DNA from: Antonospora locustae
Taxonomy: Eukaryota; Microsporidia
Assembly (NCBI GenBank): GCA_007674295.1
Contig: CM017461.1
Coordinates: 1 to 64,000, forward strand
DNA length: 64,000 nucleotides
Direction of reading: 5' to 3'
Shown here: positions 1 through 64,000 of the stretch, one piece after another
How positions within the stretch are numbered: position 1 is the first letter of the stretch
Layout: every line of letters begins with the position of its first letter
Translations under genes and position numbers: made by a program
Notes under the pieces: generated by a model
The model's database searches: none
What the model was told of the DNA's origin: nothing
Seen by the model: only the letters and a program-made list of their open reading frames with translations

Positions 1-640
1 ACAACAACTTATGTTCAGCGTCTTAAGCCCTGCCATCTCTTCCATTTCTACCCAGTCTTCGTCGCACAGGCTTCTGTTACATGTGTCATTCAGCTTCTTC
101 ATATGTCGTGCAATCACTCCTGCTTGCATCTCACAATTTCTCATGATCAGTATTGCAAGCCTTGTCATCCCTCCCTCTGTCTTCCAGTCTTCTTCGCTCT
201 GGCTTCTGTTCCACGACACATCCAGCTCTACGAAATTCAGCTTTTGCATTTGCTGTGCGATCGCTCCTGCTTGTGTGTCACAACCACTCATGATCAGCCT
301 CAAGCCTTGTCATTTGTCCCACTGTCTCAGCTGTTGCACTGGTTTTGTGACATTCAGATCCACAAGGTTGCTTCTGCCTCTCATGCTTTTCTTTCCCTCC
401 ACGCCACATGCTGTGCTGTGCATTGTTCCTGCTTCTATGCTACAACATGTCTTTTCTTTCCCTCCACGCCACATGCTGTGCTGTGCAATTGTTCCTGCTT
501 CTATGCTACAGTATCCTATCTTCTGCCTCTCATGCTTTTCTTTCCCTCCACGCCACATGCTGTGCTGTGCAATTGTTCCTGCTTCTATGCTACAGTATCC
601 TATCTTCTGCCTCTCATGCCCCTCATTCACTCGTCTGTCC
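1..640 (-). pseudogene. Decayed leucine-rich-repeat gene (3' part cut by window edge)
   Basis: Read on the minus strand, this stretch encodes degenerate leucine-rich repeats of the same style as the intact LRR gene at 2660-4240. One frame is open from about position 300 down to 1, with units such as FVELDVSWNRSQSEEDWK, TRLAILIMRNCEMQAGVIA and AGLKTLNISCC. The LRR phase before it (NLVDLNVTKP, about 340-370) lies in another frame with a stop between, so at least one frameshift is needed. Further upstream the repeats are duplicated as 84-bp units (see the repeat entry). No convincing start was found in 640-1000. This looks like a dying paralogue from a lineage-specific LRR family. A sequencing indel could mimic one break but would not explain the duplications. 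The gene may continue beyond the window. Confidence 0.6.
386..620. repeat. 84-bp tandem duplication inside the LRR relic
   Basis: The block beginning CTTTTCTTTCCCTCCACG occurs at 386, 451 and 535. The last two copies are spaced 84 bp (28 codons); the first spacing is 65 bp, consistent with a shortened unit. On the minus strand each unit encodes YCSIEAGTIAQHSMW, which aligns with the CDTQAGAIAQQM segment of the neighbouring LRR units, so the array is an amplified LRR module. Confidence 0.75.
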
Positions 641-1059
641 TCCAGTCTCCCTTGCTTAGTGGTGACAACATGTCTCGTCTCTTCTTTTGTGCATCGCCTC
701 GGACACTGCCTCGTGCCCCTGTCTTTCAATCAGTCTCGTGGCTCTGCTGCTCGCATGTGCGATGGAGACACGCAAGCTGCGACTTACTCCAGGCACTCCA
801 GCTCTGTATTTCCACCAAGACACCAGCTGTCACAGGCAAATGCAGCGAAGATCGCCCTCACAGAGATGTCTGTGCAGAGCAGACACACACCCGTGGGCTA
901 TGTGCGGTGTCTGCCTTTTGGGTTGTACAGTGCGGTCTTTGTTTCTTCGCTGAATGCGTGTCTAAACGGTGCACCGCCTGTAGCTGGTGCTTGCAAGTTT
1001 GAGGAATGACATACGTCAAGATCACATGTCGCCACTTTGCACTGCAGAGCACGAGACCC

Positions 1060-2352
1060 ATGAACATTCTTCTTTCCATGTTTCTAATGAGCAGCAGAAC
1101 AGCTTCTTGTGCACTGGTGGCAACTGCTGCATTTGCATCTGCCACATGCAACACTGCACAGCAGCGTGTTCTTGTCTGGGGAACGAGCACCAACGGCCTT
1201 GGAGACGTTGACTTTATACTCAGAGCAAGAGACTTTGCGTGCTCCATGCATGGACATGCAACGGCAATTATTTTGGTGACGAATGATGGCCAGTACAATA
1301 TCGTAGAGTCTCACCTGATCTCAAGCGTCGAGGGCGAATACGAGAAGATAGACGATGTTACGCAGTATGTCGCCGGAAAAGTGAACCTGGTGAAGCACTT
1401 CATTCCCAACTGGGGCTGGTTTGGGCCTTGCCACGAGATCATGCAAAAGAAAAAGGAGGTGGAGGACAAGATAGTGCAGATAAGTGCAGAATTTGATAGG
1501 TCTGTATGCTACTTCAACCACGCCTCCGTGTTTGTGCAGGGAAAGCAGGTGTTTGTCACGCCAGAGAACAAGGTCGACAACTCACTCACAATTCACGAGT
1601 ACTACGGAAGCACCACCACACTCTGGCTGAAGCCGCAGCAGAGGTCTGCATGTGGCGATTATTACTTTGCATACTTCTACGATAACCATTGCGAAACACT
1701 TGTAAAGTTCATAGTCACTCTGCGGAGACTGCTGCAGGTTGCGGAAGGAAGAGTAAGGATAGTCACAAACGTGAAGTACTGCCCAGAAAAAATAGCATTT
1801 TCCATGAAGTATCTGCACGGCACATGCGGTTGGACATCATCAACAAATAAGCACTGGACAGAATGCAATCCCGGCGTTGAGGAGATGCTGCACAAGAAAG
1901 GCATTGTTATTCATGAGTCGGAGGGTGCTCTTGTGGGTGTAGAGGTGCACGGTGTCTTGTTTGTGCTGGAAAGAATAGAGCGTGTTTCTGCACGCGAGTT
2001 TGAGTCGCTGCTCTTCAACAGCGGAAAGTATGTTGGATGCACGGGTGATTCGAGTCTGTCGATGGCTCTTTCGTCGCGAAGGGTTCCGCTGTACGAGGTG
2101 CTCGATCACAAGAGGGCGTTTGCACAACAGCTGGAAAGAGCGTGGACAGAGACAGGCGGCGACAAGCACAGCTTTGACATCATGATGCTGAGACAGCCGC
2201 TCTCACCCAGTGGAGACACAAGCTATGACGCAGCCGCTCTTGAGACGCAACTCGATCGGTTTGTAGAGAAGCTCTTTGAGCGGACGACACAGCATGTGCT
2301 TGAGGAGTACCTGCGCCTGGGAGTAGTGTGCACGTCGACGAACAGTATATAA
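1060..2352 (+). CDS. Predicted secreted GT-B-like (glycosyltransferase-fold) protein, effector-like
   Basis: The frame is open from an ATG at 1006. The ATG at 1060 is preferred because it gives a textbook signal peptide (MNILLSMFLMSSRTASCA, then ATAAFASA) and about 430 residues. The mature part opens with a Rossmann-like strand and glycine turn, RVLVWGTSTNGLGDVDF, as at the start of GT-B glycosyltransferases. Near residue 325 it carries YVGCTGDSSLSMALSSRR followed by PLYEVLDHK, resembling the nucleotide-sugar-binding G-D-x-S-x-x-E-A type loop of the GT-B C-terminal domain. From memory a very similar GCTGD-S-LS motif occurs in uncharacterised bacterial proteins, including ones from intracellular pathogens such as Legionella; this is unverified. 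Placement beside secreted LRR genes favours a host-facing role. Donor sugar and substrate are unknown. Confidence is high that it is a gene and moderate for the fold. Confidence 0.7.
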   Translation: MNILLSMFLMSSRTASCALVATAAFASATCNTAQQRVLVWGTSTNGLGDVDFILRARDFACSMHGHATAIILVTNDGQYNIVESHLISSVEGEYEKIDDVTQYVAGKVNLVKHFIPNWGWFGPCHEIMQKKKEVEDKIVQISAEFDRSVCYFNHASVFVQGKQVFVTPENKVDNSLTIHEYYGSTTTLWLKPQQRSACGDYYFAYFYDNHCETLVKFIVTLRRLLQVAEGRVRIVTNVKYCPEKIAFSMKYLHGTCGWTSSTNKHWTECNPGVEEMLHKKGIVIHESEGALVGVEVHGVLFVLERIERVSAREFESLLFNSGKYVGCTGDSSLSMALSSRRVPLYEVLDHKRAFAQQLERAWTETGGDKHSFDIMMLRQPLSPSGDTSYDAAALETQLDRFVEKLFERTTQHVLEEYLRLGVVCTSTNSI

Positions 2353-2659
2353 GTCTGCACTGAGCGTGTTTCTGTGCAGCCTGGCCTTCTCTGGTGCACA
2401 GAACGACTTTTGCTGCTGCGTCTCAAGAGTGCGCTGTTAGACTCCGTGCAGCCACGAGACACAGCAAGGACCACGCGTGTGCATTTCCAAGCGGGCAGCT
2501 GGTGTGACGCTCTTGCTGATACAGCAGTCAGAATGAGAGGCCTTGTGGCATCGCAGTGCCTTTTGCTCTGCATGTCACTCTTGATGAAAGAGCAGACCAT
2601 GCTTCACAAACACAGATTAAGGAGTCTTAGTATGTAGGAGAACGAATTTACTAGCATGG
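2353..2659. other. Intergenic spacer, convergent gene ends
   Basis: These 307 bp lie between the 3' ends of the GT-B-like gene (+) and the LRR gene (-). Open frames on both strands are short and have no recognisable features. No RNA gene was seen. Confidence 0.5.
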
Positions 2660-4240
2660 TCAACTTTCGGCATCTCCCCTCACACGCACGCCCTTGGCCT
2701 TCATGCTTCTGATAAACATTCGGTCCTTTTTGTTTAGCTTTTTAGTTCCGAGGATGGAAAGCTCCTTCAGTCTGTCCAGGCCATCGAGCTTCACGAGGCT
2801 CCCTGGCTTTATTTTGCACTGTTCCATATCGAGCTTCACGAGGCTCTTCATCTTTCCGATACCCACCATGTCTCTCGTGCTCAGGCTTGTACGAGAGACG
2901 TCAAGCTCAGTCAGACTGCACTGGTTTTTAAGGTACTCAAAACTTCTCGTGTTGAGTGTGAACATGCTCGCACACGATATCCAGACGCACTTGCTCATCC
3001 TCAGCCTCTCTAGTCCCTTTATGTCTCCTATCGCCTTTATGTCTTTCTTGCTCAATCTGTTTCCGGAGACGTCCAGTCTCTTCAGGTTCTCGAGGTTCTT
3101 TATACACTCAATACTCCCTGCCTTCAAGCTGCAGTGCTCCACCCTGAGCTCATTGAGGCACAACATTCTCCCGATCACGTGCATGTCGCATCTTTTCAGC
3201 TTGTTTTTGCTGACGTTTAGCACTGTCAGGTGCTCGAGGCCCTCAATGCATCTGAGGTCTGCAGAGCGCGAGCCCCAGCACCAGCCGGATCCCAGCCCGC
3301 AGTTTTCTATGTCCAGCTTTTTCAGGCTTGCCAGAGCCCTGATTTTCTTGAGCCGCCTCTTGTTCATTTTGTTTCCAGAGATGTCCAGCTCGGTAAGGGT
3401 CTCCAATCCTTGAAAGCTGCTGAGGCCGTGGATCACATCGTTGCTAAGCTCCTTCATGCTCAGTCTTGTAAGACACCTCATGTTTGCAATGCAGCGTATT
3501 ATCCCCTCGCTTAGCATGCAGTGGTCTAACTCGAGTGTACGAATGTCCATTTTGCGCACATAGAATCCCAGTGTCTCCGCAAACTCCTTGTCACTTTTCA
3601 GGAGTGTGTCCATCGCGCTGTCCCAAATGCGCATCTCGTCAACCACGCCAATTCTGTCTCGCAACCCATGCTCTGCACACTGTCTTTCGTCACTCGGACA
3701 CACTATTGCTCTGTTTCCATGCACTCTCACGTCAACATTGTCCATTCCAACGTGATCTCTCATCAGCTCCAGTACAAACAGCTTGATGTTTGGCACGTCA
3801 TTCTGTGTCTCTATCTCTGCTCGAAGTCTTGTGTCGTTCACTACCGCACGCGCCAGGTTTCTGCAGAGCTTCATCTTGTCGTCTTTGACTTTTAGAAAGT
3901 CTCCAAGCTTCAGTGTATCCACAACATCCTTTCCCCTGACTTCGATGTCCAAAGCCCTGTCGTCAAGAAGATCAGCTACTATATCAAACACTCGCGAATC
4001 ACACGCAAGCCTTACTATTGTCTGTCCATCGTACTCATCGCACTCTGACATCGAGCATTGGTTCTTATCTGCCTCTTTGTTCAAGTACGCAGATATTTTA
4101 AAGACTACTCTGTGCACGTTGTAGTCCTTTTTCTCAACATCGTTGCCCCGCTCGTCGCAGAACTGAATAGTTATTCTTTCTCTGTCTACACTTGCGTTTA
4201 CGAGTACTGCGAAAATAGCAAGCATGCATGCTCTGTACAT
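2660..4240 (-). CDS. Secreted BTB/Skp1-like plus leucine-rich-repeat protein
   Basis: 526 residues. The N-terminus MYRACMLAIFAVLVNASV is a signal peptide, and the ATG at 4240 sits just downstream of a CCC (catcccatATG on the minus strand). Residues about 22-135 resemble a BTB/Skp1-type fold: ITIQFCDERGNDV, then HRVVFKISAYL, VFDIVADLLDD and finally VVDTLKLGDFLKVKDD, the usual order of strand, dimer helix and 'aaDFL' helix. Residues about 210-515 hold around ten LRRs with the consensus LxxLDVSxNxLxxxDIxxIxxIxxL, for example LKRLDVSGNRLSKKDIKAI. No transmembrane segment or GPI signal is evident, so it should be exported or vacuolar. A Skp1/BTB module joined to LRRs is the architecture of ubiquitin-ligase substrate adaptors; a role in diverting host ubiquitination is inference only. 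The decayed paralogue at 1-640 indicates a local gene family. Confidence 0.8.
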   Translation of the reverse strand: MYRACMLAIFAVLVNASVDRERITIQFCDERGNDVEKKDYNVHRVVFKISAYLNKEADKNQCSMSECDEYDGQTIVRLACDSRVFDIVADLLDDRALDIEVRGKDVVDTLKLGDFLKVKDDKMKLCRNLARAVVNDTRLRAEIETQNDVPNIKLFVLELMRDHVGMDNVDVRVHGNRAIVCPSDERQCAEHGLRDRIGVVDEMRIWDSAMDTLLKSDKEFAETLGFYVRKMDIRTLELDHCMLSEGIIRCIANMRCLTRLSMKELSNDVIHGLSSFQGLETLTELDISGNKMNKRRLKKIRALASLKKLDIENCGLGSGWCWGSRSADLRCIEGLEHLTVLNVSKNKLKRCDMHVIGRMLCLNELRVEHCSLKAGSIECIKNLENLKRLDVSGNRLSKKDIKAIGDIKGLERLRMSKCVWISCASMFTLNTRSFEYLKNQCSLTELDVSRTSLSTRDMVGIGKMKSLVKLDMEQCKIKPGSLVKLDGLDRLKELSILGTKKLNKKDRMFIRSMKAKGVRVRGDAES

Positions 4241-5333
4241 ATGGGATGTGTTTCAGCCAAATTATGTCTGTTTTCGCGTCATACTCTGAATGTCACCCAA
4301 AAACGGAATCCTGACAAGCAACAGACACTTTGAATTTTCTATTATGAAAACTTTCGCTGTATCGTGCTGTGAGTAATGGCCTACTGATGTGTATGCATTT
4401 CGTACCGTGGAGTGCACCTTTCGTCTACGAGAAGAACTTATCTGAAAGGGCGTTTTTCCTGCACTCAAATGGTTATTGTGAAAAGTCGTATGGAAATCGT
4501 TTCCAGAACCGGGTTCAACAACCCTCGCCACCTTCGTACACAGCTCCTCTCCGAACGATGAGTGTACGCCTGCCTTGTGTGCAGGTCTCCTGGAGTCTGG
4601 GCCTGGACTCTATGTCTTCGCAATGGCTGTTTATTCCTGCCAGCTAGTTCTGTTTTTACAACATTTTTCTTTCTTTTCTAAAAGCGGATTGGAGGAATGG
4701 CGTCATAGAAAGGCAAAAGCACAGAGGCCTGCGAGCTTGGGCTTTGCGCGGGAAGAGAGCGAATGAAGCAGTCCGTTATCTGTTTCCTAATGACGCTTGA
4801 TGTTCTGGTTACTAGCCTGACATGGCTTGCAAGCACACCTGATGTAGTGTTCCTTTGCAAAGCATCATTAAACGACGTGTGACGATGGGTTTTGGCGCCC
4901 ATCATAATGAGGAAAATGACAAATTCAATGTATAAGTTCGGCATGGTTTGTAAACATCGCTAAAGTTCTTTGCATTCATAGGCTCTGTGCAAAAGAAAGC
5001 AAGTATGGCTAACTTTACTTGTTCGCTGCGCTTTTCTAGCTTAGATGCTTCTCTGTGAGTCCCACTGGTGGCTTCCTAGAAGTAGCACCTTGCGTTCGGC
5101 GGGAACAACGCTGAGCTGAATGCTGGTACAGCCACACTGCAGAGACAAACCGGTTTTTTGAGTGGTTTTGCAAGCCCTTGCGGACACTGAAGAGGTGCCT
5201 CCTGAAAATTACATTGTTAAAAAGGTATTTTGAGTTGTAGTGATATGTACGATGGGTATGGAAGTGTGCAGCAAGGGCGGTGATGCGCTCTTTTTGGCAC
5301 ATAATATAAAAATAAACTGAAAATGTAGCCACC
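4241..5333. other. Long spacer (1.1 kb) without a supported gene
   Basis: This gap is unusually long for the gene-dense flanks. Open frames of 60-110 codons exist on both strands, but none has a signal peptide, domain or CCC-type start context that convinced me, and the 226-codon minus-strand frame ending near 5036 mostly shadows the next gene. A GGGTTCAACAACCC hairpin-like string near 4512-4525 does not fold into a tRNA. It may contain remains of another accessory gene. Confidence 0.45.
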
Positions 5334-6929
5334 ATGAGAAAGACTGCACATACACTTTTGTTGCTGTTCTGCTCGGTATCTCCGATAGATATCAAGGGCC
5401 TCGACCGGCCCACGCTCTTTAGTGAACTATACAACAACGCTAGGGTGTATCCGAGAGATGACAAAAAGCTGTTGTCCATGCGCAGAACGAGGCTTAGCGT
5501 CCATTCGTCCAGAATGTACGTCGGAAGGTTTGTTGGCGCATGCCAGGGCAAGATCATGAACATCCGTGTTCCGCGAGTGGAAGAGGAAAGCACACTATGT
5601 GTTGACAGATACAACGATGCAAACGGTGCTGGTCTTGCTGAGAAAGTTGTCATGAAGCTCCGAAAAAGAACGATGATAGATGAGATGGCAAATGACAGCA
5701 AAAAAGGCGCCAGCACATGCTGCTTCTATAAGCGCAGACAAAAGAGCTGTCTGTGCAGATGTCTTGGCTGTTGCTGTAAGTTCTGCAGCAAATTGTTGTG
5801 CGCGCTGTGTTGCTGCGAATGCTGCAAAGTCAAGTGTCCCGCTTTTTCCAAGCTACCGAGAAACAGAAACAAAAGGGGGGTGCAAAGTAAAAATAACAGA
5901 AAGCAACAATCCAGGAATCAACCTGCGAACAATGAAACATCGAATGGAGACCGAAGTAATAATGGAAGACTTGATAAAGATCCTCTGGTACGAGATACGG
6001 GCACATGCCTACACGATGGTGCTGGAGGCATAGACCTAGATGCACTGGATGCTGTTGCTAGGGCTGCCGGTGCTGCTTCTGGAGCTGCTGCCGGTGCTGC
6101 TGCCGGTGCTGCTTCTGGAGCTGCTGCCGGTGCTGCTTCTGGAGCTGCTTCTGGAGCTGCTGCCGGTGCTGCTTCTGGAGCTGCTGCCGGTGCTGCTTCT
6201 GGAGCTGCTGCCGGTATTGCTGCTGGTTGTCTTGGGGGCCTTCTGTCAGGTATCGGCACCTGTGGCCTTCTGTCTGGGTTAGGCGCTACAGCTACTATTG
6301 CAACAGCGGGTGGTGCAGGCGTAACAATACTGGGAACCATTGCATTTGGTGTTACCGTCTGCTACTGCTGTCCCAATTGCTGCTCCGCAGGGTGCACCTA
6401 TGGCAGCACTGCTTCAAATGCATGTGCTGCTTGTGTTGCTGTAAGCACATGCATCTCATGTACATGCCAAACGTGCATAAGGTGCTGCTGCCCGAGGACG
6501 AAGATCAAAAGAGAAACTCGAGTGGTTCACGTTGCAGACAGAGAGATGGTTGAGGAAATAGTGGCCAAGAAAATGGCAGAGAAAAGTGCTGCAGACAAGA
6601 AGAGGGAGAAAAAGACCGCTAAGGAGGAACAAAAGAATGCTGAGAGGGAAAAGAAGCGAAAGAAGAAGGCTGAAAAAGGAGAGAGAAAAAAGGCCGCCGA
6701 GGAGGAGGAGAGGAGAGCCGCCGAGGAGGAGGAGAGAATAAATAAGATCGTGGAGAAGAGAGCAATGGATATAGTTGAGAGAATGGTGGCCAACAAACTA
6801 GCAGAAAAAGTTGCTGCAAACGGAAAGACAGAGGCTGAAAACGAGGTGAAAATAAATGCATCACAAGAAGGAAAGTCAAAAAGAAGGGTGAAAGACAAAG
6901 ATAGACTCGAGAGAACGAAAGTGAAATAA
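5334..6929 (+). CDS. Cysteine-cluster, glycine-zipper, Lys/Glu-rich membrane-associated protein
   Basis: 531 residues, family not recognised. A short hydrophobic leader (MRKTAHTLLLLFCSVSP) suggests entry into the secretory pathway. Residues about 128-168 form a dense Cys/Lys cluster (CLCRCLGCCCKFCSK). Residues about 241-300 are an almost pure Gly/Ala/Ser stretch built of four-residue units (GAAS/GAAA), a glycine-zipper pattern suited to helix packing in a membrane. A second hydrophobic, Cys-rich segment follows (about 338-388; CYCCPNCCSAGC). The last 130 residues are a charged Lys/Glu coiled coil. Cys strings beside hydrophobic segments are typical palmitoylation sites. The parts together suggest a membrane-embedded oligomer with a basic tail; a pore or scaffold role is speculation. 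The 12-bp DNA repeat behind the zipper suggests length polymorphism. Confidence 0.75.
   Translation: MRKTAHTLLLLFCSVSPIDIKGLDRPTLFSELYNNARVYPRDDKKLLSMRRTRLSVHSSRMYVGRFVGACQGKIMNIRVPRVEEESTLCVDRYNDANGAGLAEKVVMKLRKRTMIDEMANDSKKGASTCCFYKRRQKSCLCRCLGCCCKFCSKLLCALCCCECCKVKCPAFSKLPRNRNKRGVQSKNNRKQQSRNQPANNETSNGDRSNNGRLDKDPLVRDTGTCLHDGAGGIDLDALDAVARAAGAASGAAAGAAAGAASGAAAGAASGAASGAAAGAASGAAAGAASGAAAGIAAGCLGGLLSGIGTCGLLSGLGATATIATAGGAGVTILGTIAFGVTVCYCCPNCCSAGCTYGSTASNACAACVAVSTCISCTCQTCIRCCCPRTKIKRETRVVHVADREMVEEIVAKKMAEKSAADKKREKKTAKEEQKNAEREKKRKKKAEKGERKKAAEEEERRAAEEEERINKIVEKRAMDIVERMVANKLAEKVAANGKTEAENEVKINASQEGKSKRRVKDKDRLERTKVK
6069..6212 (+). repeat. 12-bp coding minisatellite (Gly-Ala-Ala-Ser/Ala)
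   Basis: About twelve near-identical units alternate between GGTGCTGCTTCT, GGAGCTGCTGCC and hybrids of the two. All are in frame and encode GAAS or GAAA tetrapeptides of the glycine-zipper region. Confidence 0.85.
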
Positions 6930-7181
6930 ATGCTAAAAACGAGACTTCATTTTTAGAGACTGAATTTGCCATCCGCTTTTCTACAGCAGAACTGTTTTTA
7001 AGACAGGCAGGCTGTACGGCTTCTGCACGCACATTTGCACCTACCCGGCTTGCAGAGACACGCGCACCATTTGCGAACCAGATAGCTACTGTTTCTTTCA
7101 CAATGTGCGTTTGCGTGCGCACTTGGAAGTGCCACGCCGACTATGAAACAGCGTAATTAACACTCGCAGCGAAAAACAAAC

Positions 7182-8618
7182 ATGGAATCGTCTGTATACA
7201 CACAAAAGCTCAGAAAGATTCTGGAAAAGGGTGAGGGAATAAAGGTGGCGCTGTTCGACGAGCGAGCAAGATCTATCTTGAGCAATGTGGTTCCGCACTC
7301 ATTATTTCTGGAGCATGGCTACTTCCTGCTTGAAATGCTCAGCTCAAGGCGCAGCAAAATGGGCAAGGTCACGTGCTCTGTCTTTGCGGGCCCTGAAAGC
7401 ATCGCTCTGCTGGCAAGCGAGCTCAGAAGCCCATGCTACGAAAGCTACTTTGTGTATATTCTGAACTCCGTGAGCGACGAGGAGCTGTCTGCTATTGCTG
7501 CAGCCGACAGAACGTGCGCTGTCCGGGAGATATACGAGATATACGTCGACACACACCAGATCGACACGTTTCTGTTTGTGCTGGAGCCGAGTGCGTGCCC
7601 ACAGAGATACTCAGAAGGCTGGCCCGATGCCAGCGACTCAAAAAGAATATGCAGTCTGCTGAAGACAATTGGACTGAGGCCTGCGATACAGACGCACGCA
7701 AACACAGAAGGCCTTGCGCAGGCGATTCACGAGACGATGGATGGCTTCAGGGGGGCCTGTGCGCGAATGCTTGTGCTGGACCGGTCTGTGGACATGGTGA
7801 CGCCTCTTCTCTACGAGTGGCGGTACCAATCGATGGTTTACGAATACCTCAGCTACGAGGGCGGGCTTGCAAGGATGTTCAAGCGCACGTTTTCGCTCTT
7901 CAACGACAGGTTCTTTGACGAGAACAAGTTTCACGAAATAAGCAGAGTGAGCGAGGCACTGCACAGAGAAACGTCCCGCATGCACGGAAAAAGGCCAAGC
8001 ACAAATGTGCTTCTTGAGGACAACAACACTGTTGAGGCGCACCTGAACATTCACAATTTCATATTGAAGGAGTGTGTCAAAAACGCGGATGTCTCGAATG
8101 CCGAGTACGAGTGCATCGCCGGCACGCACGCATCTTGCGGCGCCATGCTGGCAAACAGAGACATTCCGCACGAAAAGCGCACGAAGCTTTTTCTTGTGCA
8201 CCTCCACACGACAAACTACGAGTTCGGCATTCCAAAGGAGGAGATGCTGCAACACAAGGCTCTACAACAGCACCCCGAGTTCATGGAAGCAGTGGATCGG
8301 TACAGCACGCACGTCCGCATGTGGCCCGGCAAGAGGTACAAGTGCAAGTTCGTGCCTGATCTCGATCTAAAGCTGGCGTACCAGCCTGCGCTCAGCCGCA
8401 TCACAAGGAAGTTTATTGGGAGGCGTCTGTGGGGATTCAGGAGCATTGGCGAAGATGCAGGCAACACCAAATGTATCGTGATATACGTCAGAGGCGGGCT
8501 CACGTACTCCGAGTACCGTGGAATACTCTGCGAGGCGCGAGACACGAGCGTGTACGTTGTAACTGACTACATGATCGGCTACAAAGACGTCATGGCTGGC
8601 GTGCTTTCGGAGTTGTGA
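7182..8618 (+). CDS. Sec1/Munc18-family protein (Vps45- or Sec1-like)
   Basis: 478 residues, shorter than the usual 550-650 of SM proteins. The family signature in the middle is clear: MLVLDRSVDMVTPLLYEW followed by RYQSMVYEYLSYE, equivalent to the DR-D-vTPLLheWtYQaMvhe block. The N-terminal domain (LRKILEKGEGIKVALFDE, then a segment near FVYILNSVSDEEL) and the C-terminal end (GGLTYSEYRGI, then YVVTDYMIGYKDVM) also follow the SM pattern. SM proteins clasp SNARE bundles to drive membrane fusion. The 'TPLL.EW.YQ' wording is nearest Vps45, but I would not separate Vps45 from Sec1 without an alignment. The next gene starts 19 bp after its stop on the same strand. Confidence 0.85.
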   Translation: MESSVYTQKLRKILEKGEGIKVALFDERARSILSNVVPHSLFLEHGYFLLEMLSSRRSKMGKVTCSVFAGPESIALLASELRSPCYESYFVYILNSVSDEELSAIAAADRTCAVREIYEIYVDTHQIDTFLFVLEPSACPQRYSEGWPDASDSKRICSLLKTIGLRPAIQTHANTEGLAQAIHETMDGFRGACARMLVLDRSVDMVTPLLYEWRYQSMVYEYLSYEGGLARMFKRTFSLFNDRFFDENKFHEISRVSEALHRETSRMHGKRPSTNVLLEDNNTVEAHLNIHNFILKECVKNADVSNAEYECIAGTHASCGAMLANRDIPHEKRTKLFLVHLHTTNYEFGIPKEEMLQHKALQQHPEFMEAVDRYSTHVRMWPGKRYKCKFVPDLDLKLAYQPALSRITRKFIGRRLWGFRSIGEDAGNTKCIVIYVRGGLTYSEYRGILCEARDTSVYVVTDYMIGYKDVMAGVLSEL

Positions 8619-8636
8619 GCATTGTAGGAGCCCCTG

Positions 8637-9011
8637 ATGCTGTTGGTCACCGCGGACTTCGACAGCACGTTGGATGGTCTCCACAACGCCGGGCTTGTGC
8701 GGACGTCATCTCGCAGTGCCAGCATCGAGGTGTTCGACGGCCTCGTCAAGCTGAAGGGCAGCACGTGCCATTACTTTGCAGAGGACAAGCACATGCACCT
8801 CAGCACGGACTTTCTCGACAGGGGCGACCCCAAAAAGACGTTCGCACTGAAGATAAGCAGGTACGAGTGCGGCGAGACAAGAGCGACAGTCTTTCAGGGC
8901 GAGCACGAGGGTGCCACCAAGTTTGTGGTCGTGGACGGCCTTGATGGTGAAGAGGCGGGCTGCGGCGAGGTGCGTCTCGTCAGGCTGCTTGTGGAGAAGG
9001 GTATCCTCTGA
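8637..9011 (+). CDS. Hypothetical protein, 124 aa
   Basis: Family not recognised. The ATG follows CCCC closely (gagcccctgATG), the start context shared by many genes here, which supports it as real. The protein is short and mixed alpha/beta with a probable beta-rich core (TFALKISRYECGETRATVF, KFVVVDGLDG) and has no signal peptide or membrane segment. It lies 19 bp after the SM-protein gene on the same strand and 41 bp before the convergent SEC23 end. Confidence 0.65.
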   Translation: MLLVTADFDSTLDGLHNAGLVRTSSRSASIEVFDGLVKLKGSTCHYFAEDKHMHLSTDFLDRGDPKKTFALKISRYECGETRATVFQGEHEGATKFVVVDGLDGEEAGCGEVRLVRLLVEKGIL

Positions 9012-9051
9012 GCTGCACAGAAAGCCGTGGAAAACACTGCAAACACACAGT

Positions 9052-11187
9052 TTAATTGGAAGTGACGATCAGCTTGCAGAGACATGTGTAGAACGTGCCA
9101 AAGTCGATGTCGTCTGTGATGACCTGTCCCCTCGTGCTCGGGTTGAGTCTGGAGAGAAGAAGCCTCTCCTGAGACCCGTCTTGGTCGCACACCGTGTACT
9201 GCGGAGTGGGAAGGCGTGCAGCAACGATTTCGCGTGCCCTCTCCTCGACACACTCGATCAGCTCCTTCAGAAACTTGTATTCCTCCTGCTCGTGGACCTT
9301 CTCCTTGATCCATCGCGCCACGTCTCTGCCGCGCCAGACGACGACATTGTGGAACGTGTCGAACAGAAGGATTTTCTCGGTGTCGAGGGACTTTACGTCC
9401 ATCTCAACGGGCTCCACCTGTCCCTGATAGTGGTACGCTATCAGCGTCGGCACGATCATCGTCATGGCTTCGGTGACAGCCTCGCGAGAAAGCAGGTTTC
9501 TGTGGTATGCGCCCTCGTCGGGAGAGATCGCCTCGCTGAGGACGAGGAGGCTTCGCCGAAAGAAGAAGACGAAGTTTGGAAAGTACGACATGGAAAACGG
9601 AAGCGCGACAGTATCCGGGTAATCCTGCTGGTAGCTTGCGTATCTCTTCAGAAATCGGACGAGAACGCGGTCGATGCGCCTGATCAGATCGATCTCCTCC
9701 TCGGCCTCCTTTTTCAACGTGAACATCCGCGCAAGAAGGACCATCGCGGCCTCCTGGTCAAAGCCACTCAGCACATCACTCTTGAGATCGGAAAAGAGCC
9801 GCGCAAGAGTTGTCACTCGCGTCACAAGCCGCCTGTCACTTCGCTGATACTGCGTGACTATTTGAATGTGTCCCAGCTCCTTGCTCTTCACGTCGCCCTC
9901 GGTGTCGAAGAGAAGAGTGGCGTTGTGTTCTCTGTAGACGCTGTTTACACGCCATCCCTGCCCAAACTCTGCGCCCATTCCGAGGCAGCCCTTGAATTTC
10001 AGGTTTTGCGTCGTCTGCACATGGATCTTTGCGTTGAATACGACGTCCATGACACCGTTGGTGCTCTTCACATTCTTGAGACACGAAGACAGGTAGACGT
10101 CGCGGTTAAAGTCTTGCGCCATCACAACAAGCCCCCCTGTTGTCTCCACAAGAGGTCTCATTTCGTAGATGCCCACGTCGTAGAGCGTCGCTGCAAGAAT
10201 ATCAACAGAATGGCCCTGCAAGCTTATCGCCTTTCCAAGGCGCAAGTAGAATGCAGACGCAGATTTGCAATACAGTGCCTTGTCCCTCAGTATGTCTGTG
10301 TAGCTTCGTATGCTCTCGCTCAAGCTGACTGCTGCGACAGTCCCTGGCCCAAACGTGCACGGGCCCTGTGTGAACAGAAAGTACTTCACCGCGGCATCCT
10401 GAAAGGCGTTTCCGAGGATGGCATTTGCTAAGGAAAGCGCCGAGCCTGTGCACCGCACTTGCCTGCACCCCGTCATCACTGGAAATGGGTCGCACCTGAC
10501 CTCGTCAAGAATCTTGTGAAAGAGCAAGCTGCAGTCGTTCTTTCTCATTAAAAACCTGTTTACAACGCCACCTTCCTTTCTCTTTGTTCCTGCAAGCCGG
10601 ACAAGCAACTCTGCCGTGTACTCCTTCTTTCCAGAAAACGTGTATGTGATTCGCACATTCGTGCTGCTCAGGTCAAAAAGCTCGATGTTCGTGCCAAACT
10701 CGACAAGGCCGACGAGAGAATCCTCAGGAAGTGCGTTGAACACAGACCGGACTGTGTCCACCGCAAGACGCCTGCGTTCTTCGTCGAAGAAGCATGTGTC
10801 CAGGAGTATAAAAAATACAGGAGTGAGCGGAACATCTCTTTTCAGAAGGTACTCGACGGTTGTGTTCTCCTCCACCAGCTCGGGCACGAGGTCCGACGGC
10901 GTGATGTCCTTGTAGTGTGCCGGAAGCAGGTTCCGCTTGCGGCAGAATGTACAACACCAGTCCTGCGTCTGGAAGTTCACCGTGCAGTACGGGTTGAGAA
11001 TTGCGCGGCAGGCCGGTGCCTGGCAGAATACGGGTTCGTAGTTGAGCTGCAATGCGTCTCTGCGAGGCGAGTATAGACACGCAATGGGCACCGCTTGCTT
11101 CGTGTATTCTGTCTTCTGAATTGGCCACACGTTCCATGTCAGCCGCACGCCGTCTTTCTTCTCAATCTCGCGCAGCGTCTCCTCCAT
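9052..11187 (-). CDS. SEC23: COPII coat subunit Sec23
   Basis: Inner-coat subunit and Sar1 GTPase-activating protein of ER-exit COPII vesicles. With the start at 11187 (ATG directly after CCCCC) the product is 711 residues. Near the N-terminus LTWNVWPIQKTEYTK and PIACLYSPRRD are the classic Sec23 opening. A zinc finger follows with cysteines near residues 55, 60, 79 and 82 (CQAPACRAI ... CCTFC). Then come the trunk (PVFFILLDTCF, VGLVEFGTNIELFDL), the beta-barrel, the helical domain and a gelsolin-like end (LLFDTFHNVVVWRGRDVARW). Length is only slightly below yeast Sec23. Four in-frame codons upstream (an ATG at 11199) are possible, but the CCC rule favours 11187. Confidence 0.95.
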   Translation of the reverse strand: MEETLREIEKKDGVRLTWNVWPIQKTEYTKQAVPIACLYSPRRDALQLNYEPVFCQAPACRAILNPYCTVNFQTQDWCCTFCRKRNLLPAHYKDITPSDLVPELVEENTTVEYLLKRDVPLTPVFFILLDTCFFDEERRRLAVDTVRSVFNALPEDSLVGLVEFGTNIELFDLSSTNVRITYTFSGKKEYTAELLVRLAGTKRKEGGVVNRFLMRKNDCSLLFHKILDEVRCDPFPVMTGCRQVRCTGSALSLANAILGNAFQDAAVKYFLFTQGPCTFGPGTVAAVSLSESIRSYTDILRDKALYCKSASAFYLRLGKAISLQGHSVDILAATLYDVGIYEMRPLVETTGGLVVMAQDFNRDVYLSSCLKNVKSTNGVMDVVFNAKIHVQTTQNLKFKGCLGMGAEFGQGWRVNSVYREHNATLLFDTEGDVKSKELGHIQIVTQYQRSDRRLVTRVTTLARLFSDLKSDVLSGFDQEAAMVLLARMFTLKKEAEEEIDLIRRIDRVLVRFLKRYASYQQDYPDTVALPFSMSYFPNFVFFFRRSLLVLSEAISPDEGAYHRNLLSREAVTEAMTMIVPTLIAYHYQGQVEPVEMDVKSLDTEKILLFDTFHNVVVWRGRDVARWIKEKVHEQEEYKFLKELIECVEERAREIVAARLPTPQYTVCDQDGSQERLLLSRLNPSTRGQVITDDIDFGTFYTCLCKLIVTSN

Positions 11188-11192
11188 GGGGG
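11188..11192 (-). promoter_or_regulatory. CCCCC start-proximal motif of SEC23
   Basis: On the minus strand CCCCC abuts the ATG. This is the microsporidian CCC-type initiator, and it decides between the two candidate starts. Confidence 0.6.
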
Positions 11193-11286
11193 TGTGCATA
11201 CGGCGTTTTTACGCGCACCCTGCGCCCGATGCAGAAAATACGCAGCATCTGCAAACATTTATTGGCAGCCGTATTGTAAACAAACA

Positions 11287-11790
11287 ATGAGCAGAGTCCG
11301 AAGAGATGCAGTAGAAAGATTCAATTACTCGGAGCCAATTATTCCAATGGCTAACAAATTCCAGGGCGACCCCGACGGCTACTTCGTTTCCGATGTCCGT
11401 CAGGGACCTGGACACAGTACCCGTCGCTTACGCGCTCCAGCAGACAATGCGCTACTCGTGGATGCAGGCGTTGGGCCGAGCGATGCACATGATGCTACTT
11501 TCAGTGACACATGTGATGCATCTGACAGCCATAGTGCGATGGCCGCCGTACCTCAGAAGAACGCAGGGCGCTGCCCGCTGCGGGGAAACGCAATGAAATG
11601 TGTTTTTGTTCTGTGCGTGGCACTGGTCATCGTCTTAGCTGCATTTTACCTGCTTATGAAGTGGCAAAAGAGAAGAAAAAAAAAGGCCGAGAACGCGCTG
11701 CTCAAGTCGTTTATTTTGCCTGAGGCCGACAGGAAGTTTCTCGAGGACGCCGCGAAAAGGGAGAAGAATGCACTTCAGAGCATCACCTGA
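11287..11790 (+). CDS. Small single-pass membrane protein
   Basis: 167 residues from the ATG at 11287. The longer open frame upstream (from 11095) runs into the divergent SEC23 promoter, so I reject that extension. The N-terminal ~100 residues are polar and low in order. One membrane helix follows (CVFVLCVALVIVLAAFYLL), then a strongly basic stop-transfer (KWQKRRKKKAE) and a short cytosolic helix ending LQSIT. The order suggests an N-out/C-in tail-anchored-like or SNARE-neighbour topology; no family was recognised. Its 3' end overlaps a small opposite-strand frame (11775-11942) by 16 bp. Confidence 0.65.
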   Translation: MSRVRRDAVERFNYSEPIIPMANKFQGDPDGYFVSDVRQGPGHSTRRLRAPADNALLVDAGVGPSDAHDATFSDTCDASDSHSAMAAVPQKNAGRCPLRGNAMKCVFVLCVALVIVLAAFYLLMKWQKRRKKKAENALLKSFILPEADRKFLEDAAKREKNALQSIT

Positions 11791-11942
11791 GTGCGCTCGT
11801 CCCTATCGAAGAATAGCGGCACGTTTATTGACGAAATGCTGTTTGATGATTCAATAAACATGTTTTGTGCATCGAGACTTCCCAGCTGCTTCTCCCACTT
11901 TGCGAGCTCTGCGACAAGCTCCTTCAGCATGGGCTGTTGCAT
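11775..11942 (-). CDS. Possible 51-55 aa coiled-coil microprotein
   Basis: A 55-codon minus-strand frame with ATGs at 11942 and 11930. The second is immediately preceded by CCC, the local start signal, giving 51 residues that begin MLKELVAELAKWEKQL. The sequence is one amphipathic helix followed by FIESSNSISSINVPLFF. It ends tail-to-tail with the membrane protein gene, overlapping it by 16 bp. The helix and size recall small DASH- or prefoldin-type subunits, but I cannot assign it. The start context is the main support. Confidence 0.4.
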   Translation of the reverse strand: MQQPMLKELVAELAKWEKQLGSLDAQNMFIESSNSISSINVPLFFDRDERTQVML

Positions 11943-12059
11943 ACAGCACTTTAAGTTGGCGCTACTTCGGATGCTTCACAAAGGCAGTGGCTGCACTTTT
12001 TCCCCAAATGCAGCGAAATCATCGTGCTATCGGTGCACATTCGTCTACAGGAGACCTTT

Positions 12060-12392
12060 CTAGTGTCTGTGCATACTGCGTTGTTTCTTCTCTTTCATAG
12101 TTTTGTTCACGTACTCTTCTGACTTGAAGCAGCCGTCAACGAAATTATATATTGTGGCAAGCGGATACCACAGTGGCCACGTAACACACATACAGAGAAA
12201 CCCATCGCCGTCGTTAACGTGACAGCAAGCACCAGCTGTGCTTCTGTTTCGAGCACGGGCTACTTCAAATCCCCTGCGGTACCAGCGCATTCTTTTTTGC
12301 ACGTTTCCAACCTCTTCACAAAGCACAGCATTTTCCAACATCACCACAAACAAAACACACATAGGCAGCAGCTGTGAGCAACAAAGCTTCAT
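12060..12392 (-). CDS. Small cysteine-rich protein with signal peptide
   Basis: 110 residues. The N-terminus MKLCCSQLLPMCVLFVVMLE is a convincing signal peptide, probably cut near residues 22-25 (AVLCEE). The rest has several cysteines (AGACCHVNDGDGFLCMC) and a basic tail (KTMKEKKQRSMHRH). A second hydrophobic patch (VTWPLWYPLATIYNFV) could be a membrane helix. No family was recognised and no CCC motif is close to the ATG, so it is less certain than its neighbours. Confidence 0.45.
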   Translation of the reverse strand: MKLCCSQLLPMCVLFVVMLENAVLCEEVGNVQKRMRWYRRGFEVARARNRSTAGACCHVNDGDGFLCMCVTWPLWYPLATIYNFVDGCFKSEEYVNKTMKEKKQRSMHRH

Positions 12393-12878
12393 TTCTGTTA
12401 AAAGGGATCCAGATTTACTTATTTAACGGATAGCGGGCCTTTCATATACACAAACGTAACTATCAAGCTAAGAGCATGGAAGAGTTCGCCATCAAAGGAC
12501 ACGCGCATTCGTCTGAGTAATCGTTTCTTGGTGTTCTGTTTGGATAGTGTTGAGCATATAGGCACAGATAAACGCAGTAGCGCGACTATATTTGTGAAAG
12601 GTAGAAATGTGCGTATTTTGGCTGAATTTGCCCCTCAATAAACACCGCTGGCTTGATTTAAGTTTTATAAACGTTGGTAATTATTTTCGTACAAAGCGGT
12701 ACCACCCGTGCTGACCCTGTTATTGTGCGTTTCTCTGCACATATTGCGTAAATATCCTTTCTGCAGCAAGCGGAAGACAAGAGATGAACGAGTAGCTGCC
12801 GCACAACCGATGCATAAGGCGTTGCACTCTGCCCAAAACACTTGGGCAATTGCAGGAATGTGCGCCAGGGACCCCTCG
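12393..12878. other. Intergenic spacer, divergent promoters
   Basis: 486 bp between two divergently read genes. The right half is open in the NIF3 frame from 12708 (a non-ATG start, then an in-frame ATG), but that extension has no NIF3 homology that I can see. No RNA gene or repeat was found. Confidence 0.4.
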
Positions 12879-13631
12879 ATGATCAAAAAAATTGCAAGAA
12901 TTTTCGAAACGTATGCGCCGCTTGCAGAGGCTGACTCATCGGACAATGTCGGCATTCTTATTTGTGGAAACAACGACTCCAAGAAGATTCTGATAACAGT
13001 TGACCTGACGATGGACGTTGTCAACGAGTGCGTGCGGAAAAACGTGCAAAACGTGATTGCGTACCACCCAGTTATCTTCAACCCACTAAAGCGCATCACA
13101 GATGACGAATGTATCATTGCAGAGTGCATTCGCCATAAAATCGCCGTATTCAGCCCACACACGTCGCTGGACAAGAGAATGAGTGAATTTCTGTTGAAGC
13201 TCCTTGCGCCAGGGGCTACGAGCTTCAGTCCACACGGTGAGGGATGGTACAGCGCATCTTCAGCGAACACGAGAAGCGTGGGCGATATCGTGCGTGCCGT
13301 GAAGGAGATTGCGAAACTGGAGCACGTACGCATTAGCATGGGTTGTGCGCACAACAACGAGTCTGTGCCATCTCACATTCACGTGGCGATGGGCAGTGCC
13401 GAGGCGATGTTCAAGAAGACGACATGCAGCGACTCGGTGATTGTCCTGGGCGAGATGTCGCACCACGAGCTCCTCCGCCATGCGATGCGTAACACGACGG
13501 TTATTCTTCTTGAGCATAGCAACAGCGAGCGCATATTTTTCCGAGAAAACAAGCACGTCTTTGAAGAGCTTTTCTATGGCTTCAAGGTGATTTTGTCTGA
13601 GGCGGACAGGGATCCCGTTTCGATTATTTAG
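12879..13631 (+). CDS. NIF3: NIF3-family (Ngg1-interacting factor 3-like) protein
   Basis: 250 residues from the ATG at 12879, chosen because it follows CCCC (gacccctcgATG) and because NIF3 proteins begin with this helix (MIKKIARIFETYAPLAEAD). Conserved blocks are DNVGILICGN, VIAYHPVIFNPLKRI (metal-binding His), AVFSPHTSLD, GEMSHHELLRHA (the GE-x-x-H-H block) and the final ILLEHSNSERIF. The long insert of bacterial and animal members is absent, so this is a minimal form. NIF3 proteins are dinuclear-metal proteins of poorly defined biochemical role (some bacterial members are called GTP cyclohydrolase I type 2). ATGs at 12858 and further upstream are alternative starts. Confidence 0.9.
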   Translation: MIKKIARIFETYAPLAEADSSDNVGILICGNNDSKKILITVDLTMDVVNECVRKNVQNVIAYHPVIFNPLKRITDDECIIAECIRHKIAVFSPHTSLDKRMSEFLLKLLAPGATSFSPHGEGWYSASSANTRSVGDIVRAVKEIAKLEHVRISMGCAHNNESVPSHIHVAMGSAEAMFKKTTCSDSVIVLGEMSHHELLRHAMRNTTVILLEHSNSERIFFRENKHVFEELFYGFKVILSEADRDPVSII

Positions 13632-13765
13632 ACATCGCTTTTTCAGGTTCTCTCTAATGCACCTACCTGTGTACACAGCGCACTATCCGCAGAGGGCGAG
13701 CGAAGCGTTTACACGCTTACCCTTTTTCACCCAGTCGCAGTGTACTCGTTCACTAAAAAAAACCC

Positions 13766-14326
13766 ATGTTATTCGAATGTCTCTGCCTGGGAGCGCTTAT
13801 GTTCAGCATCGCATGTGTGTTCTACATCAACGAGAAGAAGTTTTTTCTCAAGAAGAGTGCGCATATGTCACAACGGATATCCATACGCAGAAAAAAAAAC
13901 CCTGCGCTCTTTCTCTGCAACCTGTGCAACAAGATCCCTTGCGATCCCATCTCCTCGTTCTGTGGACACATCTTCTGCTGGACTTGCTACAATCTCGCGT
14001 ACAACAAGACGGTCAAACGACTTTACTGTCCGTCATGCTACAGCTACAACAATGTTGACTTCTTTGTGCCGATCTACGATAGCGGTGCCAACAGCAGCAG
14101 AGACGATGACGAGGAGGAGCGCAGACCGCTTCCAAGAAAGTTCAGTGAAGGTGTGATGAAGTTTGTGAACACGCAGACTGTTCTATTTTCGTATGCAGAG
14201 GAGCACGGCAAGAAAGAGTTCGTACACGTGGAGGGTGTCGAGTACCCCGTCCCTCAAGTCTTTCTGTGCTTTTCGGTCGCCGTTCTTCTTATCTTCTTGT
14301 GTATTCTACTGAGCTTCTACGACTAA
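13766..14326 (+). CDS. Membrane-anchored C3HC4 RING protein (RNF5/Rma1-like)
   Basis: 186 residues with the ATG directly after CCC. A hydrophobic N-terminus (CLGALMFSIACVFYI) and a C-terminal membrane helix (VFLCFSVAVLLIFLCILL) bracket the protein. The RING lies at about residues 51-91 with C51, C54, C66, H68, C71, C74, C88 and C91 in C3HC4 order (FLCNLCNKIP, CGHIFCWTC, CPSC). RING plus C-terminal anchor is the layout of the RNF5/RMA1 ER ubiquitin ligases used in ER-associated degradation. The added N-terminal membrane segment is unlike RNF5. An acidic linker (RDDDEEERR) separates RING and anchor. Confidence 0.85.
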   Translation: MLFECLCLGALMFSIACVFYINEKKFFLKKSAHMSQRISIRRKKNPALFLCNLCNKIPCDPISSFCGHIFCWTCYNLAYNKTVKRLYCPSCYSYNNVDFFVPIYDSGANSSRDDDEEERRPLPRKFSEGVMKFVNTQTVLFSYAEEHGKKEFVHVEGVEYPVPQVFLCFSVAVLLIFLCILLSFYD

Positions 14327-14406
14327 TGCTGCGCTTGCATTTTCAGGTTTTTACAGCTGTGCCTTATCAGATGTCCCAAATTGGAAGTTGTTGCTATTTT
14401 TCTGTG

Positions 14407-15534
14407 CTACAACCACTCAGTGAAAATGCAGGTGGCGAGCGCTTTCACTGCGTAGAACTTGACATCGTTGTTTTCGCTCATTGAGAGCTCCACAAGGTCA
14501 TCTTTGATTTTAAGTTTCTCAACATAGTAGTACACGTCGGGAACGTGCTTCAGAAGCATGTGAATGTCGTTTGCGGCAAGGCAAATAAATTTTGTATTGT
14601 GTGAACGCAGATACTTCTTCAGCGCTTTGATAATTTCCACTTTCTTTGCCATTAGTGCTGCGGCGTTCGCCATCCAAAATCCCGAGTCAAAGTGGCATGC
14701 GGATTCATCCAATCTGCTCTCAAAAAGCTCAGAGAAGTAGTTCTCAATCAGCGTGCCCTTATGCTGAATCTCAAGAAGGTGCTTTTTCAATGTTTCTACG
14801 TATCTGTGCAGCTCTTCGTCGCTGGTTTTCTCCGCTGCGTGACTAATGCAATCGAGAAGCACATTGTTTTTGGCAACAGAAAACCGAAATCCATGCTCGT
14901 AGAGGTTTGCAAGGATTGCGTAGCATACTCTGAGTATCTTCTCCTTACTATGCTCTCGCACAATATCAATGAGCACAGAGGGAATGCCGTGCATCTTCAA
15001 AAGAGGAAGCGTCTTCTTCTCAAACGAAAGTATCCAGACGAGCAGAAGTGTGTTGTACTGCAGCTCCTTTTGCAGCAAAAAGTCGTGCATTATGCTTATG
15101 AACCGGTCATTGATGTAAAATTCCTTGTTTTCCCTTCGCTCAAGAACTCTCAGCACGAAGGCCAACGCCCGTTTTGGGATCCTAGGTGGCTTCGCTACTT
15201 CGAGGCATTCCGCAACAAAAGCACAGAACTTAGCGGAGGGCGCACTTCTCGTATACAAAAACGAGAGCGTCTCGCATGCTTTGAACCTGACATACTCATT
15301 TGTGCTTTCCAAAAGCCCAAGAAGCAGCTCCTCATACGTATAGAGTCTGAGGCATTGCGCATGCAGCTTCATAAATTGGATAATTTTTTTATCGTTCTCC
15401 TCATCCCGCACTGCGTGAACAACTTCCTCATACGTGTGCACATGGCTAACTTCTTTAAGCTCACTATTCGACTTCTCAAGAAGTGCAGACGATAATTTCT
15501 CCGCAACTTCATCCTCCAGTTCGTCTACGAACAT
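14407..15534 (-). CDS. VMA13: V-type ATPase subunit H
   Basis: Regulatory subunit of the vacuolar proton pump's V1 sector. 375 residues, below the usual 430-480, all helical HEAT/ARM-like. The diagnostic C-terminal domain is present: the HFDSGFWMANA block matches the family 'HsgeFWkeNa', then ICLAANDIHMLLKHVPD, and the end DVKFYAVKALATCIFTEW matches the family 'evRyeAL.alQklm...W'. A CCC lies at -10 to -8 of the ATG. Head-to-head with the cyclin gene. Confidence 0.9.
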   Translation of the reverse strand: MFVDELEDEVAEKLSSALLEKSNSELKEVSHVHTYEEVVHAVRDEENDKKIIQFMKLHAQCLRLYTYEELLLGLLESTNEYVRFKACETLSFLYTRSAPSAKFCAFVAECLEVAKPPRIPKRALAFVLRVLERRENKEFYINDRFISIMHDFLLQKELQYNTLLLVWILSFEKKTLPLLKMHGIPSVLIDIVREHSKEKILRVCYAILANLYEHGFRFSVAKNNVLLDCISHAAEKTSDEELHRYVETLKKHLLEIQHKGTLIENYFSELFESRLDESACHFDSGFWMANAAALMAKKVEIIKALKKYLRSHNTKFICLAANDIHMLLKHVPDVYYYVEKLKIKDDLVELSMSENNDVKFYAVKALATCIFTEWL

Positions 15535-15743
15535 TTGTTTGGGCTAAAAATTGAACGAAAGCGGCTTTTCGCTTGCGCGTACCAAAGCCGGGGCACTTTT
15601 CCGAATATAAAAAGGCAACATATATAAGTGAGTGATACCAATGTGCGCTTTCTGGGGTCTGTATACATTTGTTTGCGTTTGCTATAGAGGCAGCAATCCT
15701 GTGGAGCTTCTGCATTGTAGTTCGTCAGCACACGCTGCCTTAA

Positions 15744-16673
15744 ATGCCGATAAACAAGACAAATCGTCACCCTGTGATGAAGAGGCCAAATGCCCTGAGA
15801 AATATAACGAATCAACCAGAAATCAAGAAAGCGGATAGTCACATGTACGAGCACACAGAGACATGTAACTCTTCGGGTAAAAGCGCGCCGAAGCCCGCGT
15901 TTCTGTTGTATTCTGAATATTCTGAATCGAGTATTTCGTACCTGAGGCAGCTCGAGCTGAGGATTCTTCCCGACCCCAACTACATGGCACATCAAACGGA
16001 GCTGCAGTGGTCGATGCGAGCGATTTTGATAGACTGGCTGATCGAGATCCACTGGAAGCTTGGTCTGGTGCCCGAGACGCTCTTCTTCACGATAAACATA
16101 ATAGATAGATTTTTGTCGCACAGGACAGTGTCTCCTGACAAGCTGCAGCTCGTTGGAATAACGGCGCTCTTTATATCTTCGAAGTACGAGGAGGTAGAAT
16201 GTCCGTCTATTGAGACGTTCTCGATGATATCGAGGAATACTCTGTCCGAGGAGGACATTCGAAAGGCGGAGAAATACATGCTTTACGTCCTCCAATGCTT
16301 CGTGGAGTTTCCATCCCCAATAACGTTTCTACGTGTGTGTAGTGGTGCAGACCGAGATGATAGACGAGTGCATTACACTGCGCAATACATTCTCGAACGG
16401 ATGTATTTGGATGAAGCCTTTCTGAAATACCCAGGGTCGCTGAAGGCCTGTTGCGCTGCATATCTAGCGAAGAAAATCTGGAAAAAAAGGCGGATGATCG
16501 AGGCTGTTCCCGAGCTTGTTGGTTACCGCATGGACGACCTTAGGAGTTGCCTGGTCGATCTGGGCGAAGCTCTATCAATTCCAAACATTCATAGAAGCGT
16601 CACAGAGAAATACAGCAGCATCTCTCCGTGCGATGTCTTGTCGCAGGTGGCCTCGTTTTTTGAGAAGAAATGA
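15744..16673 (+). CDS. B-type (mitotic) cyclin
   Basis: 309 residues. The cyclin box starts near residue 90 with MRAILIDWLIEIHWKL, the B-type hallmark, followed by LFFTINIIDRFLS, LQLVGITALFISSKYEE and the second cyclin fold (EKYMLYVLQCFVEFPSPITFL). Near residues 12-23 KRPNALRNITN resembles a destruction box (canonical R-x-A-L-x-x-x-x-N), but the arginine is displaced by one residue because the position before NAL is Pro. It activates the mitotic Cdk1 homologue. Confidence 0.93.
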   Translation: MPINKTNRHPVMKRPNALRNITNQPEIKKADSHMYEHTETCNSSGKSAPKPAFLLYSEYSESSISYLRQLELRILPDPNYMAHQTELQWSMRAILIDWLIEIHWKLGLVPETLFFTINIIDRFLSHRTVSPDKLQLVGITALFISSKYEEVECPSIETFSMISRNTLSEEDIRKAEKYMLYVLQCFVEFPSPITFLRVCSGADRDDRRVHYTAQYILERMYLDEAFLKYPGSLKACCAAYLAKKIWKKRRMIEAVPELVGYRMDDLRSCLVDLGEALSIPNIHRSVTEKYSSISPCDVLSQVASFFEKK

Positions 16674-16695
16674 ATAAAGAGAGAGTTGCTCATTC

Positions 16696-17649
16696 TCAGC
16701 GAGGTTTATTCAGGTACTTTAACGCTGAGAGTGCTGCTACGCATCCTGATGCAGCCGCGGTGTTTGCTTGTCTGATTTTTTTGTCCTGCACATCCCCACA
16801 TGCGAAAATCCCTGGCACGGACGTCTCCATTTGGGGCGTCGTGATGACATATCCGTCTTCATCGAGATCGACAACTCCCTTCACTAATGCAGAGTTTGGC
16901 ACATGTCCGATTCCAAAAAAAAGCCCATCCACATCGAGAATTTTCTCGCTTTCATCTACAGTGCACTTTAAAACAACTCTTTCAAGAAGATTCGTCCCTT
17001 CAGCGCGCACAAGCACATAGTTCTTCAAAATCTTCACGTTTCCCAGTCGCTCTACTTTTCCTACCATGTCCGCCCTTGCACGAAACTTTTCTCTTCTGTG
17101 CACAAGATACACAAATCTTGCGATTCCCGCCAGGTACTTTGTCTCCTCCATTGCAGAATCCCCCCCGCCAATTACGCAGCAGACCTTGTCTCGGTAGGCC
17201 CACCCGTCGCACACTGCACATGCACTGATGCCCCGCATCCAAAACTCGTTTTCGCCTGTTCCGGGAACGTTGAGGCGCTTTGCAGCAGCGCCTGTTGCAA
17301 TGACTACGCACCTCGCACGATACGCATTTTTTTCTGTCCGAATCTCAAAGATGGGCCCTTCTGTCCCGCTCTCATTTTGAAGGATGCTGACTGAGGCTGC
17401 CGTTTCCGAAATTGTGTGAATTCCTGCGTGCTCTGCCATCAGGGCGACAAGATCCGGGCCACTAATTCCCTCGGGAAATCCCGGGTAGTTATCTACGAGT
17501 GTCGTTGTTGTCAGCTGTCCGCCTGGACCATTCCCACCAATGTATCCGCCTTCTATGAGCTGTGTAGTGCACAGGCCCTTCAGACGCACTGCACAGCTGT
17601 ATGCCGCAGGGCCACTTCCCACAATGATCGCGTCCTTCACTTCGGCCAT
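16696..17649 (-). CDS. TRR1: Thioredoxin reductase (low-Mr type)
   Basis: NADPH-dependent FAD enzyme that keeps thioredoxin reduced. 317 residues, typical of the bacterial/fungal low-molecular-weight form. It has the FAD-binding start AIIVGSGPAAYSCA (residues 8-21), GPGGQLTTTT, the redox centre CAVCDG (Cys144 and Cys147), the NADPH loop VIGGGDSAMEE (159-169) and the C-terminal GIFACGDVQDKKIRQ. The ATG is directly preceded by CCC. Likely cytosolic; no targeting extension. Its head faces the USO1-like gene across a 29-bp gap. Confidence 0.96.
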   Translation of the reverse strand: MAEVKDAIIVGSGPAAYSCAVRLKGLCTTQLIEGGYIGGNGPGGQLTTTTLVDNYPGFPEGISGPDLVALMAEHAGIHTISETAASVSILQNESGTEGPIFEIRTEKNAYRARCVVIATGAAAKRLNVPGTGENEFWMRGISACAVCDGWAYRDKVCCVIGGGDSAMEETKYLAGIARFVYLVHRREKFRARADMVGKVERLGNVKILKNYVLVRAEGTNLLERVVLKCTVDESEKILDVDGLFFGIGHVPNSALVKGVVDLDEDGYVITTPQMETSVPGIFACGDVQDKKIRQANTAAASGCVAALSALKYLNKPR

Positions 17650-17652
17650 GGG
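17650..17652 (-). promoter_or_regulatory. CCC start-proximal motif of TRR1
   Basis: CCC abuts the ATG on the minus strand. USO1-like, 29 bp away on the opposite strand, has CCCC one base before its ATG, so both divergent genes carry the motif within this short gap. Confidence 0.55.
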
Positions 17653-17678
17653 CGTCTTTTTGCGTTAATTGAACCCCA

Positions 17679-19163
17679 ATGAACATGCGGACCTTTCATG
17701 GCCTGCTCTCCTCGCTATCCACAAGTGAATACATTGACGACAGACTCGAGGCTCTCGAAAGCCTTGACATAATGGCAGAAACACATGCGCTTGAAATGGG
17801 CCTTCCTGTGATTGATTGCATGTTTCAGAACATCGACATTCGTCTCGAACTGCGTCTCCTCGCAAAGATTCTCCGTGCAGAAAAGGCGTTTACCGAAATT
17901 TTTTTGAAAAAGCGCGAGCGCTTTCATTTTCTAATGCAGATACTCGAGACAGACGCTGTCACATGCGATGCTGTTGATTGTCTCGAGCAGATTCTTTCTA
18001 CATGTCCTGAGTGTCCCTCCCCACTTCTGTGCGTTTCTGATGCTTGTTCCAATTGTATCGCTGCTCCAGATGATGCATTTGTTGTGGTTTCGGACGGAAA
18101 GCGTTTTTGCCACTCGCGAATTTCACTCGTCAAGTCTTATGAAAACATCTCGGCTGTCATCGGCAACCTTGTAAGACATCGCTTCACAGACATCCCCGCT
18201 GTACTTCTCATTAATGATGAGTCACTTTGCTCGGTTGTCGTTTTTCAGGGAATTTTCGACCTTCTTCCCTTCGATACGTCTTTGCTCAAAGTTGTTCTAA
18301 AAGACAACATTCTCGCGCAGAGAATCTTCTTGGAGCTTCCAAATGACTCTACGCTGCTTTTCGAGCTGCGTTATGTTCTTTTAGACACAAAAAATGCAGA
18401 AGCCTCGTTCGTTGGAAAGCACCTGCGCAATTTTCTCCACCAAGCGATGCAGCAAAACGATTTTAAATTTCTTCACCGAATGGCGGTAGTCGATTTGCAA
18501 TTTGTAGAATGCTGCGTTCTACGTAAACTGCTTGATGGTATCTGCAAAAGAGATTTCTACAATGGCTCAGTTGATTTGAAATGTCCTCCAGAAATTCACG
18601 ATGAAGTCTGCAAAAAGGGTATCCCATGTACAATATGGGACATTGATAGGGACTTTCGCCGTGGTCTCCTTCTTCTCATTGACCAGCAAATTTCTACACA
18701 CTGCATTTCTTCCATCCACCCTCTCGTAGCTATGCTGAATTATATTCACCATCTCCATTTCGTACATGTAGATTTCTCTCCGACGCTGCCTTATTTGCTC
18801 TACGCTGTGGTGTGCTACGATCGAATGGTGCCACATAATTTCATGCAAATTCTCTTTGACCTGTCATCGTCTCCTCTCCGAAAGGGACTGTGCCTTCTTC
18901 TTCTCGTACTTCGTGGAGAGCGCGTGAATCTGAGAAAGGAAGTGATGGTTTTCTATTTGAGACGTGTGCGTGTGTGGATGGAAGAAGAGTGGGTTCCCGA
19001 ATCTCTGTGCGAACTTGTGTGCACACGTGTGTGTGAAGCCATACGAGAATGCCAATCTGAGTATCCTTGTAGAAAGGAAAGTAAGTATACGACAGGATCA
19101 TCAGAAACCCCTGTAAAGGAAAAGACGCCTGGTATCGAGGCGGGGGATGTGCAAGAGTTGTAA
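17679..19163 (+). CDS. USO1: Uso1/p115-like vesicle tethering factor, armadillo head only
   Basis: 494 residues. The N-terminal 110 match the armadillo head of Uso1/p115: DRLEALESLDIMAETHALEM, then AFTEIFLKKRERFHFLMQIL, the equivalent of the family 'FTEIFik..nv.lLl.lLe' block. The remainder is helical and consistent with further ARM repeats (VVVFQGIFDLLPFD, LLLLVLRGERVN). The long coiled-coil tail and acidic C-terminus of fungal and animal Uso1 are absent; the last 40 residues are only polar. In ER-to-Golgi traffic Uso1/p115 tethers COPII vesicles, in line with SEC23 and the SM protein nearby. The ATG follows CCCC. It is the last gene before the AT-rich island. Confidence 0.7.
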   Translation: MNMRTFHGLLSSLSTSEYIDDRLEALESLDIMAETHALEMGLPVIDCMFQNIDIRLELRLLAKILRAEKAFTEIFLKKRERFHFLMQILETDAVTCDAVDCLEQILSTCPECPSPLLCVSDACSNCIAAPDDAFVVVSDGKRFCHSRISLVKSYENISAVIGNLVRHRFTDIPAVLLINDESLCSVVVFQGIFDLLPFDTSLLKVVLKDNILAQRIFLELPNDSTLLFELRYVLLDTKNAEASFVGKHLRNFLHQAMQQNDFKFLHRMAVVDLQFVECCVLRKLLDGICKRDFYNGSVDLKCPPEIHDEVCKKGIPCTIWDIDRDFRRGLLLLIDQQISTHCISSIHPLVAMLNYIHHLHFVHVDFSPTLPYLLYAVVCYDRMVPHNFMQILFDLSSSPLRKGLCLLLLVLRGERVNLRKEVMVFYLRRVRVWMEEEWVPESLCELVCTRVCEAIRECQSEYPCRKESKYTTGSSETPVKEKTPGIEAGDVQEL

Positions 19164-19422
19164 AATTTGAAAGAAAATGCACGATCGCTTAAAATCAAAT
19201 CGCGTTTCTATAGGGTTGTGATTCTAGGTTTTAAAAACAGGCATGAACTTGATTCTTTTTAAGTAGGTGGTTTGTAAAAGTAGGGTTATAAGTGTAAATA
19301 TTACATTGAGATGTACATTTGGTTCACAAAGATTTTGTTTTGTGTAACAGAGAACAAGAAAGAATATTGTTACTTTAAAGTCTTCTGCACATTATATTTC
19401 TATAAAATGCTATGAGGGTATT

Positions 19423-19467
19423 AATGATAATTTAAAGTCTTTTGACAAAAGACTTTAAATTATCATT
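19423..19467. repeat. Perfect 45-bp palindrome
   Basis: Left arm AATGATAATTTAAAGTCTTTTG (19423-19444) is followed by a single A and its exact reverse complement (19446-19467). It can form a 22-bp cruciform or hairpin. It lies 260 bp past the last gene. Confidence 0.9.
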
Positions 19468-19840
19468 CTCGAAGCACTACTCTGAATACAAAGTGCTTTC
19501 AATGAATGTCTTAGCAATTTATGTTTTATTTCGCGAATATAGGGGTTCCTTCATCAAGTGGGTAGTTTTAATAAAGTTAGGGTTACCTTAAAAAGACAAT
19601 AATCTGAGCACTTTCGAGAAAAGCGTAACAAAGTATGCACTTAGTTGTAAACAAAACAGAAATGTAGAGTCGGGTCTAACAATGAAATTCGAATGTCATT
19701 TTGTATATATATTCCTTATTGTATATGACTTCTTCTTATTTATTTAGATTTTACTTTTTCTTCCTGCGTGTTTTATATCAATCTAATAAAAAAACATAAA
19801 TGGTTTTCGTTAAAGAAAAGATGCACTGCACTCTCTGATC

Positions 19841-19860
19841 ATTAGGGTTAGGGTAGGTGA
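19841..19860 (+). repeat. Interstitial TTAGGG-type telomere-like motif
   Basis: ATTAGGGTTAGGGTAGGTGA holds two TTAGGG units plus a degenerate third. Single related motifs occur at about 19211 (TAGGGTT), 19281 (TAGGGTTA), 19576 (GTTAGGGTTA) and 19954 (TTAGGGTT), all with the G-rich strand on +. Inverse-orientation copies (AACCCTAA type) appear near 40705 and 42573. Confidence 0.6.
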
Positions 19861-21040
19861 CGATTCTGGGTTAGATATTTAAATAATAATACAATATTTC
19901 ATAAAAGAAGACATGTATGTAAAAATTATTAATACCCTCAGTTTATTTTAATCTTAGGGTTAAACAAAAAGTTTTGATGAAATAAGAGTTTCCATAAAGG
20001 CTGTAAATAAGATAAAGTCATAGTTAGGTTATGATGAAATTTAAAAGTAAAAAGTTACATTTTCTAAGAACATTGTTGTTTATTATTTGTCAAATGCGCT
20101 ATTGTTAAGAAGACACTTTTTTAATGACAGTTAAAACAATACCGTTTAATAAACTGGAAAAAACGAGCAGTATTCTTTCATTTTTACTTATTGAGTGCAT
20201 AAAAACTTACAAAAAAATTAACCCACAAAAATTAATTAAAACCCTATTCTTATAAATATAAAAATGACAACAGAACCAACTTGTTCACCATAGATACTAC
20301 ATTGTGCATTTGATATTAACAAATATTATACTCTATTTTTTTTAGTACAGTTTTGCTAATATTTCCATATTAGGAATATAAAACTTAAATAATTTTTTAC
20401 ATTTAGATAAGAGGTCTCTTTCATTTAACATATTACAAAATAGTAATAGCTGTTTTGTCAGTGTGATGAAATAAACGTGCGCTTTTACTTTAATTTTTTT
20501 ATGTCAAAAAGGGAATTTTAGTAGGTTTCTCTTCTCTCACAATAATAATTTATTTTAAATCAATTTAGTATTTATCTTGTCATTAAACGTAAAAAATTAA
20601 GAATTTAATAATAAAAATACTCAATTTATTATAATATAATTTTTTACATTACAAAATTATAACTAAATGCTAAAAAGAAAAAAAAATATGATTTATAAAA
20701 GTCGTTTAAAAAGTTATAATTGAAAACGGTAGATAATTTTTTCATTTACAATATAGATAATAGTCAGGAATTTTTTCAATATACCATGTTCAAGTCTGAT
20801 AATGTTTAATATTAAAATTTTCTATTTTAGTAAACGAAATTAGTTACCTAAAACTGCCATTTACATCAACAGCACGTAAAACTTTTCTCAACATTTCTTA
20901 ATTCGCGAACACTAAACCCAATTTTTTGTAACTGTGTCCTTTTATATTCGGTAATACAAAGCTATTTTTGGATGAGTTAAAAGTTAATAAAAATAACATT
21001 TTCTATAAAGCCTGACTATATATTAAAAGCAAAAGCTACC

Positions 21041-21092
21041 ACAACATGAATTTTCTCTAATGTGTTATTACATTAGAGAAAATTCATGTTGT
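21041..21092. repeat. Perfect inverted repeat, 23-bp arms, 6-bp loop
   Basis: Left arm starts ACAACATGAATTTTCTCTAA (21041-21063), the spacer is GTTATT, and the right arm (21070-21092) is its exact reverse complement. The arms are well ordered rather than simple AT runs, so chance is unlikely. Confidence 0.9.
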
Positions 21093-23584
21093 TAATAAAA
21101 CTATATATATAATGTTTTTAAGGCGATTTTAAATATATTTATATTTTTAGGTAACTTTTTAACATTGAATTTTAGGAGACCTTCTTAAAGCAACTCAAGG
21201 TTAAAGTCTACTCTATGGCTCATTTCACTCAACTTCGCAGGTTTACATATGCTTTTATTAATTTTTATTTTATAAGATAAAAGTTTTAGTTTAATGTTCA
21301 TTCTAAAGCTCTAATCAAAAGAAACAAAGTACTAAATAATATAAGAGAAAATTTAAATAACACAAATACTTCTCCGTTGAACTACAATATACGAAATTTC
21401 TATTACTACAAATACTTTTTTATCATGCAACTTTAACGCACATACAGTAAATATTTGAATTATTGAAATTTAATATCAAATAAAATATGCTTTAACTAAG
21501 GTTTGTATTTCTATATAATTATAGAAAAAGGACTTTTTAAGATTATAAATAGCCTTTTAGTTTTAATAGTCAAAAAATGTATTCAAATAAAAATTTTGAT
21601 TAAAAAAGTTTTAATTGATTCAAAGGATTATATATAATAAAATAAAACATACATACCATATAATTTTAAAAAACTTCAGCATTTTAATTATTTTTAGTTT
21701 TATAAAAGTTTTTTCCATTTATTAAAAAATTAATTTCATTTGATAGAGAAACAATTCTTCTAATTGTTATACCAAATTATACTTCTGTAAATAATTAGTT
21801 CCATAATACTTAAGTTTACCATTACTTTCTAGTAAGATTGTAGCGTAATACCTTCCACAGATCTATTGCGACTTTGTTAGAACAGAATTAAAATGTAAAC
21901 AACGAGTTCATGAGAAACTGAAAATTTTTTAAGATAACATTTTATTAAAATTTCCGAATTAAAAACCATCCTAAGTGTTTCTGCCAGTTATGGTTTACCG
22001 TATGTTGTTGCGCTTTGATTCACAAGAAATTTTACATAACATACATCCACTAGAGATAACTATTAATTGTCGAAGAATTATTATGCAGATAATTGTTAAA
22101 TGCAAATATGCGTTATAGATTATGCATCACATACTCCCTAGAAATATTAAAACTGTTTAACTTAAATAAATTATGGGTATTGTGCCATAACTGAGTTAAT
22201 TTTTTTCTTAATATTTAATCGGTAATTTTATTAATAAACATTTAAATTAAAAAGTATTTATATTTTACAATTATTTTTGTTTAAAATATAAACAGACACT
22301 TTTCAAACATTTTATTTACTTCTTTTATGAAACACCACTATTCACTTTTATAAATGATATATTTATATTTTTTATTCATTACATTTGTAAATTATTCGTA
22401 GTTTTAAATTTGTAAACATAAGGTAACATAGTCAATACTAACTAAAAAATATATTTTTTTTATAATATTAAAAAAGCACTCAAACATTAATTCTAAATAA
22501 TAGCATATAAAAGTTATTTATTTTTAATAAACTTAATTTTTTTTAACTTTAATTATAACATAATGAAAACTACTTCTTTATATGAATTTATAGTAATAAG
22601 ATTATGAACATGTTTTAAATTTATTAATTTTTAAACATATTCGTTCCCATTCATGATTATCAGGCTTAATTGCATTATATAAAGAATATATATAAGTTTA
22701 AAATATGCATATGATTTAAATTATTGATTATAATAAAAAGTTCACGTTAACATTAAACACAAAAAACATGTTCTTTTCTATATTTCTAATACAAAAATTT
22801 ACTAAATCTTGAAAAATAAGAATAAACTAAAGTATATTCACAAAAATTTCACAATTCAATTTAAAAATAGTTGTAAATAATTTATTTATCAAACATATTA
22901 TTGATTATAATATATGTCTCTAAAAAATAAAAATTATGAAGAATTAAATAATGTTAACATAAACCATATAAAAAAATAACAATGTTCTGTTTTTTTATAT
23001 GTTAGAATTTAATTATAATAATATTCCTAGGAAGGTGAGGAAATGCAATCACAAATCTAATGTAGGTAACAATGGATGAAACAACTATCTTTATAAATGC
23101 TATATTATAAGACCAATTAAGGATGCTCCTTCATATAAACAAGTTAAATTTATTTACAGACTAAAGTACAAAACGTATCACAAGCTGCAATGTGTTTTCA
23201 GTACGAATATATTATATGAGAATTTTATTAATAATATGTGTTTGATAAAAAGTAGTTTTAGTAAAAATAAAAAAGTTGTTTGTTTTTTAAGTTTTAACAT
23301 AATTTATTTTATATAGCAACCATTTATATTATATACGAGTTATGAAGAATAAACATATAAATGAAACTTTGCATTCACTAAGTGCATGTATTTATTGATA
23401 AATGTTGAATGTTATGAATAAAAATCATAATAAGATGACGAGGATTATAAATTAAAAAATAATTATATTATGTTTTTTTTTTGTACTTTTAATTTATGTT
23501 TTTATTCATGAATCATGCTTTACTAATACAAGAGACTTACGACCATTTCTCTTAAGCTTTTTGCAGCATCAAAAACCCAATTGA

Positions 23585-23692
23585 ATGAATGCAGTTGTGG
23601 AAGAAGTCCGAGTCATACATACGACAGACAAAGTAGTGCCTACATATACAAACGCAGATGCTCTTCAAGGAGTGAAAAATCTTCCATGGTAA
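23585..23692 (+). pseudogene. Small coding-like patch in the island
   Basis: A GC-richer patch with a 35-residue frame that begins MNAVVEEVRVIHTTDKVV and ends GVKNLPW. Base composition and residue mix are unlike random AT-rich frames nearby. No family was recognised; probably a fragment of a decayed gene or element. Confidence 0.3.
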
Positions 23693-25446
23693 ATTGATAT
23701 AGTTAGTTTTAAAAGATGTGTTTTTATTTCAATGATTCCACAACGCCTGAGAAAAACATACTAAAATATTATTATCAACATTTTCTTTATTTTAATTTTT
23801 ATCAATATTATTATCACCAGCTACGCTTATATAATTTAAAACATTTTGAATAATTTAATTTTTAATATTTTTGTCAGAACATGATATAAACAATTTTTAT
23901 TTAAATAACTGTTCAACAATAAAAATATAAATAATTATGTTATTTTGTTTGGTTATAACAAGGAATAGAAAGTTAATTTTTAATGTAACTGTTTTTATAC
24001 AATATACTTTGAATAAAAGTTGGAAGATGCTTTTACAATAGAACGTTTTTGTTGATGTTTACATAATAAAACTTTTAATCTTTATTTATTATGTGGTCAA
24101 GTCTACATATTTATTTTATATCTAGTAATAAAAAAATCAGCCCAAGTAGATTACTTTAGGGTGAATATGTATAGAAATATGACAAAGGTTATTAAGCCTA
24201 GTTCTTGAAAGGATCCAACAAGCTTTTCTCAATAACAATTTAAGTACAATAAAAATGACATTCATTTATGAATGAATTTAATAATAATAATGTCATATCA
24301 TTTTTATAAATTTAAATTAGATATTTTGCATAAATTTTATATATAGGTAGATATTATAACTCTGATTACATAATAAAAATATTTAAATGTTAAGAAACTA
24401 TGAATGATATATACCAAAAAATTATGAGTAAAAATGAGCAGCACAAAATGTAATTAATATGTTTGTTTAGTTTTTATAATATAAAATTCAGATAATTCAA
24501 TATTATTTCACATATATCATAGATTTTCTATTATATGTTTTGTATGGTACAAATATTATAACTAACATCGTGAATAATAATTATTATAGCATTGTCTATT
24601 ATTAAGTATATAGAAATTATAAAGTTTTTTATCAAAAAAATTTATGTATAAAGATATTAAGTTTAAAGCATATATACCTACCCAACGCATTATTCCATCT
24701 TTTCATTTTGTAAAGATATATCTTACATAAAGCAAATATTTTAATTTTTTTAATAGTTGTTTTTAATGAATCTTTTTTATCTAGCAGTTTTATTAAAATT
24801 TTAAAATTGATTAAATCCTAAAACATCTAATGTAGCCCACCATGGACTTGTTCATTTTGGTTAGCAGATAATATGAATTATTATGATATACTTATAAATT
24901 AAAACAATATGTTATAACAAATAGATTATTCATTTAGTCATTATGTTATAACAAATAGATATAAACATGTAATAAAAAACTGCTATGTAAGTTTTATCTG
25001 TAGTTATGTTAGCATTTGTCTTTCAAGTTTTAGTGTATAATTAAATCAGTATAATTAATTTTAACTAAATATTTTAAATTTTTAAACTATTATGTTTTTC
25101 AAGTTTTAGTGTATAAATTATATTATAAGAAACTAAAATTTTTAATAAAAACATATTTTTAATACAGTTTCTTTTTTCTTAATATCTTTTGTAAGTACAC
25201 ATACTTCTATATCATAAAAGATTTGAAATTGAGTTGACAAGACTAAAATCATTATAATAACTCTTCTCTTATATAGATTGTAATGGATTGAGAATTTAAA
25301 AACTCTTTATTCTAATCATTATTTAGGACACTTAAATGATATATATTAAGTTTAGTATGAATTCCTGTATGAACAAATAACTCAAACATTTACGTTTTTT
25401 TAGATAACAATTTTTATTCACATTCCCATTTTAGGTAATATTTATA

Positions 25447-25535
25447 AAATGTCCCGGCTGTTTGCGGCCCAAAATGTGCCTGTTGCACTTCAATTTGCAT
25501 GAATATTTATGCTGTATAACAAGAAATTTTTAAAA
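25447..25535 (+). pseudogene. Zinc-ribbon-like coding fragment in the island
   Basis: A GC-richer patch whose frame reads KCPGCLRPKMCLLHFNLHEY, i.e. a CPxC knuckle followed by a second Cys. It could be the zinc ribbon of a decayed transposase; there is no continuous gene around it. Confidence 0.25.
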
Positions 25536-27210
25536 TATATTGTAATTCTAAATTTAACATAATATTGATTCTAAGGTCTCACATATTATATTTGATATTC
25601 AAGTATTACAATACAAATATTTACATATAAAAATATTATTTTACAATTTTTATATTTGACTTAATTGGAATTATATGAAAATACGTATGTAAATTTGTTG
25701 TTTTCTATAAAAATGTTATTTTAATTTTATATTTAATAACAAAAAATATTGCGAAAACTAATCATGAGATTACTTTTACAAATAATTTTATAATTGTTCT
25801 GCATGAAGCTTAGCCATCAGTTTATAGCTGAATTAGATTTTCTGTTATTGTAAAACAATTTATATTGTATAATTAAAAACCTTTAGCTTTTAGTATGTTA
25901 AAAATAATAAAGTCAAACTTTACAACTTTTATTTTATATACTTTTTAACCCCTAAATTAAGTTCATAATAAAATAATATACAACAAAAGATAATTGAGTA
26001 CTTGTAGTATCATATGTATCTTAATTAATATTCATCTTAACACGAAAAAAATGCAAAAGGAACATATCATGTTGTAATCGGCCAGGGCATTTTAGAAATT
26101 ATTCCTAAAATGTTAATTTTAATAAAACTCTTACAAAAATAATATTATGCTACATTAAATTATATACAATGAGAAACGTACCCAATCATATACAAATTTT
26201 ATGATGTATATGGTTAAAGTTATAGAATAACCCCATTTCCTAATATTGGAATCAGATTGTATGCTTAATTTTTGATATATATATTATATTCAAAATATAT
26301 TGTAAAATTTATTAAAAATAGAATTCAAAATCGTAATACATTCTTAATGATATTTAAGTATAATAGAAATATATTATCAATAAAAACAATGATATTTAAA
26401 ATAACTACACATATATATATTGTATGCGTAATATGTTTTATGTAATTATATAAAATTTTATTTGAAACTGACTTTAACTAAACAAAAAAGTAGCATTAAA
26501 AGTAATTACATTTTTTGCATTTCCTATTAGGCGATGTCTTATTTATCCTTGATTTATAAGAAATGAATAAAATAGCTATAAAAATATTTAATGAAACATA
26601 TAACTAAAAATTCCTAAATAAAGTAGTTATACATAATATTGAATATATTAATTAAAGCTTTAGTTAAATGGATAAACACTTTTTGTATTTTTTGAAAGGT
26701 TGCAGTATCAAAATTAATAAGTAAAACCTTTAAATTATCATAAAATTATAATTTTATTTATATACAATTATTAATAAGTGTTTTAGTGTTTATTGAACTC
26801 TAACCTAACAAACTTAAAAAATCGATCAATATGTCAATTCGTAAATAATATGTTTTTATACATTCTATTTTTTTATTTACCTTATATATCTTTTGCATAA
26901 CAATATTTAATATATTTAATTTCATTTTCTGTAATAACTTAAAGTCAAAGTAAACTCTGCTATTTACATATTCAAAATTTTTTAATTACATTAATGTCAT
27001 ATTTAGTTAACAAGTATGTATTACGCGTATAAATAAATTCATTTTTCTGAAAATTTTAAATTTATAAACACTCTAATAAACTAAAAGCATAATGCACTAT
27101 TTGTATTTTTAAATATGAAGAAGTAGTACAATTAAGTATTTATTTTATGTGTGTGTTTTATTTATGTGCCCGTTGCTTATAGAAAAGTATACGTATAATA
27201 CAAATACTAT

Positions 27211-27277
27211 TTTATTAATATTTATTAATGTAATAATTTTATTAATATTTATTAATGTAATAATTTTATTAATATTT
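27211..27277. repeat. 27-bp tandem repeat
   Basis: The unit begins TTTATTAATATTTATTAATG. Two exact copies (27211-27237, 27238-27264) and a 13-bp third are present. Confidence 0.8.
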
Positions 27278-27780
27278 CCATGTTAAGAAAATTTACTAAA
27301 GCATCTCAGGTTATTGTACATTGTTTGTCCGTTGCACTCTTACATAGAAGTCATTTCACGATGCATAGTATCTCTTTGAGGGAGATATGAAGATGACCGT
27401 TGCCACAAACTATTTGTATCCCTTCTATTTATATCCTGTCCTCTCCTAGGAGTAACATCAATGTTTTATTGTTGACATTAAAAGAAAAAGAGAACAACAC
27501 TTATAAAACAAATACATAGACTATGTTATGATAGTTTTAAACACACTATTATTAAAATACTTTATTAATGAAAAATGTTGTTTGTTAAAGTTTTACAAAA
27601 TTTTCCCAACTGTTTGCTTGTTTAGTTTAATTTTAATCACAATGTTTATTTCTTATACATACACAAACTTGGTGAGGTTTATTATGTATGGTATTGGAAA
27701 CAGTCTCCAGCATGCTGTTTATCAATAACCATTTAGGTACGGGGAAAATATCCTTTATATATAAAAACTATTACATATAT

Positions 27781-27850
27781 AAAAACATTTTAAACGTTTA
27801 ATTTTCATAAAAAACATTTTAAACGTTTAGTTTTCATAAAAAACATTTTA
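27781..27850. repeat. 29-bp tandem repeat
   Basis: The unit AAAAAACATTTTAAACGTTT plus nine bases is repeated with one substitution, followed by a partial third copy. Confidence 0.7.
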
Positions 27851-30140
27851 TTAATGTTTATCATATATATTCTCTACTAATTACGATTATGTTGATTAAA
27901 TTGTTACTACTAACACATTTATAAAAATACATCAAAATTAATAGTAATGTTTTTTAATATATATTTATTTAATAAAATAGTGTAACTTACTTTATAATAG
28001 TTATTATAATGATATTACAATAACTATTGTTATGTAAAAATTATAGAGAAATTAAATTCTAATAACTTATAATATTTTACTTGTAAATAAAAGTCGTTTT
28101 GTTTCCAAATTAGAAAATTATTGATATAGATACACTTTTAAATCCAATGAAAAATTATTTTTGTATTTAAATATATCACTTATGTTTATGTTTTTTATAT
28201 TAAATTATATTATATTTTTTTTACATTACAACTATAAAATTTATTATAAACGTTTAATTATAAACTATATTTTATGGTGTTAAATAAGGAAACATAATAT
28301 ACTTTTTTGTTAAAGATTAAAATAATAAATTTATTCCTTTAAGTAAATTATAAACAATAAGCTTAGGTTAAACTTGATAGATAATTGAAAAGTAACTTTT
28401 CACTGAAATTTTAAACAAATCACTAGATTCATGTTTATTTGAATAAAATACATAGTAGAATAAAATCGTTAATTCAAAAAAAAATTAAAAATCATGATTA
28501 ATAGTTTAACTTAATGTATTTACAAACTTATAAAAAATTTTAGGGCAACTATACAATATGTGTTGTTATTGATTTTTAATATTCTTATAGCATAATATGT
28601 CCTAAAGCATATATTTTACATAATACAATTTCGATTCTTTTTAAACTATACTATATTTTTATTACTAAACTATCAAGATAAAATTGAAAATTGTTATGTT
28701 TATTAAAAACTTTTTATATTTTATAAATTTCCTCAGATATTCACTTACATCTTTATTTTTACAAACTTCTAAATATAATATGTTATTTAATAAATTGTTA
28801 AATGTTTTAAACATTAGTGACAGTATCCTTTTGTATTGTTAATATATTTTTAATATACAAAAATTATTGTTATTAATAATTTGAGTAAAAATAACATAAA
28901 AAAGTTATATGGGTCAATATTTTCGTTTTGTATTTATAAATAAAAATTTATAAGGTAAATAAATATTGCATCATTAACGTCAATTTTCTCATTGTAAAAC
29001 AGTCACAAAATACGGTTTTTGGAATTAGATTTAATTAAACTATCATTTTCTTGCACAGTTTTCATTCCCATATCTTAATTTTGTGCCTATAATTTCATAC
29101 TACTTGAAAACATGCGTTATAACATTACTATAATAAACTATATAATAATTAAGTCAATTCTATAAAATATATACAAACATATTTAAAAAAATAACAAAAC
29201 TGTGATAAAATCAACATACCAACATATATTACAAAAAATCTCAAGTAATATCATAGAATAAGGTATAAGTATAACATACAATATTGTAGTAACACACTCA
29301 GTTATCTTATAAGGTCTTTATTATAAACAGAATATTTTAAATTATAAAATGGATTATTAGATATATAAAATAGAATTGTTTACATTACACAATATTTTTA
29401 ATTGGTTATAAGCATACTTGGTTTATGTTACATACATATAATAAATAATATTTTACTTATAAAATTATTTTTTTTGGCTTATTATTTAACTAAAAAATGT
29501 ATTTGTTTTATTTAATTATTAAATTAATTAAAAAAGACAGATTTAGCCATTTTTATTATTTTAATCTAAATTTTAATGACCTAACATAATAATAGAAGAA
29601 AATATAATTGATAATAAATATATCATCAATAATAGTATATAAAAATATTGTTTAAAAAATGTATTATTTGCTAAAGATTAATACTATATGAATAGCTAAG
29701 ATAAAAATGTTTATACATTAAATTACAAAAACCTTTAAAATGGTTCAGTAAAAAATTAAATTTATTTAAAAATTTATTACATGTTCGTATAAAAATATTA
29801 AGAAATAATATGTATATGAAACTAAATAGAAGCAAAAAATAGTTATATAAAGCCTACTGAGCTTTATTAATATTAGTTAAAATAAAAAAAACTATTGTAA
29901 CAATTAAAATTTAATAAAATAACTTAATTTTTTATTTAAATTAGTTATTTAAAATATTTATACAAATTTTGCAAATATTATTAAAACCTATACTTTGAAT
30001 ATACATACTATGAAGATTGAAGCATAAATAATATATGTATCTTTTACTTCTACTTAGTTAAGATCTTATTTAAAAATTTTTTAAAGCATTAGTATTCAGT
30101 ATTATGGTAAATATTGTGTTTCAGCTATGAAGCTAAGTAG

Positions 30141-30281
30141 AACAACAACAAGCATGGTTGTAGGCCGAAGAAAAATATCAGAACAGATGGGCCGTTTCAG
30201 GGAGGGGCAAGCACAAATGTAACAAGAAATTTATTGATTTATTTCTACAGACTGTTTAAAAATAACAATTTGGGTTGTTAA
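30141..30281 (+). mobile_element. Transposase-like relic, copy A (possibly Merlin/IS1595 type)
   Basis: A 46-codon open frame in a GC-richer patch. It reads KHGCRPKKNIRTDGPFQGGA and then STNVTRNLLIYFYRLF. The pattern of a Cys, basic residues, 'IR-x-D/G-x-F' and then a hydrophobic LLIYFY helix resembles the zinc-ribbon/linker of IS1595-type (Merlin) transposases, which are known in microsporidia. Related diverged copies occur at 31355-31690 (-) and 36030-36125 (+). Family assignment is tentative; the repeat relationship is what the sequence shows. Confidence 0.4.
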
Positions 30282-31354
30282 AATATCCTTTATAAATAAA
30301 AATCTTTAATTAAACTATAACAAGAACAAAAATAAAGGTTAATTATAACAATAGATAGATACAAATTATTTAATGTTTATAAAGTATATAAAATTTAAAA
30401 TATAAATTACATATATATTAACATATAAAACTATTATCTAATTCAAGTAAAATAATATAGAACTATGAAAATAATTTGCCATCAAACTTAATAAATACTT
30501 TATTACATTAGTTATCATAAGATTAATATAATGCAGTAAATCATAATAATTCTCATTTTATTTTAGAAATCTAATATGTAAAGAAAACTGTCAAATTTTA
30601 CTTAAGTCGATATAAATACAGTTATTACAATAGGAATAAAGTTTAAGAAACATAAAATAATAATGTTATGTAAATTCTTATTAATGTAAAAAATGATTAT
30701 TAAAATTTTGAACTTCTCTACAAATACATAATAATTAAAATATGATTTTAATTAAAAAATGATAAAGAATATTAATATATGTTATATGCATATACTAACT
30801 ACAATTTGTCTGATGCCTTTATAATATTTCAAATTTATAAAAAACACAAACATTTTTTGAAAATAAAGGATATAATTTTATACACATTCTAACATTGTAA
30901 TATTAAATTAAAAATAAGTCATTAATGTAATAGAAATCTTATTATAGAATAATAACTATATATTATAAATTTGAAATTTGATTGTATAACTATTGATTTA
31001 ATTGTATTATATCTTGTAATTAGTACATATATGTGTATTTATATTTTATTTTAGTGATGTTATTTTTATGCATAAAGAAGCTATAACAATATTCTTATGT
31101 AAAAGTTAGTTAGTATTAAAAAATATTTTAATAAACTTTTTTATAAAACATATTGGATGCAATATTCTTTTATGTAATTATAACTATTGATTATATTTTT
31201 TCAAGACTACCATTAAACTCTTATAATGCACTTCCATATACACAGAAAGTACTTAAATAATACTGTTTATTAAAACACATGTTACGATTTTTTAAAAAGG
31301 CTTTTTTCGTTATGTCTAAATTATTATTGTAAAAAAGTCCCTTGAAAATTGTTT

Positions 31355-31690
31355 CCTGCAACCAAATCAATAAATCTCGTTACATTTGTGCTCACACTCT
31401 CTACAGCAGCCCAAATACACCGAAATTCTTCTTTAGCCCACAATCATGCTTGTAAATAGTTCATTATAGTGCTTGAATATGGGCCTTCAACATTCTTCGG
31501 GATTCCAATCTTCTTTTGATAATTTTTGTTGTATAGAGTTACTACACTTTCCCACGTCACCATATAAAAATTAAATTTACTTTATACCTGTAGATTCCCT
31601 TCTGTTCGACAATAAGTAACACGTACTTGCGAGCTTTTGCAATCACAATCTTTTACGATTTCGCCAAAAAATGATTCCACCTATATGATG
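31355..31690 (-). mobile_element. Transposase-like relic, copy B (frameshifted)
   Basis: On the minus strand it carries the copy-A block with roughly 70% similarity by eye: AAGCATGATTGTGGGC near 31451, and AGCACAAATGTAACGAGA followed by TTTATTGATTT near its end. The translation KHDCGLKKNF and, after frame changes, STNVTRFIDLVAG parallels copy A. Upstream within the same GC-richer patch another open piece reads VKDCDCKSSQVRVTYCRTEG. The frames are interrupted by stops, so it is dead. Confidence 0.4.
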
Positions 31691-33598
31691 TCATTTCATT
31701 ATTATTATCGTGGACCACAACAATATAGTACAATATTATTTATTTAAAATAAAAATACTCATTTACAATTAATACAATTTTAACATAAATAATTAGTAGA
31801 TGATTATACATATATTATACTTAAAGTATAAAGTGTTATATTATAATAAAATTTTTATTAACTTTTACAATTTTCAATAATATATTGATAATTGTTTTAA
31901 CTTTAGTACTTACTTTTATTTAATCATAACCATTAGTTATTATATATAATGCTCCTCACAAATATGTATATAAAGTTTTTATAATTTTATAATATTAAGT
32001 CGTACAATTTAAAGAAAAATATTTTTAATATAAAAAACACAATCATTTTATTAAAATTCTTTTAAACTATATTAAACTATATTAAAACAAAAAATATTAT
32101 TATTTCACATAATAAAGTAAATGTTTTAACTGAAAAAATTTTATTATGTAAGTTAATATTTACTATTAAATTTTTTATAGTAAATATTTTCGACAAAATT
32201 TCTTAAAATAATTTTAATTTCTTTCTAACACAAAATTTCAATTCAGAACAAAAGCACACAAAATAAAAATTAAACTATAAAACTTTCTATAAAACATGTT
32301 GTGTCTATAAAACCTCTTTGACACAAAAAGAATGGTTGGTTTCTTATATTTTTATGTTTATTTATACAATAATTTACAATGACTATAAATTGAAGTTGTA
32401 CATAAATTTTAGTTTTATTTATAAGATATTTTGTAATTTTAAAGAAATAGTTAATTTTTTAAATTATAATAATGTCTTTATCCCTAACACGTGTAAATAC
32501 GCAAAATGTTATATAAAATAAAATACAGTATATAAAATATTTATAAATATCTAAAAATAGAATTTTTGATATTATAAAATTAATTGAGAATAAACTATAG
32601 TAAATATTATCTATTACTATTTTTTGTGTTGGATTAATTTTTATTATATTATGCTGTATTTTTTTAAGTATATTAATACAACATAACCATTTTATTATTT
32701 ATATATTTTGAAACATTATTATCTTACATTATTTTAACGTTAATATAATTTTCAATTAACAAACATCCTTAAAAAGATTTTGTTTTGTTATAATTTTTTA
32801 TTATTTTTAAACAACAGTTTTATTAACAAAATTACATCATAATTTAGTAATTCTTAATGAAACCCACATTAGGTTGATGTTTACTATGTACTTTTATGTC
32901 GTGAATTCTATTTCACAAAATTATTAAGTTTATTATTTTGTTTAACATCCTTGTTCATTTGCAAATAACAGATCAAATTATATGGTAGTTTTCATTATAA
33001 TTATACTTAATGAATTTTTTTAGTCTTTCTCTAGAGCAACTTTTTTTTTATAAATAGTTTTTATTTTATGTTGTATTTTAATTTTGTATTTACAATGTTA
33101 TTTTGAAGAATATTATAAGTAAAAACATATAACGTGTGATGTACAGTAATACAAAAATATGGATGTTATAAAGATAAATAATAATATCTATAAGCATATA
33201 CACAATAGTCATATTGTTTGTATAACTAAAAAACATTGATGAAATATGTCTTTGAAATTTCAAAGAAAAACTAAAAGAACAATATCATATGTATAAATTT
33301 ATTTAATCAAAAACAAAAGTTTTACAAGGTTTTAAAATAAATTACTTTTTTATTATTATTGGTAAAATTCTTAAAAATATCTTATGTATTCTTAAACTTT
33401 CGCATACATTGCAATTTAATTGTCAAACTTTTAATGAAATTTGTTCCTGAATATATCTTAAATAATAATCAATTGAAAAGGTTTTATTGAAAATTATTTT
33501 TGTCTGTATAGTACATACATCATATAGTAAGAATACATTCATGAATTTATATTATATATATTCTTATAGAGAATATATACATAAAACTGTATTTTGAG

Positions 33599-33927
33599 CT
33601 TAATAATATTATTAGTTATATTATTATAAAAAGATTATAAATTAAAATAACATTATTAGTTATATTATTATAAAAAGATTATAAATTAAAATAATATTAT
33701 TAGTTATATTATTATAAAAAGATTATAAATTAAAATAATATTATTAGTTATATTATTATAAAAAGATTATAAATTAAAATAATATTATTAGTTATATTAT
33801 TATAAAAAGATTATAAATTAAAATAATATTATTAGTTATATTATTATAAAAAGATTATAAATTAAAATAATATTATTAGTTATATTATTATAAAAAGATT
33901 ATAAATTAAAATAATATTATTAGTTAT
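33599..33927. repeat. 44-bp tandem array, seven full units
   Basis: Units start at 33611, 33655, 33699, 33743, 33787, 33831 and 33875, each beginning ATTAGTTATATTATTATAAA, with a partial eighth at 33919. Units are nearly identical (one C/T change near 33651), so the array is recently amplified or homogenised. It lies near the middle-right of the island. Confidence 0.95.
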
Positions 33928-35461
33928 AGCATAACAAAACTGTAATTAATAGTATTTGCAATAATTTAAGTGCATTTTTAATAAATTGTAATAAAAATGA
34001 GTTTTCAAACTAATTTTTTATAAAATACTATATTAAGAAATTTTAATAAGTTTATTAATGTATAAGATAAGCCCTTTTATTTCATTATTTATATATCTAT
34101 TAATAATTTAAAAAAACACAAAATGTTATTTAATATATCATAACTAAACTGTTAGTTGAAAATTTTTAATAAACAAAGTACATTGTTATTCTAAAAACAA
34201 TAGAACTTAAACACAATATTTATTTAGTTAGATTTAACATAGTATACTCTTATTATCTAATCTAAATAAAATTGTTATTTTTTTTACATAATACAAAAGT
34301 ATAAGTTAAAAAATGCTGTTTATAAATTAATAAAAAATTACTTATTTTAAAATTTTCACTTTAAGTATTTTACTTGTAAGTTTAGTTATTTAAAGATTGC
34401 TTTAGCCATACAGGTATATGTTTGTAAATAGTATATGGTAGTTTGTAATATTTAATTTTTATATAAATTTAAAAGTATATTCATTATATTTATTTAGAGT
34501 AATTACATGTTTATGTTTTCTCAAACAATTATTATATATTTATATTAACTATATATTTATATAAATGAACAGTCTATTAAGAACATATAATTCACATTCT
34601 AAATAATCAATAAATGCATTATAAAATATATTTATTATAAAGTTTGGGTTTTAAACCAATATACTTTCTATTTTATGATTAATTAACTTTTTGAATATTT
34701 TGATACACAAATTAATAATTATATAATTTTTGTATATATTTAAAAACTAAATATAATTTACATTCATAATCTATTTCTGATCATAAGCTTAACTTTTTAG
34801 TTAACAACTTTATTAAAATTCTTTAGTTGAGAGTCATAATGAAGAATCCTGACCATTTATAGTTTATACTATATTCATTACATTTGATTTGCAAAAGCTT
34901 AATTTCAATATTAATATTATAAGTATTTTATATGTCTATGAAATAAGTATTTAAATAGTTTCAATAAAGATTAAATTTTAAAAACTGAGTAAAAATATAT
35001 TATCAAATTAATTGAAATTGAGATAGCATATAAATAATAAAAATTTAAATTTATATAAAATTTATAATAAGTTAATTATATTATTTTTACACAAATTTTA
35101 AATCATGAAAAATGTCTATAATAACATTAACTTAGATATTCCCTCTATAGTTATCAACTGTCAAAGTATTTTTAAAATTAAAACCAGGTTAACTTTGTTA
35201 TATAAAATGTTTAGTTATATGTAAGTATGTGATTTAGTTAAAATTGTAAAATAATAATTATAAAACACTATTTTGTAGGTGATAACAGCAAATATTATAA
35301 AGTATAATTATTCACTAATTATTAATAATAAAATTGACATAAAAAGATTAGCAGTATCTTTTTTCTAAGTTGGATAAAAATAATATCAAACTAAATTACA
35401 TAATAAAAAGTTATAAAAGTCACAATTATGTAATGTTTCTTATTTTTTAGAAAATTATTAA

Positions 35462-35614
35462 ATTTATAAGCATATTTATGCTCTTAAGAGTGTACAAGAT
35501 GTAGTTAATATGCTGAACATTCATGGTAACAGCCACTTTACTGTATGCGGTATTATCCAACAGGCAGCAAATTCATCAAGGTATGGCCGCTATGTAATAA
35601 CTTCTGCGAACTAA
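35462..35614 (+). pseudogene. Coding-like patch in the island (50 residues)
   Basis: A GC-richer patch with one frame open for about 50 codons, including ALKSVQDVVNMLNIHGNSH and then TVCGIIQQAANSSRYGRY. It looks like decayed coding DNA of unknown family. It lies 400 bp before relic copy C and may belong to the same element. Confidence 0.3.
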
Positions 35615-36029
35615 AGTGCAACATGTACATATAATAGGATAACCAGTATGTATTCTTTAATAGCTTCATAAATAGTGAATATCAATAAATTGCTGTTACC
35701 TTTAAAAATCAGATTTATGTAATATAACAATAACTCTTGTAAAATATTATTTATTTTTACATAAAAACTTAGTCTAAAACAGCTCAATATAAGAATAATT
35801 ATATATAAGTTATTTTATTTATAATTCATTTTGTTTTTTTTTATATTATAAAATCTGTTAATATGATTATAATTAAATTTCTTAAATACATTTAGTTACT
35901 GAACTTATAATATTAATTTTTATAAAACATAACATTAATTTTTTATAATATTGTTGTATTTCATAAAAATTAAGGTTTGAATTGAAAATATCATGTTCTT
36001 CAATATTTGGCATTAATAAAAACCATTGC

Positions 36030-36125
36030 AAGCATGATTACTAGCCAAGAAAGAGTATCGTTGTAATTATGCAGCTCTAGGAAGGGGCCGTCCATGAATA
36101 CAGCGAGGTTTATTGAATCTGATAT
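36030..36125 (+). mobile_element. Transposase-like relic, copy C (most degraded)
   Basis: Aligns with copies A and B from AAGCATGATTAC through GGAAGGGGCC to GGTTTATTGA. The equivalent translation KHDY-stop-PRKSIVVIMQL-stop-EGA contains two stops. Confidence 0.35.
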
Positions 36126-39100
36126 TCAAAACAATCTTTGTATGCTATTTCACAATACCTATTTGAGAGTAGTGAGATTGCTATTCCAACAAACTCATAT
36201 AAATTATGTTTATAATAATAAGTTTTACATTACTCATTATACAATCAAAAAATAAATTGATTATATTAACTTTAGTTGTATAAATATTTAAAATATACTT
36301 ATTTAAGTGGAAAACAAAATACTTCTATGTATAAATATAATATAATACAAATTAAACTGTAAATAATTTATAAAAACAATAATAATATTCAATATAATGA
36401 ATTTAATTATAATAATAATTATATAAGAAATACAAAATATGTTATAACAACGTTTATATTAAACTATTAACATAGACTCATATATTAGTTAATATTATTA
36501 AGTTAACAAATTATCAAATTTATATATTTACTATTTTTATTCTGTTTTGTATCCAAAATTTATTATAATGATTATTATATAATTTTTATCAAACAGTACA
36601 TACTATTAATTGTTTATTTAATTTAACTAAGACTTTGAGTAACAAATTTATTAATAAAATTTTCAAATAGGAAATTCAGAACAAAACGTTCTAACATATA
36701 CATTTCACACTTTGTTTACAATTTAATTTAAAAATACAATTAACACAATATAAACATTTCATTTAGACTATTATGTGATATATCTATACATCATTTACTT
36801 TTACTTTTTATAAAACATTTTACAAATTATATGCAGCAGTATTGTATACAGAATATTCGTTCCATAATATCTTTTCTTTTAGATATTATAAATACTATTC
36901 GCAGTAACACAAGAAAAATATTAGAGTTTTAAACAATAATTAATATCTAATAAATGTATGATATTAAATAAGAAAAGGGATTAATCTATTAATCTAAATG
37001 TAATATCATATTTAACAGTTTAAAGATAGTTTATAAAAACTATATTAAATGTTTTTGATTTGCATTGATTTTTAGTAACTTTTATACTAAATACGAAAAC
37101 AATGTTATATATCACTTAAAACAAGGTATATTATATAAATTTGAATTTGAATTATCGCCTTATGTTTAAATCATTTAGAGAAATAATAATGAATATTAAT
37201 CAATTAGTACAGAATTTGGAAAATGTTTTATGTTTAAAAATGATTTTAATATATTTTTTTGTATTAAAAATTGTTTAATTAAATTATATTAATGCAATAA
37301 AATGTTTTGTGTTGTAATGAACAGGAAATATGTTTTTTAATATATGAATAAAATTTAAACTAAAGTGTATAGAAGAAAAATTAAAGCTATAAATGACGAC
37401 ATATAATTATGAAATGATAGAGTCTCTTGTTGTTATGTTGTGTACTCTAAATATTTTCTACTTAATTTTATAAAATATAAGATATTTTTAAAAATTTACT
37501 TTTATATTATATCTTTGACAAATATCCTTTTAAAATTCTCAGTAAGTGCTGAAAAATTGTCTATTATTATATACAATGTACTTTTTATAATGTGTGGATT
37601 TAAATTCTGTTAATTAAAGACTCTAAAGTTTTTATTTTAGTTGTTAATATATGTTGTAAACAAATGTTACACATTTATGTACATAAACCTTGATGATATG
37701 GTCTCTCTAATTAGATAATAACTAGGACAAAATAAAAAAAAATGAACAATAATAATAAAAGTCGAAAAACAAGATACTATTCAAAAGTTATAATAAAAAG
37801 TTAGCTTATAATAAATTATTTATAATAATGACTTTATTCTCATTTATATGTTGAAAAAGTTTCCTAAAGCTTTTTACGTTTCTGACCTACTATTTGCATG
37901 TGCATTTGGTTCTTGATTTTTTAAAGTAGATGGATTATTTAATAGGATTTTTAATTTAGTATATGTTATAAAATTATTAAGTTAGAAAGAAACTATAGCT
38001 TTTATAGAGAACAATATTGTATGTAATTAATCAACTGTTATTATTTTACTTAGATTACTTAGACTTCAATCCTAGTCAAACTATTATTATCCAACAATAA
38101 CAATGTAAATCTAATAATATGCAGTTATAGTTGATAAAATAAAGATAAAGAACAGTATAATTTTGAGTAATTAATAAATATATATATACTAAATGAAAAG
38201 TTAATATTATTCTAAGCATAAATCAATACATAAAATAATAAATTAATAGATACTTTAATTAAACAAATCATAAATTTAATTTCCAGTGTTTAGAGCATTC
38301 ATTTTCTTTATATTTTAACAAGTTATAGTTTGAGTTGCGGAGGCAAAATACATAAAATTGGGTAACATAAATATTCAATAGAAATCTTAATAAACCTGTG
38401 TCTAAATTCTATCCAACATGCATATAAAGGATAGGCCGGAAATCGAATCTAATATATTTGATTTCGTATTCAATTATAAGTTGAATAATGAAATAATAAC
38501 ATATAATTTTTATTGCTTCTTTAGAATGGTTGAGATGGCTATATTTTTGTAAGATTATAACTAGAACTTATAAATGCAAACTTATGGAAGAATATATGTA
38601 TAAGAAGACTGTTTCATAACTTAGTTATTGTATTAGAAGATGTGATCCATATCATGTTTGGATTCTAATAGATATTATATAAAATGTTTTACAGATTAAC
38701 ATTCTACAATTTTATTTGTGAATTATTTACCTTATAAAATTTTTATAAATAATCATCCTAACATGCATCGCAAATTTATAACATTCAATCAGTTCATATA
38801 ATACCTATTGGCTATTTTGTATATTAAACTTATATATAAAGTTTAGTGTGAACATATTTTTCTTAAAGAAAATGTAAGAATTATACCTATACTCTTTTAA
38901 ATGTGATTAAATGAAAATATTAATAATATATGTGTAAATGTTGAATATTGTTTATTTTATTAAAAATTAGGAATGTTACAGCTCAATTTAATTAAATTAA
39001 TCTAACAATAAAGATATTTTATAACCTCATATATTATAATTATATTTGTGTATATTTTAATAAAAATTTAATTAATTTTTGTATTATTTTTAAATAAATT

Positions 39101-39414
39101 TCTATATTTTTAAATTATGTTCTGTCATTTTCAATAGTTTATAACTAGTGATTACAATTTATTTTGTTTAGCTATCAAGGGATAGTCATAACTTTCAAAA
39201 AGCTTCAAAAAATTGTTATAATGCAAAATCATATGTTTATATTATTTTTTGCTTACTTTAACTATATATTATATAAAAATCTATCTATAATATTATCTTA
39301 ATTATTCATAAACAAAAGAAACACATATGTGTATATGTGCGTTTACAAGCTTTTGCTTGCAGCATAAAAAAATGAACTTGGTCCTAGTTACAGAGAATAA
39401 TAAGGATTTGATAG

Positions 39415-39756
39415 AGATGCGTTTCTGTTTGCACGCATCTTGCGGTCAGAGGGCATGCCAGGAGAAATGTAAGTCGGCCTGTCAATGATGAGGATGCAGA
39501 GCCCTTCTGGAGCAGTACAGGCACAGTAGCAGATTACGACAATGTCTCTTTCAAAAAATTCAAAGAATATGACGCAACAGAAAGAGCATCATAAGTGGAG
39601 ATGGTGCAACAGCAACGTATCTTTACTCGGTCATTCGCTGGTGAGCAGAAATACCCGAGGAATGACAAGCCGAGTCCACCCCAACATAAGTGCAAGTGTA
39701 CGCGGTCTTTGCCCAAATTCCCTGAGTTACTGCTAAAGAAAGTGGCGTTTATTTAA
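39415..39756 (+). pseudogene. Decayed gene fragment: 113 codons with one internal stop
   Basis: The largest GC-richer patch in the island. One frame runs from 39415 to a stop at 39754 with a single in-frame TAA at 39592. Before the stop it reads NVSRPVNDEDAEPFWSSTGT and then VADYDNVSFKKFKEYDATE; after it, VEMVQQQRIFTRSFAGEQKY and then PPQHKCKCTRSLPKFPELLL. Residue usage is protein-like on both sides of the stop. Family not recognised. A relic of a captured gene or mobile element is likely. Confidence 0.5.
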
Positions 39757-42638
39757 TTTTTTCAATATGAATTCCAAACAACCTGATAATTATTCTCTTT
39801 AATTACAAAAATTATATAAGCCTGTTTCTTTGTTTATAATTTAAAATTAATAACATTTATATTACATTTTTTAGTATTAAACAAAAATATAATATAAAAA
39901 AATTATTTAGTTATAAAATTTTTATAATGATTTTATTTAGTAACATAAAATAGCATAATGTCATATTTAATGATAATGTTAATTCTATTCAATTTTCCAA
40001 TTTAATATTCAATATTTTGTAAATATAAAATTTTACTTACGATTTTAATTTAAAAAATTGCTAAGTTATTTTTAAAAAACACTAATGATTATTATATATA
40101 GACCATGTCTCTTTTTACAATAAAGTTTTCCAAGTAAAGAAGATTAAAAAAAGGAAACTTATTATTATAATTAATAAAAAATTAACAATATAAGTACAAT
40201 AAAGGTTAATGTCTAAATGTTTTATTTTATTAAACTATGTTCTATTTTTTTAACTACTATTTTAAGTGTTTTTAATATTATTTTTCAATGTTTTTATCAT
40301 ACGCTATAATTATTAAGTTGTAAGATAGTTTGTATTATGTTGTATTATTGAAGATTATAAAATTATTTTCCAACCTTTGGCATGATAAAATGAAATCATT
40401 ATTACATAAAGTCTATTTAAATTGACTAACTTTATATATTTCTGAATATTTAAGAGTTTTCTAAATACTTTTTTTATAAACATTTTGCACATCGTTTTTA
40501 CCTAAAATTCCCATAAACTAAAAAATTCAAGACTTACGGAAAAATAATATTTTGATCAATTATCTTGAGACAGCTAACTGAAACATAGTCAGTATTTTGC
40601 ATAATATTCTTCAAATTATATTTTTTAATTTTCAAACATCTTGTCTATTAATATCAACGATTTAAAATTACTATTAACAATATTATTGTTAATGTAAAAT
40701 TTGTTTAACCCTAACAATATAAAAAGAAATAAAATTTAACTAGAGTTAAATAAATACTATGTTCGTTACAAAAATTGATTATGTCTTTTTCTTAAAACAT
40801 CTTTTAAACAATAAGATGATTGATTATGTACAACAATTAACAAAATAATGTAGGAACACCATTCTTATTTAAATTATTTCACATTTAAATTGTATTTTGT
40901 TTATAACTTCAAGTTCTAAGACAAACAGTCAATTGCTTTTTTTGTACAGTTGAATATCTGTATAATTATTATTTATAAAAATGTTCTTAGAAGAGAGTAT
41001 TATTACAAATCTTGTTTATTTAAAAATGTTAAAAAATTATTATTGTTTTTATTTACTAATTTATTATAAACATGTGACTTTAATATTATACTATCTTCTT
41101 ACAAACCCGGAATAAATTTTTTTATATTATTTTTTAAATATAAAACATATAAATTTAACCTAAAAGAAATACAAATGTGTGTTTATAATTATTTATCCTA
41201 TTTATTGTAATTTTAGCATAGTACTCATTATTATATGACTTTTTATTTATAAAATAATGAATGTTGAGATATTTAAATATTTAACATTGTTTGTCTTAAT
41301 AACAACTCTCTTAGACACATTTGATACACAAGTATAGATGTTTACTTAAATTAAAAAATGATACCGTGTATTTTTTGCGTTTACAGCAAATTTTACTATA
41401 TCTCTGATGTTGTAACTTCAATAGTTTTCATGATTTTTAGACTATAATTAGAATTTCTTTATTATATGTCTTGTTGTAATTATGATGAATATTATAGTCT
41501 TTGAGCACATTCATTTATTCAGGTTTGATAGAGTATTTATATTACTTATCAGTATTTTTATTCAAATCTACACACCCTATGTTATCGGATATCAGCACAA
41601 AGCACAAATTCCTAGTAGTTGCAGGTTAAAGGAAACTTTTTTGGCAGGTTGTAGTAAATAATCATAGTCTCTGACAAAACAATAAATTGTAAATAATTTA
41701 AAAGCCATCATAAAGAGTTTATCTTATTAACTTCTTCTTAAAATACATATAGAAAATGTAAAATATTATACACACTTTCTTTAAAAAATATACAGAAGAA
41801 ACTACTGTTCTTGCTCTTTTTATTAACTTTATTATTTATTAGTTCGATGATGCTATTTAAACCAGAAGGCTGTTTCACCTGTAATGTAAAATAGAAATAT
41901 ACTTTTTCATTGTTGTTTGTATAATTAATACATAGTAATAGTAAGGGTTATTGAGTGTACTGCTGGAAAAGGTCTTTAACAGTCAGTTTTATGTGTGAAT
42001 GACTATAACGGACTTTCTATAACCCTTATGGGATATATACACCAACTTTATTGAAGTTAGTTTATTCTTTTTGTTATTATTATTTTATTTTTATGCTTTA
42101 AACGTAAATTTATGATCAGCAGAGTATAAAAAAACATTATAGTGCGATTTCAATAACTCTATCTATCTGTGATTAAAAATACAAAAACAAGTCTTTAATT
42201 TAATTCTTGTTGTCTTACATCCCTTTTGGGCATATTTTATTTTTATTATGTTTATATCAAAATAAATTCTATTATTTCTCTTTTTTATTGTATTTATAAC
42301 ATGCATAATTAACATCCTACCTTCGTTGTCGGAATGTCAAGTTTTTATGTGCACAAAAATTCTAAAAAGATCTAAAACACATTACTTAGTTTATAACTTT
42401 AGGTTTTGTTTATGCTTCTTTTGCATAAAATTAGGAACATAAAACAATGTAATAAGCTTATTCACTAGTAATTATTAGAAATAAAATATCTCCAATTTTT
42501 TATTTATGCACACCTCCTAGATCTAATTGTTAGTAGTATCCCTACAAATAAAGATACAATCATAGAGAATAAAAACCCTACTTTTATTTACTAAAAACAA
42601 AACCATTAAAGATGTAAAAAAGCAAGTCCAAAAGTCCT

Positions 42639-43442
42639 TTATTTCACAAAGGCTTCTGTTTCTCTCAGTTTGAAATTGGTTGCTACAGCTATCGCTATTG
42701 AATTCCTTGCACAATTAATCAATAAATACGGCACAGAAGCTTTTGTAAGCACTTCCGTGGCTAGTGACAGGGAAGCAACCCGTTCTATGGTCTTTTTGCA
42801 CTTTTCAATAATATCTTCCCTCTTAACATCGATTATCCAGGGCTCGTAGTAGCTCCCATTCTCATAGATCAACCTGATTTTCATTTCGTAGATAAAAGGA
42901 TGAATATCAAGCAGAGAAAGGAGATTCGTCTGTGCAGGACCAACCTTGACGCCTTCTTCCAGAACTTTTATTCGCGATATGATCTCCAGCTTCGATCTTG
43001 TTATTTTGTACGAGATCCCCAGTGCCTGAAAATACGGCGCCTTTTCCGAGTCCATGCTCGTTATCATCGGCTCAATCCACAAGTCCTTTTGCGCTATAGC
43101 ACCAGTCTTTGCACTTGCCTTTCTCTGGTTTTCCTCAATTATCTTCTTGAGAAATCCTACATCGTCATTCGTCAGAATAAAAGCCACATTTCCTTCTATT
43201 GCACTCATCACATCTTTGTATCTTGGATTGTCTTTGAAACAATCGTTTAGTGCTTTTCTCATTGCAGTGTTCTTCCTAATAACGAATTCGCACTTGCCTC
43301 TCCATGCCTTCTTACACGCTTGGAGCTGCGAAGACGTCACATTATCCATCTGTACAACAAGAAACTTGTCGTATTTCTTGAAAATTTCCGCTGTTTGCTG
43401 AAAGAGAAACTCCTTTCTTTCCTTCCTCAGTGCTTTCAACAT
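42639..43442 (-). CDS. RPP0: 60S acidic ribosomal protein P0 (uL10), truncated C-terminus
   Basis: Anchors the ribosomal stalk to 25S rRNA. 267 residues with the ATG after CCCCC. N-terminal uL10 domain: RKERKEFLFQQTAEIFKKYD, FLVVQMDNVTSSQLQ, EFVIRKNTAMRKAL, NVAFILTNDD; the eukaryotic insert domain follows (SKLEIISRIKVLEEGVKVG). The protein stops at VATNFKLRETEAFVK, where other P0 proteins begin the helices that bind P1/P2 dimers. The Ala-rich hinge and the acidic GFGLFD-type tail that recruits elongation factors are absent, and reading past the stop in the same frame does not restore them. It is the first gene after the AT-rich island, ending about 40 bp from it. Confidence 0.95.
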   Translation of the reverse strand: MLKALRKERKEFLFQQTAEIFKKYDKFLVVQMDNVTSSQLQACKKAWRGKCEFVIRKNTAMRKALNDCFKDNPRYKDVMSAIEGNVAFILTNDDVGFLKKIIEENQRKASAKTGAIAQKDLWIEPMITSMDSEKAPYFQALGISYKITRSKLEIISRIKVLEEGVKVGPAQTNLLSLLDIHPFIYEMKIRLIYENGSYYEPWIIDVKREDIIEKCKKTIERVASLSLATEVLTKASVPYLLINCARNSIAIAVATNFKLRETEAFVK

Positions 43443-43443
43443 C

Positions 43444-43448
43444 GGGGG
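43444..43448 (-). promoter_or_regulatory. CCCCC start-proximal motif of RPP0
   Basis: CCCCC lies two bases upstream of the P0 ATG on the minus strand, a clear example of the CCC motif expected before highly expressed microsporidian ribosomal genes. Confidence 0.65.
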
Positions 43449-43687
43449 TCAAAAATTTTTACTGCCTCTGCTGCTCAAAAATAAACGCGCTATTTTCTGT
43501 AGTTTCTTTTTGCAAAAACTTTGTTCCTTTGAAATAATCCATGTAGATAGCAGGGACCTCCTCTGTTAGTGCAATACACGAACCCTGCTTTGCTCAGCTG
43601 TATCTTTATGTATGAAGAACAGACATATCGTCCAAATAAAGAGATTGGAGACGACGCCCCTCCGCATCGTATAAAAAAAAGACCGGG

Positions 43688-44200
43688 ATGTTCGAAAGGT
43701 ATTTGAAAAGGGAGAGAAAGAGGGCAGACGAACGGATAAATTACAAAGTAAAGAAGCTTTACGTCTCGAAGACACACGGCGAAAAGACTTTGAAAGACAA
43801 AATCATATGCTGCATGGAGAACAAGCGTCTTAGAAAGCGTGGGCTGCAGTTAATACTCAGGGCGCAGCATGCAGTGCTTGAGGAAGCTGCTGACGATGCA
43901 ATGCCACTTGTTTTGGATGCTCTTCTCGATGGAAGCATTGATTTTCTCAAAGCAGTGGCCAAGCTTGCGGCTGTCTTTAATCGTGGGGATGTGTTGTTAA
44001 AGTACTTCAAGTGCTACGTAGCCAACGATCAGGAGCTGGCGTACGAGTTTCTAAAGACTATGCTTAGAAGCAAAAGGACGTGGGTTTTTGAGAACAAAGC
44101 AGAAATATGTACGCTAGTGCAGAACGAAGATCTTCAAAGACGGATTCTTTCTGTGAGCAGCGTGGAGAATATCAAACCGGGTGTTTTTAGACTCTCTTGA
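43688..44200 (+). CDS. Hypothetical alpha-helical protein, 170 aa
   Basis: The ATG directly follows GGG, the alternate local start motif. The N-terminal 70 residues are very basic (YLKRERKRADERINYKVKK, KRLRKRG) and the rest is a helical, Leu/Ala-rich body (AVLEEAADDAMPLVLDALL, LKAVAKLAAVF). This composition suggests a nucleic-acid or ribosome-associated protein, but no family was recognised. It ends 10 bp from the convergent next gene. Confidence 0.6.
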   Translation: MFERYLKRERKRADERINYKVKKLYVSKTHGEKTLKDKIICCMENKRLRKRGLQLILRAQHAVLEEAADDAMPLVLDALLDGSIDFLKAVAKLAAVFNRGDVLLKYFKCYVANDQELAYEFLKTMLRSKRTWVFENKAEICTLVQNEDLQRRILSVSSVENIKPGVFRLS

Positions 44201-44210
44201 CACTTTTTAA

Positions 44211-44729
44211 TTAAAAACACAGAAGCGTTTCCTTTTTATCAAGGCACTCTGCATGATACGCAGCCACGTAGTCGTCTTCAGCAACTCTTTCAGTAGCGTA
44301 TTTCAACTCGGGATTTTTAACACACAAACAGACATCGCATCTTCTTTCGCGATATTTGGAATACGGGGAAAGGAATTCGCACAATGCTTCTACAGAACTT
44401 TCTGAGGTCCGTGCAAATCTAAAAGCCTTTAAGTTTATTCGATCATTGCCAGTGGATACGCTCAAAACTCCGTATTTCTTGGAAATAACGGCAGAAAATC
44501 CTGATTCGCTGCATTGCAAACGCTCAAGATCACCGTTTTTGTCAATGACATGGAGACTAACAGAATACAGTACATACTCTGCCTTCGATATCAGGTTCAG
44601 GTAGCATCTGTTGAGAAGCGATAATCGGTGCACTAGCATGTTCTCGTCATGAAACGGCTGTCTAAGGCTGCCCAGACAATCTAGCATCTCAAGACAGGCA
44701 TCTCTCAGCCTATTTTTCTGAGAAGCCAT
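44211..44729 (-). CDS. Possible Mediator subunit (Med27-like)
   Basis: 172 residues from the ATG at 44729, which follows CCCC; the longer open frame from 44807 overlaps the divergent gene and is not used. The N-terminus is helical (RDACLEMLDCLGSLRQPF, LLNRCYLNLISKAEYVLYS). The C-terminus has a metal-type pattern: LCEFLSPYSKYRERRCDVC, then YHAECL. Med27 proteins end with a similar two-Cys knuckle and a 'H-x(2-3)-C' pair after a 'WL-xY-xxLF' helix. The assignment rests on that pattern alone. Confidence 0.5.
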   Translation of the reverse strand: MASQKNRLRDACLEMLDCLGSLRQPFHDENMLVHRLSLLNRCYLNLISKAEYVLYSVSLHVIDKNGDLERLQCSESGFSAVISKKYGVLSVSTGNDRINLKAFRFARTSESSVEALCEFLSPYSKYRERRCDVCLCVKNPELKYATERVAEDDYVAAYHAECLDKKETLLCF

Positions 44730-44796
44730 CGGGGTTTTGAAACTTTCACGATAAAAAGTACAAATGTGCTTTTTTTGGAGTAAAAATCGTGTCCCT

Positions 44797-45387
44797 ATGA
44801 AAAGCACAAATTACGAGAAAATTCTTCGCGGGATTCAATGCGAAGAGATGCTTCTGAACCGCTCGAAGAGGGTGCAGACATTCAAAGGAGAGAAGGCTTA
44901 TGACGCCCTAAAGAAACAAAACATCGGAGACGACGAAATCTACGCAATAATGGCAGATCTCATATCGAACAGCGTCATCGTCAAGGCGAAGCCAGTGGGA
45001 GACACTGGTGTCTGCACAGTGTCCCTCGCTAAGAATTTCGACCGTGAGGGAACGTATATTTGGGTCCGCGAGCCTTCTGCTCATCTCCAACTTCTCGTGA
45101 GCATCCTCGTGGTGATTTTTTTTCTGTTTTTAGCGATGTTTAAGCTGTGGCCAAGGAGTCTGAAAAGACTTGTGTCCTACACAGCGTATCCTGTCTTGGC
45201 ATTCATAGTCGCATTGATATTTCTCTCGATAATACGAATCGTCATCTTCTGTGTTACGTTCTTTACGCACTACCCGGGTATTTGGCTTTTCCCAAATCTC
45301 TTTGCAGACGTTGGCTTCTTTGAGAGCTTCGTTCCGCTATGGGCGTATCACGGAACGGACACGAAGCCTGAAAGAAAAATCGAGTAG
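44797..45387 (+). CDS. SEC62: ER translocon-associated Sec62
   Basis: Post-translational protein import into the ER, with Sec61/Sec63. 196 residues from the ATG at 44797, which follows CCC (gtccctATG). The cytosolic part has a winged-helix-like start (YDALKKQNIGDDEIYAIMAD). Two membrane helices (LLVSILVVIFFLFLAMF and VLAFIVALIFLSIIRIVIF) are joined by the family signature KLWPRSLKRLVSYTAYP. After the second helix, TFFTHYPGIWLFPNLFADVG matches the Sec62 motif near 'P.iWlFPNL..d.g...SF.PL'. It is shorter than yeast Sec62 (about 275 aa). Confidence 0.92.
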   Translation: MKSTNYEKILRGIQCEEMLLNRSKRVQTFKGEKAYDALKKQNIGDDEIYAIMADLISNSVIVKAKPVGDTGVCTVSLAKNFDREGTYIWVREPSAHLQLLVSILVVIFFLFLAMFKLWPRSLKRLVSYTAYPVLAFIVALIFLSIIRIVIFCVTFFTHYPGIWLFPNLFADVGFFESFVPLWAYHGTDTKPERKIE

Positions 45388-45447
45388 CATCTTTAAAAGA
45401 GAGAATACGTGTGCAATAAAAAGAAAACCACCGCAAACGACCCCGAA

Positions 45448-46494
45448 ATGCAGCGATTCGAGCATCCGTTTGTGCATTACGTGCAACCCGGGTTCTTGAG
45501 CAACAAAGAGCACGAAACGGTCTCAAGCGCGTATCAAAAACTTGAATTCTACGAAAAATACACCGACCTATTTCATTTCTTCCAGACGAACGAGTTGTGC
45601 TCGTGCAAGGAAATGCGTTTTTTTGTGAATAAGACTGAAAAGTGGATGAAAAGCATTTACAAAACAAAAAGAAAAACGTGGATGAACGTATTTGCATCGT
45701 TGTATTTCAGAAACAACTACCTTCTTTGCCACGATGACCTCGTAGAGAACAGGAAGTTCGCTTTCAGCTACTATCTCGATGACTTTGAGTCGGGCGACTT
45801 GGTTTTCTACGGCAAAGACGCAGTGGAGGAAGCGAAGCGAATACGTGTCGAGAGAAATCTGCTCGTTGTATTTGAAGTTTCACCCACATCCTTCCACGAA
45901 GTGGATACGTGCAAGACCGACGGAAGAAAGGCGATAACTGGATGGTTCAACGTGGAGGGATGCAATCGAAACCTGCAGTCGATTGTCTCTGTGTTTTCTC
46001 CGCGTCTTTACACCGGCAGCTGCTACCCGCTCGAAGTCGAGTTGGACGACGACTTTGTCTACGTACCTGAAATTTGCTACGACTTCTGCGTAGCGAGTGC
46101 AGAATTGGAGGGACCGTTTCACTCGCGCAGAGTCGAGAGACTCAGTCTTCAAGACCCCGTTGTATTTTCGCTCAAGGGCTTCGTTCTCCTCTCCGCAGAC
46201 TTCTACAACTTCAGAAAGCACGACTACGTCCTCCTGAATGACACGATCAATGCGATCGGGGGCGACATTTTGGACGTGTGGATCGTTCAGAGGAAGGTCG
46301 ATGACAGGACGGAGAAGACAGCGATCAAATACATAGCAGATGACGGGTGCGTGTTCTGCGAGGTACCTTTGGTTTCCTGCGGGATTTTCTGCGTAAGACG
46401 ACGCTTACGAAACGTCTTCGTGGAGAGGGCAGCGGAGAGCTTCTTCTTGGCACACTTTGTCTACCGAAGGACTGTGCATGCAATTGGTGAATAA
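45448..46494 (+). CDS. TPA1: Tpa1/OGFOD1-like prolyl hydroxylase (2-oxoglutarate/Fe(II) oxygenase)
   Basis: 348 residues from the ATG at 45448 (after CCCC). The catalytic beta-helix has YLLCHDDLVENRKFAFSYYL with the HxD iron pair H95 and D97, then LLVVFEVSPTSFHEV (third ligand H150) and RKAITGWFN (2-oxoglutarate Arg160). The C-terminal half is a second degenerate beta-helix, as in Tpa1/OGFOD1 (NFRKHDYVLLND, IAIKYI-type strands). These enzymes hydroxylate a proline of ribosomal protein uS12 and influence translation termination. Yeast Tpa1 is about 640 aa, so this is a compact form. The next gene begins 13 bp downstream. Confidence 0.88.
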   Translation: MQRFEHPFVHYVQPGFLSNKEHETVSSAYQKLEFYEKYTDLFHFFQTNELCSCKEMRFFVNKTEKWMKSIYKTKRKTWMNVFASLYFRNNYLLCHDDLVENRKFAFSYYLDDFESGDLVFYGKDAVEEAKRIRVERNLLVVFEVSPTSFHEVDTCKTDGRKAITGWFNVEGCNRNLQSIVSVFSPRLYTGSCYPLEVELDDDFVYVPEICYDFCVASAELEGPFHSRRVERLSLQDPVVFSLKGFVLLSADFYNFRKHDYVLLNDTINAIGGDILDVWIVQRKVDDRTEKTAIKYIADDGCVFCEVPLVSCGIFCVRRRLRNVFVERAAESFFLAHFVYRRTVHAIGE

Positions 46495-46507
46495 AAAGGC
46501 CCCGAGA

Positions 46508-47179
46508 ATGTCAAAGCTCAACACTGTTTCCGTATTTCTGCAGCAGGTGCGCATCCACACCGACTCGGACGTTCTTGTCGAGTGGTACAAGGAATTTCTC
46601 GCTTCGCGTGAACTTCCCGTCCAATTCGTTTCTGTATCACGAAGCGAGGAGCTTCTTGGAATCTGCACGAACCTGTTTTTTCTGAGCCAGGAGGTTGCAA
46701 ATGCAGTGGTGCACGGTGCTGGCAGCCACTCTGCACTGGAAGTGGCAAATTCAGTGTGCATGCACGCTGCAATCGACGCCATTCTGCACAAGAATTTCGC
46801 TGGAAAGCAGCTCGTGCAGCTCTCGGAGTTGTTCGACGACGCACTCTTCTGGCTTTCGGCACCGCGGATTACAGAAAATGCGCTTCTCAGCAGGGCGATG
46901 CTTGATTTCGTTGCGAAAATTCACATTCCGCACAGCTTCACGCTTGTTCTTGGCGGTGAAGAGTGCAGCCCAATTGAAAACGAGAAGCCAATTCTGGCGC
47001 TTCTTGCCAAAATGCACGCAGAGAGCGGGATTTTTGGCGATGTTGCGCTTGACGAGACGCTGGCCGCTCTGGACATCGACATCCGCACGGCGTGCTCATT
47101 TTACAACACACTTTCGGGGCCCAAGAGGCGCCTCCTTGACGCTACGCTGGAGAAATCGTGCCCAGCACAGTGGCCATGA
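46508..47179 (+). CDS. Hypothetical alpha-helical protein, 223 aa
   Basis: The ATG at 46508 follows CCCC (aggccccgagaATG); the open frame from 46457 would overlap the TPA1 end. All-helical and soluble, with no motif recognised (LVEWYKEFLASRELPVQF, SHSALEVANSVCMHAAIDAI, LDFVAKIHIPHSFTLVLGG). Its stop TGA overlaps the next ATG as ATGA, so the two genes are tightly coupled and may share a transcript. Confidence 0.65.
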   Translation: MSKLNTVSVFLQQVRIHTDSDVLVEWYKEFLASRELPVQFVSVSRSEELLGICTNLFFLSQEVANAVVHGAGSHSALEVANSVCMHAAIDAILHKNFAGKQLVQLSELFDDALFWLSAPRITENALLSRAMLDFVAKIHIPHSFTLVLGGEECSPIENEKPILALLAKMHAESGIFGDVALDETLAALDIDIRTACSFYNTLSGPKRRLLDATLEKSCPAQWP

Positions 47180-48156
47180 AAGTTTGTATCGTGGGTGGTG
47201 GAGCAGCTGGTCTCTGCACAGCGCGGGGTCTCATCCGGAGGGGCCTCGATGTCGCTCTCTTCGAACAAGACAAGCTCTTTGGAAAAATGCTAACACATTT
47301 TCTCCCGGAAAACAAGCAAAAGTACATCTCGGCGTTCAAGGACGTCTTCAAAAGCAAAAGCTTTGCGTTCCACAGGCGGAAAGTCGCAAGTCTTGGCAGC
47401 CTTGAATGCGACGCCTTTGTGATTGCAAACGGCGCGTCTCCGAAGGCGCCTCTTGTTGAAAATGCGATGTGTGCAGACAGAGTGATACGGTGGTACAATG
47501 GCGACTCCCGCATCAAGTTTCGGCCTGGAAAGCACGTCTGCATCCTGGGAATGGGAGACGTTGCGCTCGATGTCGTCAAGTTCCTTCTGAGCAGCGACAA
47601 AAGAGCTGCCGATGTGGAGAAAATCACAGTCCTGTCGCGACGAGGACCGTTCGACACGCAGTTTGGAAACGCACAGATGCGCGAAGTTGTGGAGCGGGGG
47701 TGCGTGAGGACCAATTGCAACGTCGTCGAGAAATTCGAGGAGTTCAAAAAGCGAGTTGGTGCACTTGCGAGCAGTAGGGCAGCGTATCGTGTACTCTTGG
47801 CAGCAAAGAGACGTCTGCAAATGCTCGGGGAGCTCAGAAAGTGCGGAACACGTGCCGTCGATCTTCTTTTCGATTGTGTCTCGACGAGAGTGGACGTTGT
47901 GTGTGGAAAGTTTGTGCTCCATTACCGCCACGGCGAAGAGTTGCGCACGCTTGTTGCCAACTCAGTTATCTCGAGCATCGGATACGAGCCGCGTAACAAC
48001 TCCGCACTCGCTGCGAGCACCACGAAGCCCGTTTTCTACGTGGGCGCCTGTGCTGCACCGAAAGGAAGCTTCGCGCAGATCTGCGCACAAGCGGAAAGCA
48101 TCGCAGACGAAATTTCAAAGCTTGCGAAGGGCATGCAAAGCTTGCTGCCAAACTGA
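47176..48156 (+). CDS. ARH1: Adrenodoxin (ferredoxin) reductase, mitosomal type
   Basis: Flavoprotein that passes electrons from NADPH to mitochondrial ferredoxin for Fe-S cluster assembly. 326 residues from the ATG at 47176, whose first strand gives the FAD-binding motif MKVCIVGGGAAGLCTARGL. Other blocks are DVALFEQDKLFGKM, CDAFVIANGA, the NADPH-side HVCILGMGDVALDVVKFLL, ITVLSRRGPFDTQF, NSVISSIGYEP and VFYVGACAAPKGSFAQ. It is shorter than yeast Arh1 (about 490 aa). No N-terminal presequence is visible from this start. In microsporidia this enzyme belongs to the relict mitosome. It overlaps the previous gene by four bases. Confidence 0.92.
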   Translation: MKVCIVGGGAAGLCTARGLIRRGLDVALFEQDKLFGKMLTHFLPENKQKYISAFKDVFKSKSFAFHRRKVASLGSLECDAFVIANGASPKAPLVENAMCADRVIRWYNGDSRIKFRPGKHVCILGMGDVALDVVKFLLSSDKRAADVEKITVLSRRGPFDTQFGNAQMREVVERGCVRTNCNVVEKFEEFKKRVGALASSRAAYRVLLAAKRRLQMLGELRKCGTRAVDLLFDCVSTRVDVVCGKFVLHYRHGEELRTLVANSVISSIGYEPRNNSALAASTTKPVFYVGACAAPKGSFAQICAQAESIADEISKLAKGMQSLLPN

Positions 48157-48317
48157 ACAGGATCCTGGATACCGCACTGCAGAGTTCAGAAGACTTGAAT
48201 AAAACTTTTGACGCCTCGCAAAGTCTCGCGACCTTTTTCCAAACCAGCGCAGCAGAAAGCACCCGGTTTTATTGCGATTTTGAGCGAAGTCGTTGCAGTC
48301 CTCTGCACATCCGGCTT

Positions 48318-48782
48318 TCAATATTTTGCAGAGCGGCTTCTGCGGACGTCGATGTTCCCGTCAAATGTCTGCTTCCCCTTCTCAAAGAGCTTTCTCGCCT
48401 TTTCCCGGTTTTTTAGCAGCGGATTGGCGGCTTCTTTTGTTCGTCTCTTCTCTCGGCGTCTGTTCTTGAGCATATCGCGCGTCATCAAGCGTCCCTTTCG
48501 CTCTTCGGCAGGGGCGTTCTCGAGACGCTTTTCTTCCGTAATACGCCTGAATATTTGCTCAATTCTCTCCAGCGTGCTTCTCACCGGATGATCGTCACGC
48601 TCCTGTTCTTCCAGCGCCAAGTATACGTGAAGATTCAGCAGGTAGACCGAGCAGAGGTCGAACTTGGCTCTCTGCAGCCTGTTGCTTCCAGATCGGTTCT
48701 CACGCATCTGTTCCATGGCGAATGCAGCACTCCGTACGTGGCAAACAGTTGCACACCCATCTTTCAGTCTCTTCCCGTCCAT
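48318..48782 (-). CDS. Sas10/Utp3/Lcp5-type nucleolar protein
   Basis: 154 residues with the ATG after CCCC. The middle matches the Sas10/Utp3 domain: RAKFDLCSVYLLNLHVYLAL, then HPVRSTLERIEQIFRRI (family 'LLl.YlinL..Yl..k..g....HPVi.rLv.ir'). The C-terminus is the basic Sas10 tail, with RREKRRTKEAANPLLKNREK and then KRLFEKGK-like helices ending DVRRSRSAKY. These are small-subunit processome components. It is far shorter than Sas10, closer in style to Lcp5/neuroguidin; the exact orthologue is unclear. Confidence 0.75.
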   Translation of the reverse strand: MDGKRLKDGCATVCHVRSAAFAMEQMRENRSGSNRLQRAKFDLCSVYLLNLHVYLALEEQERDDHPVRSTLERIEQIFRRITEEKRLENAPAEERKGRLMTRDMLKNRRREKRRTKEAANPLLKNREKARKLFEKGKQTFDGNIDVRRSRSAKY

Positions 48783-48920
48783 CGGGGCTCAAAAAGCTCC
48801 GGATTTCCGCGACCTTCGTACAGGGCACCCTGCTCAATTTCGAGGGTTCGACTCCCGCTGCTCGTTTCTCGCAGCACCACTGCATACACTTGGACTTAAA
48901 AACGAGGCAAAAGGAGGGGG

Positions 48921-49319
48921 ATGGACGAGGAGACTGCAGAGGCTGCCCTTTCACTTCTGAAGCTGAAGTACACAACAAGGGAAGTGTGCCAGGGTGACAT
49001 CTCCGGAGGCAAAGCCGGAGATAACGAGGGCTTTCTGCGTGTTTTGTTTGACATCTGCAGGCACCCGTCAACTGACACGATCGAAAACGTCGCAATTCTT
49101 CTTCGTCTCACACCGGGAAGCGTTGGAGCCTGGTTTCAGAACATGGAGAGCAGCAGGAATACGCAGAGCAGACTGCCCTCACCATCCTGGATACGGGCAG
49201 CTGCGTCGCCACAGGACGAAAGCCGTCTGGTAGAGGATGGGCAGGACGGAAGACGTCACATTGCGTCTCAACACCTACTGGCGCTCTACTCGCTGTTTTT
49301 TGACACGGAAACTGAATAG
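48921..49319 (+). CDS. Divergent homeodomain protein
   Basis: 132 residues; GGGGG directly precedes the ATG. Residues about 15-78 look like a homeodomain: a first helix (FLRVLFDICRHPS), a second helix (TIENVAILLRLTP) and the recognition helix GSVGAWFQNMESSRN, with the WFQN core in place of the usual WFQNRR. The missing arginines after WFQN should weaken the DNA contact. The C-terminal 50 residues are polar and Ser/Arg-rich. Microsporidia carry a small family of such stand-alone homeodomain proteins. Promoters are divergent with the Sas10-type gene (138 bp gap). Confidence 0.75.
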   Translation: MDEETAEAALSLLKLKYTTREVCQGDISGGKAGDNEGFLRVLFDICRHPSTDTIENVAILLRLTPGSVGAWFQNMESSRNTQSRLPSPSWIRAAASPQDESRLVEDGQDGRRHIASQHLLALYSLFFDTETE

Positions 49320-49412
49320 CACCGCATGGCTGCATATGGCCAGATACTCCAAAATCACTCAACAATTGTGCTTTTATTTATCTGTGTTTCATCTCGCCAA
49401 GCCCGTAGTTTA

Positions 49413-50567
49413 TTAAAAGAAGAATTCACTGAAAAACCCTTCTGCAGTCTGCTGCTCGTGGACGACCTCCTCCTCGGGAAGCTCTGCATATTGTCCAATC
49501 AGCTTCTCCCCTGTGTGTTGTGCCTTGATTGTCGGAGGGAGCACAGCCATCAGCTTGTCCTTGTCGATCTTATCAGGAATCACGTATTCAGGCTTCAGGT
49601 ACAAGTCGCCATGTCCCTTTTTGCTCTCGAAGCCTTCTCCACGCACCATTATCACTTTGTCAAAACTTGGGACCTTGTTGATATGCACCTCAAGAATTCT
49701 ATCGTCAACGTGCTTAAAAAATACGGTACCGCCTGTGAGCGCATGGAACAGATCGACTTTTACCTTCGCCACGATATCGTCCCTAACACGCACCAACTTT
49801 GGATCTTTTACAACCTCCACCAGGAAAACAAGATGTCCGCTTTCGTATTCGGGATGCTCGTCGCCCTGGTTCTCAAAGACAATAGACTCTCCATCACGTA
49901 TTCCCCTGGGAATGTCAACATCCAGAATCTTCTCTTCGTTCACCGTCCGCTTTCCTCCACAGCCCTTGCACATAGCGCCCTTCACCACATACTTGTTACC
50001 GTTGCAACAGTCGCAGATGCGCTCCTGAATCGACACAAATATAAGTTGGTTCGTCTTGAACTGTATCTTTCCCTTTCCGTTGCACTTCTCGCACTTTCTG
50101 CAGTCTTCGCCACCCTTTCCATCGCATTTTGTGCACACTACTCGCCGCTTTATCTTGTACTTCACTTTCTTTCCTAGAAAAGACTCCTTGAACGTGATTT
50201 TCACCTTATGCACAGTGTCTTTTACCTTTTTCTTCTCTCCACGCTCGCTTAGGTGCGATAGAATGTCGAAGAAGGATGTTGGGCCCTGTGCCATACTCTC
50301 TGGATCCATTCCACGGTCGTACATCTGCTTATTCTTCTCGTCTGAAAGAAATGCCTTTGCTTCGTTGATCTTCCTGCATATCTCTTCCAATTCTTTGATC
50401 TTCCTTACCCGCAGCTTCTCATCAGGAATCTGCTTGGCTTTTCTCATCTCCGAGCCATGGTCGGGATGATAGAGACGTATCAGTTTTGAATACGCCTTCT
50501 TTACCTCTTCTATTGGCGAGCCTGGCTCCAAGCCGAGAATTTTGTAAAATCCTTTGCTGTCGTGCAT
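49413..50567 (-). CDS. DnaJ/Hsp40 class A (Ydj1-like) co-chaperone
   Basis: 384 residues. J-domain at residues 1-95 with the HPD motif at 34-36 (KLIRLYHPDHG), followed by an unusually charged insertion (EMRKAKQIPDEKLRVRKIKE) before helix IV. The Gly/Phe linker is short (PTSFFDILSH). The zinc-binding region has four Cys-x2-Cys pairs (CTKCDGKGG, CRKCEKCNGKG, CDCCNGN, CKGCGGK). The C-terminal substrate domain contains DIPRGIRDGESIVFENQGDE and HALTGGTVFF. No CaaX box; it ends GFFSEFFF. It stimulates Hsp70 ATPase in the cytosol or nucleus. No CCC motif at this start. Confidence 0.95.
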   Translation of the reverse strand: MHDSKGFYKILGLEPGSPIEEVKKAYSKLIRLYHPDHGSEMRKAKQIPDEKLRVRKIKELEEICRKINEAKAFLSDEKNKQMYDRGMDPESMAQGPTSFFDILSHLSERGEKKKVKDTVHKVKITFKESFLGKKVKYKIKRRVVCTKCDGKGGEDCRKCEKCNGKGKIQFKTNQLIFVSIQERICDCCNGNKYVVKGAMCKGCGGKRTVNEEKILDVDIPRGIRDGESIVFENQGDEHPEYESGHLVFLVEVVKDPKLVRVRDDIVAKVKVDLFHALTGGTVFFKHVDDRILEVHINKVPSFDKVIMVRGEGFESKKGHGDLYLKPEYVIPDKIDKDKLMAVLPPTIKAQHTGEKLIGQYAELPEEEVVHEQQTAEGFFSEFFF

Positions 50568-50699
50568 AAACGCACTTTGCCCTTTTTTTTTATTAAAACA
50601 TTTTTTCTAGAAAAAACTGCTTATTCCAACACCCAGCGACTTCCTGAGGAAAATGTGCATTTGATTGCCTGGGAAGTTTTGCTGCCTGTACGTAGAAAA

Positions 50700-52241
50700 T
50701 CACTTCGGAATGCCACACATCTCGCATGCAGACAGGCTGTTGGTGTTCAAGTATGTACATGTGCTGCAGCTCCAACTCTCCACTTCATACTGCCGCATTC
50801 GCTCTCTGAACGCACTGAACGCACTTTCTTCCAGAAATTCGCGCAGGAGGACCTCGTCCCGCCTTGAGACCGCACATATCAGCTTTGACACGTCCATTTC
50901 TCTGCTAAGACGCAAAATGAGGTCGTAGTTGCTGAAACTTTCAACATCAAATGTTTTGTTAAAGTAGTCTGCAATCTTCTTCATTCCAAAACTTTTTTCA
51001 AACCGCTTTTTTGAAAGAAAAAACGGGTTGTGCTTCATTCCGTGCGTCATTCGGACTATGAAGAAGTCCACGGGCACGCGTTTTGACTCAACTATTCCAT
51101 CTTTGCTTTGATAGTGCACATTTTCACGCGCCTGGAAAAAATGTGGGTCAACAGTAGGCACCACTAATCCTTCCTGCACCATGGCCAGGCACTGTTCAGT
51201 TACCATGTATTCCTCAAGCACGTATTCATCCACCTCATTCAATTTTACTACAATAGTTACAAGCCGTGAGATGTCTGATAGACCCTGTACCGGGTTTCCT
51301 GCACTACCTTGGCCAGTGCGTGCTTCTTTGTACTTCTGGAACTTCAGCTGGTGTTGTGCTATGAACTCTATTTCCAGTGAGGACAGAAAGAAATCACGCT
51401 TGCCCACTGCGTAGTACACAATGCCAACCATCTCCATTTCAAAGACACTTGCAAATTTCAGGCTGTCGTCCTCCTCAAGAACAAAGCCATCTGGAAATGC
51501 TTTCTGGTTGGGTTCGTAGATCCAAGACACAACGGCCTTCAAACCAAGGGGTATCTGTACATAGTCCTCATACTTCCCTACCATGTAACCGAACCTTGTT
51601 TTCCCCGTTGTCTTGCAGTTTCTTATGAAGTTCTCTACAATGTATCCGCAGTCAAACTCGACATGGTCGACGACTCTGAAAACCTGTGGACATAAAACAA
51701 TAGGTTTTGACTGACACTTTGTGCATGATGCATGGGACCCATGCTCCAGACAAGTCTTTTTTCTGTAATCAGGCCTCTCGAATGCTTTTTTGTTGATTTT
51801 CAGCATCTCTACATAGGATTTGAGGCTGAGGTACTTGATCTTGTTTTCTGCATGGTACGAACTGTCCCAAGGATCAAGCGGTGCGCAGTGTGCGCACATT
51901 GCATTTTCTGCGTGGTTGCACAGAAGAGGATCTCTTTTTCTCTGGACCTTGAACGAGTTAGTACGGCTCGCAGCTTCTGCACTGTCAGAACGGGACATGC
52001 TTTGTCCTGCATTCTCTCTCTGTGTGCTTTTTACATCGTAGTGCAAGAATATCAGTGTTCCGCTCTCCAGTCCGAGGCTGCCCACTGCCTTGCTTGCATC
52101 GATGCTCTTTCTCTGTGACCTGTCTGTTGACACCTTGAACTCGGTTATGTTGTAGTTTGTCTCTATTATTTTCTGCAATGTCTCATTCTCGTCTAGTTCG
52201 ATCTTTCTTCTATCTGCTGGCCCTTGTATTCTGATTATCAT
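50700..52241 (-). CDS. NPL4: NPL4, cofactor of the Cdc48/p97 segregase
   Basis: 513 residues from the ATG at 52241, where the ubiquitin-like domain begins (MIIRIQGPADRRKIELDEN) just downstream of CCC; the 15-codon extension to 52286 is not needed. Then come zinc motifs (CNHAENAMCAHC, CLEHGSHASCTKC) and the MPN-like body: VDHVEFDCGYIVENFI, RFGYMVGKYEDY, GLKAVVSWIYEPNQ. An NZF finger (SWSCSTCTYLNTNSLSACEMCG) closes the protein. The NZF binds ubiquitin; NPL4 with Ufd1 delivers ubiquitinated clients to Cdc48, including in ER-associated degradation. Confidence 0.94.
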   Translation of the reverse strand: MIIRIQGPADRRKIELDENETLQKIIETNYNITEFKVSTDRSQRKSIDASKAVGSLGLESGTLIFLHYDVKSTQRENAGQSMSRSDSAEAASRTNSFKVQRKRDPLLCNHAENAMCAHCAPLDPWDSSYHAENKIKYLSLKSYVEMLKINKKAFERPDYRKKTCLEHGSHASCTKCQSKPIVLCPQVFRVVDHVEFDCGYIVENFIRNCKTTGKTRFGYMVGKYEDYVQIPLGLKAVVSWIYEPNQKAFPDGFVLEEDDSLKFASVFEMEMVGIVYYAVGKRDFFLSSLEIEFIAQHQLKFQKYKEARTGQGSAGNPVQGLSDISRLVTIVVKLNEVDEYVLEEYMVTEQCLAMVQEGLVVPTVDPHFFQARENVHYQSKDGIVESKRVPVDFFIVRMTHGMKHNPFFLSKKRFEKSFGMKKIADYFNKTFDVESFSNYDLILRLSREMDVSKLICAVSRRDEVLLREFLEESAFSAFRERMRQYEVESWSCSTCTYLNTNSLSACEMCGIPK

Positions 52242-52620
52242 CCCTGGGATAATAATATTTCGTTGTTTTCTTTCTGCTTTGCACATGCTGTGCGAGTGCC
52301 ACCATGCTTACTTGATTCCAGGACTAGAAGGCTGGAGGTCACTACATGCTCATCAATTGCTATGCCATTGACAGCTTCTTGAGTCAAATCAGCCAGGTAC
52401 CACACAAGAAAGTAAAAGAACTTTGGCCATCGACGTTCTTGTGCTGCATGTGTCTCAACTAGCTAGACCATTCTGTGAAGAATGCTGCAGGTCGATGGAA
52501 TATGCCTAACGCATCATTTCGCAGTCTTTTTTTTTCTGCTTGCAACGCATAGATCCTCCTGTCTGTGTTCTTATGCGCTATGTATGTTACTATGGACCTT
52601 GGTCTTGTGAAAACATTTAT
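52242..52620. other. Intergenic spacer
   Basis: 379 bp between the NPL4 promoter and the 3' end of the RING-H2 gene. No frame of note, repeat or RNA gene was seen. Confidence 0.4.
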
Positions 52621-53370
52621 TCACGCGTCACCAGGTCCTTTTCTACAAAGTGGACAAAGACAACACCAGTCTAGCAGCCATGGATCAACGCAGCTTTTGT
52701 GGAACACATGGCGACATGTCAACTCACGCAATATGCTTTCTTCAGTGAACTCTTCCAAACATATCGGGCATGTCTGGTACATCTCGCTTTCCAGTGCCTT
52801 TCTGGTCTTCTGTGCATTCAACGTCACAGGGAGAATGGTGACAACTCTTTTCTGGTACATCATCAAAAAAACGTACATGGCCATCAACAAATATCCTGTG
52901 ATGGCGGAAAGCAGAGAAATCCGTAGAGTGGAGTCCAAAATGTGAAATCTTTCGTTAGTAATTACACCTTGCACTGGAATTCCAAGCCTGAATGCACGTA
53001 TTAGAACATCCAGCTTGTTATCAAGCAACAGAAATACACCAGTGCTCTGTGGAAATTTAGTTGTGTGGATTTTCTTGACGTCTCGCTTCAGGTTACTATT
53101 TTTAACTATGAAAATAAGGACGTCAACTCTATCAGAGAGGCTGTTTGGAACCCTACATCCGTGTATAAACACTCCATCGCATTTCTCTGTCTTCAATTCA
53201 CACGCATTTTCGCTGAAATCCAAAAATCCAAAACATCTCTCTCGCTCGATCATAGAGTCTGGCAACACAAGGGCATACAAGCTCAAACATGGCTGGCCTC
53301 TTAAATTTAGAGCCTGGAATGTGTAGTATCCATATGTATTGACTATAAACAAGGATATGTTTATCAGCAT
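52621..53370 (-). CDS. Membrane RING-H2 E3 ligase (paralogue 1)
   Basis: 249 residues. A hydrophobic N-terminus (MLINISLFIVNTYGYYTF) acts as signal or anchor, followed by a lumenal region of about 135 residues resembling a protease-associated domain in position (DVLIFIVKNSN, FLLLDNKLDVLIRAF). A membrane helix (LLSAITGYLLMAMYVFLMM) precedes a C-terminal RING-H2: CPICLEEFTEESILRELTCR, then HVFHKSCVDPWLLD and CPLCRK. This is the PA-TM-RING layout of Golgi/endosomal ligases such as GRAIL. A related gene of the same order lies at 56124-56954, on the other side of PKC1. Confidence 0.85.
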   Translation of the reverse strand: MLINISLFIVNTYGYYTFQALNLRGQPCLSLYALVLPDSMIERERCFGFLDFSENACELKTEKCDGVFIHGCRVPNSLSDRVDVLIFIVKNSNLKRDVKKIHTTKFPQSTGVFLLLDNKLDVLIRAFRLGIPVQGVITNERFHILDSTLRISLLSAITGYLLMAMYVFLMMYQKRVVTILPVTLNAQKTRKALESEMYQTCPICLEEFTEESILRELTCRHVFHKSCVDPWLLDWCCLCPLCRKGPGDA

Positions 53371-53553
53371 GCGATATCTCCGCCTAGATTGATTGTAGGC
53401 AAATTATATACTAATGAATCATTATTCCTAAAACGGAAAAAACATCTTTATTTGAAAGCGCACCCTATGTTGTGCTGCATTTGAATTGAAATATCACTAC
53501 ACACCTGAAACGTGTTATACATTGAATGTAAATAAACTAGGCACGGTGTTGAG

Positions 53554-55668
53554 ATGAATAAGAAGGTTTCTGATACGGATATTGTCAAGGAACTTGAAAA
53601 GCTTTTGGACAATGTCGACGGCATCAATAGAGAAAGCATCCTTTTCCAAATAAAGGCCCTAAAGCTTGAGCAGGAGGCTGGAAACGATTTAAAGTCCCTG
53701 GGATTCACAAGAGCGTCTAGGTCTAAGTTGGAAAATAAGATCGAAAGAGAGAAAAATCTGCTTTCTGGATACAAAAAAATAATTGAGGTAGACCCAAGTC
53801 TTGCAGAATCGCTGAAGCAAAAATGCAACTATGCCTATACCAAGATATATTTTCTGAACAAAGAGCTGTGGCATTCTGAAGACAGAGATGACAGCAAGGA
53901 AATGGGGCAAAAAACATCGGGAACAGTGATATTTCACATCGTTGAATACGAATGTGACCCGCTACAAAAGACAAAAGCTGTGGACTTTGTTGTTGATCTG
54001 TGTGTTAAGAAGACAATTACACCTGTAAGCGGTAAGAATGTGACAGTCGACTTGTTCAACAACAGAGAGATTGAACTTGTTGTAAAGGCAGAGAACGGAA
54101 GAATTATAGGGTTACTGTTTTTTCCATGTGAAAACCTTATAGATCTGAACGAGAACCTGGTTTACATTTTCTACTTTCGCAACTCTGCAATTCTGAAGGC
54201 AAAGATCGACTTTAGAAGACAAAAGAGAATAGTGAGGATGAATGCAGAGATAGTTTCTGTGTTGAAGCAAGGACACGAGCTTGTTGTAATTCACGGCAGA
54301 ATAGCCCCTTTGTACTGCGGAGTGTGCAAGGGCATGGTGAAAATGTTTGACGAGTCTTACAGGTGCAAAAACTGTAGGTTTACGTCTCACAAGAAATGTT
54401 CAAACTACATTCTGTTCTGGTGCAAGATGTCACCGCAGAAAGAGCCAGACAAGAAGCCTCTGAAAAGATACAACATTCGACACAAACTTGAAGAGGAACA
54501 TAGCATAGGAGTGCGGTGGTGCGGGCACTGTGGAGACAGAATTGTGTCAGGAAAGAAGCAATATGTGTGCTCTGCATGCAGCTTGCACTTTCACAACGAA
54601 TGTGAGGTTTTTCTGTATCCGTCGTGTCAGCTTGACTTGAGTTTTCGCAAAGCAGTAGCAGAGATCAAGGTTCCCGAGTATGACACGCTCAAGACAGTAT
54701 CGAATGTATCGATCGATGACTTCTCGCTTGTCAAAGTCCTGGGAAGGGGCAGCTTTGGAAAGGTGATGCTTGCAAGCCACAAGAAAAACAAGGGCATTGT
54801 GGCAATGAAGATTCTCAAAAAGGAAAGTGTCGTTAACGCAAACAATCTTGTGTACCTTGAGATAGAACGCCATGTTCTAGAACTTGTGACCATGCACAGG
54901 CACCCCTTCCTGATGCACATGCAATACTGCTTTCAGGACCGCTCCAACGTTTATTTTGGCACAGAATACCTTCCAGGCGGCGATCTGTTTCACCACATCT
55001 CTGAAAGAACCTTTTCCGACCGACAGAATAGGCTCTGGATCAGTGAGATCGTTCTGGGAATCGGGTTTTTGCATTCAAAGAACATCATCTACAGAGACCT
55101 CAAGCTTGACAACATCATGCTCACTGCAGACGGCCATGTGAAAATCGCAGACTTTGGGCTGTGCAAGGAAAAAGTCGGCCTGACAACATCCACATACACG
55201 TTTTGTGGAACACTTGACACAATAGCTCCAGAAGTCATCCGTGGAAAGGGCTACACAAAAGACGCTGACTGGTGGTCTCTGGGCGTTGTAATGTTTGAGA
55301 TGTACGAGTCAGAGTCGCCTTTCAATGGCGCAACAAGCCAGGAGTTGACAAGACTGATTCTCAATGACGAGCCTAAGTACACGTCCAGTACGCCAGACAT
55401 CGCGAGAGACCTGATAGCTAAGTTGCTTGAAAAAGACCCAACAACACGCATCGGAAATGGAGAGGCAGATGCGGAGTCAATAAAGCAGCACAAGTACTTT
55501 GACAGTGTTGACTGGAACGCGATTGAGAAAGGAGAAGTTGTGTCTGAGTTTCAGCCAGGCAACAAGTTTTCGAACTTTGACCAGGAGTTCACTGACGAGC
55601 CAATTGTAATCACGCCATCCAACTCCGTTCCCTCCTATGAGAAGTTTTTTACAAACTTCCACGGGTAG
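53554..55668 (+). CDS. PKC1: Protein kinase C (fungal Pkc1 type)
   Basis: 704 residues. One HR1-like coiled coil (5-100, DIVKELEKLLDNVDGINR), a C2-like region (115-225), two C1 zinc domains (about 242-290, ending SHKKCSNYILFWC; about 310-359, with HFHNECEVFLYPSC) and an AGC kinase (about 389-640): VLGRGSFGKV, AMKILKK, YRDLKLDNIM, ADFGLCKE. The C-terminal tail has the turn motif VITPSNS. The activation segment reads CGTLDTIAPEV where nearly all AGC kinases have CGTPE-x-(I/M)APEV. The hydrophobic motif is FFTNFHG, lacking the phosphorylatable Ser/Thr. Pkc1 acts downstream of Rho in cell-wall integrity signalling; one HR1 instead of two and the small size mark a reduced form. Confidence 0.96.
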   Translation: MNKKVSDTDIVKELEKLLDNVDGINRESILFQIKALKLEQEAGNDLKSLGFTRASRSKLENKIEREKNLLSGYKKIIEVDPSLAESLKQKCNYAYTKIYFLNKELWHSEDRDDSKEMGQKTSGTVIFHIVEYECDPLQKTKAVDFVVDLCVKKTITPVSGKNVTVDLFNNREIELVVKAENGRIIGLLFFPCENLIDLNENLVYIFYFRNSAILKAKIDFRRQKRIVRMNAEIVSVLKQGHELVVIHGRIAPLYCGVCKGMVKMFDESYRCKNCRFTSHKKCSNYILFWCKMSPQKEPDKKPLKRYNIRHKLEEEHSIGVRWCGHCGDRIVSGKKQYVCSACSLHFHNECEVFLYPSCQLDLSFRKAVAEIKVPEYDTLKTVSNVSIDDFSLVKVLGRGSFGKVMLASHKKNKGIVAMKILKKESVVNANNLVYLEIERHVLELVTMHRHPFLMHMQYCFQDRSNVYFGTEYLPGGDLFHHISERTFSDRQNRLWISEIVLGIGFLHSKNIIYRDLKLDNIMLTADGHVKIADFGLCKEKVGLTTSTYTFCGTLDTIAPEVIRGKGYTKDADWWSLGVVMFEMYESESPFNGATSQELTRLILNDEPKYTSSTPDIARDLIAKLLEKDPTTRIGNGEADAESIKQHKYFDSVDWNAIEKGEVVSEFQPGNKFSNFDQEFTDEPIVITPSNSVPSYEKFFTNFHG

Positions 55669-56123
55669 CAGTGCGCTTCTGCGCGACTTTGACGCTCCTG
55701 CATCGGTTTGGAAAATTCACGTAGACTTACACAGTGGGGCTAGGCACTATTTTTCTCAATGAAGACTTCGCATTTATTTGAAACCTGCTTTCCGAAGCTT
55801 TCTGTCAATACTCCTACACAGCACCTTCCGAGATTTCTCTCAACATTTAGCCAAAACGGTAGCAGTTGACAAATAAACGCAGCCCTGAGCAGGCACTCAG
55901 ACCCAAATACACAAACACAACAAACGCCATTTAGCAGTTCGCCATAGTGTGTGCACACTTTGCCACACCTTCTATACAAAGAAGATAGCACAGATTTCGC
56001 CAAAAAGCATGTGAATTGAAATGTGTTTATAAAAATACATTGTGCCTGCTGAAACAAGCTACACTTACGTTACGTTTTGCCCCTAGAAGTCACCAGTTGT
56101 CTGTGATGTATGTGTCTGTTCAG
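55669..56123. other. Intergenic spacer, convergent gene ends
   Basis: 455 bp between PKC1 and the RING-H2 paralogue. A 105-codon minus-strand frame (55740-56057, starting MFQQAQCIFINTFQFTCF) is Cys/Phe/Leu-rich but has no recognisable domain or CCC context, so I do not call it. Confidence 0.4.
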
Positions 56124-56954
56124 TCAACTGTTGATGTTGGCATTTAGATGCTGGCTGCAAAGTGGACACCTTGATGACTTGTCCTTGAGCCAGGGATCCA
56201 CGCAGTTGGCATGGAAGAAGTGTGTACAACCAAGCACACGGCATACATCGCTTTTCACAAAGTCCTCCAGACAAATCATGCATTTCTGGCAGAGATCCCT
56301 GCTGGGAATCATCGCATACTTGGTCACCAGGCAGCGCTCGAGCGTACCGGGAAGACAAACAGGATCTTTCTCTGAGTATATTGCCACAAATATGTATCCA
56401 ATTGTAAGCGTAGTCAGGACGAGTAGCAAAAGACACGTGTACACTATTGCAAGCATGATGATCGTTGGGCGTCTTACAATCACCAGCCTCACACTCATGT
56501 ATTTCTGGTCCCATATTATTCTGCGGCACAGAATGCTATTTTTCTCATTCATTACAAAAATGCAGAGGTGCTTGTGACTGTTCACGTCTAGAATCGATTT
56601 TATCACCTCATCCTCGCGAAAACCTTCTGTAGCCCTGGTCATCACGATAATCGGTGACTTGATTGTGCGAGACAGACTGAACTGCATGTGAAGATCGCTA
56701 TAAGTAGGATCGAATATCAAAATGGAGTTGGTAGTATGTAAGTCTTGCAAAGTGTCATTGAGAAAAAGAGTTTTTGTGTACAGCAGGGACGTATATTCTC
56801 CTTCCTCCGTTCTTTTTACGTCGCTAATAACATGCATCTCAAGAACAACTCTGCGATCCAGCTCAAACATCAGAAATGCACTTCTGTTGTTGTTGAGCAT
56901 CCAGCTGTAGAACAGCATCGCAAGTCTCAAGCTTTTGAAGATATTCACGTCCAT
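56124..56954 (-). CDS. Membrane RING-H2 E3 ligase (paralogue 2)
   Basis: 276 residues with the same order as the gene at 52621: hydrophobic N-terminus (SLRLAMLFYSWML), lumenal domain with SPIIVMTRATEGF, membrane helix (LAIVYTCLLLLVLTTLTIGYIF) and RING-H2 (CMICLEDFVKSDVCRVLGCT, HFFHANCVDPWLKD, CPLCSQ). The shared CVDPWL block and layout indicate duplication, but overall sequence is diverged. Likely an endomembrane ubiquitin ligase. Confidence 0.82.
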   Translation of the reverse strand: MDVNIFKSLRLAMLFYSWMLNNNRSAFLMFELDRRVVLEMHVISDVKRTEEGEYTSLLYTKTLFLNDTLQDLHTTNSILIFDPTYSDLHMQFSLSRTIKSPIIVMTRATEGFREDEVIKSILDVNSHKHLCIFVMNEKNSILCRRIIWDQKYMSVRLVIVRRPTIIMLAIVYTCLLLLVLTTLTIGYIFVAIYSEKDPVCLPGTLERCLVTKYAMIPSRDLCQKCMICLEDFVKSDVCRVLGCTHFFHANCVDPWLKDKSSRCPLCSQHLNANINS

Positions 56955-57146
56955 CTATTCACTGATGCTTGGAAAATCTTTGTTTACCTGACACTTCTTA
57001 TATCGAAAGGTGGTAAATAATAACAAAGGCATGCTCTGCAGTACAATTGACCCAGTGGTACTGGGCTCTTTAAATACTTGGACAATGCTCTGCTCATGGT
57101 CTTTGAAAAGACGTTGTGTATCATCTTTATTCTCTAGCTTCGTCAT

Positions 57147-57617
57147 TCAAGACTGCTGTATCTGCTCTGTGCTCTTGCTTGCACTGTATATGTGATACAG
57201 AACCTCTCGATTTGGCTGCTTTGTTTCTTTGCGCTTTCCAAGATCCAGAGCCAATGTACCCAGCTCTTTACTAGTTCCAGACACATTCTCTTTGATGATC
57301 TGTAGCGTCGACCTGTGCCTGCAAATCGACGCATATCGCACCATATTCTCGTCGAGCACAAACTTCACTCTCAAACAATAATTTCTTAGCTCTGTGTCCT
57401 CGATACTCAGAATATCATAATCAATCCTTGGAAGAACAAGCGACACAAGGTAAAAGAACTTATCCTTGCGGTTTGTCGGAATGGATCCCCACCGCTCCAG
57501 AACTCCACAGAAAACATCGTGCAGGTTGTAATTCTGTGCAAGCGATCTGCAGAATTCCTTTTGGACATCAAACTTGGGAAGCTCGTACAGGTACTGAAGC
57601 GCGCTCTTCACATCCAT
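57147..57617 (-). CDS. Hypothetical protein, 156 aa
   Basis: The ATG is directly preceded by CCCC, which supports it strongly as real. Helical, soluble, no known domain: begins MDVKSALQYLYELPKFDVQK, then YLVSLVLPRIDYDILSIED, and ends in a polar tail (KSTEQIQQS). It sits 105 bp from the p24 gene on the same strand. Confidence 0.65.
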   Translation of the reverse strand: MDVKSALQYLYELPKFDVQKEFCRSLAQNYNLHDVFCGVLERWGSIPTNRKDKFFYLVSLVLPRIDYDILSIEDTELRNYCLRVKFVLDENMVRYASICRHRSTLQIIKENVSGTSKELGTLALDLGKRKETKQPNREVLYHIYSASKSTEQIQQS

Positions 57618-57722
57618 GGGGTTACAATTTCAAGACTATTTTGCTGTTTTCTGACTATCGCATACGGCAAAGAGCCAGAGAGCGAGTGTCAACACGCTCT
57701 CCATGCACTGAAACAGATTTAT

Positions 57723-58313
57723 TTAAATCAGCTTCTTCTGCTTGAAGAACCTCTTTAGCATAACGACCTGGTAATAATTAACTACAGCGAACCCCATCAT
57801 TGTTAAAAGAGAGAACACTAGCACCAAAATAACAGACTTCTTGTGCTCGGCCCTGATTTTGCTCATTTGCCTCGCCCTTTCGTATGTCTGGTCGCTCACC
57901 TTCTTTACAAGCATTCCAAAGCTGTTCAGAGTTGTCATTGCAGGCCGCACCACAACTTTCTGTGCGACATCCTTGTTGAAAGTGTTGAACTGCGTCTCGT
58001 ACTTGAGTCTTATTTTCATCATCTCTCGTGGAGCACTCTTTGTCATAGTAACAAGCAGCTCGTCTGGATCTGAAAGACTGAAAGAAAAGTGCTGCTTTGT
58101 ACCGGGATGCACTTCTATATCAAGATACTTGTTTCTTGGGTTCATGGATGACACAATCTTCACATAGCAGCTCTGTGTTGCAGGCCCAAAGATTTCAAAT
58201 GAGCCGATGAATATCGTCCCCTCAATGCCCTTCATCAGTATTTCCTGCTTGGCCCTGTCATTACCAATCGTGAATATGTACGCATATGTTCCTGCGAGAA
58301 ACAAAAGTAGCAT
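57723..58313 (-). CDS. p24/emp24-family cargo receptor
   Basis: Type I membrane protein that cycles between ER and Golgi in COPII/COPI vesicles. 196 residues; the ATG follows CCCC. Signal peptide MLLLFLAGTYAYIF, GOLD domain (EGTIFIGSFEIFGPAT, QHFSFSLSDPDELLVTMT), a coiled coil (TYERARQMSKIRAEH), a membrane helix (VILVLVFSLLTMMGFAVVNYY) and the classic tail LKRFFKQKKLI, with FF for COPII and KKxx for COPI retrieval. The two GOLD cysteines of most p24 proteins are not evident; I see only CYVK. Confidence 0.88.
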   Translation of the reverse strand: MLLLFLAGTYAYIFTIGNDRAKQEILMKGIEGTIFIGSFEIFGPATQSCYVKIVSSMNPRNKYLDIEVHPGTKQHFSFSLSDPDELLVTMTKSAPREMMKIRLKYETQFNTFNKDVAQKVVVRPAMTTLNSFGMLVKKVSDQTYERARQMSKIRAEHKKSVILVLVFSLLTMMGFAVVNYYQVVMLKRFFKQKKLI

Positions 58314-58478
58314 GGGGTTTTTTTATTTACTCAAAAAAGTAAGGTCTCTGTGGACAGCATAGCATGAAAAAGAGGCACCTGCCCTGCTTGAGTAGGCCGA
58401 CAACCTTCACGATGTGCACTGCTGCAGAGGATACTTTCTGGGTTATAGATTATGGATCACAACCGTCGCTCGGTATGT

Positions 58479-59462
58479 TCAAGCATCCAACAACCGCAAT
58501 GTGTTGCCCTCTGTACAGACTATCATTCTTCCATTGCGTACATCAAGGTTTTCGACACTCTCAAGACACAGTTCCTTATGAATCATGGATAGTGAAGGCG
58601 AGGAAATGCATACCTCGCCGCACATAGACCCAGAATACACAATTTCGTTTGACTCCTCCAAAAAATGCACACGAGTTTTGTGCGAAAGCACGTGCCCGAT
58701 GCTGTTCAGTGTCCTGAGATCAAACGCTTGAAGCATGTTATCAGACGCTGCACAGATGACATGGCTGTTCTGAAAGACAGAAACCGTAACGTCTCTTCCC
58801 AGTCTTACAACGGTCTTCATGGATCGAATATCAACAAAGCATGCTGCGCCGTTGGAACACAGAAAGACATTTCCATCTTCGTGTATTTGGATAGAAGTAC
58901 ACTCTCTTATTTTGTTCTTAAACACAGGCTTCTGGGCCTTCAGATCGTGTGCAAAAATATTTCCGCACTCGTCTGTAGCTAGTAGCAGTCCAAGTCCGCA
59001 GTGGTAGTCGCTCTGCTGAACAAGAGCACCTATTGTATACACAGCAGGGGGGAAATGCACACACCCATCTTTTGCCATAAAAATGGGTTCTCCATCGTAG
59101 AAGATGTTCTGTATTGCAAAATCGCATATTTTCTCGGTTTCAAGCAATGGCAAGTTGTTTTCTGCGACCATTTTCTCCAATTTGCCATAGGCATTAGGTA
59201 CTGCGATTCTGCACACACAGCCATCCACGGTACCAAGCACAATCTCGTTCTCAAGTAGTTTAACTTTTGAAATCTTTCTGCCGCAGTGTCGAAATAGAAA
59301 TGTCTCTGTGTACCGCCTCAGCTGCTGAAACCGTTTAATACGAAATGCATACGTTTCTTCTATATTTTTAAACGTCTCTGCCTCGCGCTCAAGGTTGTTT
59401 CTGCTGGACCTTTCCGCATACTCCATCATTTTGCGGACAAAGCTGTGCTCTCTTTTTCCCAT
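58479..59462 (-). CDS. WD40-like beta-propeller protein (unassigned)
   Basis: 327 residues. A helical N-terminus with basic heptads (YAERSSRNNLEREAETFKNI) leads into repeats of beta strands ending in WD40-like dipeptides: IVLGTVDGCVCRIAV, LLLATDECGNIFAHDLKAQK, VFLCSNGAACFVDIRSM, VICAASDNMLQAFDLRTLN, IVYSGSMCGEVCISS. At least six blades can be made out. The charged helix then propeller layout occurs in several RNA-processing and ribosome-biogenesis factors (Prp4- or Rrp9-like), but I could not decide. Confidence 0.7.
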   Translation of the reverse strand: MGKREHSFVRKMMEYAERSSRNNLEREAETFKNIEETYAFRIKRFQQLRRYTETFLFRHCGRKISKVKLLENEIVLGTVDGCVCRIAVPNAYGKLEKMVAENNLPLLETEKICDFAIQNIFYDGEPIFMAKDGCVHFPPAVYTIGALVQQSDYHCGLGLLLATDECGNIFAHDLKAQKPVFKNKIRECTSIQIHEDGNVFLCSNGAACFVDIRSMKTVVRLGRDVTVSVFQNSHVICAASDNMLQAFDLRTLNSIGHVLSHKTRVHFLEESNEIVYSGSMCGEVCISSPSLSMIHKELCLESVENLDVRNGRMIVCTEGNTLRLLDA

Positions 59463-59588
59463 ACGCCCTCAAAGCCTGGCTAAATTCCAGCACAAATCAA
59501 AACAACAGCCTCCCACTATCCGATGTACGTGTCTCAGAAAATTCCTCAGAGAGAACGCCGAAAATATATTGAGAACGATCAGGGGGGT

Positions 59589-60200
59589 ATGGCAATAGAC
59601 TACAGCAAGTTTCAGAACCTAGACTCTGATATAGACTCTGACGAGGAAGTGCATCCAAACATCGACAAGAAAAGCTGGCTAAAGCTAAGGAGAGAGCAGA
59701 AGAGAATGGAAAAGCAAAGAAAGGTAGAAAGACTCAAGGAGATCGAATCCATGGGCAACCCGCCGGAGCTTGAAAGTGAGCGAGCCGGGCTGATAAGTGA
59801 GTTGAGTCCTCGTATCAGAGAAACTACATCTAGCACCGCCACCTCAAAACCAATAGAAATTGACTACACAGAGCACCTTCTGTATCTACTTGAACATAAT
59901 ACAGTCAGCGAATTCAACGCATACATGGAAAACAATCTGTTATGTCTTGAGGAGTTTGAAGAGGTCGCCCTGCTCAGTCTGAGCCAAAACATCAAAGATG
60001 GAAATGAGAACGGTGCCCGACTTCTGTCAAGAATATCCCTTTATCTGAAGTATGCGCGAATGCACGGAAAGGCGTTCATGAAAAGACTTGCGGAGGGGCT
60101 TCGGAATAAAAGTTACATGGCGTCTTTTGAGGAGGAATGCGAAAGCCACTTTCAGGACTGTAAAAGGGTTATTCTTGAAATGAACGACAGTGACAAGTAA
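59589..60200 (+). CDS. CDC37: CDC37, Hsp90 kinase co-chaperone
   Basis: 203 residues from the ATG at 59589, which follows GGGGGG; the longer frame from 59523 lacks support. The N-terminus is diagnostic: MAIDYSKFQNLDSDIDSDEE then VHPNIDKKSWLKLRREQKRM, matching the kinase-binding start 'vDYskWd.ieiSDDEd.tHPNiD..S..r.r'. A coiled coil follows, then a compact helical Hsp90-binding domain (FNAYMENNLLCLEEFEEVA, ISLYLKYARMHGKAF). The usual C-terminal domain is missing, and the protein is half the length of yeast Cdc37. The activating CK2 site (Ser in the SDxE context) is present as DSDEE. Confidence 0.92.
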   Translation: MAIDYSKFQNLDSDIDSDEEVHPNIDKKSWLKLRREQKRMEKQRKVERLKEIESMGNPPELESERAGLISELSPRIRETTSSTATSKPIEIDYTEHLLYLLEHNTVSEFNAYMENNLLCLEEFEEVALLSLSQNIKDGNENGARLLSRISLYLKYARMHGKAFMKRLAEGLRNKSYMASFEEECESHFQDCKRVILEMNDSDK

Positions 60201-60433
60201 TGCAGCAGGTGCTTTTGAACAAAATCGTGTAGCAAGCATTCTTTCGGACTTTTTAAATTCGTTTTTCCTCTAAACATCAGATCTTTTACTAGTAAAGTGA
60301 GTCTTACTTGCAAAATTGAGAAAACTTCGACACAGAACATCTGTAAGTTATCTTTGTGTCAAGTACCATGTAATAACAGTATTTTTATGAGTCATACTGT
60401 GTCTGCATTTTTTCTCTTTTTGGGATTTTTGAA

Positions 60434-62299
60434 ATGCTGTGCGTACAAGCTTGCAGTAAACCAGGACAATGTGTAGAGGCACAACCGCTGCTGCAGGCTC
60501 TCTTTCAACGGACCTACACTGTGAAAAGCACTGGTATAGCATTCTCCATATGCACAAAATGCAGATACGCTGGAAATAATCCGAGAGAAACACACTCTGA
60601 AGGTCTTTTCTGTTTCAGAAGTCGGTATAAAGTGCAAAAGATATTTTCAAACAAATTGAAGATGAGGAATTCTGTCAAAGTGCTGTGTTCACAATCAGTA
60701 GCCAGAACATACACAATTCTTTACAAAGAATGCACGCTGACCGAAAACGTAAGGTCAATGCTCTTTCCAATTCACAATGAATCACTCAACATAGAGGTAC
60801 TATCCACACCGCATAGCATATACAGCAAAAGCTACTACAACAAAGTGGATGTGTATGCATACTCTCAGAATGGGAACATATTCTTTAGCCTGAATCCTCT
60901 TGCTGTTGAGACAGACGTGGTTGTCATATCGGACCTCTTTTTTAGAAGACTGAGGGGGTTCTTAAACACATACTTAGAGCATGAAATATGCAAGCTAGAT
61001 GCAATGTGTGCTCGAGAAGACAAAAAGTACTTTTACCTTGCGAGCTTTTATTTCAAGCACAGTTTCTACGATAAGGCGTTATTTTTTGCGGATAGAGCAA
61101 TGAAGAGCGGAAAGCATGATGATTTTGAGCTGGCATCAATGTTAGAAAACAAAATACATATAGGGCTCTTTCAGAGCAGAGGTGTAGATAAGTCCAAAGT
61201 CGTTGACGTTATCAACCTGTATGGGCACAAAACAGAGAATGCTCTGTGTTTTGTCACAGAAATCGAAAGACACATAGACACAACAAGTCTGGTGTTTCTT
61301 ATCAAGCTCATTGATCCCAGATCTCTGAGGTATCTTGAGAGAATATACTTCTTCTACAAGTTTGCACATGTATTTTCAGGCCGAGGAAAGCGCCGCCTTG
61401 CAGTTTCCAACTATTTGAATGCATACTTTAGCATACAGGATGGGTACAACGTAGAAACAAAAGCACGTTTTTATGAGCGATCGCTAGACTGTGCAGAGAA
61501 AAACTGGAAACCTATTATTGCAAGTGTCGTAGAGAAAGTTGCACGCAACGAAGAAGAGGTGCTTAAGATGCTCATGAAAAAGGACGGCTTCATGAACTTT
61601 TGTCCACGAGCGGAGTACTCCTCTGCAGAGTACAACGAGTATTTTGCACTTCGTGTGGAAAGTTTTGACAATATTGTGTGCTTCAGCGAAAGAGATGCTC
61701 TGTATGCAGAAAGCAACATGTTTGCGGAAAGTGCAGTGTACTACCTTGAGTTTGTGCGTGTAGAGGTCGTATCCAAGGTGAGAGACCTAGAACTTCTGCA
61801 GGTATGCGGGCGCTTAGTAGAGCCTAGTCAAAATGCACATACAGATGATAAGGTGGACATTGATCTCTTCAAAGCGATAAAGCAAGGCATGTGTGTGATC
61901 AATATGCATTGCGAACACAATGTTGTCCTGGAAAATGTCAAATTCAGAGTCGATGACAGATACTTTATCTCTGAAATAAGAAGCATCAGACTCGTAAGGA
62001 TACGTCCTGCTTTTAAGTATCGAATCATGCATATGGTATGCATACAGCACGAGCTTCAAATGAAGTTTGAAATGAAGACAGATGAAAACCGGCGTCCCAA
62101 GATTTTCTGTCCAGAAAATGTTGTGCATATAGTGTTTGACAGTAGCAACAAGACTTTTAGTGTCACTGCGGTTGAAAAGCATCTCAACAGCAGGTCAATT
62201 CATATTTTATGTGAACTGAATTGCGGCGTATACAAAAAGTACATTTTCAGACGAGACGGAGAAAGGGCACAGATTGCAATGACGTTTACGGGAAGGTAG
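60434..62299 (+). CDS. Helical-repeat/beta-sandwich protein, possible TRAPP-II subunit (Trs120-like)
   Basis: Up to 621 residues; the first in-frame ATG is at 60434, another at 60662 is equally possible. The middle is a TPR-like solenoid (KKYFYLASFYFKHSFYDKAL, FYKFAHVFSGRGKRRLAVSN). The last ~170 residues are beta-strand-rich (CEHNVVLENVKFRVDDRYF, VHIVFDSSNKTFSV), like the Ig-like C-termini of TRAPPC9/Trs120 and other tethers. That order and the neighbourhood of secretory genes suggest a TRAPP component, but no single motif proves it. Confidence 0.6.
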   Translation: MLCVQACSKPGQCVEAQPLLQALFQRTYTVKSTGIAFSICTKCRYAGNNPRETHSEGLFCFRSRYKVQKIFSNKLKMRNSVKVLCSQSVARTYTILYKECTLTENVRSMLFPIHNESLNIEVLSTPHSIYSKSYYNKVDVYAYSQNGNIFFSLNPLAVETDVVVISDLFFRRLRGFLNTYLEHEICKLDAMCAREDKKYFYLASFYFKHSFYDKALFFADRAMKSGKHDDFELASMLENKIHIGLFQSRGVDKSKVVDVINLYGHKTENALCFVTEIERHIDTTSLVFLIKLIDPRSLRYLERIYFFYKFAHVFSGRGKRRLAVSNYLNAYFSIQDGYNVETKARFYERSLDCAEKNWKPIIASVVEKVARNEEEVLKMLMKKDGFMNFCPRAEYSSAEYNEYFALRVESFDNIVCFSERDALYAESNMFAESAVYYLEFVRVEVVSKVRDLELLQVCGRLVEPSQNAHTDDKVDIDLFKAIKQGMCVINMHCEHNVVLENVKFRVDDRYFISEIRSIRLVRIRPAFKYRIMHMVCIQHELQMKFEMKTDENRRPKIFCPENVVHIVFDSSNKTFSVTAVEKHLNSRSIHILCELNCGVYKKYIFRRDGERAQIAMTFTGR

Positions 62300-62376
62300 A
62301 TATTGGATAATGCTAGGATACTAGAATGAAGCAGTGCATACTTCACAGCAATATAAATTTGTATGTTCGCAGCCCC

Positions 62377-63108
62377 ATGTCTCCTAGATGTCCCATCTGC
62401 AAGTCACTAAAGCTAATGAGTCTCTATGAAAAGTACTTCTGTGAGACATGTGAAGTGTATCTGACTCTTTCTCTCGAGCCATGTGCACTTCCAATTCCCA
62501 ATACGTTGTATCATGCAGACCTGTGCAACTCGTGTGCAAAGCTCCCGGTGGTAACAATAAAATGTAGACATTTCAAAGACTACATGAAGCGACACATCTT
62601 CTGCAAATCTTGCAAGAAGAGGCTATGGGAGCACTTCCAGTATCACTTTTACAAGTACTTTAGCCTGTACCGAATGGAACAGAGGGCTTGCAGATGGTTC
62701 CATGCTGTATTGCTGGTTGTATGTTTCTGCGCATCTTTCAGATACAGATATTTGAGGTGGCCAGTCCTCTTCTCCAAAGAACTTTTGTGCGGCATCAGCT
62801 ACATGTCTTTGTGGAAACTGGCCGTTATACTTATGGACAGAAGCCCAATCGTATATGTTGTACTGGCTGCCGTGGTATTTGAATGCTGCAGAAAGAAGAA
62901 TGAGATATATGGAGTCCCAACACGATTTGATGACTTTGACATACAGAAGTATGTTAGCAGATTACAAATAAGCAAGGAAAACAAGAAAAAGGCGCAGAGT
63001 AACGAAGCACTCTGCAGAAAGTATGTTTCTTTTGTGAGCAAGCCCAGGACAAAGGACAAGACACACAACATCCACTTAGAGAAAAAAATACAGAATCTCA
63101 AGATATGA
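62377..63108 (+). CDS. Zinc-ribbon membrane protein
   Basis: 243 residues from the ATG at 62377, directly after CCCC; the frame is open from 62326. The N-terminal half has four Cys-x2-Cys knuckles (RCPICKSL, FCETCEVYL, LCNSCAKLP, FCKSCKKRL). Two to three membrane helices follow (FHAVLLVVCFCASF and SPIVYVVLAAVVFEC among them), then a basic cytosolic tail. Zinc knuckles before membrane helices recall nuclear-envelope proteins of the Ima1/Samp1 type, though the match is only in layout. Confidence 0.7.
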   Translation: MSPRCPICKSLKLMSLYEKYFCETCEVYLTLSLEPCALPIPNTLYHADLCNSCAKLPVVTIKCRHFKDYMKRHIFCKSCKKRLWEHFQYHFYKYFSLYRMEQRACRWFHAVLLVVCFCASFRYRYLRWPVLFSKELLCGISYMSLWKLAVILMDRSPIVYVVLAAVVFECCRKKNEIYGVPTRFDDFDIQKYVSRLQISKENKKKAQSNEALCRKYVSFVSKPRTKDKTHNIHLEKKIQNLKI

Positions 63109-63319
63109 GCATGATAACAAACGGTGCATTCGTACTGTAGAATGTACAAGACGAGTATGCTCATCGCCCATCCTCCGGTACTTGCACCACCTGTTGGACA
63201 TACGTTTTCCAAGTTCCCTGACAAGCGCACGTGTTCATAAAATAATAGCACACAGTGCACATGGGACCATCAGTGAAGTATTGCGATACAGTTGTGGTAC
63301 CTAAAATTTTTATGCCCTC

Positions 63320-64000
63320 ATGGCCAACATTGTTTTTAAAAAGATAACGTCTGCAGCCACTGTGCAGCGGCTTGTAGATCCCATGAAATTCAATGTTGTA
63401 CTTGAGTGCACAAAAGAAATGAAAGATGATATAGAGTTCGATGTTATATACTCTGGAGACGCACGCTGCGAGGACTACGACCAGAAAATATGCTCTATGC
63501 TTGTTGGGCCAATACCCACCGGGAAGGTCGGGTTTGTGCTTGAGACAGATCCAGTGAACATATCTCTTATAAACCCAAAGCAGATATTTGGCTTGACGTC
63601 GGTGATAATAATCGGAAAGTACAAATCACAGCAGTTTCTGCGAATTGGATATGTTCTGAATGTGAGATATCCAGGAATACCAGACAGCAAGCTTGTGGAC
63701 TATGAGGAGGACGAAGGCCAAGGAGAGGACATAGAGACCAGCGACAGCGTCGAGGATGACGACGAAAATAGTGATAAAAACGACGAAAACAATGACGGGG
63801 AAGAAATGGAGTATGAGAATGAGGAAAGTGTAGGTGAGAATAGCAGCATGACAGACAGTACAGAGGCAGAATGTGCCGAAAGCATACACTCAAGCGAGAG
63901 GGAATCTGGTACGCAGGAAAAGAACGGCGAAAAAGACTCAGGCTCACATGACCGCAATACCAATGAGAAGCACAAGCTTCGTACAACAAAGGAATGTATT
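63320..64000 (+). CDS. ASF1: Histone H3-H4 chaperone ASF1 (3' end cut by window)
   Basis: Open from the ATG at 63320 (preceded by CCC: gccctcATG) to the window edge, 227 codons with no stop. The core reads MANIVFKKITSAATVQRLVD, then NVVLECTKEMKDDIEFDVIY, YDQKICSMLVGPIPTGKVGF and FLRIGYVLNVRYPG, the full immunoglobulin-like ASF1 fold (about residues 1-132). It is followed by a long acidic tail (DYEEDEGQGEDIETSDSVED) as in fungal ASF1. It hands H3-H4 to CAF-1 and HIRA in nucleosome assembly. Confidence 0.95.
   Translation, partial: MANIVFKKITSAATVQRLVDPMKFNVVLECTKEMKDDIEFDVIYSGDARCEDYDQKICSMLVGPIPTGKVGFVLETDPVNISLINPKQIFGLTSVIIIGKYKSQQFLRIGYVLNVRYPGIPDSKLVDYEEDEGQGEDIETSDSVEDDDENSDKNDENNDGEEMEYENEESVGENSSMTDSTEAECAESIHSSERESGTQEKNGEKDSGSHDRNTNEKHKLRTTKECI

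What the first reader, a model, noticed from the sequence alone, without database searches (positions are those of the whole stretch)
19164..42638. 23.5-kb AT-rich island in a gene-dense genome: candidate regional centromere
Sharp composition change at both edges, no convincing gene for 23 kb against about one gene per 1.1 kb outside, and a repeat/relic content typical of regional centromeres. Microsporidian centromeres are poorly described, so a single block of this kind per chromosome would be notable. Core genes (USO1-like, P0) sit directly at the borders.
Basis: partly seen in the sequence, partly recalled or inferred. Interest (0 to 1): 0.8.

Follow-up and report, generated by a model that had tools for sequence, protein, structure and literature searches.

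The report
AT-rich centromere of a microsporidian chromosome
A 23-kb gene-free, AT-rich stretch in a tiny insect-parasite genome is very probably a centromere: a similar stretch turned up once, and only once at the sampling used, on nearly every chromosome, in a group of organisms whose centromeres have not been confirmed by experiment.

Summary
The island is real: 14-32% GC per kb from 19 to 42 kb against 39-56% outside, with no ATG-initiated ORF of 80 aa or more. The window is contig C15 (132,192 b) of a 17-contig, 3,170,203-b genome, most likely Antonospora locustae (recalled).

Among 120 evenly spaced 500-b samples of the 16 other contigs, the 14 points below 26% GC lie on 14 different contigs (permutation P about 1e-4); C6 proved to have a block too. 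With C15, 16 of 17 chromosomes show one internal block, never two at 22-24-kb sampling. C9 is the exception: GC-poor but largely coding.

The genome encodes a CENP-A-like H3, CENP-C and Ndc80. The block holds six old copies of a short dispersed repeat also seen in other blocks. Best reading: an AT-rich, epigenetically maintained regional centromere. Occupancy was not testable. One 2026 paper mentions GC-poor centromere-like regions of A. locustae in a sentence; a 2025 survey found no compositional centromere in its species.

The parts
19164..42638 (.). AT-rich, ORF-free block; proposed regional centromere of contig C15
   Evidence: one-per-chromosome pattern
17679..19163 (+). left border gene, 494 aa, 3' end facing the block; identity unknown (USO1-like not supported)
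42639..43442 (-). right border gene, ribosomal stalk protein P0, 3' end facing the block
   Evidence: PF00466 and PF17777 above cut-off
19423..19467 (.). hairpin, 22-b arms (at most one mismatch), 1-b loop
21041..21092 (.). hairpin, 23-b arms (at most one mismatch), 6-b loop
33602..33928 (.). 44-b tandem array, 7.4 copies, 99% matches
24161..24265 (+). degenerate dispersed repeat (family R1)
27655..27760 (+). degenerate dispersed repeat (family R1)
30208..30295 (+). degenerate dispersed repeat (family R1), not used to build R1
31292..31401 (-). degenerate dispersed repeat (family R1)
36083..36189 (+). degenerate dispersed repeat (family R1)
41926..41991 (+). partial copy of the dispersed repeat (family R1), not used to build R1

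Best explanation
The block is the regional centromere of this chromosome. Proposed working: within about 20-25 kb of gene-free, AT-rich DNA, CENP-A replaces H3 in some nucleosomes; CENP-C binds that chromatin and links it through the Ndc80 complex to spindle microtubules. Its place is inherited epigenetically rather than by a long shared DNA sequence. AT-richness follows from long absence of genes, probably with suppressed recombination, and old repeats are left to decay there. Shown here: composition, absence of genes in this block, one low-GC block on 16 of 17 chromosomes at the sampling used, presence of CENP-A-like, CENP-C and Ndc80 genes, no long sequence shared with other blocks by the search used. 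Inferred: CENP-A occupancy, epigenetic inheritance, the cause of AT-richness.
For: One block per chromosome: in 120 evenly spaced samples, 14 points <26% GC lie on 14 of 16 contigs, P 9.5e-5 over 200,000 permutations; C6 confirmed at 18-20%; the 25 of 131 non-C9 points that are <30% form one run per contig with no higher point inside. Blocks are internal: midpoints of the low samples at 0.20-0.68 of contig length, and none of the first 10 kb of 15 non-C9 contigs has a 500-b window <30%. From, 15 of 113 non-C9 points are in blocks, which gives my estimate of about 24 kb per block, close to the 23.5 kb read here. Kinetochore: CENP-A-like H3 on C14 with a loop 1 five residues longer than the genome's two H3s, 57% identical to a Hamiltosporidium protein named 'centromeric'; CENP-C C-terminal domain above the Pfam cut-off, 30.2 vs 29 bits (33.5 in the genome search); Ndc80, 136.7 bits; a chromo-domain match in a 190-aa frame. 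No long shared sequence: the query 22,700-42,638 matched only two 59-69-b stretches elsewhere, on C1 and C7, both in or within a few kb of those contigs' low-GC samples (that search skips simple repeats and scored 2 of 3 candidates).
Against: No CENP-A, CENP-C or Hi-C data. C9 (171 kb; 20 sample points plus its first 10 kb) shows no comparable block, although its samples are at most about 11 kb apart. Sampling at 22-24 kb leaves small second blocks possible on most contigs, and 7 blocks rest on one 500-b point. Absence of genes was read in full only for C15; elsewhere it is inferred from short samples. The CENP-A candidate's best PDB matches are ordinary H3.3 chains, not CENP-A. The CENP-C match to a solved fungal CENP-C (cnp3) is weak, E 0.025.
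Confidence: 0.82

Rival explanations
1. The blocks are another once-per-chromosome landmark, such as a heterochromatic gene desert, a replication or nuclear-envelope anchoring region, or the relic of a former centromere in a now holocentric lineage.
For: Composition alone does not show kinetochore assembly. PMC12449221 (passages) raises holocentricity for microsporidia. C9 shows no such block.
Against: CENP-A-like and CENP-C genes are retained; CenH3 loss accompanies holocentricity in insects (title and start of abstract of PMC4359364, listing). A single internal low-GC block on 16 of 17 chromosomes is hard to explain otherwise.
Confidence: 0.13
2. Assembly artefact or foreign AT-rich DNA (host, symbiont, organelle) joined into the contigs.
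For: Sharp compositional edges; reads were not available to test spanning.
Against: Blocks share a degenerate repeat family with other parts of the same genome: a profile made from 4 copies outside the blocks finds 5 copies in this block (E 7e-16 to 8e-5) and one in the C1 block, with 0 hits in reversed and in 10 Markov controls. Low-GC samples of the same kind occur on 15 other contigs, once each.
Confidence: 0.02
3. Transposon graveyard: the block is a pile of decayed mobile elements with no role in segregation.
For: Six R1 repeat relics in 23.5 kb against one in the 40.5 kb outside within the window.
Against: Genome searches found one reverse-transcriptase match (C2:200289, not in the C2 block), no integrase and no IS1595-type transposase. 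R1 copies cover about 2.5% of the block. Random TE accumulation would not give one block per chromosome.
Confidence: 0.03

Closest known systems
AT-rich regional centromeres of fungi (Magnaporthe oryzae; short ones in Malassezia)
   Same: Long (Magnaporthe) or short (Malassezia) AT-rich sequence; the review PMC7385547 says all fungal centromeres then identified lie in ORF-free regions and many are AT-rich (passages).
   Different: Those were characterised in dedicated centromere studies; here there is sequence only. GC falls to about 20% in a 3.2-Mb genome, so blocks would take roughly 11-12% of it (my estimate).
Candidate regional centromeres of Microsporidia sp. MB (PMC13174016, passages read)
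   Same: Same phylum, gene-sparse regions away from the ends, proposed for all chromosomes, CENP-A gene present, positions unconfirmed.
   Different: MB regions are GC-rich, CpG-methylated and marked by LINE and Ty3 LTR elements; these are GC-poor and without recognisable retroelement genes. That paper remarks in one sentence that 'similar regions in A. locustae' show lower GC.
Encephalitozoon centromeres (PMC10158259, passages read)
   Same: Epigenetic centromere inferred, with a stand-alone H3 variant proposed as CENP-A.
   Different: No compositional candidate in chromosome cores there; subtelomeres were proposed. Here the candidates are internal.

Membership tests
Regional (monocentric) centromere | Occupied by CENP-A/CENP-C chromatin | not testable with these tools
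   no ChIP or CUT&RUN data; the genes exist
Regional (monocentric) centromere | One locus per chromosome | tested here: met
   16 of 17 contigs, at 22-24-kb sampling; C9 is the exception
Regional (monocentric) centromere | Kilobases long and without genes | tested here: met
   for C15 only: 23.5 kb, no ATG-initiated ORF of 80 aa or more; longest frame within shuffle range
Regional (monocentric) centromere | Centromeres cluster in Hi-C maps | not testable with these tools
   no Hi-C data
AT-rich fungal centromere | Clearly lower GC than the rest of the chromosome | tested here: met
   19.8% vs 45-50% in the flanks
Point centromere (budding-yeast type) | Short conserved sequence shared by all chromosomes | tested here: inconclusive
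   22,700-42,638 matched only two short, weak stretches elsewhere, but that search skips simple repeats and common words and could miss a short motif
CENP-A (C14:98073-98420) | H3 fold with longer loop 1 and divergent N-tail | tested here: met
   five extra loop-1 residues against both H3s of the genome, 39% and 34% identical to them; that these features define CENP-A is recalled knowledge; PDB matches favour H3.3
CENP-C (C4:203336-203575) | C-terminal domain PF11699 | tested here: met
   33.5 bits by genome search, 30.2 bits by hmmscan, cut-off 29

The most novel reading that the evidence does not exclude
This microsporidian is monocentric with long (about 20-25 kb), AT-rich, sequence-independent centromeres taking about a tenth of an otherwise gene-packed 3.2-Mb genome, visible from sequence alone. 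This contradicts the idea that microsporidian centromeres leave no compositional trace. Chromosome C9, GC-poor but coding and without such a block, carries a centromere of another kind or a young one.
Probability: 0.6. Interest if true: 0.82.

Novelty: new member of a known kind. Interest (0 to 1): 0.74.

Why it matters
A 2025 survey of microsporidian genomes found no centromeric region by GC or repeats in the species it studied, and noted holocentric or epigenetically defined centromeres as possible (PMC12449221, passages). Here one species shows a single, plainly bounded candidate on 16 of 17 chromosomes. That gives coordinates for CENP-A mapping, and asks why a lineage under extreme genome reduction keeps gene-free centromeres that are large relative to its chromosomes.

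Tried and rejected
Merlin/IS1595 transposon relics: some island peptides reminded me of this family (recalled), but the genome has no PF12762 match up to E 1, and ten chosen peptides gave no Pfam match up to E 10 apart from one at E 0.12. The peptides around 24.2, 27.7, 30.1, 31.3 and 36 kb lie in or beside R1 repeat copies read as protein; the others were not followed.

Pfam relic scan: only 2 of 6 frames and only 19,164-33,001 were scanned, stops read as X: 0 families up to E 0.1. Not complete.

blastn of the island against itself is worthless: AT-rich DNA aligned to itself widely at about 56-60%. Discarded.

A looser cut (<29.9%) gave 16 points on 16 contigs, reached in 0 of 200,000 permutations; I do not rely on it because the C9 point in it carries a long open frame.

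C9 as contamination by another species: not supported by the one gene tested. C9 holds the genome's only pyrophosphatase match, and a C9 protein has relatives at 100, 87, 81, 59 and 52%, comparable to those of the CENP-A candidate at 89, 89 and 87%. C9 also has a second NF-YC-like gene (L169, compared with L172 on C2; named by eye). Unresolved.

R1 repeat enrichment: 11 copies in 35.4 kb of block sequence against 5 in 319.8 kb outside (E up to 0.01; length-based P 2.6e-8; L054 at E 0.042 not counted). Six of the ten copies that built R1 lie in blocks, four outside. Gene-rich DNA has little room for repeats, so per intergenic kb the excess would be only about threefold (my estimate from the intergenic share). 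I therefore do not claim R1 as a centromere-specific element.

Composition likeness of other blocks: their GC was the criterion of choice, so the agreement in GC (17.7 vs 19.8%) is no independent evidence.

Rfam: 0 matches at gathering score in the window. tRNAs: 0 in the window by ARAGORN.

Literature: the A. locustae genome paper that PMC13174016 cites (Chen et al. 2020) is not held, so I cannot say whether it describes these blocks. Searches.

Full report
What was given. A reader saw a 23.5-kb AT-rich island without genes at 19,164-42,638 and proposed a regional centromere of a microsporidian.

Observation. Confirmed. GC drops from 45% (18-19 kb) to 32% (19-20 kb) and 14-27% (20-42 kb), then returns through 30% (42-43 kb) to 43%. 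Between the left ORF's end at 19,163 and that of P0 at 42,639 there is no ATG-initiated ORF of 80 aa or more, though 87 such ORFs overlap the window. Absence of ORFs is partly a consequence of composition: the longest stop-free frame in the island, 84 codons, is inside the range of 30 shuffles of its core (71-136). Both border genes point their 3' ends at the block. P0 is confirmed; the left gene has no Pfam or PDB match, so the label USO1-like is unsupported.

Where it lies. The window is C15:1-64000 of a 17-contig, 3,170,203-base genome; C15 is 132,192 b. I recall these totals as those of Antonospora locustae, a locust parasite; no call names the organism. PMC13174016 calls the A. locustae assembly chromosome-level with 41.6% GC, but lists it with 18 scaffolds, not 17 (passages). 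The named relatives of the CENP-A candidate are Hamiltosporidium and Gurleya, both microsporidia by recalled knowledge.

The decisive test: how many such blocks per chromosome? First, the first 10 kb of the 16 other contigs and 50 kb more of C15: only C9's first 10 kb contains any 500-b window below 30% GC. Then 120 points of 500 b, about 21-24 kb apart, on the 16 other contigs: 14 points are below 26% GC and lie on 14 different contigs; random placement gives 9.4 contigs on average and reached 14 in 9.5e-5 of 200,000 permutations. The lowest point of C6 was 29%; extra points gave 20% and 18%. Further points bounded some blocks: C8 at least 17.0 kb, C6 12.1-28.5 kb, C1 10.5-32.5 kb, C5 10.3-31.4 kb, C12 10.4-30.8 kb, C13 9.1-32.3 kb, C16 8.8-30.6 kb, C17 10.3-32.5 kb. 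The other seven (C2, C3, C4, C7, C10, C11, C14) rest on one low point each, with high points about 22 kb to either side. In all, 25 of 131 non-C9 points are below 30%, and on each contig they form one run with no higher point inside. From the even sample (15 of 113 non-C9 points in blocks) I estimate about 24 kb per block. With C15, 16 of 17 chromosomes carry one internal block.

The exception. C9 has GC near 30% over much of its length, but most of its samples carry long open frames (up to 166 of 166 codons), so it is largely coding, GC-poor DNA. Its 20 sample points are at most about 11 kb apart; between 15 and 28 kb five of six points are at 24-29% with frames from fully open to about 60% open. 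No block like the others was seen. C9 also has 9 of the 45 tRNA matches listed for the genome (63 of 124 candidates were scored, so counts are lower bounds) and the only pyrophosphatase match.

Kinetochore genes. The genome has ten histone-fold matches up to E 0.01. Two encode H3 with the canonical tail, one of them beside H4 on the opposite strand (named by eye, Pfam confirms the histone fold). A third, C14:98073-98420, stands apart: divergent tail, loop 1 longer by five residues, 39% and 34% identical to the two H3s but 46-88% identical to the six relatives aligned (of 15 found), among them a Hamiltosporidium protein named centromeric. Against it, its best PDB matches are H3.3 chains. CENP-C is present by its C-terminal domain (30.2-33.5 bits, cut-off 29), with a weak PDB match to 'inner kinetochore subunit cnp3' (E 0.025). 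Ndc80 (136.7 bits) and three chromo-domain matches are present.

Inside the block. A 44-bp array; two hairpins with 22- and 23-b arms, where each of three sets of 15 Markov sequences averaged at most 0.07 with arms of 18 or more; and six copies of an old dispersed repeat. The repeat is real: a profile from four copies outside the blocks finds five copies in this block (E 7e-16 to 8e-5) and one in the C1 block, with none in reversed or ten Markov controls; copies in the C5 and C8 block samples were not significant in that test (E 0.08 and 0.47). A genome search with the C5 copy at 2.2 kb found C1:147560, in the C1 block, C14:75090, about 5.5 kb from the C14 block sample, and C9:102421. Over all sequence held, 11 copies lie in 35.4 kb of block and 5 in 319.8 kb outside, but most of the outside is genes. 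No integrase or IS1595 transposase match was found in the genome, and the single reverse-transcriptase match is on C2 at 200 kb, far from the C2 block sample. CpG is moderately depleted (0.66 against 0.87-0.92 in the flanks; 0.73 in the 14 other block samples), which is compatible with, but no proof of, methylation.

Interpretation. A gene-free AT-rich block, with one similar low-GC block on 15 other chromosomes, internal, without a long shared sequence by the search used, in a genome that keeps CENP-A-like, CENP-C and Ndc80 genes, fits AT-rich, epigenetically maintained regional centromeres. Occupancy is inferred, not shown.

Prior knowledge. PMC12449221 (passages) found no centromeric region from GC or repeats in its species; the term 'locustae' does not occur in it. 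PMC10158259 (passages) could not place centromeres in Encephalitozoon and favoured subtelomeres. PMC13174016 (passages) proposes GC-rich regional centromeres in Microsporidia sp. MB and says in one sentence that similar regions in A. locustae show reduced GC. So the idea is touched on in print; I found no description of the blocks in the listings of searches or the passages read, and the original genome paper is not held.

Noticed in passing
G000:C9 (L012, L103-L109, L145-L152, L175-L179): A chromosome at about 30% GC over much of its length with long open frames, 9 of 45 listed tRNA matches, the genome's only pyrophosphatase match and no AT-rich gene-free block seen; its compositional difference from the other 16 contigs is unexplained.
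   Followed up: partly
window 19211-19961: TAGGGTT occurs 5 times in 1.1 kb at the left edge (shuffle mean 0.1, highest 2 in 2000 shuffles; motif chosen after seeing it), including TTAGGGTTAGGG at 19842: possibly degenerate telomere-like sequence at the block edge.
   Followed up: partly
C5 and C12 starts, C15 end (L008:49, L015:10, L024:9940): These three contig ends share a 20-base word chosen by eye, and no telomere-type array was found in the 21 ten-kb pieces scanned (16 contig starts, one contig end, four internal); the assembly ends look subtelomeric rather than complete.
   Followed up: no
window 382-619 and 6063-6227: Tandem repeats inside predicted ORFs of the gene-rich flank; the second reads in frame as an alanine-rich repeat.
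   Followed up: no
G000:C2:200289-201038: The only reverse-transcriptase-domain match in the genome search, in an 849-aa open frame; telomerase is a possible identity, not tested.
   Followed up: no
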